In this document: piece by piece, positions 1 to 64,000 of the stretch | How positions within the stretch are numbered: the stretch's first letter is position 1 | Layout of the letters: each line of letters opens with the position of its first letter | Origin: Siphonodentalium dalli | Taxonomy: Eukaryota > Mollusca > Scaphopoda > Gadilida > Siphonodentaliidae | Assembly: GCA_032622095.1 (NCBI GenBank) | Contig: CP136061.1 | Coordinates: 87,102,983-87,166,982 of the forward strand | DNA length: 64,000 nt | Direction of reading: 5' to 3' | The notes under the pieces: generated by a model | The model's database searches: none | The model's input: the letters and a program-made list of their open reading frames with translations, nothing else | What the model was told of the DNA's origin: nothing | Made by a program: the position numbers and the translations under genes

Positions 1-45
1 CATTTTCATATACATGTATATGCAAGGCTCCCTGTGGGATACAGC

Positions 46-68
46 ATAGGATAGGATAGGATAGGATA
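46..68. repeat. (ATAGG)n microsatellite
   Basis: About five head-to-tail ATAGG units. Simple repeat with no coding content. Confidence 0.9.
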
Positions 69-276
69 TTTTATTTCAATCCACATACATATTACATAAT
101 AATGATAACAATTATGGATAATTCTGTCGTATATTGTGGGGGATGGCATAATCTGGCAAGACTGTCTTCCTGCCATCCCCAGGATCTTAAGTTTAATGCT
201 GCACCAGCGTGGCTCCCATCATGAAAGGGATATCTACAGGTATTAAACATGGACTCCCATAGCAGTTGAGGCATCA

Positions 277-367
277 GCAGAATGAGGTTCCCAGAGGGTG
301 AATTGTGACACCAGCCCACCGTGCGGGATAGTGTCACTAAATTCACCCTCTGGGGACCTCATTCTGC
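277..367. repeat. Foldback repeat, GAATGAGGTCCC family, copy 1
   Basis: Imperfect palindrome. It starts with GCAGAATGAGG and ends with the complement CCTCATTCTGC; the arms contain the complementary blocks CCAGAGGGTGAAT and ATTCACCCTCTGG. The same arms recur at 774, 5041, 5167, 5599, 9688 and 9788. This is probably a non-autonomous foldback element or MITE family of the host. No transposase is seen. Confidence 0.8.
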
Positions 368-773
368 AAATAACACACTATATCCAGACTTGGACTGCTT
401 TTGCCTCATCTTCTCTGGAAAGTTTCTTTATTATCAAATTTCTATAGAAACTTCTTCACATAGATTCTATTTCTTTTTTAGTTTAGTTTCTCTATATATA
501 AATATATATAACTACAATATTATGTGCGACATACTGTGTCTTATGAATACATGTTCTTTCAATACACTGTTATAAATTATGTTTCTATATTATATATGTA
601 TACACTTGACTATATTTGGTGTAAAAGTATATTAAATTGAATTGAATTGAATATATCCACAAATTGGCAGACGACACATTACATAATCGAGGTTCACAAT
701 GGGTATACATCACTATAATCACCATTTGGGAACTTCAATCTAAGTCTATGTCTCCCACAGCTCATGAAGCCAT

Positions 774-871
774 GCAGAATGAGGTTCCCAGAGGGGGAAT
801 TGGGTGATACCAGCCCACCATGCGGTATAGAGCCACTAAATTCATCATCTGGAGACCTCATTGGAGGCAAC
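774..871. repeat. Foldback repeat, GAATGAGGTCCC family, copy 2
   Basis: Same arms as the copy at 277-367, more diverged on the right arm (TCATCATCTGGAGACC). The sequence just upstream (GGGAACTTCAATCTAAGTC) also recurs, inverted, near 4865-4925, so the family probably has longer, partly conserved flanks. Confidence 0.7.
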
Positions 872-1042
872 AGCTAAAATGAGTGGACTGGCTCGATTAC
901 CATCATTTCAAAAGTCATGGATTTCCAATTGCCATGTCACAAGTATTGGTATAAATACATGTGGTTGGAAAATCTATGATAAAAGGACATTCTCATAATG
1001 GGAACAATACAAAAGTATAGCAAGGAGGTGCTGAAGATGCTT

Positions 1043-1393
1043 TTAAGGGGGAGGTCAATTTTTAATGGGGATTTCCATGCAAATCTCGAGAACAAAAAGT
1101 TATGTATAATCAGATGTCCTGGAAACAAAGCAGGCATGTCACTGAACAGTTTGAATATTTAACTGCTTGTGTGTTAAATAAATTATAAAAATTTGCAATA
1201 AATGTTAGAAATCAATAGAAAATAAAAAATAATTAATACACCAACATTATAATGGAACATGTTTCAAGCAGACCCGCCAGATGAATACCTGTTGTTTCCA
1301 ATACCACATCAAGTCACACTGACAGTGTGTGCAACTCTGTAAATTTTGCATGGAAATCCCCATTAAAAACTGGTCACTTGACTTCCCCCTTAA
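1043..1393. mobile_element. TTAA-flanked MITE with about 45-bp inverted termini
   Basis: TTAA at both ends, followed inward by GGGGGAGGTCAA and its complement, then by the shared block TTTTTAATGGGGATTTCC (right arm: GGAAATCCCCATTAAAAA). No ORF of transposase size lies inside. TTAA target duplication is characteristic of piggyBac-type elements; that assignment is inference. A diverged relative lies at 50113-50390. Confidence 0.7.
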
Positions 1394-1636
1394 TGACAGA
1401 CTCAAGTGGGTGTGAATGAAACCTGAACCTTAAAAATAGATGGCAATTATCTCCAACAGGATTTACAAAGATAATTTTAGATATCCACTCAAAACACTAG
1501 ATTTTTATTTTATGTGTGCTGTGCATATATACCCATTATAACCTGGTCACATTCAAATCTAATAATTCATAATAGAATCATACTAATGATACTATATGGT
1601 TCACATTTTACAATTTTGATGATAGTTATTCAGTCC

Positions 1637-1904
1637 TTAACCCTTTGAGTGCCATATACCCTGTGCCAATGCATTCTCGCATATATAAGAGAATGCATTG
1701 GCCTAACAATTTTTCATCATTTGTTATTATTTTTTACAATTTTAATAATTTTTTCTATTCTTTAACAGGCTTATTTTGTAGGTTTAGTGCCAGGGAATCT
1801 TACGTTTTTCATGGGCATCAAAATTATTACTATGAATACTTGGTGATAGTTTTGAGTTATAACACGGGGCTATGGTTTTATCCAGTTTGTTTTTAAAGAG
1901 TTAA
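1637..1904. mobile_element. Diverged TTAA-flanked MITE containing the CCAATGCATTCTC hairpin
   Basis: Begins TTAACCCTTTGAGTGCC and ends AAAGAGTTAA, resembling the better preserved elements at 6959-7414 and 62619-62847. It contains the palindrome GCCAATGCATTCTC...GAGAATGCATTGGC at 1665-1702, seen in the whole family. Its inner part is AT-rich and non-coding. Confidence 0.6.
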
Positions 1905-2478
1905 CATCAAAGCTACAATGAAAGTGTAATTTTCTATATCTTCACAGCTATAGTGTTGGATAACGATTATTATCAGTTGGTGATTTCTTCTATAATCGAT
2001 TGTTGAGCATATAATAAATTCAGTTACTGGTAATCTCTTCACCACTGTGACCACATGCTTCATATTTTAAATATATGTGGGAAGGGTTCCTAAACCAGGC
2101 TATTACTTATTATAAAAACAAAACAAAAACACATGTGGCACATCAGCCTCTTAACTGACAAAAACCCACATGGAATATCCCAGATGATTTTGTCCAGCAG
2201 ATATCTTTGTAACTGGTCAATCCCCTGCTGATTGTGAAATTATTTCCTTAAAAAAAGCTGCTGACAAACTGTGAATGCTCATTTACACAGAGAAAATCCA
2301 GATTAATACATGTCAGTGATTATTTTTACCTTATCTGGTACATCTATACATGTATACTATGGGAACTTACCAATTTACTTTGGTGAATAACTTCATTTTT
2401 AACCATTTAATGACCTGAGCTGCACTGGTGCAGCATTAAAGATCCTGTGCCTGACTGCCTGTGCATTCTCTTATATAT

Positions 2479-2909
2479 GTGACCCGCCATATCAAATCCA
2501 GTCGGAAGTCGGGATTTTTTTACCCTGTGCCAATGCATTCTCTTATATAGGTCGCCTCGCATATATAAGAGAATGCATTGGCCTAACAATTTTTTATCAA
2601 TTTTTTTAAATAAATGTTTCTTACAATTTTTAGGACATAAAATAAAAAACATCCATTACCCTGCAGGGAGCCCCACACATATATAGAAGCATATAGAAGA
2701 GTGTCGTCTGCTCATGTTTTTCTGGGGCTCTGTATGGGTGCAATTATAAAATTGTTAAAGAATACAAGAAAAAATTATTAAAATTGTTAGGCCAATGAAT
2801 TCTCTTATATATGCGAGGCGACCTATGGTCGACTCGCATATATAAGAGAATGCATTGGCACAGGGTGAAAAAATCCCGACTTACAACTGGATTTGATATG
2901 GCGGGTCAC
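2479..2909. mobile_element. Inverted-repeat element with GTGACCCGCCATATC termini
   Basis: Left terminus GTGACCCGCCATATCAAATC; the right terminus is its complement ending ATATGGCGGGTCAC. The arms continue through GGGATTTTTTTACCCTGTGCC and the CCAATGCATTCTC hairpin block, giving arms of roughly 85 bp around an AT-rich middle. Two copies of the hairpin are nested inside. No transposase is seen; non-autonomous DNA transposon is the likely class. Confidence 0.75.
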
Positions 2910-3078
2910 ATATGTGAGTCTCCCATACTATGTTAGGGAACCTCGCATCTGGAACCAGCCTAGATGTTCCAAATTGGGAGAAGTCACTTTTCCCTGTTTG
3001 GTTATTAAGGAGAAGTGGACTGTAATCAGGGAGAAGTAACAATGGCTGAAGTTCAATTTACATCCAAACGTTATCAAT

Positions 3079-3132
3079 CAAGCCTTGAAATAGTGTGTCT
3101 GTCATTTGACAGACACACTATTTCAAGGCTTG
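3079..3132. repeat. Perfect 54-bp palindrome
   Basis: CAAGCCTTGAAATAGTGTGT followed by CTGTCATTTGACAG and the exact complement of the first part. The left arm also occurs alone at 9659-9687, directly before a GAATGAGGTCCC foldback. The two motifs may therefore belong to one mobile family. Confidence 0.9.
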
Positions 3133-3473
3133 TTATCATTCTATGATCCAAAAATTATTTTTCAACACAAGAGCCCATTTGTAAAACAATTGGAGTGAGT
3201 AAACAGACCATTATATTCATTAAAATTACTTTGAATATGCTGTTGGGACATACATGTACAGTAATGCCCTGAATGGCAACAAGCCATATTTCCGACTAAA
3301 TCCTGAAAAGTTACCCATAATTCTGCTGTAGTTAAAGAGTCGATTACTTATGGCATTACTGTATGCATACTCATATATGAGAGAAGTCACTTCTCCCAGA
3401 GACAAAATGAGGGAGAAGTGGCACATTTTAGGGAGAAGATGTCTCCCAAGTCGCCCTCTAGGCTGGTCCCTGC

Positions 3474-3617
3474 CTTGCATATATAAGAGAATGCACTGGC
3501 TTACAAGGTCAAGGTAAATAATGTTAGGCCAATGTATTCTTTTATATACATGTATGCGAGGCTCCATATGGGAGACTCACATAATATATATAACAGAATG
3601 CATTGACACAGGGTTTT
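3474..3617. repeat. Rearranged copies of the CCAATGCATTCTC hairpin repeat
   Basis: Three arms of the TATATAAGAGAATGCATTGGC hairpin in mixed orientation, with a short variant loop (GAGGCTCCATATGGGAGAC). It appears to be degraded remains of the elements seen at 2479 and 6959. Confidence 0.65.
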
Positions 3618-3826
3618 CGCAAATTTTCAGTAAGCTCCAGTTAATTTCTCCAAAAGGTTAATTTCTCCAAAGAATACATGTACTAGTAGTTAAACAAATT
3701 TTGAAGGACCCAAATATTTTACTTCAAGAGTGGCCTGAAATAATTCCAGATGCTCTGGACACTATGTAACCATTAATCGGTACATGTATATACTTGTATG
3801 CCAGTGTCGTATACCAGCATACCCTG

Positions 3827-4191
3827 CTGGACAAAACAAGTGTCCACTTAACCGCGGTGCAGTTAGCGTTGCCACCACAGCCGAAATGCAATTACACCGC
3901 GGCTCCACCGGCTAACTACAGTTGGGCCGCTGTTTACTTGCTATTTGGCATGGTGTAGTTGCTGCGGTGTACTTTCATTAAACTGAAAAAAGACGATACT
4001 AACCAGAAATATAACCACGGTGAAAATGTCATTCGGCCGCAAGGGTAGTTGCCGTTCGGCCGCAATGAACTTGCCGTTTGGCCGCAGTGTACTTGCTGTT
4101 CGGCCGCGGTGCTCAACTGCAGCTACAAACTCTGACACTGCGGTCGAACGGCAAATACACCGCGGTGCCAATGGACACTTGTTTTGTCCAG
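3827..4191. mobile_element. Non-autonomous element with CTGGACAAAACAAGTGTCCA termini
   Basis: Inverted termini CTGGACAAAACAAGTGTCCA, continuing to CCGCGGTG on both sides (about 33 bp). The interior has four or more imperfect tandem copies of a ~21-bp unit around TTCGGCCGCAATGAACTTGC. It is GC-rich compared with the flanks. Several short ORFs cross it only because of the repeat structure. I could not identify a target-site duplication. Confidence 0.8.
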
Positions 4192-4784
4192 ATGGGTACA
4201 TAAATACCAGGTTATCTTTACTGATCATTCATGTGACTTTTTGTTAATACATGTACTATATACCGGTACAAGGCTCTAAGGACAATCTTGCTGTTGCTCT
4301 AAAATGAAATTTGCCTCAATCATTTCTGAAAATGACGGAAAATCAAATTTGCTTAATTGAGCAGTAAAACATGAAACGAGGTGCTGTAAAATATATTCAT
4401 GAATGTTTAAAATCAATACAGAGAGAATATCAATTGAAGGAGATAAATTAATTTATCATATGACTGTCTGTAGCTATTGAAATATGATATTTGAGGGAAT
4501 TCTAAGTTACATTGCGGTTGATAAACCTATCACTGTGCTAGAAATATCCTATTCAAATAACAAATGGATCATTTTGACATGTATTTCAAAACCTAGCATA
4601 TTGGTAGTAAATCAAACCTGGCATACAAGCAGGAAATCATGACTTAGTCTAATCTGGATCATTATATGCTAATCACAATTAATTAGTAGTAATTTGTTAG
4701 ATTCAAGACTTCAAGTCTGTTCCTGGTATCTTGTGAACTCTGCAATCAATTTGTGATTGAATCAAGTCTGAGTTTAGTGTGCCT

Positions 4785-5248
4785 GTCATTTTCAGAATGA
4801 GCATCACCAAATTCACCCTCTGGGGATCTGATTCTGCATGGCCTCGTCTGCTATGGAAGATATAGACTCAGACTGAAGTTCCCAAATGGTGAATATTGTG
4901 ATTTACACCCATTGGGAACCTCAATTATGCAATGTGTCTTCTGCCAATTTGGGGATATAGAAAAGAAATAGAAGCTATGTGAAGAAGTTTCTATAGAAAT
5001 GTGATAATAAAGAAACTTTCCAGAGAAGATGCGGCCAAAGCAGAATGAGATCCCCAGAGGGTGAATTTGGGGACCTCATTCTGAAAATGACAGGCACACT
5101 AAACTCAGGCTTGGATGGAATATCACTGACTCAGGAACATGACTGGAAATAGTCTGTCTGACATTTGCAGAATGAGGTCCCCCAGAGGGTGAATTTAGTG
5201 ATGATAGCATGCTGTGTCAAATTCACCCTCTGTGAACCTCATTCTGCT
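4785..5248. repeat. Cluster of GAATGAGGTCCC foldback copies
   Basis: Half copy at about 4793-4842, a short complete palindrome at 5041-5085, and a longer one at 5167-5248, separated by segments (TTCTATAGAAACTTC, AGAAGATGAGGC) that also recur near 360-480 and 5580. This appears to be a nested or duplicated insertion cluster of one family. Confidence 0.7.
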
Positions 5249-5598
5249 GAGGTTTCTACTGCTATGGGAGACCTTGGACCAGATTGAAGTTCCCCAGTTG
5301 AAGTTGGTACTATAGTATGGTATGTTTACCCATTAGTCGATGTAAACATATTTATTTGCATCCAAATTAAATGAATGGGACAACGTAAAAAACTTATCTT
5401 GTGCTCACTACCGACAATAATATAAAGAACATAATATTTACATAAGTATAATGTATTCTATGATTCACATGTAACAGTCATTTCGATTTTGCATTTTATC
5501 TTCTGCAAATTATGGAGATATAGAAACTAAACAGAAGGGAAAAAGTAACTAAAAACAATGTTAATTTGAGACTATACTTCCCAGAAGATGAGGCCTAA

Positions 5599-5690
5599 GC
5601 AGCATGATGTCCCCCGAGTGAGAATTTGGTGATGCTAGACCTCTTGACAGGGTAGCGTCGTTAAATTCAACCTCTGGGGACCTCATTCTG
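5599..5690. repeat. Foldback repeat, GAATGAGGTCCC family
   Basis: Diverged palindrome: GCATGATGTCCCCCGAG on the left and CTGGGGACCTCATTCTG on the right. Confidence 0.65.
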
Positions 5691-5789
5691 TTCATGTCAG
5701 ACATACATGTACTAATTCCAGGCTGTCTCGGGAACATGAGCTTCTGGGATTTTTTAACCCATTTTGATAAAGGGTCCTGGGTCCAGATA

Positions 5790-6426
5790 CATACAATCTA
5801 GGAAATACATTTAAAAATACATTAAACTGTTCGATTACTCTGAACTCTGAATTGAACTTGACTTGAATTTGAAAAAGCTTGTTCCTATATTCCCAGTTAC
5901 ACTGCTTTGGATAATTACAGCATTTGTTTGATGTTACATGTGTATGTAAATATACCATCAATCAGTTTATAGTGATCAAAGAGTTTGGATGGATGTTGGG
6001 TAAATGATAATTTATTCATCACATTTTACGAAGACAGGCAGTACACAATCTTTTTTATTTTTTCTGATACATTAATTTACCAATCAATATTTAGTGTCAA
6101 GTGTTGTGGTTATAGACCAAGAAGTGAATATATATGAATGTTTTATCAAATGGGTTCCTGTTGGAAAATATCACGAGTATAGGAAGTGTTGATTTGACTT
6201 TTTCTAACAGTTGTGAAAGATTGACAATTGTACACCCACTAGTCCTTGCTCTGGGATTTTTTTACAAAAATGGTAGGGGCCGAAAATGGACCCCGTTACC
6301 AGTTACATTCCTGTAACTGGGAATATATAGAGAATATAGGAACAAGCTTTTTCAAATTCAAGTCAAGTTCAATTCAGAGTTCAGAGTAATCATGCAAACA
6401 GTTTAATGTATTTCTTAGATTGTATG
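5790..6426. repeat. Inverted repeat, about 115-bp arms
   Basis: Arm 5790-5900 matches the reverse complement of 6313-6426; shared blocks include AAAAAGCTTGTTCCTATATT and AACTTGACTTGAATTTG. The loop is about 410 bp and contains the left arm of the larger inverted repeat at 5953-7680, so the two structures are nested. Confidence 0.8.
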
Positions 6427-7680
6427 TTTCTATTTTATGCTCAAGAAGGAAGATGACAATAAAATATTCATAGAAACGAGGGGTATATACCGGGTATATA
6501 GTCCTGTGTTTTGTTCACAAAACAAGAGTTTTATTAGAAATTTCAGATTGAGAAATTTGGAACAGGCCTGCAGATTTCAAAATTCATGTGTTTCCTATTT
6601 TTCCTTCGCCTGGATTGTGCTTAGGTAACCCATACCATAGGTTAGCAGAAGAGTTACCCAAACTGTTATAATCACTACAACTGGTATTATTAACTACATA
6701 TGGGCAACTCATTGAAATACTGTAATAATTTTGAATGTCTCAAATAAAGTTGAGAATCAGTTTTTGTGAGACCTACATAAAACTTTGGCTCGACCTGTTT
6801 TTCGTTCGCGGCATTTTCATTTTAGATAACCTCCAGGTGAACTGAACAGTCATTCGCCTCTAATTTGCCTGTGGAACAAAACATGACTATTTCCCATTTG
6901 GAACAGGGTCATTTTGCCATTTTTCCACTTCCCATGCATTAGAATTATTCAATAGATATTAACCCTTTACCCAACAAAACGGCCAAAAACCGGCCCAAAT
7001 AAAGCTTCAACAGCCTAAAATATCTTCGGTCTGTCTCAATAACACCATACAAATATGGATATCATTGGAACCGGTTCATTGACCACGGTGTGATGGTTAC
7101 AGTTATGCCCTGTGCCAATACATTCTCTTATATATGCGAGTCGACCATAGGTCGCCTTGCATATATAAGAGAATGCATTGGCCTAAAAAAATCTTTTTTG
7201 AACACTTTTTACCATTTTTTCTTACATTCTTTAACAATTTTATAATTTTTTCTTACATTTTTAAAAATATTTTTCTACATTCTTTGACAATTTTATCATT
7301 TTTAATATGTGATAAGCCAATGCATTCTCTTATATATGCGAGGCTACCTATGGTCGACTCGCATATATAAGAGAATGCATTGGCACAGGGCCGTTCTGTT
7401 GGGTAAAGGGTTAACCCATATATTCCAACTATTAGAAAAGGTCAAACCAACACTTCCTATACTCGCGATATTTTCCAACAGGAACCTTTTTGATCAAACA
7501 TTCATATATATTCACTTCTTGGTCCATAACCACAAATTTGATACTAAATATTGATTGGTAAATTAATGTATGAGAACAATTAAATTAAGATTATGAACTT
7601 TGAAAAATGTGATGAATAAACTATCATTTACCCAACATCCATCCAAACTCTTTATAAACTGATAAACTGATTGATGGGTA
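5953..7680. repeat. Large inverted repeat, about 255-bp arms
   Basis: Arm 5953-6214 is the inverted counterpart of 7426-7680; shared blocks include GAGTTTGGATGGATGTTGGG and TTCACTTCTTGGTC. The arms are around 90% alike by eye. A TTAA-flanked MITE (6959-7414) sits immediately inside the right arm. No coding sequence is seen in the loop. Confidence 0.8.
6959..7414. mobile_element. piggyBac-like MITE with TTAA target duplication
   Basis: TTAA on both sides; termini CCCTTTACCCAACA and TGTTGGGTAAAGGG with an inner GGCC block. Contains two palindromes built from CCAATGCATTCTCTTATATA arms around a GTCGAC-type loop, plus AT-rich filler. A shorter copy with the same termini is at 62619-62847. Termini beginning CCC with TTAA duplication match piggyBac-type elements. 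No transposase is encoded, so it would need one supplied in trans. Confidence 0.8.
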
Positions 7681-8013
7681 TACATGTATACATACACAGG
7701 TAACATCAAACTAATGCTGTAGTTATCTAAAGCAGTGTGGATCATATAGACCAATAAATAGCTTGGCAAACAGTTTGTGAAATGGGCATTTGGTCAAAAG
7801 GTCAGTAGGTCATAACATGAACCACTGTTACCAGTACACTTTATACACACAGGTAGATGTAACTAGTGCTTCACTAAGAAATTGGTGCCTTGGAACCGGT
7901 GAAACTCTTAAGTTTGAAACAGTATATAATGTAGAAATTAATGTTCTGTGTTTTATATAATATCCTTTGCACGAAGTTAGTTTTACCAGTATGGTGTTTG
8001 AGATGTTCACTCT

Positions 8014-8514
8014 CTATTTTGTCACTGAACTGAAAATTGGCAATAACTTCAACATCCCAGTACAATGCATAGTACTAGTAGCATCATTCAGCAGTGAAGT
8101 AGTTAACCATTTTTTAACTAAATACTCATTGACGAGTAGTTTCCTAAGGCAATGTTCAGATAATAAGTTCAACAAATGACAACATTTCCCACAAGTTAAT
8201 AGAAATCCTTCTGCACTTGTATTATCTTTTTGTACATGTATGTCTGTCATCTGCTTATAACACCTGAGTAACCCTTCCAGGTGAATAATAAACCATTCCA
8301 ATGTACATTTTATAACTGAATGGGAGAATTCATTTAGTATCGACAGGTTTGATGACTTCTCACTATACTGAAGTGAGCAGGCATTTTGAGATTCATAAAT
8401 ATGGAATTCGTAGCTAGTGCTGTCTTTATAAACAAGACAGTCAATGACTGTGGGGTCGCTCACCAGACTGCAAAGACTGGGACTCTGGAGACCAAAACAG
8501 TCAGCACTTTTCAT
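8014..8514 (-). CDS. Possible host exon, protein of unknown function
   Basis: Open frame of 166 codons on the minus strand with ordinary protein-like composition: Leu- and Cys-rich helices such as LLNLLSEHCLRKLLVNEYL, and no low-complexity sequence. A pyrimidine-rich stretch ending in AG lies just before the first Met, which would fit a splice acceptor. I did not find a convincing donor, so it could be a terminal exon ending at the TAG. I do not recognise a family. It could also be a chance ORF; only expression data or homologues would decide. Confidence 0.35.
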   Translation of the reverse strand: MKSADCFGLQSPSLCSLVSDPTVIDCLVYKDSTSYEFHIYESQNACSLQYSEKSSNLSILNEFSHSVIKCTLEWFIIHLEGLLRCYKQMTDIHVQKDNTSAEGFLLTCGKCCHLLNLLSEHCLRKLLVNEYLVKKWLTTSLLNDATSTMHCTGMLKLLPIFSSVTK

Positions 8515-9538
8515 AATAACTTTAAAAGAAGTAGATTTAAACAGGATATGTGGCTAGAGAGACTTCAAGTATGTAGATTGGTGAAAATCCACCTTGAAAT
8601 TTCCAACTGTACACTACTGATCACCCCCTTCCTCCAGCTCAACAAGTCCCCTCCTGACCGGGCTCCAGACTCCCAAGTCTTAGGTTGGAATTTCACAACT
8701 GACACCTCAAACTTTCTCAATTGTTGGAAATTTCCAATCTCACAAGCGCCTTTTTCTAAAACCATTTAGATATGTTTGAAGCCCAATTATCCATGGACCC
8801 AAAACACAATACATGTACATGTATGTCAGACCAATCAGTCAGGTGGTTCCAAGGTAGATGTTTTAATGAATTTGGTATTTCGATGATTTTATTAGACACA
8901 AAAGTGTTAACTCCCCATAGCCTGCCATTTCTTGACAGGTTGACCTCATTTTAACAAATCTGAATCTAGTATGAACCAATTCGGTCCAATGGAACTTAAG
9001 AAGAAGATGTTCAAAGAATTGTTGACGGACGGATGGACGGACGGACGAACAAATGGGTAGATATGTGGCTCCGACCTATGTGGCTAGAAATGGTAATGTG
9101 GCTTTAGTTTTTATGTGGCTTCTCAAGTAGCCATAAAATTTTATGTGGCTATCATGTAGTAGATAGTGATAAAACTCCAGATTATGGATTCATAACATGT
9201 TGGAATTATAGCAGAAGAAGCTGATTAAAACTCAAAAACTTGCACACAGCAACTGGGACAGTGGAATAGGAGAAACTGACAGGTCCGTGATTGGGTGGCT
9301 AGCCACATAAATGTCAGTCAGTGTCCAACATCTCTTATTGGCAGGTCATGGATGTCTAAATCGATGGATTTTTTGTTTCCAAATTTTGAGTGACTACAAA
9401 ATTAAATAAGCTGATTAGGCCAAATAGATCATTTTTGAACGTCCATCTGAAAGCTGTTACGTGGCTAGCCACGCAACGGAAGTTATGCACATAAATATCC
9501 ATTTTACACAATCTTAGCCACATAAGTAGTCATTAGTA

Positions 9539-9613
9539 AAGACGGACGGACGGACGACGGACGAGGAGTGATGACTATAGCTCCACCGGAGACTTCGTCT
9601 CAGGTGAGCTAAA
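9539..9613 (+). repeat. GACGG-tailed hairpin repeat, mollusc-type
   Basis: GACGGACGG run followed by GACTATAGCTCCACCGGAGA and a GTCTCAGGTGAGCT hairpin arm, then AAAA. A similar GACGG run is at 9023-9048. From memory, tails of this kind are common at the ends of retroposed repeats in bivalve genomes; that link is recollection, not something shown here. Confidence 0.5.
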
Positions 9614-9687
9614 AAGGCCACACGTCCCCAGAATAAGGTGGCTTTATTTGACGGGTGGCAAGCCTTGAAATAGTGTGTCTGTCATTT

Positions 9688-9846
9688 GCAGAATGAGGTC
9701 CCCAGAGGGAGAATTTAGTGATGCTACCCCGCATAGCAGGCTAGCATCACCAAATTCACCCTCTGGGGACCTCATTCTGCTTACACCTCAGCAGAATGAG
9801 GTTCCCAGAGGGTGAATTTGGTGATGCTAGCCTGCTATGCGGGTTA
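9688..9846. repeat. Two adjacent GAATGAGGTCCC foldbacks
   Basis: 9688-9780 is a nearly perfect 93-bp palindrome with the inner block AGTGATGCTA / TAGCATCAC. A second, right-truncated copy follows at 9788-9846 and continues into GGGTTACAAAGGTTTTGAAA, a motif repeated twice more by 9980. Confidence 0.85.
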
Positions 9847-9979
9847 CAAAGGTTTTGAAAATGTGTTGAAGGGTATATATATGGGTTGTGATCGGCAGTA
9901 TGGCTGAAGGGGTCACTGTCACCAAAAACAGCACTGAAGGTTACATAGGTTTTGAAATGTGATGAAGGGTACACAGGTT

Positions 9980-11890
9980 TTGAAATCTCGTAATAAATGA
10001 TGTTTAGTTTTCGTGTCTGCCGTGGTTTCTGTTAGTGAATAATTGATTACATTCCAATGAAAATTAAAATGAACTGAACACAAACTGCTGAATGCTGATG
10101 GGGGCCAGACCTCAGGAACACAGTTGAAGTAATTGCGTTAGTACTACATATAAGAAAATTATTAAGTTCTAAATCCTGCATACACTTTAACTACATTTCA
10201 AATGTATAACAGTATTTGGCTAAACATGAACCCATTGAACAATCACAATTATTTTCCTGGAAAGAATAAACCTACAAATAGCATTTGAATTCCTCTGTAC
10301 TAGTATAAATTTACTAACTTTCCACTAGTATTAGTAAAAGCAACCTGTATTGCCATTTTTTCAAGGACAAATTCGATCATCTCAAACATTTTATAATTCA
10401 ATTCTGATAATGGATACCAGTAACATTATGGTGTTAGTGGACTAATTTTAATAAATATACTAAAAGACCCAAATAAGGACCAGGATGGATCTTTCCTGAA
10501 AATTAATAAACATAGGGGTATGTTTGTTTGGATCCCAAAAGTAAGTCAACAGTCATAACTCTGGTGAAAATGAGTAGACCGAATATACCAAATTTGAAGC
10601 TAAAATAATTGACAAAATTCTAAGTCTTCAAGGAGCCAACATTCAGTTAAAAATGGGTGGACCTCACCCAAATTTGAACATTCGAACATGAACTGTATTT
10701 CCATGTGAGAAATCCATATACCAATTTGAAAACAATGTTTACATTAAGCAGCAATAATTTTAGATGGAATTTTTAAAAACAATTTACTTCTATTAAAATA
10801 CATGTCCATTTGTGGTTGCAGATGAATCCCAATCTCACCAATAAATCTGCAGTCTTTAAAACCTGCCTGTGGCTAATCTTGTTTGTTCAACTCCCATGTC
10901 TTGCAAGAAGAAGTCTTATCTGTTAGAGAGCAATATACATGTGGAAAACTTTCTATATCAGAATTTAAAGTTCCTCTCCACAGTCAATGAAGGATTGATA
11001 GTGTTCATGCATAGTTACTAGTACATGTATGTATACAGGCAGTATAAAGATGACTGCATGCCTACCATATCAAACACCCTTCTGGGATGGGCACTAAGAA
11101 AGGCACATGAAATTATCTACTGGTTTGTTTGGGTGTATCAAACTTACAAGCATGCATATGCCAGTGTGTATAAGGAACTTCAAAGTTGGGGGCAATTTGA
11201 ATGGTGAGGTGTGGTACCTCAGTCAAGGTGTGACCTGTGATACCATTTTCAGTGTGGTGTGGGACTTTATATTTCAATGCAATTGAGGGTTGTCTGAGGA
11301 ACATTTACACCCTGTGCAATGTGTCTGAGGCACATGTGATAAATCCTGCCAGTGGAGGTGTGTCTTAGGTCCTGAGGTGTATGACCAAATATTTAAGTGA
11401 GGTTTGAATTAATATCATACAAGTTATGTTATTATAAAGTCATAGAAAAGCCCTATTATGGCCTGTTGATATGTCAATATTGTGCTCTGAGGAAATTGTG
11501 CCACCACATCTGAGAGAATAGTTACAAGAGAGCTGCATACCGGGTAGTTGAGTGCCTGGGAGGCATTTGTTTGTCCACATTGACAATACTTATCATATTA
11601 TTGTGCAACATTAACTGTTTACTTGCAATATAGATGGACAGCCTTAACACAAGTATGAAGAGTAAGCATTAATGTACTTCTTAACTGTTCGGGAAAAAAT
11701 AAAAAAATATTACCAAAAAAAAAAAAATCCCTACTTACCTACCTGGAATTTTTTGGCACCGTAATAGGAAACAATTAAGTTTTATTTTTTGGCCTAGATA
11801 TAAAACAATTTCTTATTTTACTTATTTATGATTCACTTGACAGAAAACAGATTCATTCTGAACAGGGTTCAAAGCCAGACAATCTGATAT
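9980..11890. other. No gene seen
   Basis: AT-rich intergenic sequence. Only short chance ORFs, an A-rich tract at 11690-11730 and scattered TACATGTA motifs. Confidence 0.6.
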
Positions 11891-11892
11891 CA

Positions 11893-12030
11893 CTTTTATA
11901 TATGGCACACATACCCGGTACATGTGAGCATACCGGTATGTATACCATATATAAAAACCTGTTTATCACTTTTATATATGGTACACATGCGTGTGAGCAC
12001 ATGTATATGTATATGTACCATATATAAAAG
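11893..12030. repeat. Tandem pair of hairpins, CTTTTATATATGG arms
   Basis: Two successive hairpins (11893-11957 and 11969-12030), each with arms CTTTTATATATGG and CCATATATAAAAG around variable GT/CA-rich loops. The second looks like a duplicate of the first. Confidence 0.7.
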
Positions 12031-12400
12031 CACTTGTAGCTATGATTGAAGCTCAATGTAAACATGTATGTACACCAAAATAGATATCGGTACATGTACA
12101 CCAAAAAAATACCCCCCCCCCCAAATTTCAGGATATACATAAATTGACAACACGGGGAAATTGTATTGTGACTATTGTCATACATGTACTAGTAAGTATG
12201 TTTATTGCAAAATCACAAAAGTCACCGTAATCATGAAATCTTAAGCTGGAACCTCCAGGTATTGTGAAATATATTAGATTAGAATTTCATTTCAGTCTGC
12301 ATTAAGATTCTCTATACATATAAAACTGATCAGAAAATCCTCAAAATAACGAGGTGCCTTTAATGCATTACTCTCAGGTGCCAGATAAACGTGATGGCTG

Positions 12401-12543
12401 AATAAACGTGCTGGTTTACAACTTTACATTTACCCCTAAAATTATTAATAGTGCTGGCATTTTCACTATATATATCATGACCAAATAATAGTGATGGCCA
12501 GCATATTCTTCCAAAATTAATAAGCGTGCCAGCACGTTTATTT
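12401..12543. repeat. Inverted-repeat element, AATAAACGTGCTGG termini
   Basis: Starts AATAAACGTGCTGG and ends CCAGCACGTTTATTT, with imperfect inner pairing (AGTGCTGGCATTTTC / GATGGCCAGCATATTC). A third terminus-like motif (AGATAAACGTGATGGC) lies just upstream. Small non-autonomous element or decayed copy. Confidence 0.6.
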
Positions 12544-12549
12544 GGTACC

Positions 12550-15500
12550 CAAGAGTAAAGATCTGGAACATCTCTGCAAAGCTATCGCTCATTTTTACAC
12601 CGCTCAGCTTCAACTATCACTGCTCACTCACCATATAGAGATACATCCCAGAGGATCCTGCACTTAACAAAATACATGTACATATACTTTATCTACATGT
12701 AGTCTCTGGATTCGTAATTTTACAGGTTTTGATAATCTGCAAAAGAGGTGATGTTGACCTACTGTACATGTACCGGTATTGTATATAGCAGATTCTCATG
12801 TCATATGTTATGATATACACATGTACATGTACATGTAATGGATATACCAGTACCATTAGTTAAATGACAACTCCATTATAATCACCATCATTCCACTGAA
12901 GTTGAACTGACCCCTTCCAAAATTCTTTATAATTTGCATATCTACCGTACCAAACACTCAAACTACTTAATTGTTTCCCAGTTGACATTGTGACAATCCA
13001 ATAAAATACTGTATGTATACATGTAGTTAAAAGTTCATGTATGTCCCAAAACAGTCTGCCGACAGTATCCAGATCAATAATAGATACATGTATAACAAAG
13101 TTTCACAATTATAAATAAAACAGCCGACATGTTGACGAAAGTAAAATGCGGTTCATGGCTTCGCGTGACAGGTTAATAAGCCAAAGAGATAACCCGTGCA
13201 CTTTTCGGTTGGAAGTTTGGCCCGTTAATTGGGTCACACGCAGGAAAGGTAATGTGAAGCTGGGGTAAAATCCCCAGGTTATTTGGGATTAGAAAAGGAT
13301 TTTCTGAAACAAGTACATGTTAGGATATAAATGTAGTTTTTGTGGACATGAGTAGGTCTACGCACCAACATTGTTCGACAATATGGTAACATCTCCTTTC
13401 ACATTGGCACCATTTTATTGCACCTAACAGTTCTAAATCTAATTTATAATTACGCCTTCTACTATATACGGTACATACATCATGTACGCCACCTTCGAGG
13501 TTGACATTGGACACCATACCATTTGAGGTGGCAACATCAATATACTGCTGCTGTATACATGTACAAGTACATGTACTGTATTGTCTGTATATGCAGTGAA
13601 TTATAGACCATTTAGATAATATATCGTTTACGTTATAGCGACCTTAAGTGTCCTTACTAGTAAGTTGAAGCCCTAAGGCCTAACCAGCTGCTAACCTTTT
13701 TATTTATCGCAGTTTATATTTCAAACAACTTCCATCAGATCTTTCAATCTGAAACTTTGGCACTGTGAAATTTTGTGGCATGATAATAAATACCTGGAGA
13801 GCTTGCTATTTGATAACACGGTTGACATTAAAGCTAAACCCCCTAAATTGTCCCATGTGGATTTTTTTTTTCAACGAATCACCACTTCCACTTGTGCCAG
13901 TGCCCAAACATTGGCAAAACAGAAAAAGTCAAAGCATGTCATTGACACTGAGCGAAACACTCCGGTGAAAAATCATTAAAATGAGTAAACATACCTTGGC
14001 CTTCACTCTGATAACTTCTCTATTTTCCATGCCGTAAAAACTAGCCATTTTGGCATATGATGATGTATGCTAAATATCGATTTTTCATCTCATTTCCGAT
14101 TTCGAGAAAATCTCCACTTCCAGCTGATCCGACGAACCAAGGGAGGTAATTCATCGCACATTGATTGGATTATTTCAAATTTGTGTGGGGGTGTTCAAGA
14201 CACAGAGCTATATTTTAGTTTATGCATCGACGTATATATAGATCGATGGTTTATGTTTAGAACTGTTCGATATTTCAACATGGGATTTCTCAAAATCTAT
14301 CCAGAAAAAAAAACTCTTGGTGTTCATATAAATGATAAAATCTCCAATAATATTTACAATTTATATAGTTTCATGACATAAAAATAAAGTACAATGTATT
14401 CATGCAGGTATACCATATGATATAAATTTTAATATGCAAGATTGTCAATGTCATGCACGGTCTTTATAATTTTTCATAAAAGCATGGTATATCGGGAGGG
14501 GTGGTCATGAGAGGGAACTTTCTTTATGATCCTTTATATTTATCGTTACAAGCAACTATTTTATATGTTATTCATTGAGAAAGACAATACCAAATACTCT
14601 AAGAATCTCATGTAAGAGAATCCGTAAAGTTTAAAATTAATAATGAAATGTTTTTTTTATGTATGTGCCAAAACGTCATATACGACATTTGAGAAGTCCA
14701 CAGACCGTTTGTAGTAATGAATTCCTGAGAACAATATTATATCCCCACTTGTTTTAAATGAATGAAATTGTGTTGGCTCTATAATTATTAAGACTGCTTT
14801 CAAAAGAGGGCCAAAATGACGTTGCTCGCGATTTCCATTCTAGAATTTTCATTCTTTGTTTTTCTTGATGGGGGGGGGGGGTGTCCATCCCTGCAAATAT
14901 ATCAGCTATATTATGGGTTTTCGGATCTTAGTAAAATTTGGTATGGAGCGCCATCATGCCTCCATTCAAAAGAGGGGCAAATGACGTTGATCGCGTATCG
15001 ATTCAGCAGTTATCCTTCTTTGTTTATTCTAAATTTGGTTTCCGTCCTGCCCATGTTTGTATGCATGTATGGTGGATGTCAGTACCCGAGATGTACTTCT
15101 TGTTGTACATGAGAGTATTTTCAATTATAGGGTACTAATTTTGATTATTGATCTTGCCCAAGTATTCTGGATTATGTTTTAGATTATTTAAAAGTACTCA
15201 CTCCGATTCGATGGTCCCCATATCATCAGATTCAATAACAAAAATAAAATTGCCCAAACCGTGTTATTTATAAACATTTTGTTCAACGAAATCTGGCGGT
15301 ATATAATTGTCAAATATCTAACACCAAATGCCACTTGATTTTAGATGGAGTTATCCATCTTCATTCGCAATTTTGTCCGAGACCGTCGGCTTGAGTAATA
15401 TTTGCCAGGCCGCCAAATTAACATATCTCGGGAAACAACAAATTTCTAAAATCGATATTTGATCACTCTGAGCTTTGATGGGTGGGTTCCTCTACTCGAA

Positions 15501-17130
15501 TCAAATATGTTTTACACCCGATGCCAAAGAAATTGCAATTTGGGAGCGTTAATTCGGATATGCATCTTTAAACTGTTCATGCATGTACACGTGGGTGTAA
15601 TGTGGATAGATATTATTTTTATTATTTGCATTGATCCGTGCTTTTAATAATGTTGCATGTATGATTTATTTGTTAACAATATGCGATTGTTACATATTAA
15701 TCAATTTATTTGCAATAATATTCACCCGTGGATATGACGTCATATACATGACGTATACTCTATGGCAAGCCGTGTTCACATTTTCGATTTATTAAATGCA
15801 AATCCTAAGTATGGTATGAACTAGATGACTGTTTATCCTATATATACCTATCCATGCCATAAATGTAGTAATGACGATACATGAACATGCATGGTCCTTT
15901 CACTATTTGCAGGGGAGTAGCCTATCAATTTAAGACTGAAACCCCATGCATGACATATATACCCTCAGGGCCGGGACCAATTTCCTACTTACTACCCAGG
16001 CCTATGGGTATCCATATGGGTCCATGGCCATCCCGATCATATTGGGTCGTCAGTCATATCTGTCTTTAACAGTGGAGAAGAACGTGTATGAATTTGGTGG
16101 AAACTGGAGCTAAAGTTGTATATCACAGTCAGTTTTGGTGCCCCTCCCCTCCAATTCATGACTCGAACGGCACGAAGTTGACTTCCATTTCTTATTCCTT
16201 ATTCGAACTTTTTCTATTTAGGTCAAACAAAGGGTGTTGTATGGTGGCCCACAAGTAGACCCCGAAGCCACGACAAATAGTTTTCGCGGCTGGCTCAACC
16301 GGATTTCGTGGCTGGTTAGCTAGCTGAGCCGGCTCAGTCGCTACGTTCGTGGCTGACGAAATGTGGCGGCTCAGCCGGCTGAGATTTTATCAGTCAGCGT
16401 ATTTTCGTTTCCGAAATGTTCCAAATCCCCGGTTATAGACCCCGTTTGTTTTAGCGTTTGTGGTGAACCCGTATAATTCAATATCACACGTAATCTTTTG
16501 ATGTTGGGCTTTTCTATTATGGCGAAAATACACGAAGGACTGGCATGGATATACTATGTAGTTTCCCATCTAATCGGTATAAGTTACATTGGGACTTTTG
16601 TCGACTTCAGACTGATATCATCACTGGCATCTTGCGATATATGCATGCATCATTGAATGATGAACCCGATAGTAATGATATATAATATTTCAAACTATTG
16701 TCTATTCTTATGTGTATATATTGACAAATGCCAGCGATGTCTGAGACTGGGTCGTGTTGATATAAACAATTTATATTTTAACCCTTCCAATACCGAATGG
16801 ATGCGTCCATTCAGTTATATGAAAGCATGCATTGGGATAGTCTATTCCACATTAAGGGGCCCGGTGTTCTGATAACATAACAACCATGCCGTGCCCATGC
16901 GATTATGCCAATATTAGGCAATGCGGTTTAGTTCTTTGCGATTCACAGTACACTTGTGCTTGACATATAAGCCCATGCATGCAGACCACACGGCTCAGCC
17001 ATTTTACAATTCCGGCGGCGGAGATTTTTAAATGTGGCTGGCGTTAGAGATAATATGGCTGGCGGCGGATTGTGGCCAATATGGCTGGCGGCGGCGGCGT
17101 GCGATGGCGGCTTCGGGCTCTACCCACAAG
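12550..17130. other. No gene seen
   Basis: Intergenic sequence. Short ORFs up to about 104 codons show no recognisable domain. Notable only are a G-run at 14871-14881, a GCTGAGCCGGCTCAG-type palindrome cluster at 16280-16385 and a GGCGGCGGC-rich patch at 17010-17110. Confidence 0.5.
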
Positions 17131-17141
17131 GCACTCTTTCC

Positions 17142-17575
17142 ACACACCCACCCCGATCCAAAATGGCCACCGTCCAGAAGGGTTCAAATAGGGCACCCAT
17201 GTCAATCTCGGCCCCTTGACCGATTTAGGTTAAACAAATGGTGTTGTAGGATGGACCCCAAACCAATCTAAATATTCACCTCGTTCACCCCGATCCAAAA
17301 TGGCCGCCGCCCAGATGGGTTCAAATAGGGCACCAATGTCATTTATCGCGGTCCCTTGACCGATTTAGGTAAAAAAAAAATTGTAGGTCGACCCCAAATC
17401 ATTCTAAATATTCATCCCGCATACCCACCCCGATCCAAAATGGCCACCGTCCAGAGGGGTCCATGGGCACCCATGCCTTTTTCTGCCCCTTGGCCGATTT
17501 AGATCAAACAAAGGGTGGTGTGTGGTGGCCCCAAGCAATATAAATATTCAACATATATACACCATGCCCCGATCC
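17142..17575. repeat. Tandem repeat, about 139-bp period, three copies
   Basis: The block CCCCGATCCAAAATGGCC recurs at about 17150, 17288 and 17428, and in truncated form at 17566, each followed by CCGTCCAG, a GGGTTCAAATAGGGCACC-like block and CTTGACCGATTTAGG. A diverged relative (AAAGGGTGTTGTATGGTGGCC) lies at 16228. Confidence 0.8.
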
Positions 17576-18063
17576 GTATACAACGATCGCTGGGTTTGGT
17601 GAAAATAATTATACATGGAGTATTTCATCATTACGAAATCAACCAACTGATATGTTATATGTAAATAACATGGAAATATCGTACATTGACATAGTCTTCG
17701 TCGCGTATAAATTAGACTGCATTGATTTCCAGAAAATAGGTATATATTATAGTATATATGTATACGCATACATATAGAGTGCATATATAAGGCTAGAAAT
17801 CATAAATGATGCATGAAGAATTAGCTGGAGATAAATAGATATGTCTGTTGTCATGATGGACGTGATGTGTGGTGAAGGAAACGTAGAAGGCGAGAAAAAG
17901 ACTCAAAAATAAAAGATAAGAGGTGGTTAGTGAAAAATGCTGCGGTGCCAATCAAATAGTCACCACTATTTGTTTTCAAAGCAAATTGGGTATCATGAAC
18001 TCTACCAGCATTATACCTATATAATTATAGGGTACCGCGTATGGAAGGCAAATTCACATTTAA

Positions 18064-18240
18064 CAGCTAATTACACTTAAGCGTAATGCAATTATGCTTA
18101 AGCATAATGCCAGTATACTTAAGCGTATTGCTATTACGCTTAAAGGCGTAATGTCATTATGCTTAAGCGTGATTGCCTCACTCACACACAAATCCATTAT
18201 GCTTAAGCGTAAAGCCATTATCTTATAAGTGTAATAGGTT
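18064..18240. repeat. Array of short palindromic units, CTTAAGCGTAATG
   Basis: About eight degenerate units based on ATTATGCTTAAGCGTAATGC, centred on the palindrome CTTAAG. Period near 21-24 bp. Non-coding. Confidence 0.75.
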
Positions 18241-18567
18241 TGCATAGCCTTACTACCTATATAATTGTATCATCTATATAAGGTAAATATAATTATGTCA
18301 AAAGTTACTAGCATCAATAATGGCTGCATCCATTTTAGTTCCAGGGGAGTTTTGAGATATTGAATTTGAGTACGCTTAAATGTGAATTTGGCCTCCCATA
18401 ACCCTGCACACTGAAGTATTTACCAATGCATTTGATAATATTATGTATACTGTTTTTGAAATTGTACATGCACATTCGGTTTCGATCAATAGCGTGCACG
18501 AATCTAGTGCCTCTGTTGGGCGAACGCTCAGTTGACATCTGGTCTCAATCACAGGGGCCTGTGCATG

Positions 18568-18744
18568 ACGCGCTCCGCTGTCCGCCCCCTTTTGCAATGC
18601 CCATATACGCCGCCTCTATATACGCGCCTTCTTCGCGTTAATGGAACATTATGTCTATATAATGTTCCATTAACGCGAAGAAGGCGCGTATATAGAGGCG
18701 GCGTATATGGGCAGTGCAAAAGGGGGGCGGACAGCGGAGCGCGT
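18568..18744. mobile_element. Near-perfect 177-bp hairpin element
   Basis: Arms of about 86 bp. The left arm starts ACGCGCTCCGCTGTCCGCCC and the right arm is its complement ending GGAGCGCGT, with a 4-nt GTCT loop at 18653-18656. Inside are CATATACGCCGCCTC and CCTTCTTCGCGTTAATGG in both arms. Imperfect only around TTTTGCAATG/CAGTGCAAAA. GC-rich against AT-rich flanks. Possible foldback MITE; the flanks GGGGCCTGTG and GTGGCCTGTG may be remains of a duplication. Confidence 0.8.
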
Positions 18745-18791
18745 GGCCTGTGGTCTCAATGATATTTTTACAATGACAGGAGGTAATATTT

Positions 18792-18850
18792 GGGAAAATT
18801 GGGTAAAATATACAATTTATATATAAATTGCATATTTTATACCCAATTTT
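18792..18850. repeat. AT-rich hairpin
   Basis: GGGAAAATTGGGTAAAATAT pairs with ATATTTTATACCCAATTTTC across a TATATA core. Confidence 0.7.
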
Positions 18851-19100
18851 CGCAAATGTATTTTACAAAATTCACCAATGATGCAGCTGGGTTTATGTAA
18901 TTATTTCTGCAAAGAACTCTCTTTTTCAATTATTTCCTGATAAATCCATAATTTTAACACTCATGTGTGCACATATAGTGCACATTGTTTCAGTGCAGAT
19001 TTAAAAAAAGATACCTCCATGGAAGCTACCGGTATAGCTGTATCAGTGTTTACTCAGATCACCACCGATTAACGTTGGATGGTTTACTCAATGACATGTC

Positions 19101-19569
19101 ATGAGTAGTAATGGGGGGCACTATGGCCCAGTACCCCCCAGTGGGGGGCACTATGGCCCAGTACCCCCCAGTGGGGGGCACTATGGCCCAGTACCCCCCA
19201 GTGGGGGGCACTATGGCCCAGTACCCCCCAGTGGGGGGCACTATGGCCCAGTATCGAATACTGGACCATAGATCGTCCAGTATTCGATACTGGGCCATAG
19301 TGCCCCCCAGTGGGGGCACTATGGCCCAGTATCGAATACTGGACGATCTATGGTCCAGTATTCGATACTGGGCCATAGTGCCCCCCACTGGGGGGTACTG
19401 GGCCATAGTGCCCCCCACTGGGGGGTACTGGGCCATAGTGCCCCACTGGGGGGTACTGGGCCATAGTGCCCCCACTGATGGGTACTGGGCCATAGTTCCC
19501 CCCCTGAGGATAGATATTCCTGTCATTGATGTGATATTTCTGATCGGAAAAAATGAAAATGGACTTAGA
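19101..19569 (+). repeat. Left terminal inverted repeat of the Polinton
   Basis: Matches the reverse complement of 35982-36450 along its full 469 bp with a few differences. From the outer end it holds ATGAGTAGTAAT, four 30-bp units built on GGGGGGCACTATGGCCCAGT, two hairpins containing GTATCGAATACTGGAC and its complement, then about four 30-bp units in reverse orientation, and a unique inner part (GATAGATATTCCTGTC). The repeat is thus itself palindromic. Long open frames cross it only because the unit is a multiple of three. Confidence 0.95.
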
Positions 19570-19649
19570 ATTATTTTTTTTCAAAAGGAAAATCTCACTT
19601 TGGAAAATATCAATTAGCAATCAAGAGTTTTTCTTTTCGAATATTTGGT

Positions 19650-19665
19650 GGCCCTGAAAAGGGCC
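19650..19665 (-). terminator. Histone-type 3'-end stem-loop of the OTU-like gene
   Basis: On the minus strand: GGCCCTTTTCAGGGCC, a six-pair stem with a TTTC loop, preceded by AAAAC and followed by ACCAAA. It lies 19 nt after the stop of the gene starting at 20152. A purine-rich GAAAAGAAAAA stretch follows about 10 nt downstream, where histone pre-mRNAs carry the U7-binding element. It fits the metazoan histone consensus GGYYYTHHTHARRRCC. Confidence 0.75.
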
Positions 19666-19684
19666 GTTTTATTTTTGTTATAGT

Positions 19685-20152
19685 TTAGAATCCGCCACAT
19701 TGAACTTCTTTGTTCGCCAAAACTTCAATTGATTTGTCTCCTCGCCTCATCCATATTTCGCATTCACAATAATGCTCGTGGCAAACGTGTGGGATCCACA
19801 CTAGAGTTATTGATGACTTGAATCTTGGTGTTGATTTGTAGCCGCCTTTGGTAGCATCAAACATGACGATAGGTCGCTGTATAACAGTCGCCGCTAATTC
19901 AACCATCAATCTTGATTCAGCCAAAAGTGGTGTGCGCCGTAAATCTTGTGCCGACGCACCAAGTTCGTCACTCTCTGCGTAGTACAGGTCAACTGCCGCA
20001 TCTCTCAGAACCATCCATCCATCGGTCGTCCCGTAAACCGCAACGCTGAGTGCCCTCCAAAACAGAGATATTTCTTCGCCGCCGCACACTGCTTTACAGT
20101 ATACCCCCTGTACCATTATCTCGTCAAGATCTGTTATGTTTACAGCAGTCAT
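19685..20152 (-). CDS. OTU-like protein with the catalytic cysteine apparently replaced
   Basis: 155-residue protein. Residues 26-36 (EEISLFWRALS) sit where OTU-family cysteine proteases have the DGNCLFRALS-like active-site motif. A VLRDAAVDLY helix follows at 48-57, an RPIVMF strand at 93-98, and the ITLVW...HEHY block at 115-128 resembles the C-terminal His-Tyr motif. OTU enzymes remove ubiquitin-like modifiers; here the cysteine position reads Ser29, so activity is doubtful and a binding or decoy role is possible. The start lies just inside the duplicated bidirectional promoter, with a TATA-like AATATATG about 40 nt upstream. It has a histone-type hairpin 19 nt after the stop. The assignment rests on motif layout by eye only. 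Confidence 0.5.
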   Translation of the reverse strand: MTAVNITDLDEIMVQGVYCKAVCGGEEISLFWRALSVAVYGTTDGWMVLRDAAVDLYYAESDELGASAQDLRRTPLLAESRLMVELAATVIQRPIVMFDATKGGYKSTPRFKSSITLVWIPHVCHEHYCECEIWMRRGDKSIEVLANKEVQCGGF

Positions 20153-20739
20153 CTTTGAATGTAGAATAAGTCAGAAGATCCGTCTTGAACATATATTACG
20201 ATTGTGCGGGCGGTAGAGAAAGCACATAATACTTTGACGTTAAAAATGACAAATGCTTCTTGACGTTGTGTTTCTTTACAGTGCATTATCTGTAGTTTTC
20301 ACTATTTCGATATGTTATAGATTAAATTCATGATAGTATATGCAATTAATTAAGATGTTTTAACATATGAATTCATCTTCGTTCATAAACGATGACCAAG
20401 TAAAGTTATCGATTGTAATGATGAAGAAAAATGTTCAGTATGTTTTCTTGTGTTCAGTTTTATGTATAAAATATGTACATCTCCAAAAACAAAACTAGAA
20501 AAACATTCCATATTTTCCTAACGAGGTAACAAATATATCAATCATGTGTACCAAATAATAGATAATGATCTAACGAAATAAAAAACATTTGTTTGATCGC
20601 TATGCAATAATGATCAAGAAAAATATGAATGCTGATCCGTCTCTGAAAAAACACAATGCCAGGAAACATTTGTCAATTTTAACGTCAATGCGACATGTGA
20701 TTTCATTGACGCCCGTGTCAAATGTATAAAAATATTTTC
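20150..20739. promoter_or_regulatory. Bidirectional promoter region, copy A
   Basis: Non-coding 590-bp region between the divergent OTU-like gene and the 162-residue gene. It is nearly identical to 21757-22349. Each end carries an inverted block (20206-20270 and 20652-20717) with GACGTTAAAA / TTTTAACGTC and CACATGTCGC-like elements, so both genes see the same upstream sequence. TATAAAAATATTTTC at 20725-20739 serves the plus gene. AATATATG around 20190-20197 (minus strand) serves the OTU-like gene. Confidence 0.8.
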
Positions 20740-20775
20740 GAATTTGATCAACGTTACATTGCATTGCTATCAAAG

Positions 20776-21264
20776 ATGGATCCGTTAACAGAATTTCTTC
20801 AGAGTGAGATATACAGTAATCCTGTTGTACAGAATACATATGCGGCACCACAGTCAACAGGCCAAGCTAATACGACAATGACTATAGGTGGAGATACACT
20901 CATTTTAAAAGCGATTTTAGATGAACTGAGATGTCTTCGCAGGGATATTGACGTGAAAACACAAGTAACGCATCAAGAAGTAAAAGTGAATCTTCGTTTC
21001 GTTGCAGAAGAGATAGATATACCAATCAGGGTTCATGATGTTCAGAAATCGAAAGAACAGAAACAGATCAAAAAAGAAAAAATATTGGCTGCGAAAGAAA
21101 AAGAACCTAAAAGTATCATGAAGCCTTCTACTGAGACAAAAGTCAGATTTCGTCTTCCTTGTAAAGAATCTAAAGATACAGAGAAAAGTGATGAATTCGC
21201 AAAAGCTATTGGTTCTCATGGGAAAGATATGTCAAGATATAAGAAAAACACAAAACGATGTTAA
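20776..21264 (+). CDS. Lysine-rich protein of unknown function (left arm gene 2)
   Basis: 162 residues when started at the ATG 51 nt after the TATA box. An upstream in-frame ATG at 20722 overlaps the TATA box and is unlikely to be transcribed. Residues ~1-35 are polar. A likely amphipathic helical segment follows (TLILKAILDELRCLRRDID). The C-terminal half is strongly basic and low-complexity (KSKEQKQIKKEKILAAKEK), suggesting nucleic-acid binding or nuclear targeting. I do not recognise a family. The gene is divergent from the OTU-like gene and ends 22 nt before a histone-type stem-loop. Confidence 0.8.
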   Translation: MDPLTEFLQSEIYSNPVVQNTYAAPQSTGQANTTMTIGGDTLILKAILDELRCLRRDIDVKTQVTHQEVKVNLRFVAEEIDIPIRVHDVQKSKEQKQIKKEKILAAKEKEPKSIMKPSTETKVRFRLPCKESKDTEKSDEFAKAIGSHGKDMSRYKKNTKRC

Positions 21265-21286
21265 AGTCAGATGATAATTTTAAAAC

Positions 21287-21302
21287 GGCCCTTTTCAGGG
21301 CC
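21287..21302 (+). terminator. Histone-type 3'-end stem-loop of the 162-residue gene
   Basis: GGCCCTTTTCAGGGCC preceded by AAAAC and followed by ACACACA, 22 nt after the TAA. The next ~75 nt resemble those after the hairpin at 22744 (AAAAGGTTACTCTTTCAT shared), so the 3' region was duplicated together with the promoter. Confidence 0.75.
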
Positions 21303-21309
21303 ACACACA

Positions 21310-21510
21310 TTTCCCAAAAGGTTACTCTTTCATTGCTGAAAAAATCAAAAACACGATTGTTCAATTTATATTTTATTCAACAACAAATATTTGCAAGTAT
21401 ATTTTGTTTTAAATTATTCGTGGCGTGATTTTTTCAAAACAAAACATAGGGTACAAAGAACATTATTAGTTATTAAGCAATGCTAAAAGTTTTTCTTTTT
21501 GAAAAAATTG
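21310..21510. other. Spacer between the two divergent gene cassettes
   Basis: AT-rich, no ORF. The left half matches 22765-22850. It includes a minus-strand AATAAA, possibly inherited from the neighbouring cassette rather than used here. Confidence 0.6.
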
Positions 21511-21513
21511 GTT

Positions 21514-21529
21514 GGTCCTGAAAAGGACC
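21514..21529 (-). terminator. Histone-type stem-loop with a compensatory pair change
   Basis: Minus strand GGTCCTTTTCAGGACC. Compared with the other four hairpins, the third stem pair is T-A instead of C-G: both sides changed, pairing kept. Followed by ACCAACC and, after TTTTTTC, the purine-rich AAAAAGAAAAA. It is the second hairpin downstream of the 62-residue gene. Confidence 0.75.
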
Positions 21530-21541
21530 GTTTTTGTTTTT

Positions 21542-21557
21542 GGCCCTGAAAAGGGCC
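21542..21557 (-). terminator. Histone-type 3'-end stem-loop of the 62-residue gene (first of two)
   Basis: Minus strand GGCCCTTTTCAGGGCC, 13 nt after the stop at 21571, preceded by AAAAC. Unlike the others it is followed by AAAAACAAAAAC rather than ACC. Only 12 nt separate it from the second hairpin at 21514-21529. Confidence 0.7.
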
Positions 21558-21570
21558 GTTTTGTATGGCA

Positions 21571-21759
21571 TCAAAGTTCACGCCACGATTTTCTTTTGAG
21601 ACTTTTGCTTTTGTTCCAACGCTGTTGTTTTTTGCATATTTGCATAACCAGTTTTGCACTGGCGGTTACTTCTTTTGCGTGTTCGCCCCGCATTATCTGG
21701 GGTGTTAGCCCTATCGTTCCTCTTAGTATAGACATCAACGGTTCGGGGGTTTCGGACAT
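21571..21759 (-). CDS. Small basic protein of unknown function (left arm gene 3)
   Basis: 62 residues. Its ATG sits at the same place in promoter copy B as the OTU-like start does in copy A (both CATCTTTGAATG on the plus strand), which argues that this short frame is a real gene. The C-terminal third is very basic (KKQQRWNKSKSLKRKSWREL), compatible with nuclear targeting or nucleic-acid binding. It has no similarity by eye to the OTU-like protein, although the surrounding non-coding DNA is shared. Two histone-type hairpins follow the stop. An alternative 86-codon frame starting at 21838 would begin upstream of the likely TATA element and is less plausible. Confidence 0.65.
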   Translation of the reverse strand: MSETPEPLMSILRGTIGLTPQIMRGEHAKEVTASAKLVMQICKKQQRWNKSKSLKRKSWREL

Positions 21760-22349
21760 CTTTGAATGCAGAATAAAAATTGTTCACGGCCGTGTTTGAA
21801 CATATATTACGATTGCGCGGGCGGTAGAGAAAGCACATGTCGCATTGACGTTAAAATGACAAATGCTCCCTGACGTTGTGTTTCTTTTCAGTGCATTATC
21901 TGTTAGTTTCACCATTTCGATATGATATAGATTAAATTCATGATAGTATATGCAATTAATTAAGATATTTTAACATATGAATTCATCTTCGTTCATAAAC
22001 GATGACCAAGTAAAGTTATCGATTGTAATGATGAAGAAAAATGTTCAGTATGTTTTCTTGTGTTCAGTTTTATGTATAAAATATGTACATCTCCAAAAAC
22101 AAAACTAGAAAAACATTCCATATTTTCCTAACGAGGTAACAAATATATCAATCATGTGTACCAAATAATAGATAATGATCTAACGAAATAAAAAACATTT
22201 GTTTGATCGCTATGCAATAATGATCAAGAAAAATATGAATGCTGATCCGTCTCTGAAAAAACACAACGCCAGGAAACATTTGTCAATTTTAACGTCAATG
22301 CGACATGTGATTTCTCTACCGCCCGTGTCAAATGTATAAAAATATTTTC
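21757..22349. promoter_or_regulatory. Bidirectional promoter region, copy B
   Basis: Direct repeat of 20150-20739 with only scattered differences. Its inverted blocks (21816-21880 and 22262-22327) pair better than in copy A because both retain GGGCGGTAGAGAAA / TTTCTCTACCGCCC. TATAAAAATATTTTC at 22335-22349 lies 40 nt before the plus-strand ATG. A TATA-like element on the minus strand (ATATATG, ~21800-21806) serves the 62-residue gene. Confidence 0.8.
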
Positions 22350-22374
22350 ACTTTTTCAGTGAACTTCATTCATT

Positions 22375-22725
22375 ATGCCGTCTCTAAAGAAATTTTTCAA
22401 GAAGCTATGGAGGAAGAGAGATTCGTCAGAGGAGACGAAAATCAGAACCTATAGGAAATGGCAGGATTCTCCTGAACAAAAGGTGGTGCAGAAACAGATG
22501 TTAACAGATTTTCTGGCTCGGCGACGACCATCGGCTGAAGTATGTGATCAAGAACCAAGCAATCTTGATCTCGTGGAGATCTTGTCACAGATCTCGAAGA
22601 AAGATCTGTGCAATGCAGCAATTGACAGCTTCGCTCAGGCTGCTGCGGCGCACAGATCAAACCCTACTTGGTCTGTGACAATTAATCCCAACGGGATATA
22701 TCCTGATTTGGCAGAATTTTTATGA
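22375..22725 (+). CDS. Protein of unknown function with a basic amphipathic N-terminus (left arm gene 4)
   Basis: 116 residues. The N-terminus MPSLKKFFKKLWRKRD alternates bulky hydrophobic and Lys/Arg residues, like membrane-active or nuclear-targeting helices. The middle is helical and mixed-charge; residues ~66-93 (LVEILSQISKKDLCNAAIDS and an AQAAAAH stretch) are probably helical too. No known family recognised, and no similarity to the 162-residue protein that occupies the same slot in the other cassette. It follows promoter copy B and ends 18 nt before a histone-type hairpin. Confidence 0.8.
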   Translation: MPSLKKFFKKLWRKRDSSEETKIRTYRKWQDSPEQKVVQKQMLTDFLARRRPSAEVCDQEPSNLDLVEILSQISKKDLCNAAIDSFAQAAAAHRSNPTWSVTINPNGIYPDLAEFL

Positions 22726-22743
22726 ATTCTGGAAAAGAAAAAC

Positions 22744-22759
22744 GGCCCTTTTCAGGGCC
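22744..22759 (+). terminator. Histone-type 3'-end stem-loop of the 116-residue gene
   Basis: GGCCCTTTTCAGGGCC preceded by AAAAAC and followed by ACCCACATT, which is the closest of the five to the classical histone flanks (ACCCA after the stem). It lies 18 nt after the TGA. Confidence 0.8.
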
Positions 22760-22833
22760 ACCCACATTCCCCAAAAAGGTTACTCTTTCATAGCTGAAAA
22801 AAACAAAACAAAACACGATTGTTCAATTCATAA

Positions 22834-22839
22834 TTTATT
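22834..22839 (-). terminator. Poly(A) signal of the zinc-knuckle gene
   Basis: AATAAA on the minus strand about 32 nt after the stop at 22871. This gene, unlike its four left-arm neighbours, has a conventional polyadenylation signal and no hairpin. Confidence 0.6.
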
Positions 22840-22870
22840 CACAATATAATTTTCAAATGTTTGTATCGAT

Positions 22871-23446
22871 TCATTTATCTGTTTTTGGAATGTAGAATTG
22901 TCTCAGCTTCTTTTTCTTGGAAGTTTTCTTGGAATTTTCAAAATCTGGATGCTTATCTTCAGATTTGTTCTGTGAATCATTCGTAGGATCAACAGGTCGG
23001 GGTTGTTTGAAAACATCTGATGTTGTAGACATCTCTTCAGTTTTGATAACTGCATTTTGTTCTTGTATTGTTACTGCTTGTAGACTTTTTTGTATAGTTT
23101 TCACATTTTTTTTGTCGTCGAAATCTGTTTTACATTGGAAGGACCAATGGGAGTCTTGTCCGCATTTGTAACAGTAACCATATGGTGGTTTCCAATTTTT
23201 ATCAGCTTTGTTTTTCTCTTTTTTCTCTTGCCATTGCATTTTGTTACAAAATTTAAACAAATCAGTAGAGATCTGTCTCAATTCGACAAGATTATCTTGA
23301 ATTTTTCTAGTCTGTAGTAGTGTAGATTCTTCTTTATGCAGCTCAATATAGCTCTCTTCAATAACTGCAGGCCTTGGTCTTTTTCTAACAATATCTTCTT
23401 CGCTGGCGGAGTCGTCTGAAACAGGTCTTTTGATTCTCTTAAACAT
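22871..23446 (-). CDS. CCHC zinc-knuckle protein, divergent from the polymerase
   Basis: 191 residues. Residues 1-32 are identical to the start of the DNA polymerase and include basic clusters (KRIKRP, RKRPRP) that could act as a nuclear signal, between acidic patches. Residues ~40-83 are helical and charged. A single retroviral-type zinc knuckle follows with Cys92, Cys95, His100 and Cys105 (CX2CX4HX4C) in CYKCGQDSHWSFQC. The tail is polar and ends in a Lys-rich stretch (KKTSKKKKLRQ). Zinc knuckles bind single-stranded nucleic acid, so a replication or packaging role is possible; the function is inference. It shares the palindromic promoter with the polymerase. Confidence 0.85.
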   Translation of the reverse strand: MFKRIKRPVSDDSASEEDIVRKRPRPAVIEESYIELHKEESTLLQTRKIQDNLVELRQISTDLFKFCNKMQWQEKKEKNKADKNWKPPYGYCYKCGQDSHWSFQCKTDFDDKKNVKTIQKSLQAVTIQEQNAVIKTEEMSTTSDVFKQPRPVDPTNDSQNKSEDKHPDFENSKKTSKKKKLRQFYIPKTDK

Positions 23447-23752
23447 TTTTGTCTTGAGTTTTTGTCAGCAAAAAATATTGCGACTGGCTTCTTCGGAGTT
23501 GAAGTGTAAAGTGTATAATTACACAATTTTAACACCTGCTTTTATAGCAGTGACTGCTATAAAAGCAAGTGTAAAATTGTGTAATTATACACTTTACACT
23601 TCAACTCCGAAGAAGCCAGTCGCAATATTTTTTGCTGACAAAAACTCAAGACAAAAATGTTTAAGAGAATCAAAAGACCTGTTTCAGACGACTCCGCCAG
23701 CGAAGAAGATATTGTTAGAAAAAGACCAAGGCCTGCAGTTATTGAAGAGAGC
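23351..23752. promoter_or_regulatory. 402-bp near-perfect palindromic bidirectional promoter
   Basis: Axis near 23552. Two TATA boxes in mirror positions (TTTTATA 23540-23546 for the minus gene, TATAAAA 23558-23564 for the plus gene) lie 11 bp apart. Both 5' leaders and the first 32 codons of both divergent genes are inside the arms. The only clear arm differences lie near the centre (AACACCTGC against ACACTTGC). ATGs are about 93 nt beyond each TATA box. Confidence 0.9.
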
Positions 23753-26700
23753 GAAATGGAAACTGATGAGGCAGAAAGTGAAGAGAGCGATATGGAAACT
23801 GATGAGGCAGAAAGTGAAGAGAGCGATATGGAAACTGATGAGGCAGAAAGTGAAGAGAGCGATATGGAAACTGATGGAGGCGAAAGTGAAGAAAGTTCTA
23901 GTGATGGTCAGATTGGACGCGGTCGAAGACAGAATAGAGAAATTGGTGGGAAGAGAAAGAGAAGTCTGGCTAGAGAGCGTGTTGTGTTCAATCCAACAAA
24001 ATATTTCAAATTGGAGCTGAACTCGGAGAAATTTTCCAGAAAATTTAAATCAGCATCACGACAATTTGGTGTGAAATTCGAGAAATTTACAGATCCAATC
24101 GAAAACATTCCAGAGATATTTGAGAAGTTGACAGAAGAATTGAAACAGAAATGTTCAGCAAATGAGAAGACAAGAATCAGAGTTACGATAAATCATCCAG
24201 GACTTGATATGAACATTTTCATTCCATTCACAAAAGCCAGTGAATTGAATGGTGAGACACTCATGGATAATATTCAAAATGTGGTTCAATCAAATGCAGA
24301 CTTTACAATTCATGACGGTGCACTCAATTTCGAAATCTTCGTTACAGATATTCCGGAAGGTGGTACACGACACTCACTACATTATGGACCATTTGCAGAC
24401 AAGAACAAGCTTACAAAAGTGAAAAGAAGTATTGTCCGGATTGAAAATGCTGATGATGTTATGTGTATGGCAAGATCTATTGTCGTCGGAATGTGTAAGG
24501 CAGATAGTGATGGATCTGCGTGCTGGTCAAAGAAATGGAAAAGAATAAGACAATCAATATACACAGCACAAACAGATGCAGCAAAAAATCTACTCAACCG
24601 TGCTGGTATTCCACACGATACAGTTTGCAGTATCAATGAGTTCCACAAGATTCAAGAAATATTGTATCCAGAATATGTTGTGAAAATTCACAATGAATTT
24701 GCTGGCGCTGGATTTCTATTTGAACCTGCAGAAATGTGTTCGGAGAGCAAATGTGTACACATCTACTACAACAACAATCACTTCGACACCATAACATCAA
24801 TCAAAGGATTTCTAGGCACCAGCTACTACTGCGAATTCTGTGACATTGGATTCAAAAGTCGTGGCGATCATCGATGCAGATTTGTTTGTGCATGCTGGTC
24901 ATTGACACAGTGTAATTTCACAAATTTGGTGAAGTGTAGAACGTGTCGACGATCATTCAGAAGTAAATCTTGTTTCGACAACCATTTGAAGACGGAAGGA
25001 AAACAGAAAAGAAAAATATGTGATTTGGTTCAACTATGCAACATTTGTGATGAAGAATTTCTCATCAATAAATCAAACAGACATATATGTGCGGGGTTGA
25101 AGAAATGCAAACATTGCAAAGAAATCGTTGAAGCAGATCACAGGTGCTACATTCCAAAATATGAATCACCGGAAAAGAAACCTGCAAAGATTCCATATGT
25201 ATTCTTTGACTTTGAATGCAGACAAGACACAGGTGTTCATATTCCAAACTTCTGTGTTGCACATACCGCTTGTGGAGATTGCATGTGCAAACCAATCGAA
25301 GAAAAATGTGAAACATGCGGACCGGATTCCAGAGAATTTGTATTCAAGGGTGACAACGTTTTAACAGACTTCACAAACTGGTTATTCCATCAAGATCACA
25401 AAGGATGTGTTGCAATAGCACATAATGCTCAGGGGTACGATGCACAGTTTCTACTTCAAGCACTCATACAAAGTGGAATTCATAAACCAGAACTGATCAT
25501 GAATGGAAACAAAATTCTCAGTTTAAAATGCAACAGCGTGAAAGTTATTGATTCTCTGAGTTTTCTGATGATGCCGCTTTCAAAATTTCCACAAACTTTT
25601 CAGCTGAATGAGATGGCAAAAGGACACTTTCCACATTGGGCGAATTCACCAAAGTTTCAAAATTACATTGGACATTACTTGGCTTCTGATTACTACAAAC
25701 CAGACATGATGAGCGTGGAAAATCGAGAGAAATTCTTTGAATGGTACAATGAGAAAATAGAAAATTATGCGATATTCAACTTCCAAGAAGAGATAGAGAA
25801 GTACTGCAAATCAGACGTGGATATTCTTCGCCGTGGATGTGGAAAATTCAGGAAATACATATTGGAAACAGAACAGATTGACCCGTTCATTGAGTCAATA
25901 ACATTGGCACAAGTTTGCAATTTGGCATGGAGGAAGAATTCAATGCCAGAGAAAACAATTGGAATCATTCCAGATGGTGGATACCCATGTGCTAAAAACT
26001 ATTCCATGAAAGCGATACGTTGGCTTCAACATATATCATTGTCACGTATGATAACAATCAAGCATGCTTTGAATGGAGGAGAAATCAAGATTGGTGGACA
26101 CTACGTCGATGGATATGAGGAAGCCACAAGAACAGTTTTTGAGATGAATGGATGTCTGTTTCATGGATGTCCAAAATGTTACAACAACAGACAATACAAG
26201 AATCCCTATACGATGCTCACCATGGAAGAATTATATACAAGAACCCAACAGAAGAAAGATGAACTGGAAAGTCTTGGTTACAGAGTTGAATCAATTTGGG
26301 AGCATCAGATCGACGAAAGAATGAAATCGGATGTGAAATTCAAACAACAAATGGAATCTTTCTACAAACATCGAGACCCTATTTTGCCAAGAGAAGCATT
26401 GTTTGGTGGACGTACAAATGCCATCAAATTGTACGAGGAAATTGATCAAGATTCCACAAAAGAAATCAAGTTCATCGATGTGTGTTCGTTGTATCCATTT
26501 TGCAACAAATATAAATTCTACCCTGTTGGACATCCAGAAATTTTGAGCCAAGAGCAGATCGATCAAGAACACATTAGAGACTATGCGGGGCTTGTTAAAT
26601 GTACAATTTTACCATCATCGAAATTGTATATTCCAGTTCTACCGATTCATTGTAACAAGAAAATGGTTTTTACTCTGTGCAACACTTGTGCCATCAATGA

Positions 26701-27730
26701 GAACGAGGCATGTAACCATTCAGAAGAAGATCGAGCTATAACCGGAGTGTGGACCACGCCAGAATTATTCAAAGCAATGGATGTTGGCTACAAAATACTT
26801 GATGTGTACCAAATTTGGCATTGGACAGATTGGACAGATGAAATATACAAATCCTATATCGATAAACATCTAAAGATCAAACAGGAATGTAGTGGTTATC
26901 CATTTGGTGTTGAGACAGAAGAACAGAAACAAAAGTTTGTACAGGATTATTATGCAGCTGAGGGTATAAATTTGGAGAACATCGAGAAGAATCCAGGAAA
27001 ACGTCAAATATCTAAAATTATGATTAATTGTATATGGGGTAAGAATGCACAAAGAAATCTTATGTCAAAAACAGAGTATGTGGATAAACCATCACGTTAT
27101 TTTGAATTGCTTACTAGTAACAATATAATTGTTCAAAATGTTACACTTCTTGATGGTGACAAATTCATTCTGGTAAATTATGTTGACATCTTAGATAATA
27201 TTGAACCTCATCATTCAGCAAATGTTGTTGTTGCTTCTTTTGTTACAGCGTATGCAAGATTACAATTGTATAAAGTTTTAGAAAAACTTGGAGATAGAGT
27301 GCTGTATTTTGATACAGACAGCTGTATGTATGTCAGTGATCCATCAAAGAAGAACATCAAAACTATCGAAGGAAGATTGGGGAAATGGAGCGACGAACAT
27401 CCAGATGCAAAGATTGTCAAATTTGTTGGACTTGGGCCAAAGAACTACGGATATGAATACATCAAAGATGGGGTAAGATACACCAAATGTAAGGTAAAAG
27501 GTATCACTCTTGATTACAGCACAAGTCAAAAAGTTAATTTTGAAACAATGGTACAATGTGTTAATGATCGTGAAAATTTCAAAACTGTTGTTGAGTATCC
27601 TTCCAGAATTAAAAGACAAAAGAACCATCAATTGATTAGTGAGTGTCAAACCAAAACTTTCAGATCGGTGTACACAAAACGAAAACTCGTCAATGGTATT
27701 CATACATACCCATACGGATGGAGATGTTGA
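23657..27730 (+). CDS. POLB: Protein-primed family B DNA polymerase (Polinton pPolB)
   Basis: 1357 residues; replicates the element from protein-primed ends. Residues 1-32 are shared with the divergent zinc-knuckle protein. Residues ~33-80 are four acidic 12-residue repeats (SDMETDEAESEE). Paired Cys/His clusters at about 392-500 (CEFC, CRTC, CNIC, CKHC) look like zinc-binding modules. The 3'-5' exonuclease has DFE at 518-520, HNAQGYD at 589-595 and YCKSD at 716-720. Polymerase motifs are DVCSLYP 941-947, KIMINCIWGKN 1120-1130 and YFDTDS 1217-1222; a KVKGIT-type motif follows near the C-terminus. All catalytic acidic residues are present, so the enzyme should be active. A mirror-image TATA box drives it. 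The length is at the upper end for Polintons because of the acidic N-terminus. Confidence 0.97.
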   Translation: MFKRIKRPVSDDSASEEDIVRKRPRPAVIEESEMETDEAESEESDMETDEAESEESDMETDEAESEESDMETDGGESEESSSDGQIGRGRRQNREIGGKRKRSLARERVVFNPTKYFKLELNSEKFSRKFKSASRQFGVKFEKFTDPIENIPEIFEKLTEELKQKCSANEKTRIRVTINHPGLDMNIFIPFTKASELNGETLMDNIQNVVQSNADFTIHDGALNFEIFVTDIPEGGTRHSLHYGPFADKNKLTKVKRSIVRIENADDVMCMARSIVVGMCKADSDGSACWSKKWKRIRQSIYTAQTDAAKNLLNRAGIPHDTVCSINEFHKIQEILYPEYVVKIHNEFAGAGFLFEPAEMCSESKCVHIYYNNNHFDTITSIKGFLGTSYYCEFCDIGFKSRGDHRCRFVCACWSLTQCNFTNLVKCRTCRRSFRSKSCFDNHLKTEGKQKRKICDLVQLCNICDEEFLINKSNRHICAGLKKCKHCKEIVEADHRCYIPKYESPEKKPAKIPYVFFDFECRQDTGVHIPNFCVAHTACGDCMCKPIEEKCETCGPDSREFVFKGDNVLTDFTNWLFHQDHKGCVAIAHNAQGYDAQFLLQALIQSGIHKPELIMNGNKILSLKCNSVKVIDSLSFLMMPLSKFPQTFQLNEMAKGHFPHWANSPKFQNYIGHYLASDYYKPDMMSVENREKFFEWYNEKIENYAIFNFQEEIEKYCKSDVDILRRGCGKFRKYILETEQIDPFIESITLAQVCNLAWRKNSMPEKTIGIIPDGGYPCAKNYSMKAIRWLQHISLSRMITIKHALNGGEIKIGGHYVDGYEEATRTVFEMNGCLFHGCPKCYNNRQYKNPYTMLTMEELYTRTQQKKDELESLGYRVESIWEHQIDERMKSDVKFKQQMESFYKHRDPILPREALFGGRTNAIKLYEEIDQDSTKEIKFIDVCSLYPFCNKYKFYPVGHPEILSQEQIDQEHIRDYAGLVKCTILPSSKLYIPVLPIHCNKKMVFTLCNTCAINENEACNHSEEDRAITGVWTTPELFKAMDVGYKILDVYQIWHWTDWTDEIYKSYIDKHLKIKQECSGYPFGVETEEQKQKFVQDYYAAEGINLENIEKNPGKRQISKIMINCIWGKNAQRNLMSKTEYVDKPSRYFELLTSNNIIVQNVTLLDGDKFILVNYVDILDNIEPHHSANVVVASFVTAYARLQLYKVLEKLGDRVLYFDTDSCMYVSDPSKKNIKTIEGRLGKWSDEHPDAKIVKFVGLGPKNYGYEYIKDGVRYTKCKVKGITLDYSTSQKVNFETMVQCVNDRENFKTVVEYPSRIKRQKNHQLISECQTKTFRSVYTKRKLVNGIHTYPYGWRC
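23753..23896 (+). repeat. 36-bp in-frame tandem repeat in the polymerase gene
   Basis: Four copies of a 36-bp unit (GATATGGAAACTGATGAGGC...) encoding an acidic 12-residue repeat. The array starts exactly where the 402-bp palindrome stops. Confidence 0.9.
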
Positions 27731-27746
27731 GTCATTTCATGTCAAG

Positions 27747-28343
27747 ATGTTGGCAGGAGTAGTACCTCCAGAAATTGCTGAGAAGATTTATGGATATTTG
27801 GTGGCACAGTCAACGCTTATTCCAGAGATAAAGAAGGAATTACAAGAAGTCTGGTTTGAAAGAGAAAAGAAAGCAATACTACGATGCTGTGATGTCGGCG
27901 AATGTTTACAGAGATTGGCCTATCTTGAGTCAAGTATATCTTCTCATTTCTCTCAAAAATATATTGAATCATTTATTAAATTCAAAACATTTTTTCTCAT
28001 TGAAAAAATATCTGATTTTTGGACATTTGGTGCTGATCAACACCATTTAGATATAGATTTAGGAACTTTTGATGAACATGACTATATTCATTATACAAAG
28101 TATGATGATCATTTACCTCTTGATGGGGGAACTTTTGAATCAGTTCCTAGGATCTATGGGTATTTGTTAACAAAAAAAATGTCAACATATGCAAAAATTA
28201 AAAACATTTTGGGGGATGATTTTTTTATTTACAGAACAAAGCACAGAAGAATAGAAGACTATGATGATTGGATTATTGAAATGTATGGAAATATTTACAG
28301 CTTTGGAGATTTCGGTTTAAAAACTAAATTCACACGTCGTTAA
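27747..28343 (+). CDS. Protein of unknown function with an F-box-like start
   Basis: 198 residues if started at the first ATG after the polymerase stop (17 nt gap); the frame stays open upstream to 27639, inside the polymerase gene. The N-terminus VVPPEIAEKIYGYL resembles the first helix of F-box motifs, which recruit substrates to ubiquitin ligases. The match is short and could be chance. The rest is acidic and aromatic-rich (LDIDLGTFDEHDYIHYTKYD) without a recognised domain. It lies between the polymerase and the packaging ATPase on the same strand. Confidence 0.75.
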   Translation: MLAGVVPPEIAEKIYGYLVAQSTLIPEIKKELQEVWFEREKKAILRCCDVGECLQRLAYLESSISSHFSQKYIESFIKFKTFFLIEKISDFWTFGADQHHLDIDLGTFDEHDYIHYTKYDDHLPLDGGTFESVPRIYGYLLTKKMSTYAKIKNILGDDFFIYRTKHRRIEDYDDWIIEMYGNIYSFGDFGLKTKFTRR

Positions 28344-28376
28344 GTTCACTCTCTGATTAGACATCAAAGTGACAAC

Positions 28377-29027
28377 ATGGAAGAATCTTTACTTTTCCAA
28401 CATCCGTGTAATTTCTTTATCAGCGGACCTAGTGGATCAGGTAAAACAGAATTTGTTAAAAAAGTTATTGAATTTAAACACGATTTATTCCAAACACCAC
28501 CAAAGAAAATAGTTTGGTGTTACAAAGAATGGCAAGACACATACAATCGTATAAAAGAAATTGATAACGTTAAGTTTATCGATGGTATTCCAGACGATGA
28601 TGAGGAAATTGTATCAGATAAATCATTTCCTCATCTTGTTGTTTTCGATGACATGATGGGGGAACAAGATGAAGACAAAATAATGCTTTGGTTTACTAGA
28701 AAAGGTCATCATCGAAATGCTTCAATAATTTACATTACTCAAAACATGTTCCAAAAATCAAAAAGTAGCAGAACTATAAGTTTGAATGCACACTACATGG
28801 TTTTATTTCAAAGCGTTCGAGATAAAAATCAAATAAAAGTTTTGGCTCATCAAATGCAAACCAATCATTTGAAACAAGCATACGAAGATGCAACTTCAAT
28901 AAATCATGGATATATTTTAGTAGATTTTCATCCTAGAACAGAAAATTATTTGCGAATTAGAACTGATATTTTCCATAAATGGTTGACAGCTAATGACCGA
29001 GGTCCTGTCATATATTCAAAAGTATAA
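28377..29027 (+). CDS. ATP: A32-like genome-packaging ATPase (FtsK-HerA superfamily)
   Basis: 216 residues. Walker A GPSGSGKT at 17-24, Walker B HLVVFDD at 86-92, and a sensor-type ITQNMF near 119-124. The size and motif order match the packaging ATPases of Polintons, virophages and related viruses, which drive DNA into the capsid. No membrane segment. The reading frame is intact; 33 nt separate it from the preceding gene. Assignment to the family is secure; the packaging role is by analogy. Confidence 0.95.
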   Translation: MEESLLFQHPCNFFISGPSGSGKTEFVKKVIEFKHDLFQTPPKKIVWCYKEWQDTYNRIKEIDNVKFIDGIPDDDEEIVSDKSFPHLVVFDDMMGEQDEDKIMLWFTRKGHHRNASIIYITQNMFQKSKSSRTISLNAHYMVLFQSVRDKNQIKVLAHQMQTNHLKQAYEDATSINHGYILVDFHPRTENYLRIRTDIFHKWLTANDRGPVIYSKV

Positions 29028-29061
29028 ATTCAGTTGTTGTTATTTTTTTCATTTTAGAACC

Positions 29062-29649
29062 ATGTCGTCCACCGAGATGTTTAGTCGTGATGAACTGTCA
29101 CAAATTATAAATTTCTTCACTTTTGCAGCTGAATTATTTCTTGAAAATGATTGGAAATTACCATCACAGACAAAAAAGTTTTTTCAGAGAAATAAAAATG
29201 TTCTTAAAAAAATCTCTGATCGATCAACTGATATGGAAACAAAACGCAAATTAATTTTACAACGAGGTGGTAGTGGGTTTCTTGGAGGAGTTTTAATTAG
29301 AAGTCTTTTGAAAAATTCATTTGAACAAACTGGTAGACAATCTAAAAGTAAATCAAAGGTTTCTCCAAAACGTTCAAAGATTACTCGGAAGCAAACACAA
29401 CAAAGAGGTAATCAAAAAGAATCTAAACGTAAAACAAAGCTTTCTCTAAATCATTCAAAGTTTACACCGATGCAAACTCAACAAAATCAACATTCTAAAT
29501 TTACACCTATACCTTCTCAGCAGAACCCTCAACATCAACCGTTACAAAAAAAACCAGTTATTGATCTTGAATTTTCAAAATTTATGCCGTTGTCTGATGC
29601 ATCGAAATCTGCATTCGAAGCTTTAGAATGGTTCAATCCGAAAAGATAA
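29062..29649 (+). CDS. Basic virion-type protein with a possible protease site
   Basis: 195 residues from the ATG at 29062; an in-frame ATG at 28993 would overlap the ATPase and is less likely. A pyrimidine tract ending in TTTTAG lies four bases before this ATG. The N-terminal ~55 residues are helical. LQRGGSGFLGG at 66-76 resembles adenain cleavage sites (xxGG followed by a small or hydrophobic residue), followed by LIRSLL. The rest is Lys/Gln-rich with repeats of HSKFTP-like words, typical of DNA-condensing core proteins. Probably a virion core protein comparable to adenovirus core proteins; inference from position and composition. Confidence 0.75.
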   Translation: MSSTEMFSRDELSQIINFFTFAAELFLENDWKLPSQTKKFFQRNKNVLKKISDRSTDMETKRKLILQRGGSGFLGGVLIRSLLKNSFEQTGRQSKSKSKVSPKRSKITRKQTQQRGNQKESKRKTKLSLNHSKFTPMQTQQNQHSKFTPIPSQQNPQHQPLQKKPVIDLEFSKFMPLSDASKSAFEALEWFNPKR

Positions 29650-29705
29650 AAGATGAAACATATAATTTTTCTGCTCATTTTGAGACAACTACTTAGACTG
29701 TGAAG

Positions 29706-30068
29706 ATGCCTTCAAAAACTAAGAGCCGGAAAGCACCGCTGATAAAAAAATATGGTGAGTTGATTGTTGCAATGAGTAAAGTTCCATCTGCATATAAAAA
29801 GAAAATGATCAACGATGCTCCGAAACAAGTGATGGATTGCATTTCAGAATGTTGTCAAAATCTTTTAAAAGGTAATGTAAAACTGAATGAAGCTCAGAAC
29901 CGCAAGTTACATTCGAAGCGTAAACATATCAGATATCTTGCAGACAAGAACAAACCTTTGCAACAAAAGAAGAAAATTTTGAATCAAAAAGGTGGCTTTT
30001 TACCATTATTATTTCTTGCTCCATTGATTAGCAAAACATTAGGTGCAGTTGTTAAAAATATTTTGTAA
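29706..30068 (+). CDS. Small basic protein with QKGGF motif (core/pX-like)
   Basis: 120 residues from the ATG at 29706; a GTG six bases upstream is not a credible eukaryotic start. Highly basic middle (KRKHIRYLADKNK, QQKKKILNQ), then QKGG at 94-97 followed by a hydrophobic FLPLLFLAPLISKTLGAVV tail. The basic-GG-hydrophobic layout recurs in Polinton proteins compared with adenovirus pX, where protease cleavage after GG separates the parts. The hydrophobic tail could interact with membranes after cleavage. The family resemblance is from memory. Confidence 0.75.
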   Translation: MPSKTKSRKAPLIKKYGELIVAMSKVPSAYKKKMINDAPKQVMDCISECCQNLLKGNVKLNEAQNRKLHSKRKHIRYLADKNKPLQQKKKILNQKGGFLPLLFLAPLISKTLGAVVKNIL

Positions 30069-30088
30069 AAACTAAATCTCAAATAAAT

Positions 30089-30796
30089 ATGAAGAAAATG
30101 GTTATTGTACCATTCAGAATGTTGGAAGATTTCAAACAATGGGAAATGTCAGAAATGAATAAACCTCAATTACCTCCTGATCCTGCAATTTCAAATGTTT
30201 CAGATTCTTACAAAGAATTGAAATCAGTTTATGATAAAAATATTTCTGAATCAGAAAAGTCACAGTTATTTGGAGAAAATTTGTACAAATTGAAAACTTC
30301 ACAAAAATCTTTAAATTCAAAATTCAGATTACCTGAACAAAAGTTATCTGAAAACTTTGGGAAAATGAGTGACCATATATTGGAAAGTGTGCCATCTAAA
30401 TTTCGTGGTAAAGCACAACAAATTTTATCATTGTTGTCAACTAATCCTAAACTTAGATGGGATGATCGTGGACAATTAATTTATGGAACAGAAACAGTTA
30501 CTGGATCAAATATAATTGATTTGATAAACGATGTTGTTCGTCACCGAAAAGGTTTTAACCCAGTTGGTTATGAAACATTCCTACGTGGATTGGGGGAACT
30601 TAATATACCACAAGATTATGTAGGTAACAGGGATCGATGGCTGTGGATGCAAAGACATTTAAAAGGTCACACTGGTGATGAGTTTCATACACCTCATGCA
30701 ACTCCTATCAGTGGCAAGTCAAGAAAACGTTCAGTTGATATTTTAACACCAGAAACCAGAAAAACTATTTTGAAAGGATGGTCCTCACTTACATAA
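30089..30796 (+). CDS. Polinton-conserved protein of unknown function
   Basis: 235 residues. N-terminal MVIVPFRMLEDF, a helical charged middle, then a more conserved-looking C-terminal domain: LRWDDRGQLIYG (about 137-148), SNIIDLINDVV and NPVGYETFLRGLGELNIP. This pattern is familiar from uncharacterised proteins encoded beside Polinton integrases in marine invertebrates, but I cannot assign a biochemical function. It overlaps the integrase start by 19 nt. AATAAA at 30082-30087 lies just before its ATG and could serve the upstream gene. Confidence 0.8.
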   Translation: MKKMVIVPFRMLEDFKQWEMSEMNKPQLPPDPAISNVSDSYKELKSVYDKNISESEKSQLFGENLYKLKTSQKSLNSKFRLPEQKLSENFGKMSDHILESVPSKFRGKAQQILSLLSTNPKLRWDDRGQLIYGTETVTGSNIIDLINDVVRHRKGFNPVGYETFLRGLGELNIPQDYVGNRDRWLWMQRHLKGHTGDEFHTPHATPISGKSRKRSVDILTPETRKTILKGWSSLT

Positions 30797-31872
30797 AATT
30801 TGACAAACTTCTAACTGAAATTTACTACAATCCAAAAGAAGTTGGTGGTTTCAGTGGAGCAAATCAACTTTTTAAAAATGCAAAAGAAACAAATAACAAA
30901 ATTAAACTTTCAGATGTTAAAAAATGGTTACAATGGCAAAAAACATATACTTTGCACAAACCAATTGTTCGGAAATTTCGCAGACGTAAAACTATTGTTG
31001 CAGGAATTGATATTCAGTGGCAAGCTGATCTGGCAGATTTGCAAACTTTGCAAAAGCACAATGACAATTACAGATATTTACTTTGTGTTATTGATGTGTT
31101 CTCAAAATTTGCATGGGTTGAAAAAATTAAAGATAAAACTGGTAAAACTTTAGTTAAAACATTTCAGAAAATTCTAAAATCATCAAAACGAAAACCAGCT
31201 TCATTTCAATCTGACAAAGGTTCAGAATTCAAAAATAAATTATTTTTACAATTTTTGAAATCTAAGAAAATTCATTTTTTCACAACAGAGAATCCAGAGA
31301 CAAAAGCAAGTATAGTTGAACGTTTTCAACGGACATTGAAAACAAAGATGTGGAAATATTTTACACATAATCAAACTTTGAAATACGTTGATGTTTTGCA
31401 CGATTTTGTGAATTCTTACAACAAAAGTTTTCATAGAAGTATTAAGATGGCACCAGTTTTAGTAACTCGAGAAAATGAAATTGAAGTTTCCAGAAATCTT
31501 TATGGAAAGTTAAAAACGAAAAAAGATAAGATGTTGAAAGTTGGAGATTTTGTTAGAATAAATAAAACAAAGAGAACTTTTGATAAAGGATATCTTCCAA
31601 ATTGGACAAAAGAAATTTTCAAAATTAGTAGAGTTTGTAAAAGTACACCATTAACTTACAAATTAGTAGATTTAGATGGTGAAAACATCGCAGGATCATT
31701 TTATGGTAAAGAAATTCAACATATAAAAGATAATAAAGTTTACGAAATTGAATCAGTTGTTGGTAAACGTTCAAGAAAAGTTGCTGGTAAATCAGTTAGA
31801 GAAATTAAAGTTCATTGGGCTGGTTATCCTAAAAAATTTGACAGTTGGATACCTGCCACAAATTTGGTATAA
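30778..31872 (+). CDS. INT: Retroviral-type integrase with C-terminal chromodomain
   Basis: 364 residues; inserts the linear genome into host chromatin. The N-terminal ~75 residues contain the VGGFSGANQLFK and WLQWQKTYTLHKP segments typical of Polinton integrases. The rve catalytic core carries Asp84 (WQADLADL), Asp146 (QSDKGSEF) and Glu181 (ASIVERFQ); the last two are separated by 34 residues, close to the retroviral DD35E spacing. A chromodomain-like module occupies about 322-364 (YEIESVV...IKVHWAGYPKKFDSWIP), which in related integrases reads histone methyl-lysine marks and directs target choice. All catalytic residues are present. The start overlaps the preceding gene. Confidence 0.96.
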   Translation: MVLTYIKFDKLLTEIYYNPKEVGGFSGANQLFKNAKETNNKIKLSDVKKWLQWQKTYTLHKPIVRKFRRRKTIVAGIDIQWQADLADLQTLQKHNDNYRYLLCVIDVFSKFAWVEKIKDKTGKTLVKTFQKILKSSKRKPASFQSDKGSEFKNKLFLQFLKSKKIHFFTTENPETKASIVERFQRTLKTKMWKYFTHNQTLKYVDVLHDFVNSYNKSFHRSIKMAPVLVTRENEIEVSRNLYGKLKTKKDKMLKVGDFVRINKTKRTFDKGYLPNWTKEIFKISRVCKSTPLTYKLVDLDGENIAGSFYGKEIQHIKDNKVYEIESVVGKRSRKVAGKSVREIKVHWAGYPKKFDSWIPATNLV

Positions 31873-31882
31873 AACTTTTAAC

Positions 31883-32146
31883 ATGTCTCAAAATGGTTCA
31901 GTTGGTCTCGATGCTCCATCACAATTTCAAATCTGTGGAGAAAAAATTGCAAAAAATCAAGTAACATATTTTACACAAATTATTATAATTGTTGGTATAA
32001 TCGCTACAGCAATTGTTCATTTAAGTTTACAAAGTGAAAATAACGAACTGTGGTTAATTTTACTCAGTAGTTCTTTGGGGTACATTTTACCAACACCGCG
32101 TTTGAAATATTTGAAAAATCAGTCGGCAGAAATTTTGAAAGTATGA
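31883..32146 (+). CDS. Small two-helix membrane protein
   Basis: 87 residues from the ATG at 31883, which is preferred because the longer upstream frame runs inside the integrase gene. Segment AKNQVTYFTQ precedes a transmembrane helix at about 31-49 (QIIIIVGIIATAIVHLSL). A second hydrophobic segment at 56-70 (LWLILLSSSLGYILP) is followed by a short basic tail. This small membrane protein recurs beside capsid genes in Polintons. The stop overlaps the next ATG (ATGA at 32143-32146), suggesting translational coupling or a shared transcript. Confidence 0.8.
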   Translation: MSQNGSVGLDAPSQFQICGEKIAKNQVTYFTQIIIIVGIIATAIVHLSLQSENNELWLILLSSSLGYILPTPRLKYLKNQSAEILKV

Positions 32147-32994
32147 ATCCTTTCTACATTACAATTCCGAGCGACAGTTCGATGGTAATGTATCCAAACA
32201 ATACTCAATGTTGTTTTACTGTACAATTACCAAAACCAGTTCAAATTGATAAAGAAAAATGGGAAGTTGCATTAGCCGAACTGATAACACCTTCAGAAAC
32301 ATACAATGTTACAGGGGATTCGTGTAAATTCAATTTGATTACAACTGATGCAATATTACTGTCTGTTCTTCAAAATCGTTTTGAAGAAAAGATATTTAAG
32401 AGACCTGATGGCGTTCATGCACTTGAAATACAGATACAAAATGGTTCGTATACCTCTGCGACAGATTTAGTTGATACAATGCAAGATGTAATTGATGAAA
32501 CACTTGGAGAAGCAATGCAAAACGAATACGGATTTCACATCGGGTACTCAAAAGGTACAAAACGTGTGAAAATTATTCGCAAGAGTTTAAGTAACACAAA
32601 ACTAGGAATTGAATTACCACAATGTCTTTTGCACAAGTTGGGTTACAAAACTGAAAACGCTTCTGAAGATTTTTATTCAAATAATAGATTTCCGTTTGGT
32701 GTAGATTTGAATGTTGGTCATAATCTAATGTTTGTTTATTCTGATATTGCCGATTACACATTTGTTGGAAATGTTGAAGTACAAATTTTACGAGTTGTTT
32801 CTTTCAGAAGTAAAAGAGATATCGACGGATTACATGTAAAACATGAATTTTTAAATTTACATTATGTTCCAGTTTCAAAGTCATACTTTGACAAAATTAG
32901 TGTAAATATAAGTGGCGACACAGGAAAATCAATTCAGTTTATCGGTGGTAAGTCTTTGGTGAAGCTACATTTCAGAAAACGAGAGGAGTTCTAA
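32143..32994 (+). CDS. Minor capsid (penton-like single jelly-roll) protein
   Basis: 283 residues. The N-terminus FYITIPSDSSMVMYPNNTQ, then FTVQLPKPVQI and WEVALAELITPSETYNV at about 40-56, are the signature of Polinton minor capsid proteins, predicted to form the pentamers at capsid vertices. The remainder is beta-rich (VGHNLMFVYSDIADYTFVGN, LRVVSF, KSLVKLHFRKR). It stands two genes upstream of the major capsid gene as usual. Reading frame intact. The penton role is by analogy with solved adenovirus and virophage capsids. Confidence 0.9.
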   Translation: MNPFYITIPSDSSMVMYPNNTQCCFTVQLPKPVQIDKEKWEVALAELITPSETYNVTGDSCKFNLITTDAILLSVLQNRFEEKIFKRPDGVHALEIQIQNGSYTSATDLVDTMQDVIDETLGEAMQNEYGFHIGYSKGTKRVKIIRKSLSNTKLGIELPQCLLHKLGYKTENASEDFYSNNRFPFGVDLNVGHNLMFVYSDIADYTFVGNVEVQILRVVSFRSKRDIDGLHVKHEFLNLHYVPVSKSYFDKISVNISGDTGKSIQFIGGKSLVKLHFRKREEF

Positions 32995-32999
32995 AAACA

Positions 33000-33374
33000 A
33001 TGTTCCCCGTGTATAGAGGCGTACCACGGCAATATGGTAATGGTATTGGTTCAATTTTCAAATCAGTTATGAGATCTGCTATACCATTTCTAAAACCGCT
33101 TGGTCGGACAGCTTTACAACTTGCGAAAAAACACACTTTTGGTGTTGCAGATGAAATTATTAATCAAGGTAAAAGTCCGAAAGAAGCGTTGATGTCTGAA
33201 GGTAAAAAAGCTTTAAAATCTTTTGGCACACAAGCTAAAAATCAAATTTTGAACTCGAGAAAAAAACCTAGAAAAAGAGTAGCGACTTCAAAAATGAATC
33301 ATTCAGCTGTCAAACGCCGAAAAAGTCAGTCGAAAAATCATCCTAGCAGTCGAGCTCTTGATATTTTTGATTAA
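33000..33374 (+). CDS. Small basic virion protein with a possible protease site
   Basis: 124 residues. The N-terminal segment RQYGNGIGSIFKSVMR contains QYGN-G at 11-15, which fits the adenain pattern xxGx-G, followed by an amphipathic helix and AIPFLKPLGRTALQLAKK. The C-terminus is basic and Ser-rich (SRKKPRKRVATSK, KRRKSQSK), suggesting DNA or capsid-interior binding. The layout is comparable to adenovirus pVI-type proteins, in which cleavage frees a membrane-active helix. It lies between penton and major capsid genes with 5-nt and 2-nt gaps. Confidence 0.78.
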   Translation: MFPVYRGVPRQYGNGIGSIFKSVMRSAIPFLKPLGRTALQLAKKHTFGVADEIINQGKSPKEALMSEGKKALKSFGTQAKNQILNSRKKPRKRVATSKMNHSAVKRRKSQSKNHPSSRALDIFD

Positions 33375-33376
33375 TC

Positions 33377-34681
33377 ATGGCACAAATGGTAAATGGATCA
33401 TGCGAATGCAATAAATCGGAACTTGATATAACACATGTTCCACCAACGGTGGCTACAATGTCAGAATCGCAGTGGATCGAAAATCATCCTATTGCACCGC
33501 TGAATAATTCTGCTCCGATAGAGTTTGTCATACCATCTCAAACCGAAAAGTGGACAGATATTAATCAATCTTATCTTTATGTGAAATTCAAAATTACAAA
33601 AAAAGATGGAACTAATTTGGTAGCTGCTACGGAATTAGCACCTGTTAACAATTTCTTTCATAGCATGTTCAGCAGTATCGATGTTTACTTGAACAACAAA
33701 TTGATAACTTCGAATTCTGACACTTACCCATACCGAGCATATTTCGAAAATCTGTTGGGATACTCTCAAGAATATAAAGATAATCAATTAGCAAATTTAG
33801 AAATGTGGTATGGCGATACAGCAGAACAATTTGAAGAGAGCACCAAAGGTGGTACTAATGCTGGATTAACTTCTAGAGAAAGTTTGATCACTGGTAGTAA
33901 ATTTGTTGAACTATGCGGACGCTTACACACCGATCTGTTTCTTCAAGAAAAATATTTACCAAATGGAATTGAAATTCGTATCAGATTAAACAGATCACCA
34001 TCAAAATTTTGCCTCATTGGCTCCGAGGATGGACAAATTGTTTTCGAATCAGCAGTGTTCCATGTCAGAACAGTTAGTCTCTTTCCAGCGGTCTCAAATA
34101 AATTAAATCAAGAAATTGCCCAGTCAAAAATGAAACTACCTATCAGACGAGTAGAAATAAAAACTTTCACAATTAGTACTGGACTTAGATCAAAAATTGA
34201 AGACCACTTATTTCAAGGACAATTACCAAAGAGACTTTTTATTGCGTTGGTCGAAAATAAAGATATGAATGGAGATTTGGGTACCAATCCATTCCACTTC
34301 AAACATTTCAGTTTGAATAAATTGGAAGTTAGTCAAGACGGTCATACAATACATAACCGTCCATTTGAACCAAACTTCGCAACAAAACAATGTCTCAGAT
34401 CATATTTATCTTTGTATCAATCTTTAGGAATGTTTGGTGTTAACAAATCAATTGGCATTAATTTAAAAGAATATATGAATGGATATTGTTTGTGGGGTTT
34501 CGACTTGACACCGGACCAAGGAAGCGACGAGGGACATCTACATCCTATAAAGACAGGGAACCTGCGTTTGGAGCTTCAGTTCTTGACAGCTCTCACTACA
34601 GCCGTCAACGTTTTGGTGTATGCTGAATTCGACAGTGAAATAGAGATCACAGCTTTGAGAGAAGTGCTTACTGACTATTAG
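33377..34681 (+). CDS. MCP: Major capsid protein, double jelly-roll
   Basis: 434 residues; predicted to trimerise into hexon-like capsomers. Characteristic stretches are IEFVIPSQTEKWTDINQSYL (~48-67), PVNNFFHSMFSSIDVYLNNK (89-108) followed by TYPYRAYFENLL, then GRLHTDLFLQEKYLPNGIEI and the C-terminal NVLVYAEFDSEIEI strand. These match the double jelly-roll capsid proteins of Polintons. Length is in the usual range (about 430-650), on the short side. The frame is intact from ATG to TAG. The N-terminal GSCECNKSE word is unusual but has no assigned role. Confidence 0.95.
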   Translation: MAQMVNGSCECNKSELDITHVPPTVATMSESQWIENHPIAPLNNSAPIEFVIPSQTEKWTDINQSYLYVKFKITKKDGTNLVAATELAPVNNFFHSMFSSIDVYLNNKLITSNSDTYPYRAYFENLLGYSQEYKDNQLANLEMWYGDTAEQFEESTKGGTNAGLTSRESLITGSKFVELCGRLHTDLFLQEKYLPNGIEIRIRLNRSPSKFCLIGSEDGQIVFESAVFHVRTVSLFPAVSNKLNQEIAQSKMKLPIRRVEIKTFTISTGLRSKIEDHLFQGQLPKRLFIALVENKDMNGDLGTNPFHFKHFSLNKLEVSQDGHTIHNRPFEPNFATKQCLRSYLSLYQSLGMFGVNKSIGINLKEYMNGYCLWGFDLTPDQGSDEGHLHPIKTGNLRLELQFLTALTTAVNVLVYAEFDSEIEITALREVLTDY

Positions 34682-34682
34682 G

Positions 34683-35141
34683 ATGGAGTTCACAACACAG
34701 CTATGGAACTACTATGAAGAATACCGACGTTCACAACACGTTGCTCCGAGATTAAAACTGATCTTGGACACACTCAACAACGCTACGATTGAAGAACTAC
34801 AAGAAATTATTCGCAAGGAAGTGTCAGCAAACTGTGAAGGATGTAAAATAGAACATCCTAGTCAACGTGAACATGTTCTGTGTTTGTTCTCTACAACTGA
34901 TGATTGGACAAACCAGTTTATCGACTTAGCGCTGATTAAAATTGACATATACAATGTTATGGAAAGATGGTTCCCGAAGCTGATGGAGTTAAACCCACAC
35001 TGCAAGGAGAAGTTCGAAGCATACCTTATGTGGGATCATCTGAGAAACAGTTTGGAGCTCAACCGCAAAAAATTCGATGCAGAGTGGACTCTGATGTGGT
35101 CACAGCGAGTCAAAGAGAATTACAACGATGCAGACAGCTGA
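34683..35141 (+). CDS. Conserved Polinton-type protein with Cys/His motif, unknown function
   Basis: 152 residues starting one base after the capsid stop codon. A helical N-terminal part precedes CEGCKIEHPSQREHVLC at about residues 51-67, a Cys/His group that could bind zinc. A helical C-terminal part follows (RWFPKLMELNPHCKEKFEAY). Proteins with the CxxCxxxHPSQxxH word often accompany Polinton capsid genes, by recollection. The biochemical role is unknown. It overlaps the protease start by 14 nt. Confidence 0.78.
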   Translation: MEFTTQLWNYYEEYRRSQHVAPRLKLILDTLNNATIEELQEIIRKEVSANCEGCKIEHPSQREHVLCLFSTTDDWTNQFIDLALIKIDIYNVMERWFPKLMELNPHCKEKFEAYLMWDHLRNSLELNRKKFDAEWTLMWSQRVKENYNDADS

Positions 35142-35601
35142 ACTTCAATATATTCTGGACAATTCCTGGTTGTGTAAACTTAACACACATGTTTGTGCTA
35201 GAGATCTGTTACCAGAGAAGAAACCACAGCATATTCAAGCATATATTGTGAACACGCACTCATCGGATCAGCCAGGAGAACACTGGACATTGATGTTATT
35301 CAAGGGAAGATCAGCTGTATACTTCGACTCATTTGGACTACCACCACCGAGACGATATATGTTACCATTCATAAAAAGGAACTCATCAGCATGGACTATG
35401 AATACAACACGATATCAACATCGTGCGACAAATGTGTGTGGATTATATTGTATATTCGCACTCCACCACATGATGAAAGGAAAGAGGATGAAAATATTAT
35501 TCAATTCTCGGGATTTCTTCAAGAATGACAGAACAATAGTTCGATGGTTTGGAAAGCACTATGGTCGATTATACAGAAAAGCAAATTTGCTGTTGAATTA
35601 A
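35128..35601 (+). CDS. PRO: Adenain-like cysteine protease (Ulp1/C48-C5 type)
   Basis: 157 residues; probably matures virion proteins. Catalytic residues visible in order: His52 (PGEHWTLMLF), Asp67 (AVYFDSFG), Gln97 (RYQHRA) and Cys104 (NVCGLYCIF), the His-Asp/Glu-Gln-Cys arrangement of adenovirus protease and Ulp1-type enzymes. Candidate substrates are the QRGG, QKGG and QYGNG motifs in the three small basic proteins of this element. The size is slightly below adenain. It is the last gene of the block and its frame is intact. Confidence 0.93.
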   Translation: MQTAELQYILDNSWLCKLNTHVCARDLLPEKKPQHIQAYIVNTHSSDQPGEHWTLMLFKGRSAVYFDSFGLPPPRRYMLPFIKRNSSAWTMNTTRYQHRATNVCGLYCIFALHHMMKGKRMKILFNSRDFFKNDRTIVRWFGKHYGRLYRKANLLLN

Positions 35602-35981
35602 ACTTCACCAGGACATCGACGGCTGATATACATACAACGCAAAGAAGACGAAGATAACAACGAATGTGTCAACAACTCCACAAAATAGACTCTTTTGTTA
35701 TTGATTCAGCGTAGGATGTTGTAGGATGTTGTAGGATGTTCAATTAAGTTTCTTCAAATCTGAGACCTTGTTTTGTACATAAATTATTGTTCTTTGTTAA
35801 TATTATTGATGTATAATAATATATTATTGTTCATTGTTCTTGTTCTTGTTTTTGAAAAATAAATGATAAATTTCAACAAAATCGTTTTCACTGTAGGATC
35901 CCCACCAATTGATTCTGTTCGTGTCGATGTGTCATCTCTGGTCAGAATTATACAAACTTTAAAATTAGTAATGAAAAAATG
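35602..35981 (+). other. 3' region of the right-hand gene block
   Basis: No gene. Contains three tandem TGTAGGATGT units at 35712-35741 and a conventional AATAAA at 35858-35863, the likely polyadenylation signal for the block. No histone-type hairpin is found here. Confidence 0.6.
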
Positions 35982-36450
35982 TCTAAGTCCATTTTCATTT
36001 TTTCCGATCAGAAATATCACATCAATGACAGGAATATCTATCCTCAGGGGGGAACTATGGCCCAGTACCCATCAGTGGGGGGCACTATGGCCCAGTACCC
36101 CCCAGTGGGGCACTATGGCCCAGTACCCCCCAGTGGGGGGCACTATGGCCCAGTACCCCCCAGTGGGGGGCACTATGGCCCAGTATCGAATACTGGACCA
36201 TAGATCGTCCAGTATTCGATACTGGGCCATAGTGCCCCCACTGGGGGGCACTATGGCCCAGTATCGAATACTGGACGATCTATGGTCCAGTATTCGATAC
36301 TGGGCCATAGTGCCCCCCACTGGGGGGTACTGGGCCATAGTGCCCCCCACTGGGGGGTACTGGGCCATAGTGCCCCCCACTGGGGGGTACTGGGCCATAG
36401 TGCCCCCCACTGGGGGGTACTGGGCCATAGTGCCCCCCATTACTACTCAT
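35982..36450 (-). repeat. Right terminal inverted repeat of the Polinton
   Basis: Reverse complement of the left repeat, same length. The two differ in the number of G residues per unit at a few places (for example GTGGGGCAC at 36106 on this side), so they are not perfectly homogenised. It ends ATTACTACTCAT. Confidence 0.95.
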
Positions 36451-36719
36451 ATTCATTTGGAATTTGGCGGAATCAAATTAAAGTGAATTGAATCACGTCT
36501 TCAATAAATAATGCCAGTTTTCCTTACATTCTGTATATATGTGGTGGCAGTGGTCTGAACAGCGTAGCGACCGGACTGACTCTGCATTGCAGTTTCAGGC
36601 CAGGAACCTATATATACGTCACAATTTTAAGTCTCTAACCCAAAGTGGTTTTGATTTTAAATCTGTTTAAAACACACATACACGTTTGTTTGACGGGATA
36701 AACTAGTACATGAGCTGTG

Positions 36720-37138
36720 GAAATTCACAATGTATACATTCCAAAATCAGTAATCGATAAAAATTAATATTTATAACTGAAATTCACAATGTATACATTC
36801 CAAAATCATTAATCGTTAACAATTAATATTTATAACTGAAATTCACAATGTATACATTCCAAAATCAGTAATCGTTAAAAATTAATATTTATAACTGAAA
36901 TTCACAATGTATACATTCCAAAATCAGTAATCGTTAAAAATTTATATTTATAACTGAAATTCACAATGTATACATTCCAAAATCAGTAATCGTTAAAAAT
37001 TAATATTTATAACTGAATTTCACAATGTATACATTCCAAAATCAGTAATCGTTAAAAATTAATATTTATAACTGAAATTCACAATGTATACATTCCAAAA
37101 TCAGTAATCGTTAAAAATTAATATTTATAACTGAAATT
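36720..37138. repeat. 59-bp tandem repeat, seven copies
   Basis: Unit contains TTCACAATGTATACATTCCA and GTTAAAAATTAATATTTATA; copies differ at one to three positions. AT-rich minisatellite, about 270 bp outside the Polinton. Confidence 0.95.
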
Positions 37139-37488
37139 TACAAGGAAAATATGTAATGATTGTGTCCAGATTTTGAAAATCAAACACGCCTAAACTCTTA
37201 AATAGATATTCGACGACGATGAGGGTGACAACAATGGTGATGATGATGATGACGACGACAATAATTACACACACAACGGTCCCCGAATTCGATAGCCAAA
37301 TGTCACTTTATGTACATACATTTAAATGGAGAGGAGGGTATTCTAAGTGATTTAGCACTTGTCCTCCAGTCCCTTTTGTCATAAACTAATTTAATTTATG
37401 AACAAATAAAATATGTTTAAACTAATAAATTTATATAACTCTATATTTAGTGCATACTAGTACTATTGAGTTATCATTAAAGTATCAA

Positions 37489-37615
37489 CGCGCAGGTTCC
37501 TGGACGTCTGAAGTGACGGTTTAGAGATTACGTTACTGACGTATAGGTTCCTGAACGTCTGAAGCGACGGGTTAGAGATTACATTAGTGACGTACAGGTT
37601 CCTGATCCTGTGTTG
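37489..37615. repeat. Tandem repeat, about 57-bp period, two and a half copies
   Basis: CAGGTTCCTGGACGTCTGAA, a GACGGGTTAGAGATTAC block and TGACGTA recur in order, with the third copy cut short at CAGGTTCCTGATC. Confidence 0.8.
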
Positions 37616-37619
37616 GTAA

Positions 37620-39315
37620 TTGGACATTTGAAGCTCGTGGGTTTCTTTATCATGTGACCCTTTCTTCACCGACCAGTGCGTCTGTGTGTAATTGGTCCAT
37701 GAAAACAGAACATGACTTCGCATGTACGGTATGTTTTCTTTGTGGATAAAACAGGATCATAGGGGAAACAATTCCGAGCGTGTTTTGTCTGGTATAGCAT
37801 TAGTTCACACGAAGAGATTGTTTTCTTAACCAATTACCATTGCATTATCAAATCCGATTTCGCTCAAAAACTATCATAAAAGCGAAGTAAAAGATAGAAT
37901 ATTTGAAAGGTCTCTTTGAATAAATATTTATATAGCGTGATCGATGGCGTGAGGATGCAAGCGATAGGCCAATCGACTTAAAGGATAACTTCAGCTCGAT
38001 GCAAATTAATTCACGATGATAGAGTCAACCCTGTAATTCGTTTAATGGCAGTTATTTCACAGATAGCGGTGGAAACAGATTTGTCACGTCACTTAGGCGA
38101 TGGCGGCGCGCGCGCTGGTAATGGGTGATTGTCACAGAAATAGATGACTTCCATCATGGAATAGATGACACCATCACCACGGGGAGGCGATCAGAATAAA
38201 TAACGATGCTCCAGTGTGAGATGTGATTTGTCTTATGCAACCAGGGGAACCATATGGCTTTTAAAACAAGATATGTGTGGAGCTCACACAACGTCCCTAT
38301 ACCATCGCACGACTATTCATCTTCATTTATTTCGAGAACAAGTCTAGTGGCTCTTAGTCCCCGTCCGATATATACATGAATATGTTCAACACTACCACAA
38401 TAATTTATTTCCGTTCTACGATGCGATATTTGAAAATATCTTTTGGGATTAGCATTTTTCAATCGTTTCAGTTCTATTCTCAGGTAACAGTTGTAAATTT
38501 GTTCTAAATCTCCTTGAAAAACGTTCCTTGTTGCTGGACGTCCTGTTTGCTTAAAACATGTTTTTTTTACGAACAGAGCCACCGTGGACCCATGAGTTAG
38601 GCGACACTATTATGCGATGATGTTCGAGATATATGAGTTAGCCTCCGAATGTGTGATGTATATATCACGAAAATGATGCCAAAGAACACGAAGAAACAAA
38701 CGTTCGGGACGTGGCTATAGAGGGTCTCCGTTGGGGGTGTCCACTTTGGGGAATTCCAATTGCACCCCCCCCCTGAATCCGACCAAACACAAGATTTGCA
38801 TAATGGAATTGCACCCCTTGCATCTCAATGCTCAGGCCTAATAGCCTATATATTCATAAACCATGGTTCTATATACCGTTATGAGAACATTCAGATATTT
38901 ATTTGAACCTGAAAATTGCATAAATGCTAACATCTAGTGGTCCAACTCCAGACAAATGCACACGGATACGGACAAGAGACAACAGGGCCACCGCGGGCCG
39001 ACCATGGTTGCTCGGCCCGGTGTGAGAAAGTTTTGAAATCTAAACAAGAAAATCGCTAAATCCTATAGCATCTAGACTGGCCTCAAGCTTTCCTATATAG
39101 TGTTGGAAATTTCAAACCTCATACACTCCCTTAGGTTGAAAATTTTGACAAAAGTTGGAGGGGGTGAGACACCCCAACTCCACCTGTCTCTGCCTACGTC
39201 ACGTGAAAAAAAGATGCCTTCCATCATGGAATATATCACATTGTAATTCAATTGAGTATTTGTCACTAAAATCAAGCATTCTGATTGGCCGAGAGCGGCT
39301 AACTTTCGTTTTCGA
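37620..39315. other. No gene seen
   Basis: Intergenic. Only short ORFs (89 codons at most) without recognisable domains. A GGCGGCGCGCGCGC patch at 38101-38114. Confidence 0.5.
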
Positions 39316-39321
39316 TTCACC

Positions 39322-39520
39322 GACATCGGCCGCTTCAGCGTGCATCAAATCTGAATGTAGCACGGTCAAATGTAATCGGCGCAGAACGAGTAGCGAAACG
39401 AGCACACCCGCGCGTTGTTGTCTATAGATACCGTCCATCGGCCGCTTCAGCGTGCATCAAATCTGAATGTGGTACGGTACAATTTGATCGGCGCAGTACG
39501 GAGTAGCGAAACGAGCCAAC
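39322..39520. repeat. Tandem duplication, about 113-bp unit
   Basis: The block ATCGGCCGCTTCAGCGTGCA followed by TCAAATCTGAATGT and TCGGCGCAG..ACG.AGTAGCGAAACGAG occurs at 39324 and again at 39437. Confidence 0.8.
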
Positions 39521-39695
39521 CCGCCCCACAGGAAATGGTTACGGAGCAGTGTTCCGAGTAACGCAATGGACACACCCAATGATTTGTGCACGGTGACAAC
39601 GGCGAAATGAAAGTCTCGATTCGTGTCATGAAAATGACTAAATGATACTTTTTATACATTTTTTTTTGCAAATTTCTTGCTAGATAGAATTACAA

Positions 39696-39843
39696 TGGAG
39701 ATAAACGTACCCTGTTTCGTTGTACATTCTGGGATTCGAGCATGAAAACAGTTTGTGAACTCGCCGGCAAGCCGGCCTCGTTCCCAAACTGTTTTCATGC
39801 TCGAATCCCAGAATGTACAACTCAACAGGGTATGTTTATCTCC
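39696..39843. repeat. 148-bp palindrome
   Basis: Left arm contains TGTACATTCTGGGATTCGAG and CATGAAAACAGTTTG, right arm the complement; the outer AGATAAAC / GTTTATCT pair also matches. The centre is the GC-rich palindrome GCCGGCAAGCCGGC. Confidence 0.85.
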
Positions 39844-39850
39844 TAACTAT

Positions 39851-39960
39851 CAAACAGGGAAACCATGTGGCTTTTTAACAACCAGGGGAACCACATGGAT
39901 TTTAAACAACCAGGGGGACCACATGGATTTTAAACAACCATGTAGGGGAACCACATGGAT
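39851..39960. repeat. Tandem repeat, about 31 bp, four copies
   Basis: Unit AACCAGGGGAACCACATGG plus ATTTTAAAC. A single related unit is at 38239-38270. Confidence 0.85.
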
Positions 39961-40870
39961 TATTGAAACTAGATCAGTGTCAAGCTCGCCCATGCAATGT
40001 GGCTATCATCTCACGATTATTGAAGCTGTTCAAACACATATTTACTACAAGATTCATTCAGGGTATAATACAGATTCAATACGATGTTCACAATCGCGAC
40101 TGTACAATTAAGATTTTGTCTAACTGTTCTTAAAACCAGAACGTATTTTTCTTCACACGCCTCAACCCTGCAGCATGGTGTTTTCAAACAGTGGTTAGTT
40201 AGTCCACGCTAAGATACTACGCATACGTGCTCCACGTAAAACTAGCCACATAATCTACGTTGTCAGTTTCTGGTATGCATTCAGATTGTCCAGATATCAC
40301 CGTTTTCCTTGGTTGCAACGAATACTATAGGACTTCATGTGGGTATAGTCCTATCTTATGTTCCTCGTTAACCAGATATAATTTAGGTCAGTTACGAAAA
40401 GGTTATGTCCACTCGTTTTAAAACCTATTTATGCTGTTAGGGAACGTATGGACAGTCAGACTGTAGTTGCAGTCCACACAATACCTCTCACTTCTATGTG
40501 TATTGCCTGTCGCTATGCCAGTATATTCCTGTGTGAATGACGCGAGTTGATCAAATAAATAATATAGTCTGTATATAGTAACCGGCACACACACCCTGGC
40601 TTGGTCTTTATCCTTTTATTCAATGATTATTTTTCTATTTTTGTTATTTTGTCCAATGATTCCAAATCAGCACCTTTGCGATATATATTCACAGTGAACA
40701 CCATTGGAATAGAAATTGACCTGTTTCGGGTTAGTGCTGTCGAATAGGTTCCTGTTCTCAGAGAAGAGTTTCACTCACACTTGATGGTTTCATGATATAA
40801 GTTCTGGGTGGATGTGCCCTCAATGCATAACTTAATATTACAAATACTATTATATAATTCTGTACCTGTT

Positions 40871-41253
40871 AAAGTGATTTGTAACACTCCGGTAGGGTGA
40901 CCAAATAGAAATGTAGATTAATCTTGTTCAAAGTTGGTATTTTTACAAATATTATATCCAAATTAACAATGAACACCGTCATTCTTATATATTAATTATA
41001 AATGCAGTGACTCTCGATGGCGAAATCATTTTCGTCAGTTTATCGCCGATTGATGCGTCCCGAATCGAGTAGTAAATATTTACAATTGAGCGTTGTTCAG
41101 ACGATGTTTTCTATGGAGTGGTACAGTCGATTTGCCTCAGATTTACGGTGATGTTATAGTAGAATGCTAAATTCCTACAGTTGGCATGGCTCCTGGATAC
41201 TATCTTATCAGTTTCACGTACCCGAACAAGTACATAATATGTTTTTAAATGTG
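40871..41253. repeat. Dispersed repeat, copy 1 (partner at 62933-63299)
   Basis: Shares AACACTCCGGTAG, GCAGTGACTCTCGATGGCGA, ATGCGTCCCGAATCGAGTA and CAGACGATGTTTTCTATGGA in the same order and spacing as 62933-63299. No ORF is conserved between the copies, so it is a non-coding repeat family. Confidence 0.85.
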
Positions 41254-44200
41254 CTTTTGTCGTGTATTAGTATTTAAATATGTACATCTCACATACCATA
41301 TTTATTAGTTTATTTAGATTAAAGAATTGAAATATTGTCCCCGGATAGAACAGGACCACCACCCCACTGCGAGGGGTATAAAGAGTCCCATGTCCCCAGA
41401 TAGAATATATATAACCACCGCCCCACTGAAAAGGGTATAAGAGTCCCCTAATGTGGCACCCTATTTGCCGTGGGATGCATCGTGAAGGTGGTGTGGGAGC
41501 AGTGTTGGTAACCGTGTGACCATATCGCGCGAGGCATCAAATGGACGGCCCGGCTCATGGCCCACTCTGGTCCTATATGCACATCGCTTCAAGGCGGGTA
41601 GTTGTGTTGACCCGGCTCATTCAATCCATTAGTCAAGCATATTCACAGTGTATTAAATTTAATCTATGTTATCTGTTGTATTGGTTTTCTGTTTGAGGTT
41701 TTGTTTTCTGTCCATTAATGTTATGTCATCACTCGTTTATTTGAATTTAATCTGGCTGATTGTTGGATATTCCAATCTAGTTCTGTTGGCGCCTATCTCA
41801 AATGTGCACGAAAATGCACCGTGATGCTGGTATATGCAATGGCTAGACGGTTAACCGATTCAGCTATATACCAGTGAACCAGTCGTTGGCCCGACCAATA
41901 ATTTAAGGGTTCTCCGAGGCGGCTTCTGGGCTAGTTGTCGAATATTTGTCATACGGCAACTCAATCCAAACATAACGCACTAGTGATGATCCGGTAATGA
42001 TTTTCAATGTTACTGAAGATTTTCCTCAGTACCTGATTTTCAACTTGGACCAAATGCGAGTAAAAGGTCATTTGGTCACAAGACCCATGAAAAGTGTGGG
42101 TTTTTGGCCGGTGGGATTTTTAGAACCGACACTGAAAACAAAATCAGTAAATTTCAAGTCTAAAATGGGCATATCTCTTAGAATATTTTTGGGCCGTGCC
42201 AAAATTCAATTTGTGTTTTCAAGTGATACACATACTAAATAATTGAAAGCCATCGGAAAATAATAACTTGAGTTGTCATTCGGACAACAAAATAATGAGC
42301 GAATTCTAATTCGAAAACGGACACAATGACTCAAATTGTATACCATGTCTTTGTGGCACTTGTATCATTAATTGTGTATACATACTGTCATGTGCGTACT
42401 GTCATGTTGGCTAAACTGTTTGCCTACCTGTATAAGTTTTGATGAAACTCTTCAATTATGAAGGACAATAAAGATATATATTATAGGATCAATATAGGTG
42501 TTTCGTATATTTTTATTGTATACCATTACTTGCTATGTTAATGCGGTGTGTTCTGAACTTATTCAGCATTGCAAACATGGCACTCTTATAGCCTGAACAG
42601 ATCTCTTGTCTCGAAGAGGTTACACAAGAGGGCATGAGGCGGTCCATTGAAAATTGAGAAAACAAGTGAACAATGATCTCCAAGGTAAACGTCAGGCACT
42701 CTGTGGCATTTTGTGTATATTTGTAGTACTCCTTGGCAAGGATCATTTTTTGGATATAGCTGCTGACGGTCCATCGTTCCGATAAATAGAACATTTTCTT
42801 CCCCCGAAAATTTATTCCAGATAATGAGTATATCATTGTGGCAGCGATTTAAAAATCTACAATTGATTTTTTCAAAAACTCGACTTATGGTTTGACGAGG
42901 GACGGTTGGCGGGCGGCGGCGGGCGGACCTAAATAATGCCTTATAACTTTGACATTTGTGAACGGATTCAAAAACATTTTGGTATGTGATTTGCTCCCAA
43001 TGACTATTTACTGCCTGTAGAAAATGGATCACGTCCGAACTTTTTGACAAGAGTTATCCATCTTTGATGACTTTTTTTTGCAATTTCATCAACTGTTAGC
43101 GCGATAACTCAATCAAATATTAACTGATTACATCCATATTTGATATATGAGTCTCTTGCAACAATATCTCGGACGAGTTCGAAAAACAGGTTTGTCCGAA
43201 TTTTTTCCCCGGAGTTATGGGCCTTAGTTTGTCTATTTTTAGCATTTTTTTGTTGTTGCAACAATGCATTTATGTCTTGGTGAGCATATTATAATCGCCC
43301 TAACCAATGCGCCCATTCATAAAAATCGATATTATATACTAACTGGCTTCTCCGGCATATTTTCAATTCTGTGACTTAAAAAAAAAACTTCCACAAATAT
43401 AAAATAAGCTCTTAGAGACTTCAGCTTGTCTCTCTGAGGACGTCGATCCGCTGAGAGGAGGATTTTAGTTTATGCGGGGTGAACGTAGCGTGATGGCACG
43501 TAATTTGCAAGCTTCCATGAAATGACATTTCGACGAGACTACGATAGACTCAGTTTGTGGGTATGACTCAAACTCCAGACAGCGCCCTCTACGCTATCAC
43601 TGCGCGATATAGCACTGCCACAATGATGTTACTTTGCAGACGATAAATCTATTTTTACATATCTTCGCGGAACTGTATTATGTCACCTATTATCTTGTTT
43701 TGATCACCATTTTTTTTTTTAAGTTTGCAATAATGGTAATTCTTTCGGTATTGATAAGAACAATATGAACTGAGCCAGCCATAGACAATTTTAATCCTAA
43801 AACATGAGAACTAAAAACACGTAAGAATTCCTTCCCAATTCAGGGGGGGGGGGGGTCTGGAAAAAAATTGCACATATAGGGCCCAAAAAGTTTTTTCCCG
43901 ACCTCGAGGGACCCACCACCCCATTTTTGCAAAAAAAATATTTTTTTCCTCCAAAATTTTGGGGACCCACCCCCTGTTTCTCATGTTTTTATCAAAATTT
44001 CAGAGGTTTTTTTTAGGCGTTCTTCAATAACTGTGTTAACTGCATTACTAATTGGTAAACACAGATCAGACAAACGAAAAATATACTGTATTTCCATGTG
44101 TTTCCTGGTGTTTTCAGTAACTAACAACAATATTAATTAAGCATTGTGTATATAGGTACACTATATGTCACAAATTGCCCTAGACCCCATTATAGCCTTA

Positions 44201-46090
44201 ATATATCGAGTGTGTTGTGTCTGACAGAGAACACTGGCCAGTGTAAATAGTGGTAAACAGGTCAGGGGTTCCACAATTATATGTGCATGATCAAAGAACT
44301 CTTTAGTCTTATCCAACGGGATGGGGTGGGGAGGGGAATTGTTTTTTGGTTAGGTATACACATAGATATATGGTTATTATACTGCCCGATATTAGTCGGC
44401 GGGTATATAGTTGACGTCTCGAGCCGTCTGTCCGTACAAACATTTTGAATTTTAACTCAAGAGTCGGTTGTCATATTTTGATGCCCAACGGCATGGTGAC
44501 GGACCAGAAATGGGGGACGAATATGCATAATATCGCGGGTTGTGATCACCAATGCCTACCAGAGTTATGGGCCCTGTTCGACTTTATGAAATTCAGTCCA
44601 TACAAAGATTTTGCAATATAAGTTAAGTGTCGGTTGTCAAATTTTGATGTGGTTTGGTATGGTGATAGACCAGAATGAAGAATTGAATGTCATTTCTCAA
44701 TGCATCTGAATGCATCACATTATTTCAGTTCATCTATTTGTAAGTGATAACAGTATACAATTAGTATTTTCGTCTTGTTGAGTAGTAAAGCTCCCAGATG
44801 AAGTTCGGAAATTCAATGAGAATAGCGTCACCTTCATTTGGGATTGTCTGAGCAGTAAACAGTAATGTCATACATCATAACCAATTCAGTTTTATTTGGA
44901 TAATTGTTGCAAATTAACATTATACTAGCAATCATTCAAGATGAGAAATAACCAGAAGAAATTAATTTGATTACATGCCAGAACAAGACAGTATTTCAGA
45001 CATTAGAAACTTATGAGATACCCTTTTCAATTTCATGTTATGCAACAATCAGGTTAATGATATCTACTAGTAGTCATCATTGAGTATTCACCATGTAGTA
45101 TCCAATTTGTGATAAAGAGTTTTTTTGTTTTATTACTTTTATTCAGAGAATACAACTGGGTAATATATTAATTTTGTTACTAAATATTTCTTCCGTTGAT
45201 CATAAGTTTCCTGAACGTTAATACGGTGGTCCACTGTGAAGTGCATGGTCCGGGATACTGTGAAATCCAGAATGTTGCTAAATCTGAGGCTAAAGAGTCA
45301 CTTTAACTGCCTATATAGCCCTATACCAACAAGCATGGTACTAACATGCTTACAAACAACATTACATGGTCAGTACTTGTAAATTGTTTGAAAAAAAACC
45401 ATTTTGGAAAAAAATTACAAGCACCATTTTTTCCGCCTCTGGACCACCCACCCACCCCGGCTCTATATACGGAATTTTTTTGCAGACCCCCCCCTGCCCA
45501 ATTAATGTAATTATGGCAGTGGTATCTCAGCGGAGCGATGGGAGATAACTCTGCCTGGAGTTTGGGTATGACTCTGAGTGTATATGTTTACATGTGCAGA
45601 CTGGTCGATGTGACAAAAACATCCAATATAATACAGCAAAAAATAAGTATCAAACCGCATAATTTGGTAACAAATAAATAAGCGGATAGGGATTCTTCTA
45701 GGGGAAATTCTGCCTTGTAGGGCCTAACTCTTTATCGGAAAGCCGATAGTTGAAAGTGTAAGATTGCAACATTTTCTCGAGCAAATTGGTTCATATTCAA
45801 CCTAAATATTTACATCGGTTCATATTCAACCTAAATATCGACATTGGTTCATATTGACTGTCTGATTCTGGAATAAGTCCATAGTACAAAACACATATCC
45901 ATTATTCCGTTGAATGGCGCGGGCCACAGTGAAAACACATTAGCACGGTAAATAGGCTGGGATAGAACCTATTATTCAAATAGTGTCATATTGGACTGAT
46001 TTCGTTTTGAAATTCCTCCATATTTAACCTTTTTCGATCCCCTGATGTTTATATCGAGCTTATTATTTAGGAGAACAGGGTGAAGCCTGA
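41254..46090. other. No gene seen
   Basis: Intergenic. Holds an imperfect duplication around 41340-41460 (ACCACCGCCCCACTG blocks) and another at 44425-44690 (GTCGGTTGTCA and TTTTGATG blocks about 170 bp apart). Homopolymer runs at 43846 and 45486. Minus-strand frames at 42513-43050 up to 154 codons show no recognisable domain and overlap each other, so I do not call a gene. Confidence 0.5.
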
Positions 46091-46094
46091 CATA

Positions 46095-46634
46095 AAAGGC
46101 TACATGTAGGTCCAATCCCATCATAAAGGCTACATGTAGGTCCAATCCCATCATAAAGGCTACATGTAGGTCCAATCCCATCATAAAGGCTACATGTAGG
46201 TCCAATCCCATCATAAAGGCTACATGTAGGTCCAATCCCATCATAAAGGCTACATGTAGGTCCAATCCCATCATAAAGGCTACATGTAGGTCCAATCCCA
46301 TCATAAAGGCTACATGTAGGTCCAATCCCATCATAAAGGCTACATGTAGGTCCAATCCCATCATAAAGGCTACATGTAGGTCCAATCCCATCATAAAGGC
46401 TACATGTAGGTCCAATCCCATCATAAAGGCTACATGTAGGTCCAATCCCATCATAAAGGCTACATGTAGGTCCAATCCCATCATAAAGGCTACATGTAGG
46501 TCCAATCCCATCATAAAGGCTACATGTAGGTCCAATCCCATCATAAAGGCTACATGTAGGTCCAATCCCATCATAAAGGCTACATGTAGGTCCAATCCCA
46601 TCATAAAGGCTACATGTAGGTCCAATCCCATCAT
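46095..46634. repeat. Perfect 30-bp tandem array, 18 copies
   Basis: Unit AAAGGCTACATGTAGGTCCA plus ATCCCATCAT repeated exactly 18 times with no base difference. Each unit contains the palindrome CTACATGTAG. Two minus-strand frames stay open across it (MGLDLHVAFM and DGIGPTCSLY decapeptides) purely because 30 is a multiple of three. Perfect identity points to very recent expansion or assembly-level uniformity. Confidence 0.98.
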
Positions 46635-46889
46635 TTACTTTGACCGTAAGAAACGTAGACATATAAACATGTCCTGTGATGTCAACACGCCGGATTGGGG
46701 AAAACTTTAATTAGAAGGGTTAAATCCATTCGATTAGTGACTTGTAACCTTGTTAAGCCCCCAACATCGAACACAATAATGTGAGGGCTGTCCCTCGACA
46801 TGGGGAAATGAGTTTTCAATAGTTGTCTAGCAGAGACGGTAATCTCCAATGAATAGTTGGCGTTGTAACTAATGCCAGAAATCTCCACA

Positions 46890-49800
46890 ATTTACGCTTC
46901 ATTTAGCGTTGATGGAATCAATTTCGTTCCTCTCGCACCGATACCGATAATGGAAATTCCGCTTGGAAACTTTCTCTCTTCTCCAGCTACTGAGGAAAAA
47001 GCTGTCATTGCTTAACACATCGCGGGATCTCCCGGGGTTCATGTCCCTAAAGGGACGATGTTATCTGTCAATATTCACTTAGATATTCCATTCAGATTTC
47101 TCTTGTTTGAAACTATCAATAGCGAAGTTAATTTGCATCAAAATGAAACGCCACCGCCATCACAATACCGTTGGAAATGTGACAGTTGACAATTTATCCT
47201 GCCGAGATTGTTTTGAATAGTGTGTTGAAAAATATGTCATAAGAGCGTCATCTCAATGACATCAAAGACAATCTAAATCTTAATCGAATAAGACGAAGTT
47301 TTTGAACCTACTTAATTTGGAAGGTAATATATAAGTAGATAAGTACACAACATAAAACCATCTACTGGATTTATACTCCGAAAAACTCTCCCAATTCCTA
47401 GCAACTTTCCAGCTGTTTCTGACTGTTTTAAATGTTTCGCACAGAAGTGAGAGAGACGCTATTTATTATAACCATATCAGGAATAGACTATAACAATGAA
47501 CGCTGTTTATTTCGCGTTGATAATCAATTTAGTTCCTCTCGCGCCGATACCGATAATGGAAATTTCGCTTGGAAACTTTCTCTCAAGAACTACTGAGGAA
47601 AAAGCTGTCACTGCTTAACACATCGCGAGATCGCCCGGGGTTCATGTCCCTAAAGGGACGATGTTATCTGTCAATATTCACTTAGAGATTCTATTCAGAT
47701 TTCTGTTGTTTGAAACTATCAATAGCGAAGTTAATTTGCATCAAAATGAAACGCCACCGCCATCACACATATGCGCACTCACTTTGTGCAATTTTATTAC
47801 TGTTGGAAGTGTGACAGTTGACAATTTGTCCTGCCGATGTTTTTTTGAATAGTGTGTTTGAGGGCTGAAAAATATGTCACAAGAGCGTCATCTCACTGAC
47901 ATCAAAGAAAATCTAAATCTTAAACGAATATGGCGAAGTTTTTGAACCTACTTAATTTGGAAGGTAATAAATAGGTAGATAATAAATGCACACAATAACC
48001 ATCTTCTGCATGGATTTATACTCCGAACAAAACCCTCCCAAGTCCTAGCAACTTTCCAGCTGTTTCTGAATGGTTTAAATGATTCGCACAGAAGTGAGAG
48101 AAACGCTCTTTAATATAACCATATAAGGAATATACTATAACAATGAACGCTCTTTATTTCGCGTTGGTGGATCAATTTAGTTCCTCTCGCGCCGATACCG
48201 ATAATGGAAATTCCGATTGGAAACTTTCTCTAAAGAACTACTGAGGAAAAAGCTGTCACTGCTTATCACATCGTGAGATTTCCCGGTATTCGTGTCCATA
48301 AAGGGACGATGTTATCTGTCAATATTCACTTTGGGATTCCATTCAGATTTCTCTTCGCTATCAATAGCGAAGTTAATTTGCATCAAAATGAAACGCCACC
48401 GCCATCACACACATGCGCGCTCACTTTGTGCAATTTTAATTACTGTTGGAAATGTGACATTTGACAATTTGTCCTGCCGAGGTTTTTTTGAATAGTGTGT
48501 TTGTCACAAGAGCGTCATCCCAATGACATCAAAGAAAATCTAAATCTTAATCGAACATGACGAAGTTTTTATACCTATACATGATTTGGGAGGTAATAAT
48601 AGGTAGATAAATGCACACAATAACCATCTACTGGATTTATACTCCGAAAAAAAAAACCTCCCAAGTACTAGCAAATTTCCAGCTGTTTCTGACTTTTAAC
48701 CATATCAGGAATGGAATAACGATGAACGCTCTTCATTAGCGTTGATGGAATCAATTTGATTCCGCTCGCGCCGATTCCCATAATGGAAATTCGGCTTGGA
48801 AACTTTCTCTCAAGAACTACTGAGGAAAAAGCTGTCACACATCGCGAGATCTCCCAGGGCTCATGTCCCTAAAGGGTAGATAATATTTTGTTTATTCTCA
48901 AACTATTATATAAAGCATTAGAGAACACAATCTGCCAATATTCACCTAGAGATTCTATTCAGATTTCTGTTGTTTGAAACTATCAATAGCGAAGTTAATT
49001 TGCATCAAAATGGAACAACCACCGCCATCACACATATGCGCACTCACTTTGTGCAATTTGAATTACTATTGGAAGTGTGACAGTTGACAATTTGTCCTGC
49101 CGAGATTTTTTGAATAGTGTGTTTGGTGGCTGAAAAATATGTCTTAAGAGCGTCATCTCACTGACATCAAAGGAAATCTAAATCATAATCGAATATGACG
49201 AAGTTTTTGAACCTGCTTAATTTGGAAGGTAATATATAGGTAGATTAGAGTACACAATATATAACCATCTAGCTGGATTTATATTCCGAAAAACTCTCCC
49301 AAGTCCTAGCAAATTTCCAGCCGTTTCTGACTTTTAAATGTTTCGCACAGAAGTGAGAGAATCGCTCTTTATTTTAACCATATCAGGAATGGAATAACGA
49401 TGAACGCTCTTCATTTGCGTTGATATAGATAATTTCGTTCCTCTCGTTCCGATTCCGATAATGGAAATTGCGCTTGGAATCTTTCTCTCAAGATCTACAG
49501 AGGAAAAAGCTGTCACACATCGCGAGATCTCCCGGGGTTCATGTCACTAAAGGGACGATGTTATATGTCAATATTCAATTAGAGATTCCACTCAGATTTC
49601 TGTTGTTTGAAACTATTGATAGCGAAGTTAATTTGCATCAAAACTAAACGCCGCCGCCATCACACCTATTCGCACTCACTTTGTGCAATTAGAATTACCT
49701 TTGGAAATGTGACAGTTGAGATTTTAATCCTGCCGAGACCGAAGACCTTTTTGAATAATTATAGCGTGTAGAATGGCGGGGGAAAATGCCATTATAGAGC

Positions 49801-50115
49801 GTCATAAAAGAAAATCTAAATTTTAACCGAATATATTTATACTCCGATAAAACCTCCCCACAATAATCATTTACAGGATTTATACTCCGAAAAAACCTCC
49901 CGGTATCTAGCTGAAACAGGATCCCTTTTATTCAACATCGGAAGAAGTCGTCGCAATTTCCCATCTTGTTTCTCGTTGTTTTGTATTTTTCTTATAGAAG
50001 TGAGACAAACGCTCTTTATTTTAAACATATAAGGAATAGAGTATCAATTATCGCTCTTTATTTAGCGTTGATGAAATCAATTTGGTTCCGCTCTCGTCGA
50101 TTCCGTTAAGTGGGA
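46890..50115. repeat. Degenerate satellite, ~580-660-bp unit, five copies plus a fragment
   Basis: Landmarks CTCGCGCCGATACCGATAAT, CTACTGAGGAAAAAGCTGTC, CATGTCCCTAAAGGGACGAT and AGCGAAGTTAATTTGCATCA recur in order from about 46904, 47512, 48160, 48735 and 49395, with a partial start at 50056. A further fragment lies at 50390-50455. Copies differ by indels and many substitutions, so this array is older than the neighbouring ones. GAACGCTCTTTAT-type words mark unit boundaries. No conserved ORF. Confidence 0.9.
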
Positions 50116-50390
50116 GGTCAAATGAACAATTCTGAATGGGGATTTCCATGCAAATCTGCGGAGCAAAAGTTAGAGTTGCACATACTTCTGAATGTGACTT
50201 GATGTGGTATTGCAAACAACAATTATTTATCTGGCGGGTCCGCTTTGTAAATTATAAAATTTTGCAATAAATATATTTTTGAGAATTTTTTTCTGGAATT
50301 ACATCACTTGACCTACATTTGAAAAATCTATATAAAATTCAAAAATAATTACACCAACGTTATAATGGAACAAGTTCCATCAAGTTATCA
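50113..50390. mobile_element. Diverged relative of the MITE at 1043-1393, inside the satellite
   Basis: Shares GGGAGGTCAA, ATGGGGATTTCCATGCAAAT and TGACTTGATGTGGTATTG-like and TTATAATGGAACA words with 1043-1393. It splits a satellite unit, whose sequence resumes at about 50390 (AGCGAATTTAATTTGTATCA). Confidence 0.65.
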
Positions 50391-51003
50391 AGAGCGAATT
50401 TAATTTGTATCAAAACGAAACGCCGCCGCTATCACATCTATTCGCACTCACTTTGAATGAAAGACTTCGATTGGTTGCTCAGGCCCCAGACCACACATTT
50501 TGTGTACATGTGAAAATGGGTCCCGTACGCGCAATCCCAATCTCATTATTACGCAGAATTTTACTAAAATGGATATTGGCTTATTTGAACCTCCAAATTA
50601 TTTTGAAAGGATATGTCGATCGATACACGAAATATCGATCTATAGTGGCTAAAATATAACTCTACGAACATCCACTCAAAGTCATGTGTATATATATACA
50701 TTGTATATAGCCATTATCAATTTTTCGCACACAGGTGAGGTAATATCGCTTTATGTTTTACCGGGAATAGACAAATATTGAACGCTGATTTTTCAACATA
50801 ATCTAATATTGCTACCACTTTCTTCTTCAGCATGTAACAATAAAGCGCATTCACTGTTAATCTCTTCCTAATATGGTAAAAATAAAGAGCGTCTGTTGGT
50901 AGTCTACGTGGTGAATATAAAGAGCGTTTATCTTATTTTATGTGCGGAAAAGTTTGTGACTTTTTAAAGAGTATATTGGTATTTCATGTAATTATTGACA
51001 TAT

Positions 51004-54000
51004 GGTGACACTCCACAGTTTGGAATGATCAGTAGGGGTAAATTTCTTAGAACAGAGTACCAGTGTTTTCTGTCACCATGGGTGTGGTATGTTTATTGAG
51101 AGAAGGTTAGTTATGAATTTGTGGATTTTTAGAGGATGTCTTTGAGTTTTGAAAAATATTGTTTCAGGTGACCTTGACCCCACCAGTATGAAGTAGTAGC
51201 GATTTATGCGAAACAGTGGCTCCAGACACCAGCGTGACTTTTTAGCTCCTAAAATTTGTCATCTGCATGAAAAATATTTTTTAAAAACTTACAGTGGTGA
51301 GAAGTTTGAAATTTTTTGATATTATTGTGAGGAAACGGTGTTCTTCCAGACAACATAGGCGGCTATACCATAGATTTTCTGGTTTTTGTGTCCCACGGGC
51401 CTGAAAATCGCTTATTTTGGCCATTTTTGCATCAAAATTTCATTTTTCAGGCACACAATCAAGGGGCATAACTCTTGCTACCCCCATTAAAATGACAATT
51501 CTGTACCAAAATCTTTAAGTCTAGTATGTGCTCAACCCAGGTATATATACATTGTATATGTGTTGTGGGATAACATTTCAGTTATTTTTCATTGAATTGA
51601 TGCCCCCCTTATTTTGCACCAATCCCTGCAGAAACTGTGGTAGACCAGCAAATAGCACCATTTTCATCTGTCAACTTGACAAATATTGTTACTGAAAATC
51701 ATTTTTTAGCAAATCTGTTCAGTTAGAAGGAACATTTTATGGTAGATACACCATTATTCTATGAATATTCCAATACAGGTTGACTTTAGTTATATAAATT
51801 GGTGGGGATATGGAGTCTTGGATCAGTGGGGGGGGGGGGGGGGGGGGGGGTGGTGGTTCATGTATATGGTTATTGGTGATTTTTCAGATGATGGGTACTT
51901 CTTCATGACATCATATGCTCCTTTAATCTTAGCTGAAAAGGCTGATATTGTGACATTACACAGTATACAATAAGATTAGATATTCAGTCTTTCTTATTCA
52001 CAAGTGTGAAATATAATAATTCAGGTTCCCTTGGTCATATTTCACTTGACAACATATTGTTCATGTGATGTCATAACCTTGTAAAGCTTTCCCTTAATGC
52101 TAAATAAGACTTGGAATTTTTTATACCCATAGTTTTGGGAGAGTATTAAAGATAGTTGTTGTATGAAATATTATGTTTTATTTTGATATCTGAGGAAATA
52201 AGCATCTCATAATATATTTTATACAACATTTTAGCATTTCAGACCTTTTTCAAACCATAGATGATGGTTGAATATATCCATTTTGTCACTACGTCAAGCA
52301 TAACGTCATTGGGTTCTGAAAGACCCAAAAGGGGTTAAATCATGGGGGTGCATGTAAATCCCCACACAATCTGGCTGCCTGTGATTGCAATAACGCATGG
52401 GGTGTAATATATCATTTTAAGCGGTATAATGCAGAGAATATGGAGGTGTGGTCCCTATTAAAGATTAATAAAATTGCATTTCCCGTAAGGTGACACTCCA
52501 CAGTTTCGAATGATCAGTAGGGGTAAATTTCTTAGAACAGAGTACCAGTGTTTTCTGTCACCATGGGTGTGGTATGTTTATTGAGAGAAGGTTAGTTATG
52601 AATTTGTGGATTTTTAGAGGATGTCTTTGAGTTTTGAAAAATATTGTTTCAGGTGACCTTAACCCCACCAGTATGAAGTAGTAGCGATTTATGCGAAACA
52701 GTGGCTCCAGACACCAGCGTGACTTTTTAGCACCTAAAATTTGTCATCTGCATGAAAGATATTTAAAAAATACTTACAGTGGTGAGAAGTTTGAATTTTT
52801 TTGATATTATTGTGAGGAAACGGTGTTCTTCCAGACAACATAGGCGGCTATACCATAGATTTTCTGGTTTTTGTGTCCCACGGGCCTGAAAATCGCTTAT
52901 TTTGGCCATTTTTGCATCAAAATTTCATTTTTCAGGCACACAATCAAGGGGCATAACTCTTGCTACCCCCATTAAAATGACAATTCTGTACCAAAATCTT
53001 TAAGTCTAGTATGTGCTCAACCCAGGTATATATACATTGTATATGTGTTGTGGGATAACATTTCAGTTATTTTTCATTGAATTGATGCCCCCCCCCCTTA
53101 TTTTGCAACAATCCCTGCAGAAACTGTGGAGTGTCACCTTCAAGACCAGCAAATAGCACCATTTTCATCTGTCAACTTGACAAATATTGTTACTGAAAAT
53201 CATTTTTTAGCAAATCTGTTCAGTTAGAAGGAACATTTTATGGTAGATACACCATTCTTCTATGAATATTCCAATACAGGTTGTCTTTAGTCATATAAAT
53301 TGGTGGGGATTTGGAGTCTTGGATCAGTGGGGGGGGGGGGGGTGGGTGGTGGTTCATGTATATGGTTATTGGTGATTTTTCAGATGATGGGTACTTCTTC
53401 ATGACATCATATGCTCCTTGAATCTTAGCTGAAAAGGCTGATATTGTGACATTACACAGTATACAATAAGATTAGATATTCAGTCTTTCTTATTCACAAG
53501 TGTGAAATATAATAATTCAGGTTCCCTTGGTCATATTTCACTTGACAACATATTGTTCATGTGATGTCATAACCTTGTAAAGCTTTCCCTTAATGCTAAA
53601 TAAGACTTGGAATTTTGTATACCCATAGTTTTGGGAGAGTATTAAAGATAGTTGTTGTATGAAATATTATGTTTTATTTTGATATCTGAGGAAATAAGCA
53701 TCTCATAATATATTTTATACAACATTTTAGCATTTCAGACCTTTTTCAAACCATAGATGATGGTTGAATATATCCATTTTGTCACTACGTCAAGCATAAC
53801 GTCATTGGGTTCTGAAAGACCAAAAAGGGGTTAAATCATGGGGGTGCATGTAAATCCCCACACAATCTGGCTGCCTGTGATTGCAATAACGCATGGGGTG
53901 TAATATATCATTTTAAGCGGTATAATGCAGAGAATATGGAGGTGTGGTCCCTATTAAAGATTAATAAAATTGCATTTCCCGTAAGGTGACACTCCACAGT

Positions 54001-57000
54001 TTGGAATGATCAGTAGGGGTAAATTTCTTAGAACAGAGTACCAGTGTTTTCTGTCACCATGGGTGTGGTATGTTTATTGAGAGAAGGTTAGTTATGAATT
54101 TGTGGATTTTTAGAGGATGTCTTTGAGTTTTGAAAAATGTTGTTTCAGGTGACCTTAACCCCACCAGTATGAAGTAGTAGCGATTTATGCGAAACAGTGG
54201 CTCCAGACACCAGCGTGACTTTTTAGCACCTAAAATTTGTCATCTGCATGAAAAATATTTAAAAAAAACTTACAGTGGTGAGAAGTTTGAAATTTTTGGA
54301 TATTATTGTGAGGAAACGGTGTTCTTCCAGACAACATAGGCGGCTATACCATAGATTTTCTGGTTTTTGTGTCCCACGGGCCTGAAAATCGCTTATTTTG
54401 GCCATTTTTGCATCAAAATTTCATTTTTCAGGCACACAAATCAAGGGGCATAACTCTTGCTACCCCCATTAAAATGACAATTCTGTACCAAAATCTTTAA
54501 GTCTAGTATGTGCTCAACCCAGGTATATATACATTGTATATGTGTTGTGGGATAACATTTCAGTTATTTTTCATTGAATTGATGCCCCCACTTATTTTGC
54601 ACCAATCCCTGCAGAAACTGTGGAGTGTCACCTTCAAGACCAGCAAATAGCACCATTTTCATCTGTCAACTTGACAAATATTGTTACTGAAAATCATTTT
54701 TTAGCAAATCTGTTCAGTTAGAAGGAACATTTTATGGTAGATACACCATTCTTCTATGGATATTCCAATACAGGTTGTCTTTAGTCATATAAATTGGTGG
54801 GGATTTGGAGTCTTGGATCAGTGGGGGGGGGGGGGGGTGGGTGGTGGTTCATGTATATGGTTATTGGTGATTTTTCAGATGATGGGTACTTCTTCATGAC
54901 ATCATATGCTCCTTGAATCTTAGCTGAAAAGGCTGATATTGTGACATTACACCGTATACAATAAGATTAGATATTCAGTCTTTCTTATTCACAAGTGTGA
55001 AATATAATAATTCAGGTTCCCTTGGTCATATTTCACTTGACAACATATTGTTCATGTGATGTCATAACCTTGTAAAGCTTTCCCTTAATGCTAAATAAGA
55101 CTTGGAATTTTTTATACCCATAGTTTTGGGAGAGTATTAAAGATAGTTCTTGTATGAAATATTATGTTTTATTTTGATATCTGAGGAAATAAGCATCTCA
55201 TAATATATTTTATACAACATTTTAGCATTTCAGACCTTTTTCAAACCATAGATGATGGTTGAATATATCCATTTTGTCACTACGTCAAGCATAACGTCAT
55301 TGGGTTCTGAAAGACCCAAAAGGGGTTAAATCATGGGGGTGCATGTAAATCCCCACACAATCTGGCTGCCTGTGATTGCAATAACGCATGGGGTGTAATA
55401 TATCATTTTAAGCGGTATAATGCAGAGAATATGGAGGTGTGGTCCCTATTAAAGATTAATAAAATTGCATTTCCCGTAAGGTGACACTCCACAGTTTCGA
55501 ATGATCAGTAGGGGTAAATTTCTTAGAACAGAGTACCAGTGTTTTCTGTCACCATGGGTGTGGTATGTTTATTGAGAGAAGGTTAGTTATGAATTTGTGG
55601 ATTTTTAGAGGATGTCTTTGAGTTTTGAAAAATATTGTTTCAGGTGACCTTAACCCCACCAGTATGAAGTAGTAGCGATTTATGCGAAACAGTGGCTCCA
55701 GACACCAGCGTGACTTTTTAGCACCTAAAATTTGTCATCTGCATGAAAGATATTTAAAAAATACTTACAGTGGTGAGAAGTTTGAATTTTTTTGATATTA
55801 TTGTGAGGAAACGGTGTTCTTCCAGACAACATAGGCGGCTATACCATAGATTTTCTGGTTTTTGTGTCCCACGGGCCTGAAAATCGCTTATTTTGGCCAT
55901 TTTTGCATCAAAATTTCATTTTTCAGGCACACAATCAAGGGGCATAACTCTTGCTACCCCCATTAAAATGACAATTCTGTACCAAAATCTTTAAGTCTAG
56001 TATGTGCTCAACCCAGGTATATATACATTGTATATGTGTTGTGGGATAACATTTCAGTTATTTTTCATTGAATTGATGCCCCCCCCCCCCCTTATTTTGC
56101 ACCAATCCCTGCAGAAACTGTGGAGTGTCACCTTCAAGACCAGCAAATAGCACCATTTTCATCTGTCAACTTGACAAATATTGTTACTGAAAATCATTTT
56201 TTAGCAAATCTGTTCAGTTAGAAGGAACATTTTATGGTAGATACACCATTCTTCTATGGATATTCCAATACAGGTTGTCTTTAGTCATATAAATTGGTGG
56301 GGATTTGGAGTCTTGGATCAGTGGGGGGGGGGGGGGGGTGGGTGGTGGTTCATGTATATGGTTATTGGTGATTTTTCAGATGATGGGTACTTCTTCATGA
56401 CATCATATGCTCCTTGAATCTTAGCTGAAAAGGCTGATATTGTGACATTACACAGTATACAATAAGATTAGATATTCAGTCTTTCTTATTCACAAGTGTG
56501 AAATTTAATAATTCAGGTTCCCTTGGTCATATTTCACTTGACAACATATTGTTCATGTGATGTCATAACCTTGTAAAGCTTTCCCTTAATGCTAAATAAG
56601 ACTTGGAATTTTGTATACCCATAGTTTTGGGAGAGTATTAAAGATAGTTGTTGTATGAAATATTATGTTTTATTTTGATATCTGAGGAAATAAGCATCTC
56701 ATAATATATTTTATACAACATTTTAGCATTTCAGACCTTTTTCAAACCATAGATGATGGTTGAATATATCCATTTTGTCACTACGTCAAGCATAACGTCA
56801 TTGGGTTCTGAAAGACCCAAAAGGGGTTAAATCATGGGGGTGCATGTAAATCCCCACACAATCTGGCTGCCTGTGATTGCAATAACGCATGGGGTGTAAT
56901 ATATCATTTTAAGCGGTATAATGCAGAGAATATGGAGGTGTGATCCCTATTAAAGATTAATAAAATTGCATTTCCCGTAAGGTGACACTCCACAGTTTGG

Positions 57001-60000
57001 AATGATCAGTAGGGGTAAATTTCTTAGAACAGAGTACCAGTGTTTTCTGTCACCATGGGTGTGGTATGTTTATTGAGAGAAGGTTAGTTATGAATTTGTG
57101 GATTTTTAGAGGATGTCTTTGAGTTTTGAAAAATGTTGTTTCAGGTGACCTTAACCCCACCAGTATGAAGTAGTAGCGATTTATGCGAAACAGTGGCTCC
57201 AGACACCAGCGTGACTTTTTAGCACCTAAAATTTGTCATCTGCATGAAAAATATTTTTAAAAAACTTACAGTGGTGAGAAGTTTGAAATTTTTGGATATT
57301 ATTGTGAGGAAACGGTGTTCTTCCAGACAACATAGGCGGCTATACCATAGATTTTCTGGTTTTTGTGTCCCACGGGCCTGAAAATCGCTTATTTTGGCCA
57401 TTTTTGCATCAAAATTTCATTTTTCAGGCACACAAATCAAGGGGCATAACTCTTGCTACCCCCATTAAAATGACAATTCTGTACCAAAATCTTTAAGTCT
57501 AGTATGTGCTCAACCCAGGTATATATACATTGTATATGTGTTGTGGGATAACATTTCAGTTATTTTTCATTGAATTGATGCCCCCACTTATTTTGCACCA
57601 ATCCCTGCAGAAACTGTGGAGTGTCACCTTCAAGACCAGCAAATAGCACCATTTTCATCTGTCAACTTGACAAATATTGTTACTGAAAATCATTTTTTAG
57701 CAAATCTGTTCAGTTAGAAGGAACATTTTATGGTAGATACACCATTCTTCTATGGATATTCCAATACAGGTTGTCTTTAGTCATATAAATTGGTGGGGAT
57801 TTGGAGTCTTGGATCAGTGGGGGGGGGGGGGGTGGGTGGTGGTTCATGTATATGGTTATTGGTGATTTTTCAGATGATGGGTACTTCTTCATGACATCAT
57901 ATGCTCCTTGAATCTTAGCTGAAAAGGCTGATATTGTGACATTACACAGTATACAATAAGATTAGATATTCAGTCTTTCTTATTCACAAGTGTGAAATAT
58001 AATAATTCAGGTTCCCTTGGTCATATTTCACTTGACAACATATTGTTCATGTGATGTCATAACCTTGTAAAGCTTTCCCTTAATGCTAAATAAGACTTGG
58101 AATTTTTTATACCCATAGTTTTGGGAGAGTATTAAAGATAGTTGTTGTATGAAATATTATGTTTTATTTTGATATCTGAGGAAATAAGCATCTCATAATA
58201 TATTTTATACAACATTTTAGCATTTCAGACCTTTTTCAAACCATAGATGATGGTTGAATATATCCATTTTGTCACTACGTCAAGCATAACGTCATTGGGT
58301 TCTGAAAGACCCAAAAGGGGTTAAATCATGGGGGTGCATGTAAATCCCCACACAATCTGGCTGCCTGTGATTGCAATAACGCATGGGGTGTAATATATCA
58401 TTTTAAGCGGTATAATGCAGAGAATATGGAGGTGGGGTCCCTATTAAAGATTAATAAAATTGCATTTCCCGTAAGGTGACACTCCACAGTTTCGAATGAT
58501 CAGTAGGGGTAAATTTCTTAGAACAGAGTACCAGTGTTTTCTGTCACCATGGGTGTGGTATGTTTATTGAGAGAAGGTTAGTTATGAATTTGTGGATTTT
58601 TAGAGGATGTCTTTGAGTTTTGAAAAATATTGTTTCAGGTGACCTTAACCCCACCAGTATGAAGTAGTAGCGATTTATGCGAAACAGTGGCTCCAGACAC
58701 CAGCGTGACTTTTTACCACCTAAAATTTGTCATCTGCATGAAAAATATTTAAAAAAAACTTACAGTGGTGAGAAGTTTGAAATGTTTTGATATTATTGTG
58801 AGGAAACGGTGTTCTTCCAGACAACATAGGCGGCTATACCATAGATTTTCTGGTTTTTGTGTCCCACGGGCCTGAAAATCGCTTATTTTGGCCATTTTTG
58901 CATCAAAATTTCATTTTTCAGGCACACAATCAAGGGGCATAACTCTTGCTACCCCCATTAAAATGACAATTCTGTACCAAAATCTTTAAGTCTAGTATGT
59001 GCTCAACCCAGGTATATATACATTGTATATGTGTTGTGGGATAACATTTCAGTTATTTTTCATTGAATTGATGCCCCCCCCCCTTATTTTGCACCAATCC
59101 CTGCAGAAACTGTGGAGTGTCACCTTCAAGACCAGCAAATAGCACCATTTTCATCTGTCAACTTGACAAATATTGTTACTGAAAATCATTTTTTAGCAAA
59201 TCTGTTCAGTTAGAAGGAACATTTTATGGTAGATACACCATTCTTCTATGGATATTCCAATACAGGTTGTCTTTAGTCATATAAATTGGTGGGGATTTGG
59301 AGTCTTGGATCAGTGGGGGGGGGGGGGTGGGTGGTGGTTCATGTATATGGTTATTGGTGATTTTTCAGATGATGGGTACTTCTTCATGACATCATATGCT
59401 CCTTGAATCTTAGCTGAAAAGGCTGATATTGTGACATTACACAGTATACAATAAGATTAGATATTCAGTCTTTCTTATTCACAAGTGTGAAATATAATAA
59501 TTCAGGTTCCCTTGGTCATATTTCACTTGACAACATATTGTTCATGTGATGTCATAACCTTGTAAAGCTTTCCCTTAATGCTAAATAAGACTTGGAATTT
59601 TTTAACCCATAGTTTTGGGAGAGTATTAAAGATAGTTGTTGTATGAAATATTATGTTTTATTTTGATATCTGAGGAAATATGCATCTCATAATATATTTT
59701 ATACAACATTTTAGCATTTCAGACCTTTTTCAAACCATAGATGATGGTTGAATATATCCATTTTGTCACTACGTCAAGCATAACGTTATTGGGTTCTGAA
59801 AGACCCAAAAGGGGTGAAATCATGGGGGTGCATGTAAATCCCCACACAATCTGGCTGCCTGTGATTGCAATAACGCATGGGGTGTAATATATCATTTTAA
59901 GCGGTATAATGCAGAGAATATGGAGGTGTGGTCCCTATTAAAGATTAATAAAATTGCATTTCCCTTCAAGACCAGCAAATAGCACCATTTTCATCTGTCA

Positions 60001-61452
60001 ACTTGACAAATATTGTTACTGAAAATCATTTTTTAGCAAATCTGTTCAGTTAGAAGGAACATTTTATGGTAGATACACCATTCTTCTATGGATATTCCAA
60101 TACAGGTTGTCTTTAGTCATATAAATTGGTGGGGATATGGAGTCTTGGATCAGTGGGGGGGGGGGGGGGGTGGTGGTTCATGTATATGGTTATTGGTGAT
60201 TTTTCAGATGATGGGTACTTCTTCATGACATCATATGCTCCTTGAATCTTAGCTGAAAAGGCTGATATTGTGACATTACACAGTATACAATAAGATTAGA
60301 TATTCAGTCTTTCTTATTCACAAGTGTGAAATATAATAATTCAGGTTCCCTTGGTAATATTTCACTTGACAACATATTGTTCATGTGATGTCATAACCTT
60401 GTAAAGCTTTCCCTTAATGCTAAATAAGACTTGGAATGTTTTAACCCATAGTTTTGGGAGAGTATTAAAGCTAGTTGTTGTATGAAATATTATGTTTTAT
60501 TTTGATATCTGAGGAAATATGCATCTCATAATATATTTTATACAACATTTTAGCATTTCAGACCTTTTTCAAACCATAGATGATGGTTGAATATATCCAT
60601 TTTGTCACTACGCCAAGCATAACGTCATTGGGTTCTGAAAGACCCAAAAGGGGTGAAATCATGGGGGTGCATGTAAATCCCCACACAATCTGGCTGCCTG
60701 TGATTGCAATAACGCATGGGGTGTAATATATCATTTTAAGCGGTATAATGCCGAGAATATGGAGGTGTGGTCCCTATTAAAGATTAATAAAATTGCATTT
60801 CCCGTAAGGTGACACTCCACAGTTTGGAATGATCAGTAGGGGTAAATTTCTTAGAACAGAGTACCAGTGTTTTCTGTCACCATGGGTGTGGTATGTTTAT
60901 TGAGAGAAGGTTAGTTATGAATTTGTGGATTTTTAGAGGATGTCTTTGAGTTTTGAAAAATATTGTTTCAGGTGACCTTGACCCCACCAGTATGAAGTAG
61001 TAGCGATTTATGCGAAACAGTGGCTCCAGACACCAGCGTGACTTTTTAGCACCTAAAATTTGTCATCTGCATGAAAAATATTTTTAAAAAACTTACAGTG
61101 GTGAGAAGTTTGAAATTTTTTGATATTATTGAGAGAAACGGTGTTCTTCCAGACAACATAGGCGGCTATACCATATATTTTCTGGTTTTTGTGTCCCACG
61201 GGCCTGAATATCGCTTATTTTGGCCATTTTTGCATCAAAATTTCATTTTTCAGGCACACAATCAAGGGGCATAACTCTTGCTACCCCCATTAAAATGACA
61301 ATTCTGTACCAAAATCTTTAAGTCTAGTATGTGCTCAACCCAGGTATATATACATTGTATATGTGTTGTGGGATAACATTTCAGTTATTTTTCATTGAAT
61401 TGATGCCCCCCTTATTTTGCACCAATCCCTGCAGAAACTGTGGAGTGTCACC
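51004..61452. repeat. Macrosatellite, ~1.49-kb monomer, with an embedded 650-bp TIR element
   Basis: Monomers start at 51004, 52489, 53985, 55480, 56981, 58475 and 60808 and are highly similar throughout. Each has two parts: a ~650-bp element with termini GGTGACACTCCACAGTTT and AAACTGTGGAGTGTCACC, and a ~845-bp spacer. The spacer at 59125-59964 is followed directly by another spacer (from 59965), with no 650-bp element between. The first element lacks its last ~10 bp (ends 51640). A G-homopolymer near spacer position 200 varies in length between copies. No conserved ORF. Confidence 0.97.
52489..53138. mobile_element. 650-bp TIR element (MITE) in array, representative copy
   Basis: 18-bp perfect terminal inverted repeats GGTGACACTCCACAGTTT, extended to 20 bp by AA/TT where the flank is GTAA...TTCAAG. 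Other copies: 53985-54632, 55480-56132, 56981-57628, 58475-59124, 60808-61452, and the truncated 51004-51640. No transposase; non-autonomous. Confidence 0.8.
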
Positions 61453-62618
61453 TATATTATCTAGCAGATTATGTATACTGTACATACATGTATATATCTC
61501 AGCTTCTCGCCTCATGTCGTTATAATGCTTGTGGATAATTGGCGATATTGGACAGTAATCCAACATATGTTGATAGCAATGGAAATCCTAATAGGGCATC
61601 ATATCTTAGTGGACCACCACAATTCGAATGTTAACTACTCACAACCAGTTAGTTATTTGATGAACATCCAAACCTGATGTATGGTGACATCTATTGGTTT
61701 TCGATTTGTCTGGGTCTATAGGGCACCATGGCGGCCGTTTTTTCTCTCAGCCAGACGATATAGAACACTTGTTCTCGAATCCTCTGGGATCTCGTGGGAT
61801 CTCGTGAGATAGCCTATTACTGAACAATTCTGATCAGACGTCTGTTGATCTGTATCTTTTGACAAGAGAAGAATTTACGAGCGGTCAAATATCGTTATTT
61901 CTCACAGACAACGAGAAGATGACGTGATATGTAACACTTTACCAGCAAGGACGCCGCTTGATGGTCTTCGTTTGTTGGGTGTCTAAATTTAGAGTTTTCA
62001 CCCGCACCCTTTCTAAACCCAACTTTGTTAATGGCATCGGTAGTAGGGCACGAAATTTCCAACTGTTGGGAATTTTGACAAGGATTTGAATCAGGATTTG
62101 GGCGGGGCGGATCGAGAGGGGGGGGGGGCGTGGTTCACTTTCACCGAGAGAGTATGGTGTATATTCTTATCAGTCATTTAATATTAATGAACGCAAATTG
62201 TCACTATTGTGATCGAGAATATTATATATCGTGTATCGGCATATTCATCGCGTGTATGGCATGGACCCCGAGAGTATGGCCTGGTCCCGGGGGTTCGGTT
62301 CCGTGCCTCACGCACCATAACCTCGCGTTAGAGGAACTCGCACTCAGTACCACATTTTCATTTCCGATATTGCTGTAAATATATTAAAATTGTGATTGGC
62401 CCAGCGTGATGCATTTCCGGTGGTTAAACATCGCCTGACGGAAACAACGCACGACCAGTGAGTATGACGACCAACCTTAATGGAAATTGGAAATGGATGA
62501 CATGGTCTAACTGTCACCGTCAGGACAAATCCCTTGTGTGTAGGATTTATATTGGTTTGTGCTTTTATCTAATGTTATAGCACCCTGTATATTATGAGCA
62601 ATCGGTGTCATCGTTTTG
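61453..62618. other. No gene seen
   Basis: Unique-looking intergenic sequence with a G-run at 62119-62127. Short ORFs only. Confidence 0.5.
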
Positions 62619-62847
62619 TTAACCCTTTACCCAACAAAACGGCCCAAAACGCCCAAATAAAGCTTCAACAGCCTAAAATATCTTTTAACAATTTTTATAA
62701 TATTTTTCTACATTCTTTGACAATTTTATCATTTTTAATATGTGTTAAGCCAATGCATTCTCTTATATATGCGAGGCGACCTATGGTCGACTCGCATATA
62801 TAAGAGAATGCATTGGCACAGGGCCGTTCTGTTGGGTAAAGGGTTAA
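62619..62847. mobile_element. piggyBac-like MITE with TTAA target duplication, short copy
   Basis: TTAA on both sides, termini CCCTTTACCCAACA / TGTTGGGTAAAGGG, inner hairpin CCAATGCATTCTCTTATATA as in 6959-7414 but with an internal deletion (229 bp against 456 bp, both including the TTAAs). A related unoccupied sequence is present at 63660-63790. Confidence 0.85.
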
Positions 62848-62932
62848 AGCGCCACATTATCATTAAGCCTCAGTATAAACGTACATAGTAATTGCTCGCC
62901 TTTTTTAAATTTATTTTTATGACAGCATAATT

Positions 62933-63299
62933 AAAGTGATGTGAAACACTCCGGTAGAGTGATCAAATAGAATAATCTTGTTCAAAGTAGTTTTTTTTTT
63001 TTTTTTACAAATATTATATCTAAATTGACAACACACACCGTCATTCTTATATATTAATTAAATGCAGTGACTCTCGATGGCGAAATCGTTTTCATTAGAT
63101 TATCACCGATAGATGCGTCCCGAATCGAGTAATAAATATATACAATTGAGCAAAGTTCAGACGATGTTTTCTATGGAGTGTTACGGTCGATTTGCCTGAA
63201 ATTTTCGGCGATGTTAGTAGAATGCTACACATCTCCAGAAACTGTTGGCATAGCAGTTTCACGCATACGAACAAGTACATAATATGTCTTTAAATTTGC
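62933..63299. repeat. Dispersed repeat, copy 2 (partner at 40871-41253)
   Basis: See 40871-41253. Differs mainly by a long T-run at 62988-63006 and small indels. Confidence 0.85.
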
Positions 63300-63619
63300 A
63301 GCTGTAGTGGTATTTTGCATTCCAGAAGGATAGCACATACGGGTTTAAGCTAGTCATGCTCGCCCAGCGTCGATATCTGCGCTTGACCAGCAGAACAAAA
63401 TGTCTTGCCATAATTAGACACTAAATTATATACGCATGTATGCTATAGATACTGTAAGAAATTAAATGAAAATGAGTAAATTTTTTAACTGAATACACTA
63501 TAGATAAATCTAAATTGCATACGGAAATTAATAACATGTACATGTTCACTCGTGACTGCCTGTATACATGAATTGTATATGTTATTTTTGGTCTACAATG
63601 TATTATGGATGTCATACAG

Positions 63620-63790
63620 CAAAGATGACGCAGATGATGCTGTCGCAGTGAGGACGAATCCCGTATGTGTATAGTATTAGTTTGTGCTTTTATCTAATGT
63701 TATAGCACCCTGCATCCCTGTGTTAAAGCGCCGCATTATCTTCCAAACTTCAAATTAAACGTATAGTAGTTGGTCGCTTTAAAACATTTC
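63620..63790. repeat. Duplicate of 62500-62620 plus 62848-62910 lacking the MITE
   Basis: GTTTGTGCTTTTATCTAATG and TTATAGCACCCTG are followed within a few bases by TTAAAGCGCC. In the 62.5-kb copy the MITE stands at that TTAA. This acts as an unoccupied-site comparison inside the window. Confidence 0.8.
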
Positions 63791-64000
63791 TTAGATCAAA
63801 ATAGGTATATAAAACATAAAAATAATGTATAGCTATATTTTGACCACAATGCTTGGACATTCTATATTCGGCTGACATAATGTACTGCGTGGGCTAGTCT
63901 CAAATTCTCCGAAGATTTTGTAAATTTAAATAAAAATAGACTCAGCTTTGCGGTTCACACAATGTGACCCAACGACCACAGCGCGGTAACACGCGCACCA

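Follow-up and report, generated by a model that had tools for sequence, protein, structure and literature searches.

To our knowledge, histone-type 3' ends have been described almost exclusively on histone genes, and we know of no animal Polinton with gene ends of this type. The locus analyzed here raises the question of what hairpins of the histone-mRNA kind are doing at the ends of four small genes of a mobile element, and whether the host's histone 3'-end pathway could be finishing the transcripts of these genes. Throughout, the window is the whole 64-kb stretch of DNA that was analyzed.

The Polinton and its left arm

The element is a Polinton of the Maverick/adintovirus type. Its recognizable parts are as follows.

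19104..19577, unstranded: left terminal inverted repeat (partner about 35974-36447)
23657..27730, plus: family B DNA polymerase (PolB), 1357 aa; DNA_pol_B_2, 2.4e-30 and 1.9e-06 on two pieces
28377..29027, plus: A32-type packaging ATPase; Pox_A32, 1.3e-08, 35.1 bits against a cut-off of 22.8
30778..31872, plus: integrase with chromodomain; rve 1.3e-12, Chromo 1.7e-05
35128..35601, plus: adenovirus-type cysteine protease, weak match; Peptidase_C5, E 0.0005, 20.2 bits against a cut-off of 21.3
35974..36447, unstranded: right terminal inverted repeat

PolB, the A32 ATPase, the integrase with its chromodomain and the terminal inverted repeats are shared with Polinton/Maverick (adintovirus-type) elements in general, while the likeness to their adenovirus-like protease rests here on a weak match. 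The inverted-repeat arms were aligned at 19101-19473/36078-36450 (100%) and 19499-19577/35974-36052 (96%), and the terminal repeats also contain long hairpins. A double jelly-roll capsid candidate at 33377-34681 matched nothing in Pfam and had no significant sequence hit in the PDB. Polintons are flanked by a 6-bp target-site duplication; matching 6-mers were not found by eye at the assumed, inexactly defined ends of the element. The polymerase palm matched at least 114 places in the host genome at 99-100% among those scored, and the element is a multi-copy, recently amplified Polinton.

Five genes lie to the left of PolB, the four outer ones being arranged as two divergent pairs.

19624..19670, minus: 3' signal (Histone3 type) for the 155-aa gene, hairpin at 19650-19665; RF00032, 41.8 bits
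19685..20152, minus: 155-aa protein gene (ORF), unknown family
20153..20775, unstranded: divergent intergenic region 1; 20150-20739 is a 94% match to the second copy
20776..21264, plus: 162-aa protein gene with an LXCXE-type motif (LPCKE)
21282..21326, plus: 3' signal (Histone3 type) for the 162-aa gene, hairpin at 21287-21302; RF00032, 40.1 bits
21488..21534, minus: 3' signal (Histone3 type) for the 62-aa gene, distal hairpin at 21514-21529; RF00032, 37.1 bits
21537..21562, minus: 62-aa gene, proximal hairpin at 21542-21557; RF00032, 22.2 bits
21571..21759, minus: 62-aa basic protein gene; leader aligned with the first unit
21760..22374, unstranded: divergent intergenic region 2, copy of region 1; repeat family D5
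22375..22725, plus: 116-aa protein gene (ORF), unknown family
22739..22784, plus: 3' signal (Histone3 type) for the 116-aa gene, hairpin at 22744-22759; RF00032, 42.6 bits
22871..23446, minus: 191-aa protein gene, CCHC zinc knuckle; zf-CCHC matches below cut-off

Pfam searches with the 155-aa and 116-aa proteins returned no match, and a single-sequence AlphaFold model of the former had a pLDDT of 39.7. LXCXE is an Rb-binding motif found in early proteins of small DNA tumour viruses; the LXCXE-type motif was retained in 13 of the 14 full-length 162-aa frames found in the 19 loci examined. In intergenic region 1 the motif TGACGT occurs three times and ACCGCCC once, and a TATA box lies upstream of the plus-strand gene (motif counts in regions 1 and 2 were compared against mononucleotide shuffles).

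Histone-type signals in the element and its host

A sequence-only reading of this DNA had claimed five histone-like hairpins behind the stop codons of all four left-arm genes. All five 16-nt hairpins were located at those sites, each in sense orientation to its gene, and the first of them begins 19 nt (155-aa gene), 22 nt (162-aa gene), 13 nt (62-aa gene, proximal hairpin) or 18 nt (116-aa gene) after the stop codon. The word "all" needed correction, as the 191-aa CCHC gene is a fifth left-arm gene; it has an AATAAA at 22839-22834(-) and no hairpin, and thus provides an internal contrast. The accompanying statement that virion genes use AATAAA proved loose: both an ATTAAA (35597-35602) and an AATAAA (35858-35863) occur close to where the rightward run of genes ends.

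The hairpin reads exactly GGCCCTTTTCAGGGCC at four of the five sites and GGTCCTTTTCAGGACC at 21514-21529, where a C-G pair is replaced by T-A in a compensatory stem change. The histone consensus GGYYYTHHTHARRRCC with six pairs, taken as the sequence-only reading gave it, was fitted by all five, and an A-rich run ending in C lies directly upstream of each. No other match with three or fewer mismatches occurs across the 64 kb; shuffled sequence yielded a mean of 0.12 matches and a maximum of 1, so that five sites exceed chance. With the Rfam Histone3 covariance model (RF00032; gathering threshold, 34 bits), four hairpins scored above gathering (42.6, 41.8, 40.1 and 37.1 bits), and these matches cover the entire 46-position model, including its downstream part. 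The proximal tandem hairpin, which is without a downstream element of its own, fell below gathering because the second hairpin takes up its downstream region. The claimed purine tracts are present behind two of the three hairpins on the minus strand; the purine-rich downstream element is GAAAAGAAAAAC at the 155-aa gene and CAAAAAGAAAAAC after the distal hairpin of the 62-aa gene.

The host's own histone genes carry the same signal. An identical 16-nt hairpin was found at 23 of 23 sites in H2A, H2B and H4 array genes (loci L040-L042 and L049), with AAAC upstream and ACC followed by an AAAGA-type element downstream. The 50 nt downstream of the hairpin in each of the four viral modules were aligned to the host counterpart, with 2000 shuffles as a control. 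The distal module of the 62-aa gene scored 55 against H2B (shuffle mean, 21.5) and the 155-aa module scored 43 against H2A, neither score being reached by any shuffle. Against H2B, the 162-aa module scored 33 (8/2000 shuffles) and the 116-aa module 30 (18/2000). Neither plus-strand module matched H4 (388/2000 and 1956/2000 shuffles reached the score), and the match of the 155-aa module to H4 was weak (101/2000). In a second control using 4000 random 50-mers from the element, a pool that contains the modules themselves, the module score was reached by three 50-mers for the 155-aa gene against H2A and by one for the 62-aa gene against H2B, compared with 13 and 23 for the 162-aa and 116-aa modules against H2B. 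On sequence likeness, then, a host-like, putatively U7-binding downstream element is clear at both minus-strand modules and weaker at the plus-strand ones.

SLBP is encoded by the host: PF15247 matched two exon-like pieces on C2 (E 3.1e-13 and 3.9e-4), the weaker of which, still above cut-off, holds an internal stop, as at an exon edge. A search for U7 snRNA (RF00066) gave no matches among the 65 of 541557 candidates scored and is uninformative since its controls were silent as well.

Hairpin conservation among copies

The hairpin is carried by related copies of the element. Two outcomes that the sequence-only reading had named as refuting it, a covariance model without hits and related elements all lacking the hairpin, were not observed. 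In eight copies picked by PolB and not by the hairpin, the consensus was fitted by every hairpin in the stretches covered (35 of 35). Among 11 diverged copies, hairpins differed at 7 of 592 sites, a count that leaves out the hairpins that had brought each locus in, compared with 1628 of 36564 sites in the rest of the left arm, i.e., a rate of change about four times lower. A change was present in 8 of the 49 hairpins covered, and a pair was lost in 4 of the 49. Outside the hairpins, the downstream modules did not change more slowly (3.1% substitutions vs. 1.9% in 3' flanks and 2.5% in the 191-aa gene). Copy L071, picked by its ATPase, has a left arm that is 90.7% identical over 3090 nt and a 62-aa protein with 62.5% identity over 40 residues, and it keeps all four hairpins within the stretch. 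Near two further A32-type ATPases (L069 and L070) the hairpin was not found; left-arm homology was absent there too, and these stretches therefore speak neither way.

Proposed mechanism, alternatives and known systems

Taken as a whole, these results suggest that the mRNAs of the four genes most likely use the host histone 3'-end pathway, and very probably the host-type signals that finish these genes serve, via SLBP and U7, to produce tail-less, replication-tied early mRNAs. The complete signal comprises the A-rich leader, a 6-bp stem with a UUUC loop, an ACCA-type spacer and the purine-rich downstream element. Host SLBP would bind the hairpin and the U7 snRNP the downstream element, and the pre-mRNA would be cut a few nucleotides past the stem and receive no poly(A) tail; the 191-aa gene, like the rightward run of genes, has poly(A) signals instead. 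SLBP is S-phase-specific, and expression of the four presumably early genes would therefore follow host DNA replication. Cleavage, the missing tail, S-phase coupling and early timing are all predictions made from the DNA.

An alternative that we consider possible, though rather unlikely, is that the genes have dual 3' ends like those of vertebrate H2A.X (PMC7807067), with transcripts ending in the stem-loop in cycling cells and otherwise polyadenylated at a nearby AATAAA, in which case expression would not be strictly bound to S phase. Its basis is an AATAAA at 19673-19668(-), absent from the sequence-only reading and lying between the stop codon of the 155-aa gene and its hairpin, and another at 21377-21372(-), about 136 nt beyond the distal hairpin of the 62-aa gene. 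The latter, however, belongs to a duplicated block (21339-21379 vs. 22801-22841), the other copy of which is at the end of the 191-aa gene, and may thus be a leftover. Moreover, after each of the two plus-strand hairpins no AATAAA or ATTAAA occurs on that strand before the opposing gene that follows, the first after 21302 being at 21772. It is improbable that SLBP, or a related factor, is recruited to the hairpins solely to aid translation or RNA stability, without U7-dependent cleavage. The weak match of the plus-strand downstream elements to those of the host would fit this, as would the uninformative U7 search, but the minus-strand modules share host H2A/H2B downstream sequence well above chance, and every one of the four above-gathering Rfam matches extends over the full model.

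Even less probable is that the modules are passive leftovers of a recent chance capture of histone DNA, functionless for the element. Descent from a host histone gene would account for the flank likeness to H2A and H2B, and captured rRNA genes in another collection, one of Polinton-like viruses, are deemed likely non-functional (PMC12220804). Yet the modules stand in sense orientation at all four genes, whose unlike coding regions would require repeated or duplicated capture; the hairpins evolve more slowly than the sequence around them and persist in L071 despite its much diverged 62-aa protein; and the stem change at 21514-21529 is compensatory. That the hairpins act as DNA, in replication, packaging or transposition, is extremely improbable: the terminal repeats do hold long hairpins, but those considered here are strand-specific in their position at gene ends, have a histone-specific loop and flanks, are identical to the host histone hairpins and are absent from the rest of the window.

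Use of the host histone pathway may have a wider logic, for and against which we see the case as evenly balanced. The Polinton would have captured the histone 3'-end module, and perhaps the histone-like divergent layout too, for a fast-evolving early cassette that includes one LXCXE gene. Early mRNAs would then be made, processed and destroyed alongside host histone mRNAs, which would confine the element's activity to S phase, and a fixed promoter and fixed histone-type ends would allow the coding regions between them to be swapped.

Several known systems bear comparison. The 162-aa protein has its LXCXE-type motif in common with the early regions of small DNA tumour viruses ("Oncoid" genes, a class defined solely by short linear motifs; PMC11071296), no sequence relation being shown. 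A stem-loop with a possible poly(A) signal nearby is shared with the dual 3'-end H2A.X genes (PMC7807067), but H2A.X is a cellular histone gene, unlike the genes of the element. The earlier view that such ends had not been described in Polintons holds with one qualification: a genome collection of Polinton-like viruses and virophages includes six histone 3'UTR stem-loops, which the available text counts but does not discuss, without position, host, gene or mechanism, cryptophyte Polinton-like viruses having none according to the authors (PMC12220804). The elements of that collection are of another kind than the animal Polinton described here. If our reading is correct, the element is a clear case of a parasite exploiting the SLBP/U7 pathway, with a direct, testable route by which early genes without poly(A) tails on their mRNAs could be expressed in S phase alone. 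Its genes would be natural non-histone substrates for dissecting which parts of the signal matter, and the six unexplained stem-loops of the Polinton-like virus and virophage collection would merit a second look. In hairpin, spacer and downstream element the viral signal matches both the Rfam model and host H2A, H2B and H4; it differs in being attached to four genes of a mobile element, none of them a histone gene, in having its first hairpin begin 13-22 nt after the stop codon vs. 29-35 nt in the host histone genes, and in the two tandem hairpins carried by one viral gene.

Histone-type hairpins in the left arm

The window was found to contain one Polinton-type element, bounded by terminal inverted repeats at ~19104-19577 and ~35974-36447, with genes for a family B DNA polymerase (PolB), an A32-type ATPase and a chromodomain integrase, together with a weak match to an adenovirus-type protease; sequence comparison revealed no capsid protein. 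Five genes lie left of PolB, and a single-sequence fold of the 155-aa protein gave no usable model.

Left-arm genes of the Polinton
Divergent pair 1: 155 aa, minus strand; 162 aa, plus strand
Divergent pair 2: 62 aa, minus strand; 116 aa, plus strand
Fifth gene: 191 aa, CCHC, beside PolB, reading leftwards

The five histone-type hairpins of this arm are real, being the sole matches within 3 mismatches in 64 kb (shuffle mean 0.12). Every gene of both divergent pairs has a hairpin in the sense orientation, the first one starting 13-22 nt past the stop codon, and the 62-aa gene carries a tandem pair. The sequence-only reading had placed hairpins on all of four left-arm genes; this held for the genes of the divergent pairs, and the fifth left-arm gene (191 aa) has no hairpin but a normal AATAAA, providing an internal contrast. 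The covariance-model check that it had proposed placed four of the five hairpins above the gathering threshold of the Rfam Histone3 model (RF00032), with matches that span the full model including its downstream part; the fifth scored 22.2. A variant hairpin differs from the other four by two changes that preserve the pair. A chance origin was rejected on the shuffles and the Rfam matches, as was a histone gene inside the window, since tblastn with H3 and H4 returned one 13-residue match (E 3.2).

Several repeats occur in and around the element. A near-perfect inverted repeat (23343-23760; 189-nt arms, 98%) lies between the 191-aa gene and PolB, and as a result their proteins share the first 32 residues (MFKRIKRPVSDDSASEED...). 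The terminal repeats (19101-19480 and 36047-36450) contain 30-nt direct repeats laid out as long palindromes; Rfam microRNA and snoRNA matches, all below gathering, derive from palindromes and were rejected, the left terminal repeat matching microRNA families. Just outside the element is a MITE-like, 68-nt near-perfect inverted repeat with a 6-nt spacer (18585-18726), and a tandem repeat of 59-nt units (36661-37211) adjoins its right end. A short-unit tandem repeat at 45972-46634 produces long open frames in several frames.

Divergent promoters and copies in the host genome

The intergenic regions of the two divergent pairs (20150-20739 and 21757-22349) match at 94% over 594 nt, and the 3′ ends of the plus-strand genes (21282-21396 and 22739-22856) at 87% over 120 nt; in a blastn comparison, coding regions of one pair did not match those of the other. 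It looks as though coding regions have been swapped while the divergent promoter and the ends stayed fixed. Each divergent promoter has three TGACGT motifs, a count reached by 0 and 1 of 500 mononucleotide shuffles, and the motif, an ATF/CRE half-site, is absent from the PolB upstream region. Capture of the promoter from the host is not claimed, as host and viral divergent promoters gave no significant alignment (best E 0.10), with ACCGCCC as the sole element common to both. The 162-aa protein contains LPCKE, an LXCXE-type motif (0.016 expected from its composition) that none of the other four left-arm proteins has; motifs of this type bind Rb. LPCKE was present in 13 of the 14 full-length 162-aa frames from 19 loci, which are related rather than independent copies; in the other five loci, one frame was truncated and four had no start match.

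Loci were collected by several routes: with the hairpin model (L002-L009, L050-L060), with the 3′ end of the 116-aa gene at 100% (L010-L039), and by hand from 114 PolB places (L061-L068) and 150 ATPase places (L069-L071). The PolB palm was found at no fewer than 114 scored places (of 1919 candidates) in the host genome, at 99-100% protein identity and with no stops inside the match, the surrounding open frame being shortened in some. On this basis, the family is young or still moving, the palm identity pointing to a very recent burst. A 261-nt query spanning the end of the 116-aa gene had 1008 candidates, 40 of them scored places at 100%. Thirty loci were cut out, and 28 of these contain the exact hairpin pattern four times in their stretch (three times in L025, twice in L035). 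All left-arm copies compared belong to one Polinton family.

The expectation that the hairpin would recur in related copies was borne out, with 35 of 35 fitting within the fetched stretches of eight PolB-chosen copies; in five of the eight, the hairpin of the 155-aa gene lay beyond the stretch. Eleven copies of greater divergence (left-arm identity 89-99%, depending on the aligned piece) covered 49 hairpins, of which 41 were unchanged and 45 kept all six pairs. When the hairpin that had brought in each locus was omitted (12 of the 49), 7 of 592 hairpin sites differed; elsewhere in the left arm, 1628 of 36564 sites did (binomial 6e-6, with sites taken as independent although the copies are related). 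The downstream modules beyond the hairpins were not slower (3.1% substitutions) than the 3′ flanks (1.9%) or the 191-aa gene (2.5%), so it is the hairpins that carry the conservation argument; these rates leave out the rows for 30 near-identical loci, which were skewed by the alignment of partial loci with the paralogous intergenic copy. L071, an ATPase-chosen locus with 90.7% left-arm identity across 3090 nt, kept 4/4 hairpins in its stretch, three of them listed by Rfam (40.1, 39.3, and 31 bits, the last below gathering), although the identity of its 62-aa protein was 62.5% across 40 residues.

Other A32-type ATPase genes, scoring above the family's own, lie at C3:230925031-230925513 and C9:56018982-56019473 of the host genome. 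They may belong to other elements, because the stretches upstream of them (L069, L070), which may not be left arms, had no left-arm match and no hairpin. Single-protein scans, which reach close relatives only, found none in viral_contigs (PolB, PolB palm, capsid candidate, integrase, ATPase) or in genome_contigs (PolB palm). The exact hairpin 18-mer had 0 matches in viral_contigs, and the sole degenerate-pattern match there (L001) was rejected: it lies antisense inside a 2055-aa ORF with one arm pair broken and no Rfam call on the hairpin, in a phage-like contig carrying tRNA genes.

Host histone genes and proposed 3′-end processing

A search of the host genome with RF00032 (2.23 Gb, 9 contigs; 75 of 409530 candidates scored; one of 14 controls gave a signal, below cut-off) placed 63 of the 75 sites in clusters, at C5 111.42-111.74 Mb and C8 156.30-156.93 Mb. 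The other 12, namely L002-L006 and the places underlying L043-L048, belong to copies of the element, and the list is incomplete, given that the window's own four sites are absent from it. In the proposed host comparison, hairpins were found at the ends of host H2A, H2B and H4 genes (cluster stretches L007-L009, L040-L042, L049). In L040-L042 and L049, all 23 host hairpins, also 23 by Rfam, are the element's 16-mer preceded by AAAC, and they are followed by ACCCAAATTTTCCAAAAAGA at H2A and H2B genes and by a ACCAAATT-type sequence with AAAGA at H4. The same 16-mer is among the human histone hairpins presented in PMC7807067. The array units in L040-L042 are ~4 kb and contain H2A, H2B and H4, with no H3 gene found in the stretches read; in L040, one H2B and H2A are separated by an additional block containing an open frame of 270 aa.

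Local alignment scores for the 50 nt that follow the hairpin, viral module versus host gene (in brackets, shuffles of 2000 reaching the score)
62-aa gene, distal: H2B 55 (0), H2A 47 (0), H4 42 (1)
155-aa gene: H2A 43 (0), H2B 42 (0), H4 28 (101)
162-aa gene: H2B 33 (8), H2A 28 (65), H4 23 (388)
116-aa gene: H2B 30 (18), H2A 30 (28), H4 13 (1956)

Among 4000 random 50-mers of the element, from a pool that included the modules, 1 reached 55, 13 reached 33 and 23 reached 30 against H2B, and 3 reached 43 against H2A. Judged by these scores against shuffles and random 50-mers, the minus-strand modules closely resemble host H2A/H2B; the plus-strand modules combine a good Rfam match with a weak match to the host flanks.

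In the histone pathway, as outlined in the introduction of PMC7807067, SLBP binds the stem-loop, the U7 snRNP pairs with a purine-rich downstream element, and CPSF-73 cuts to leave an mRNA without poly(A). Host SLBP is encoded as two exon-like pieces on C2; host U7 was not found among the 65 scored of 541557 candidates, a search in which no control was recovered and which is hence uninformative. As every cis part of this pathway is present in the viral signals, processing by the host machinery is expected, and because SLBP is described there as S-phase-specific, expression of the four genes in the host would be predicted to be confined to S phase. AATAAA at 19673-19668 and 21377-21372, both on the minus strand, leaves room for dual 3′ ends.

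Relation to known systems

The sequence-only reading knew of no description in Polintons. This stands for animal Polintons: no account of histone-type gene ends in them, nor of a DNA virus using such ends, was found in searches of which one was weak (the papers it listed lacked the term 'histone stem-loop') and whose scope did not include the adintovirus description paper. The hairpin letters themselves matched one paper, on human H2A.X, and in PMC5799277 the word Polinton is confined to the references. The claim needs qualifying for Polinton-like viruses (PLVs) and virophages, as the nearest prior report is PMC12220804, which, in its section on non-coding RNAs, counts six histone 3′UTR stem-loops in a genome collection of these two groups, without further discussion, and names tRNAs and group I introns as the only non-coding RNAs of its cryptophyte PLVs. 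The 'Histoid' genes of other viruses, as presented in PMC11071296, encode histone-like proteins and are distinct from the histone-type gene ends described here.
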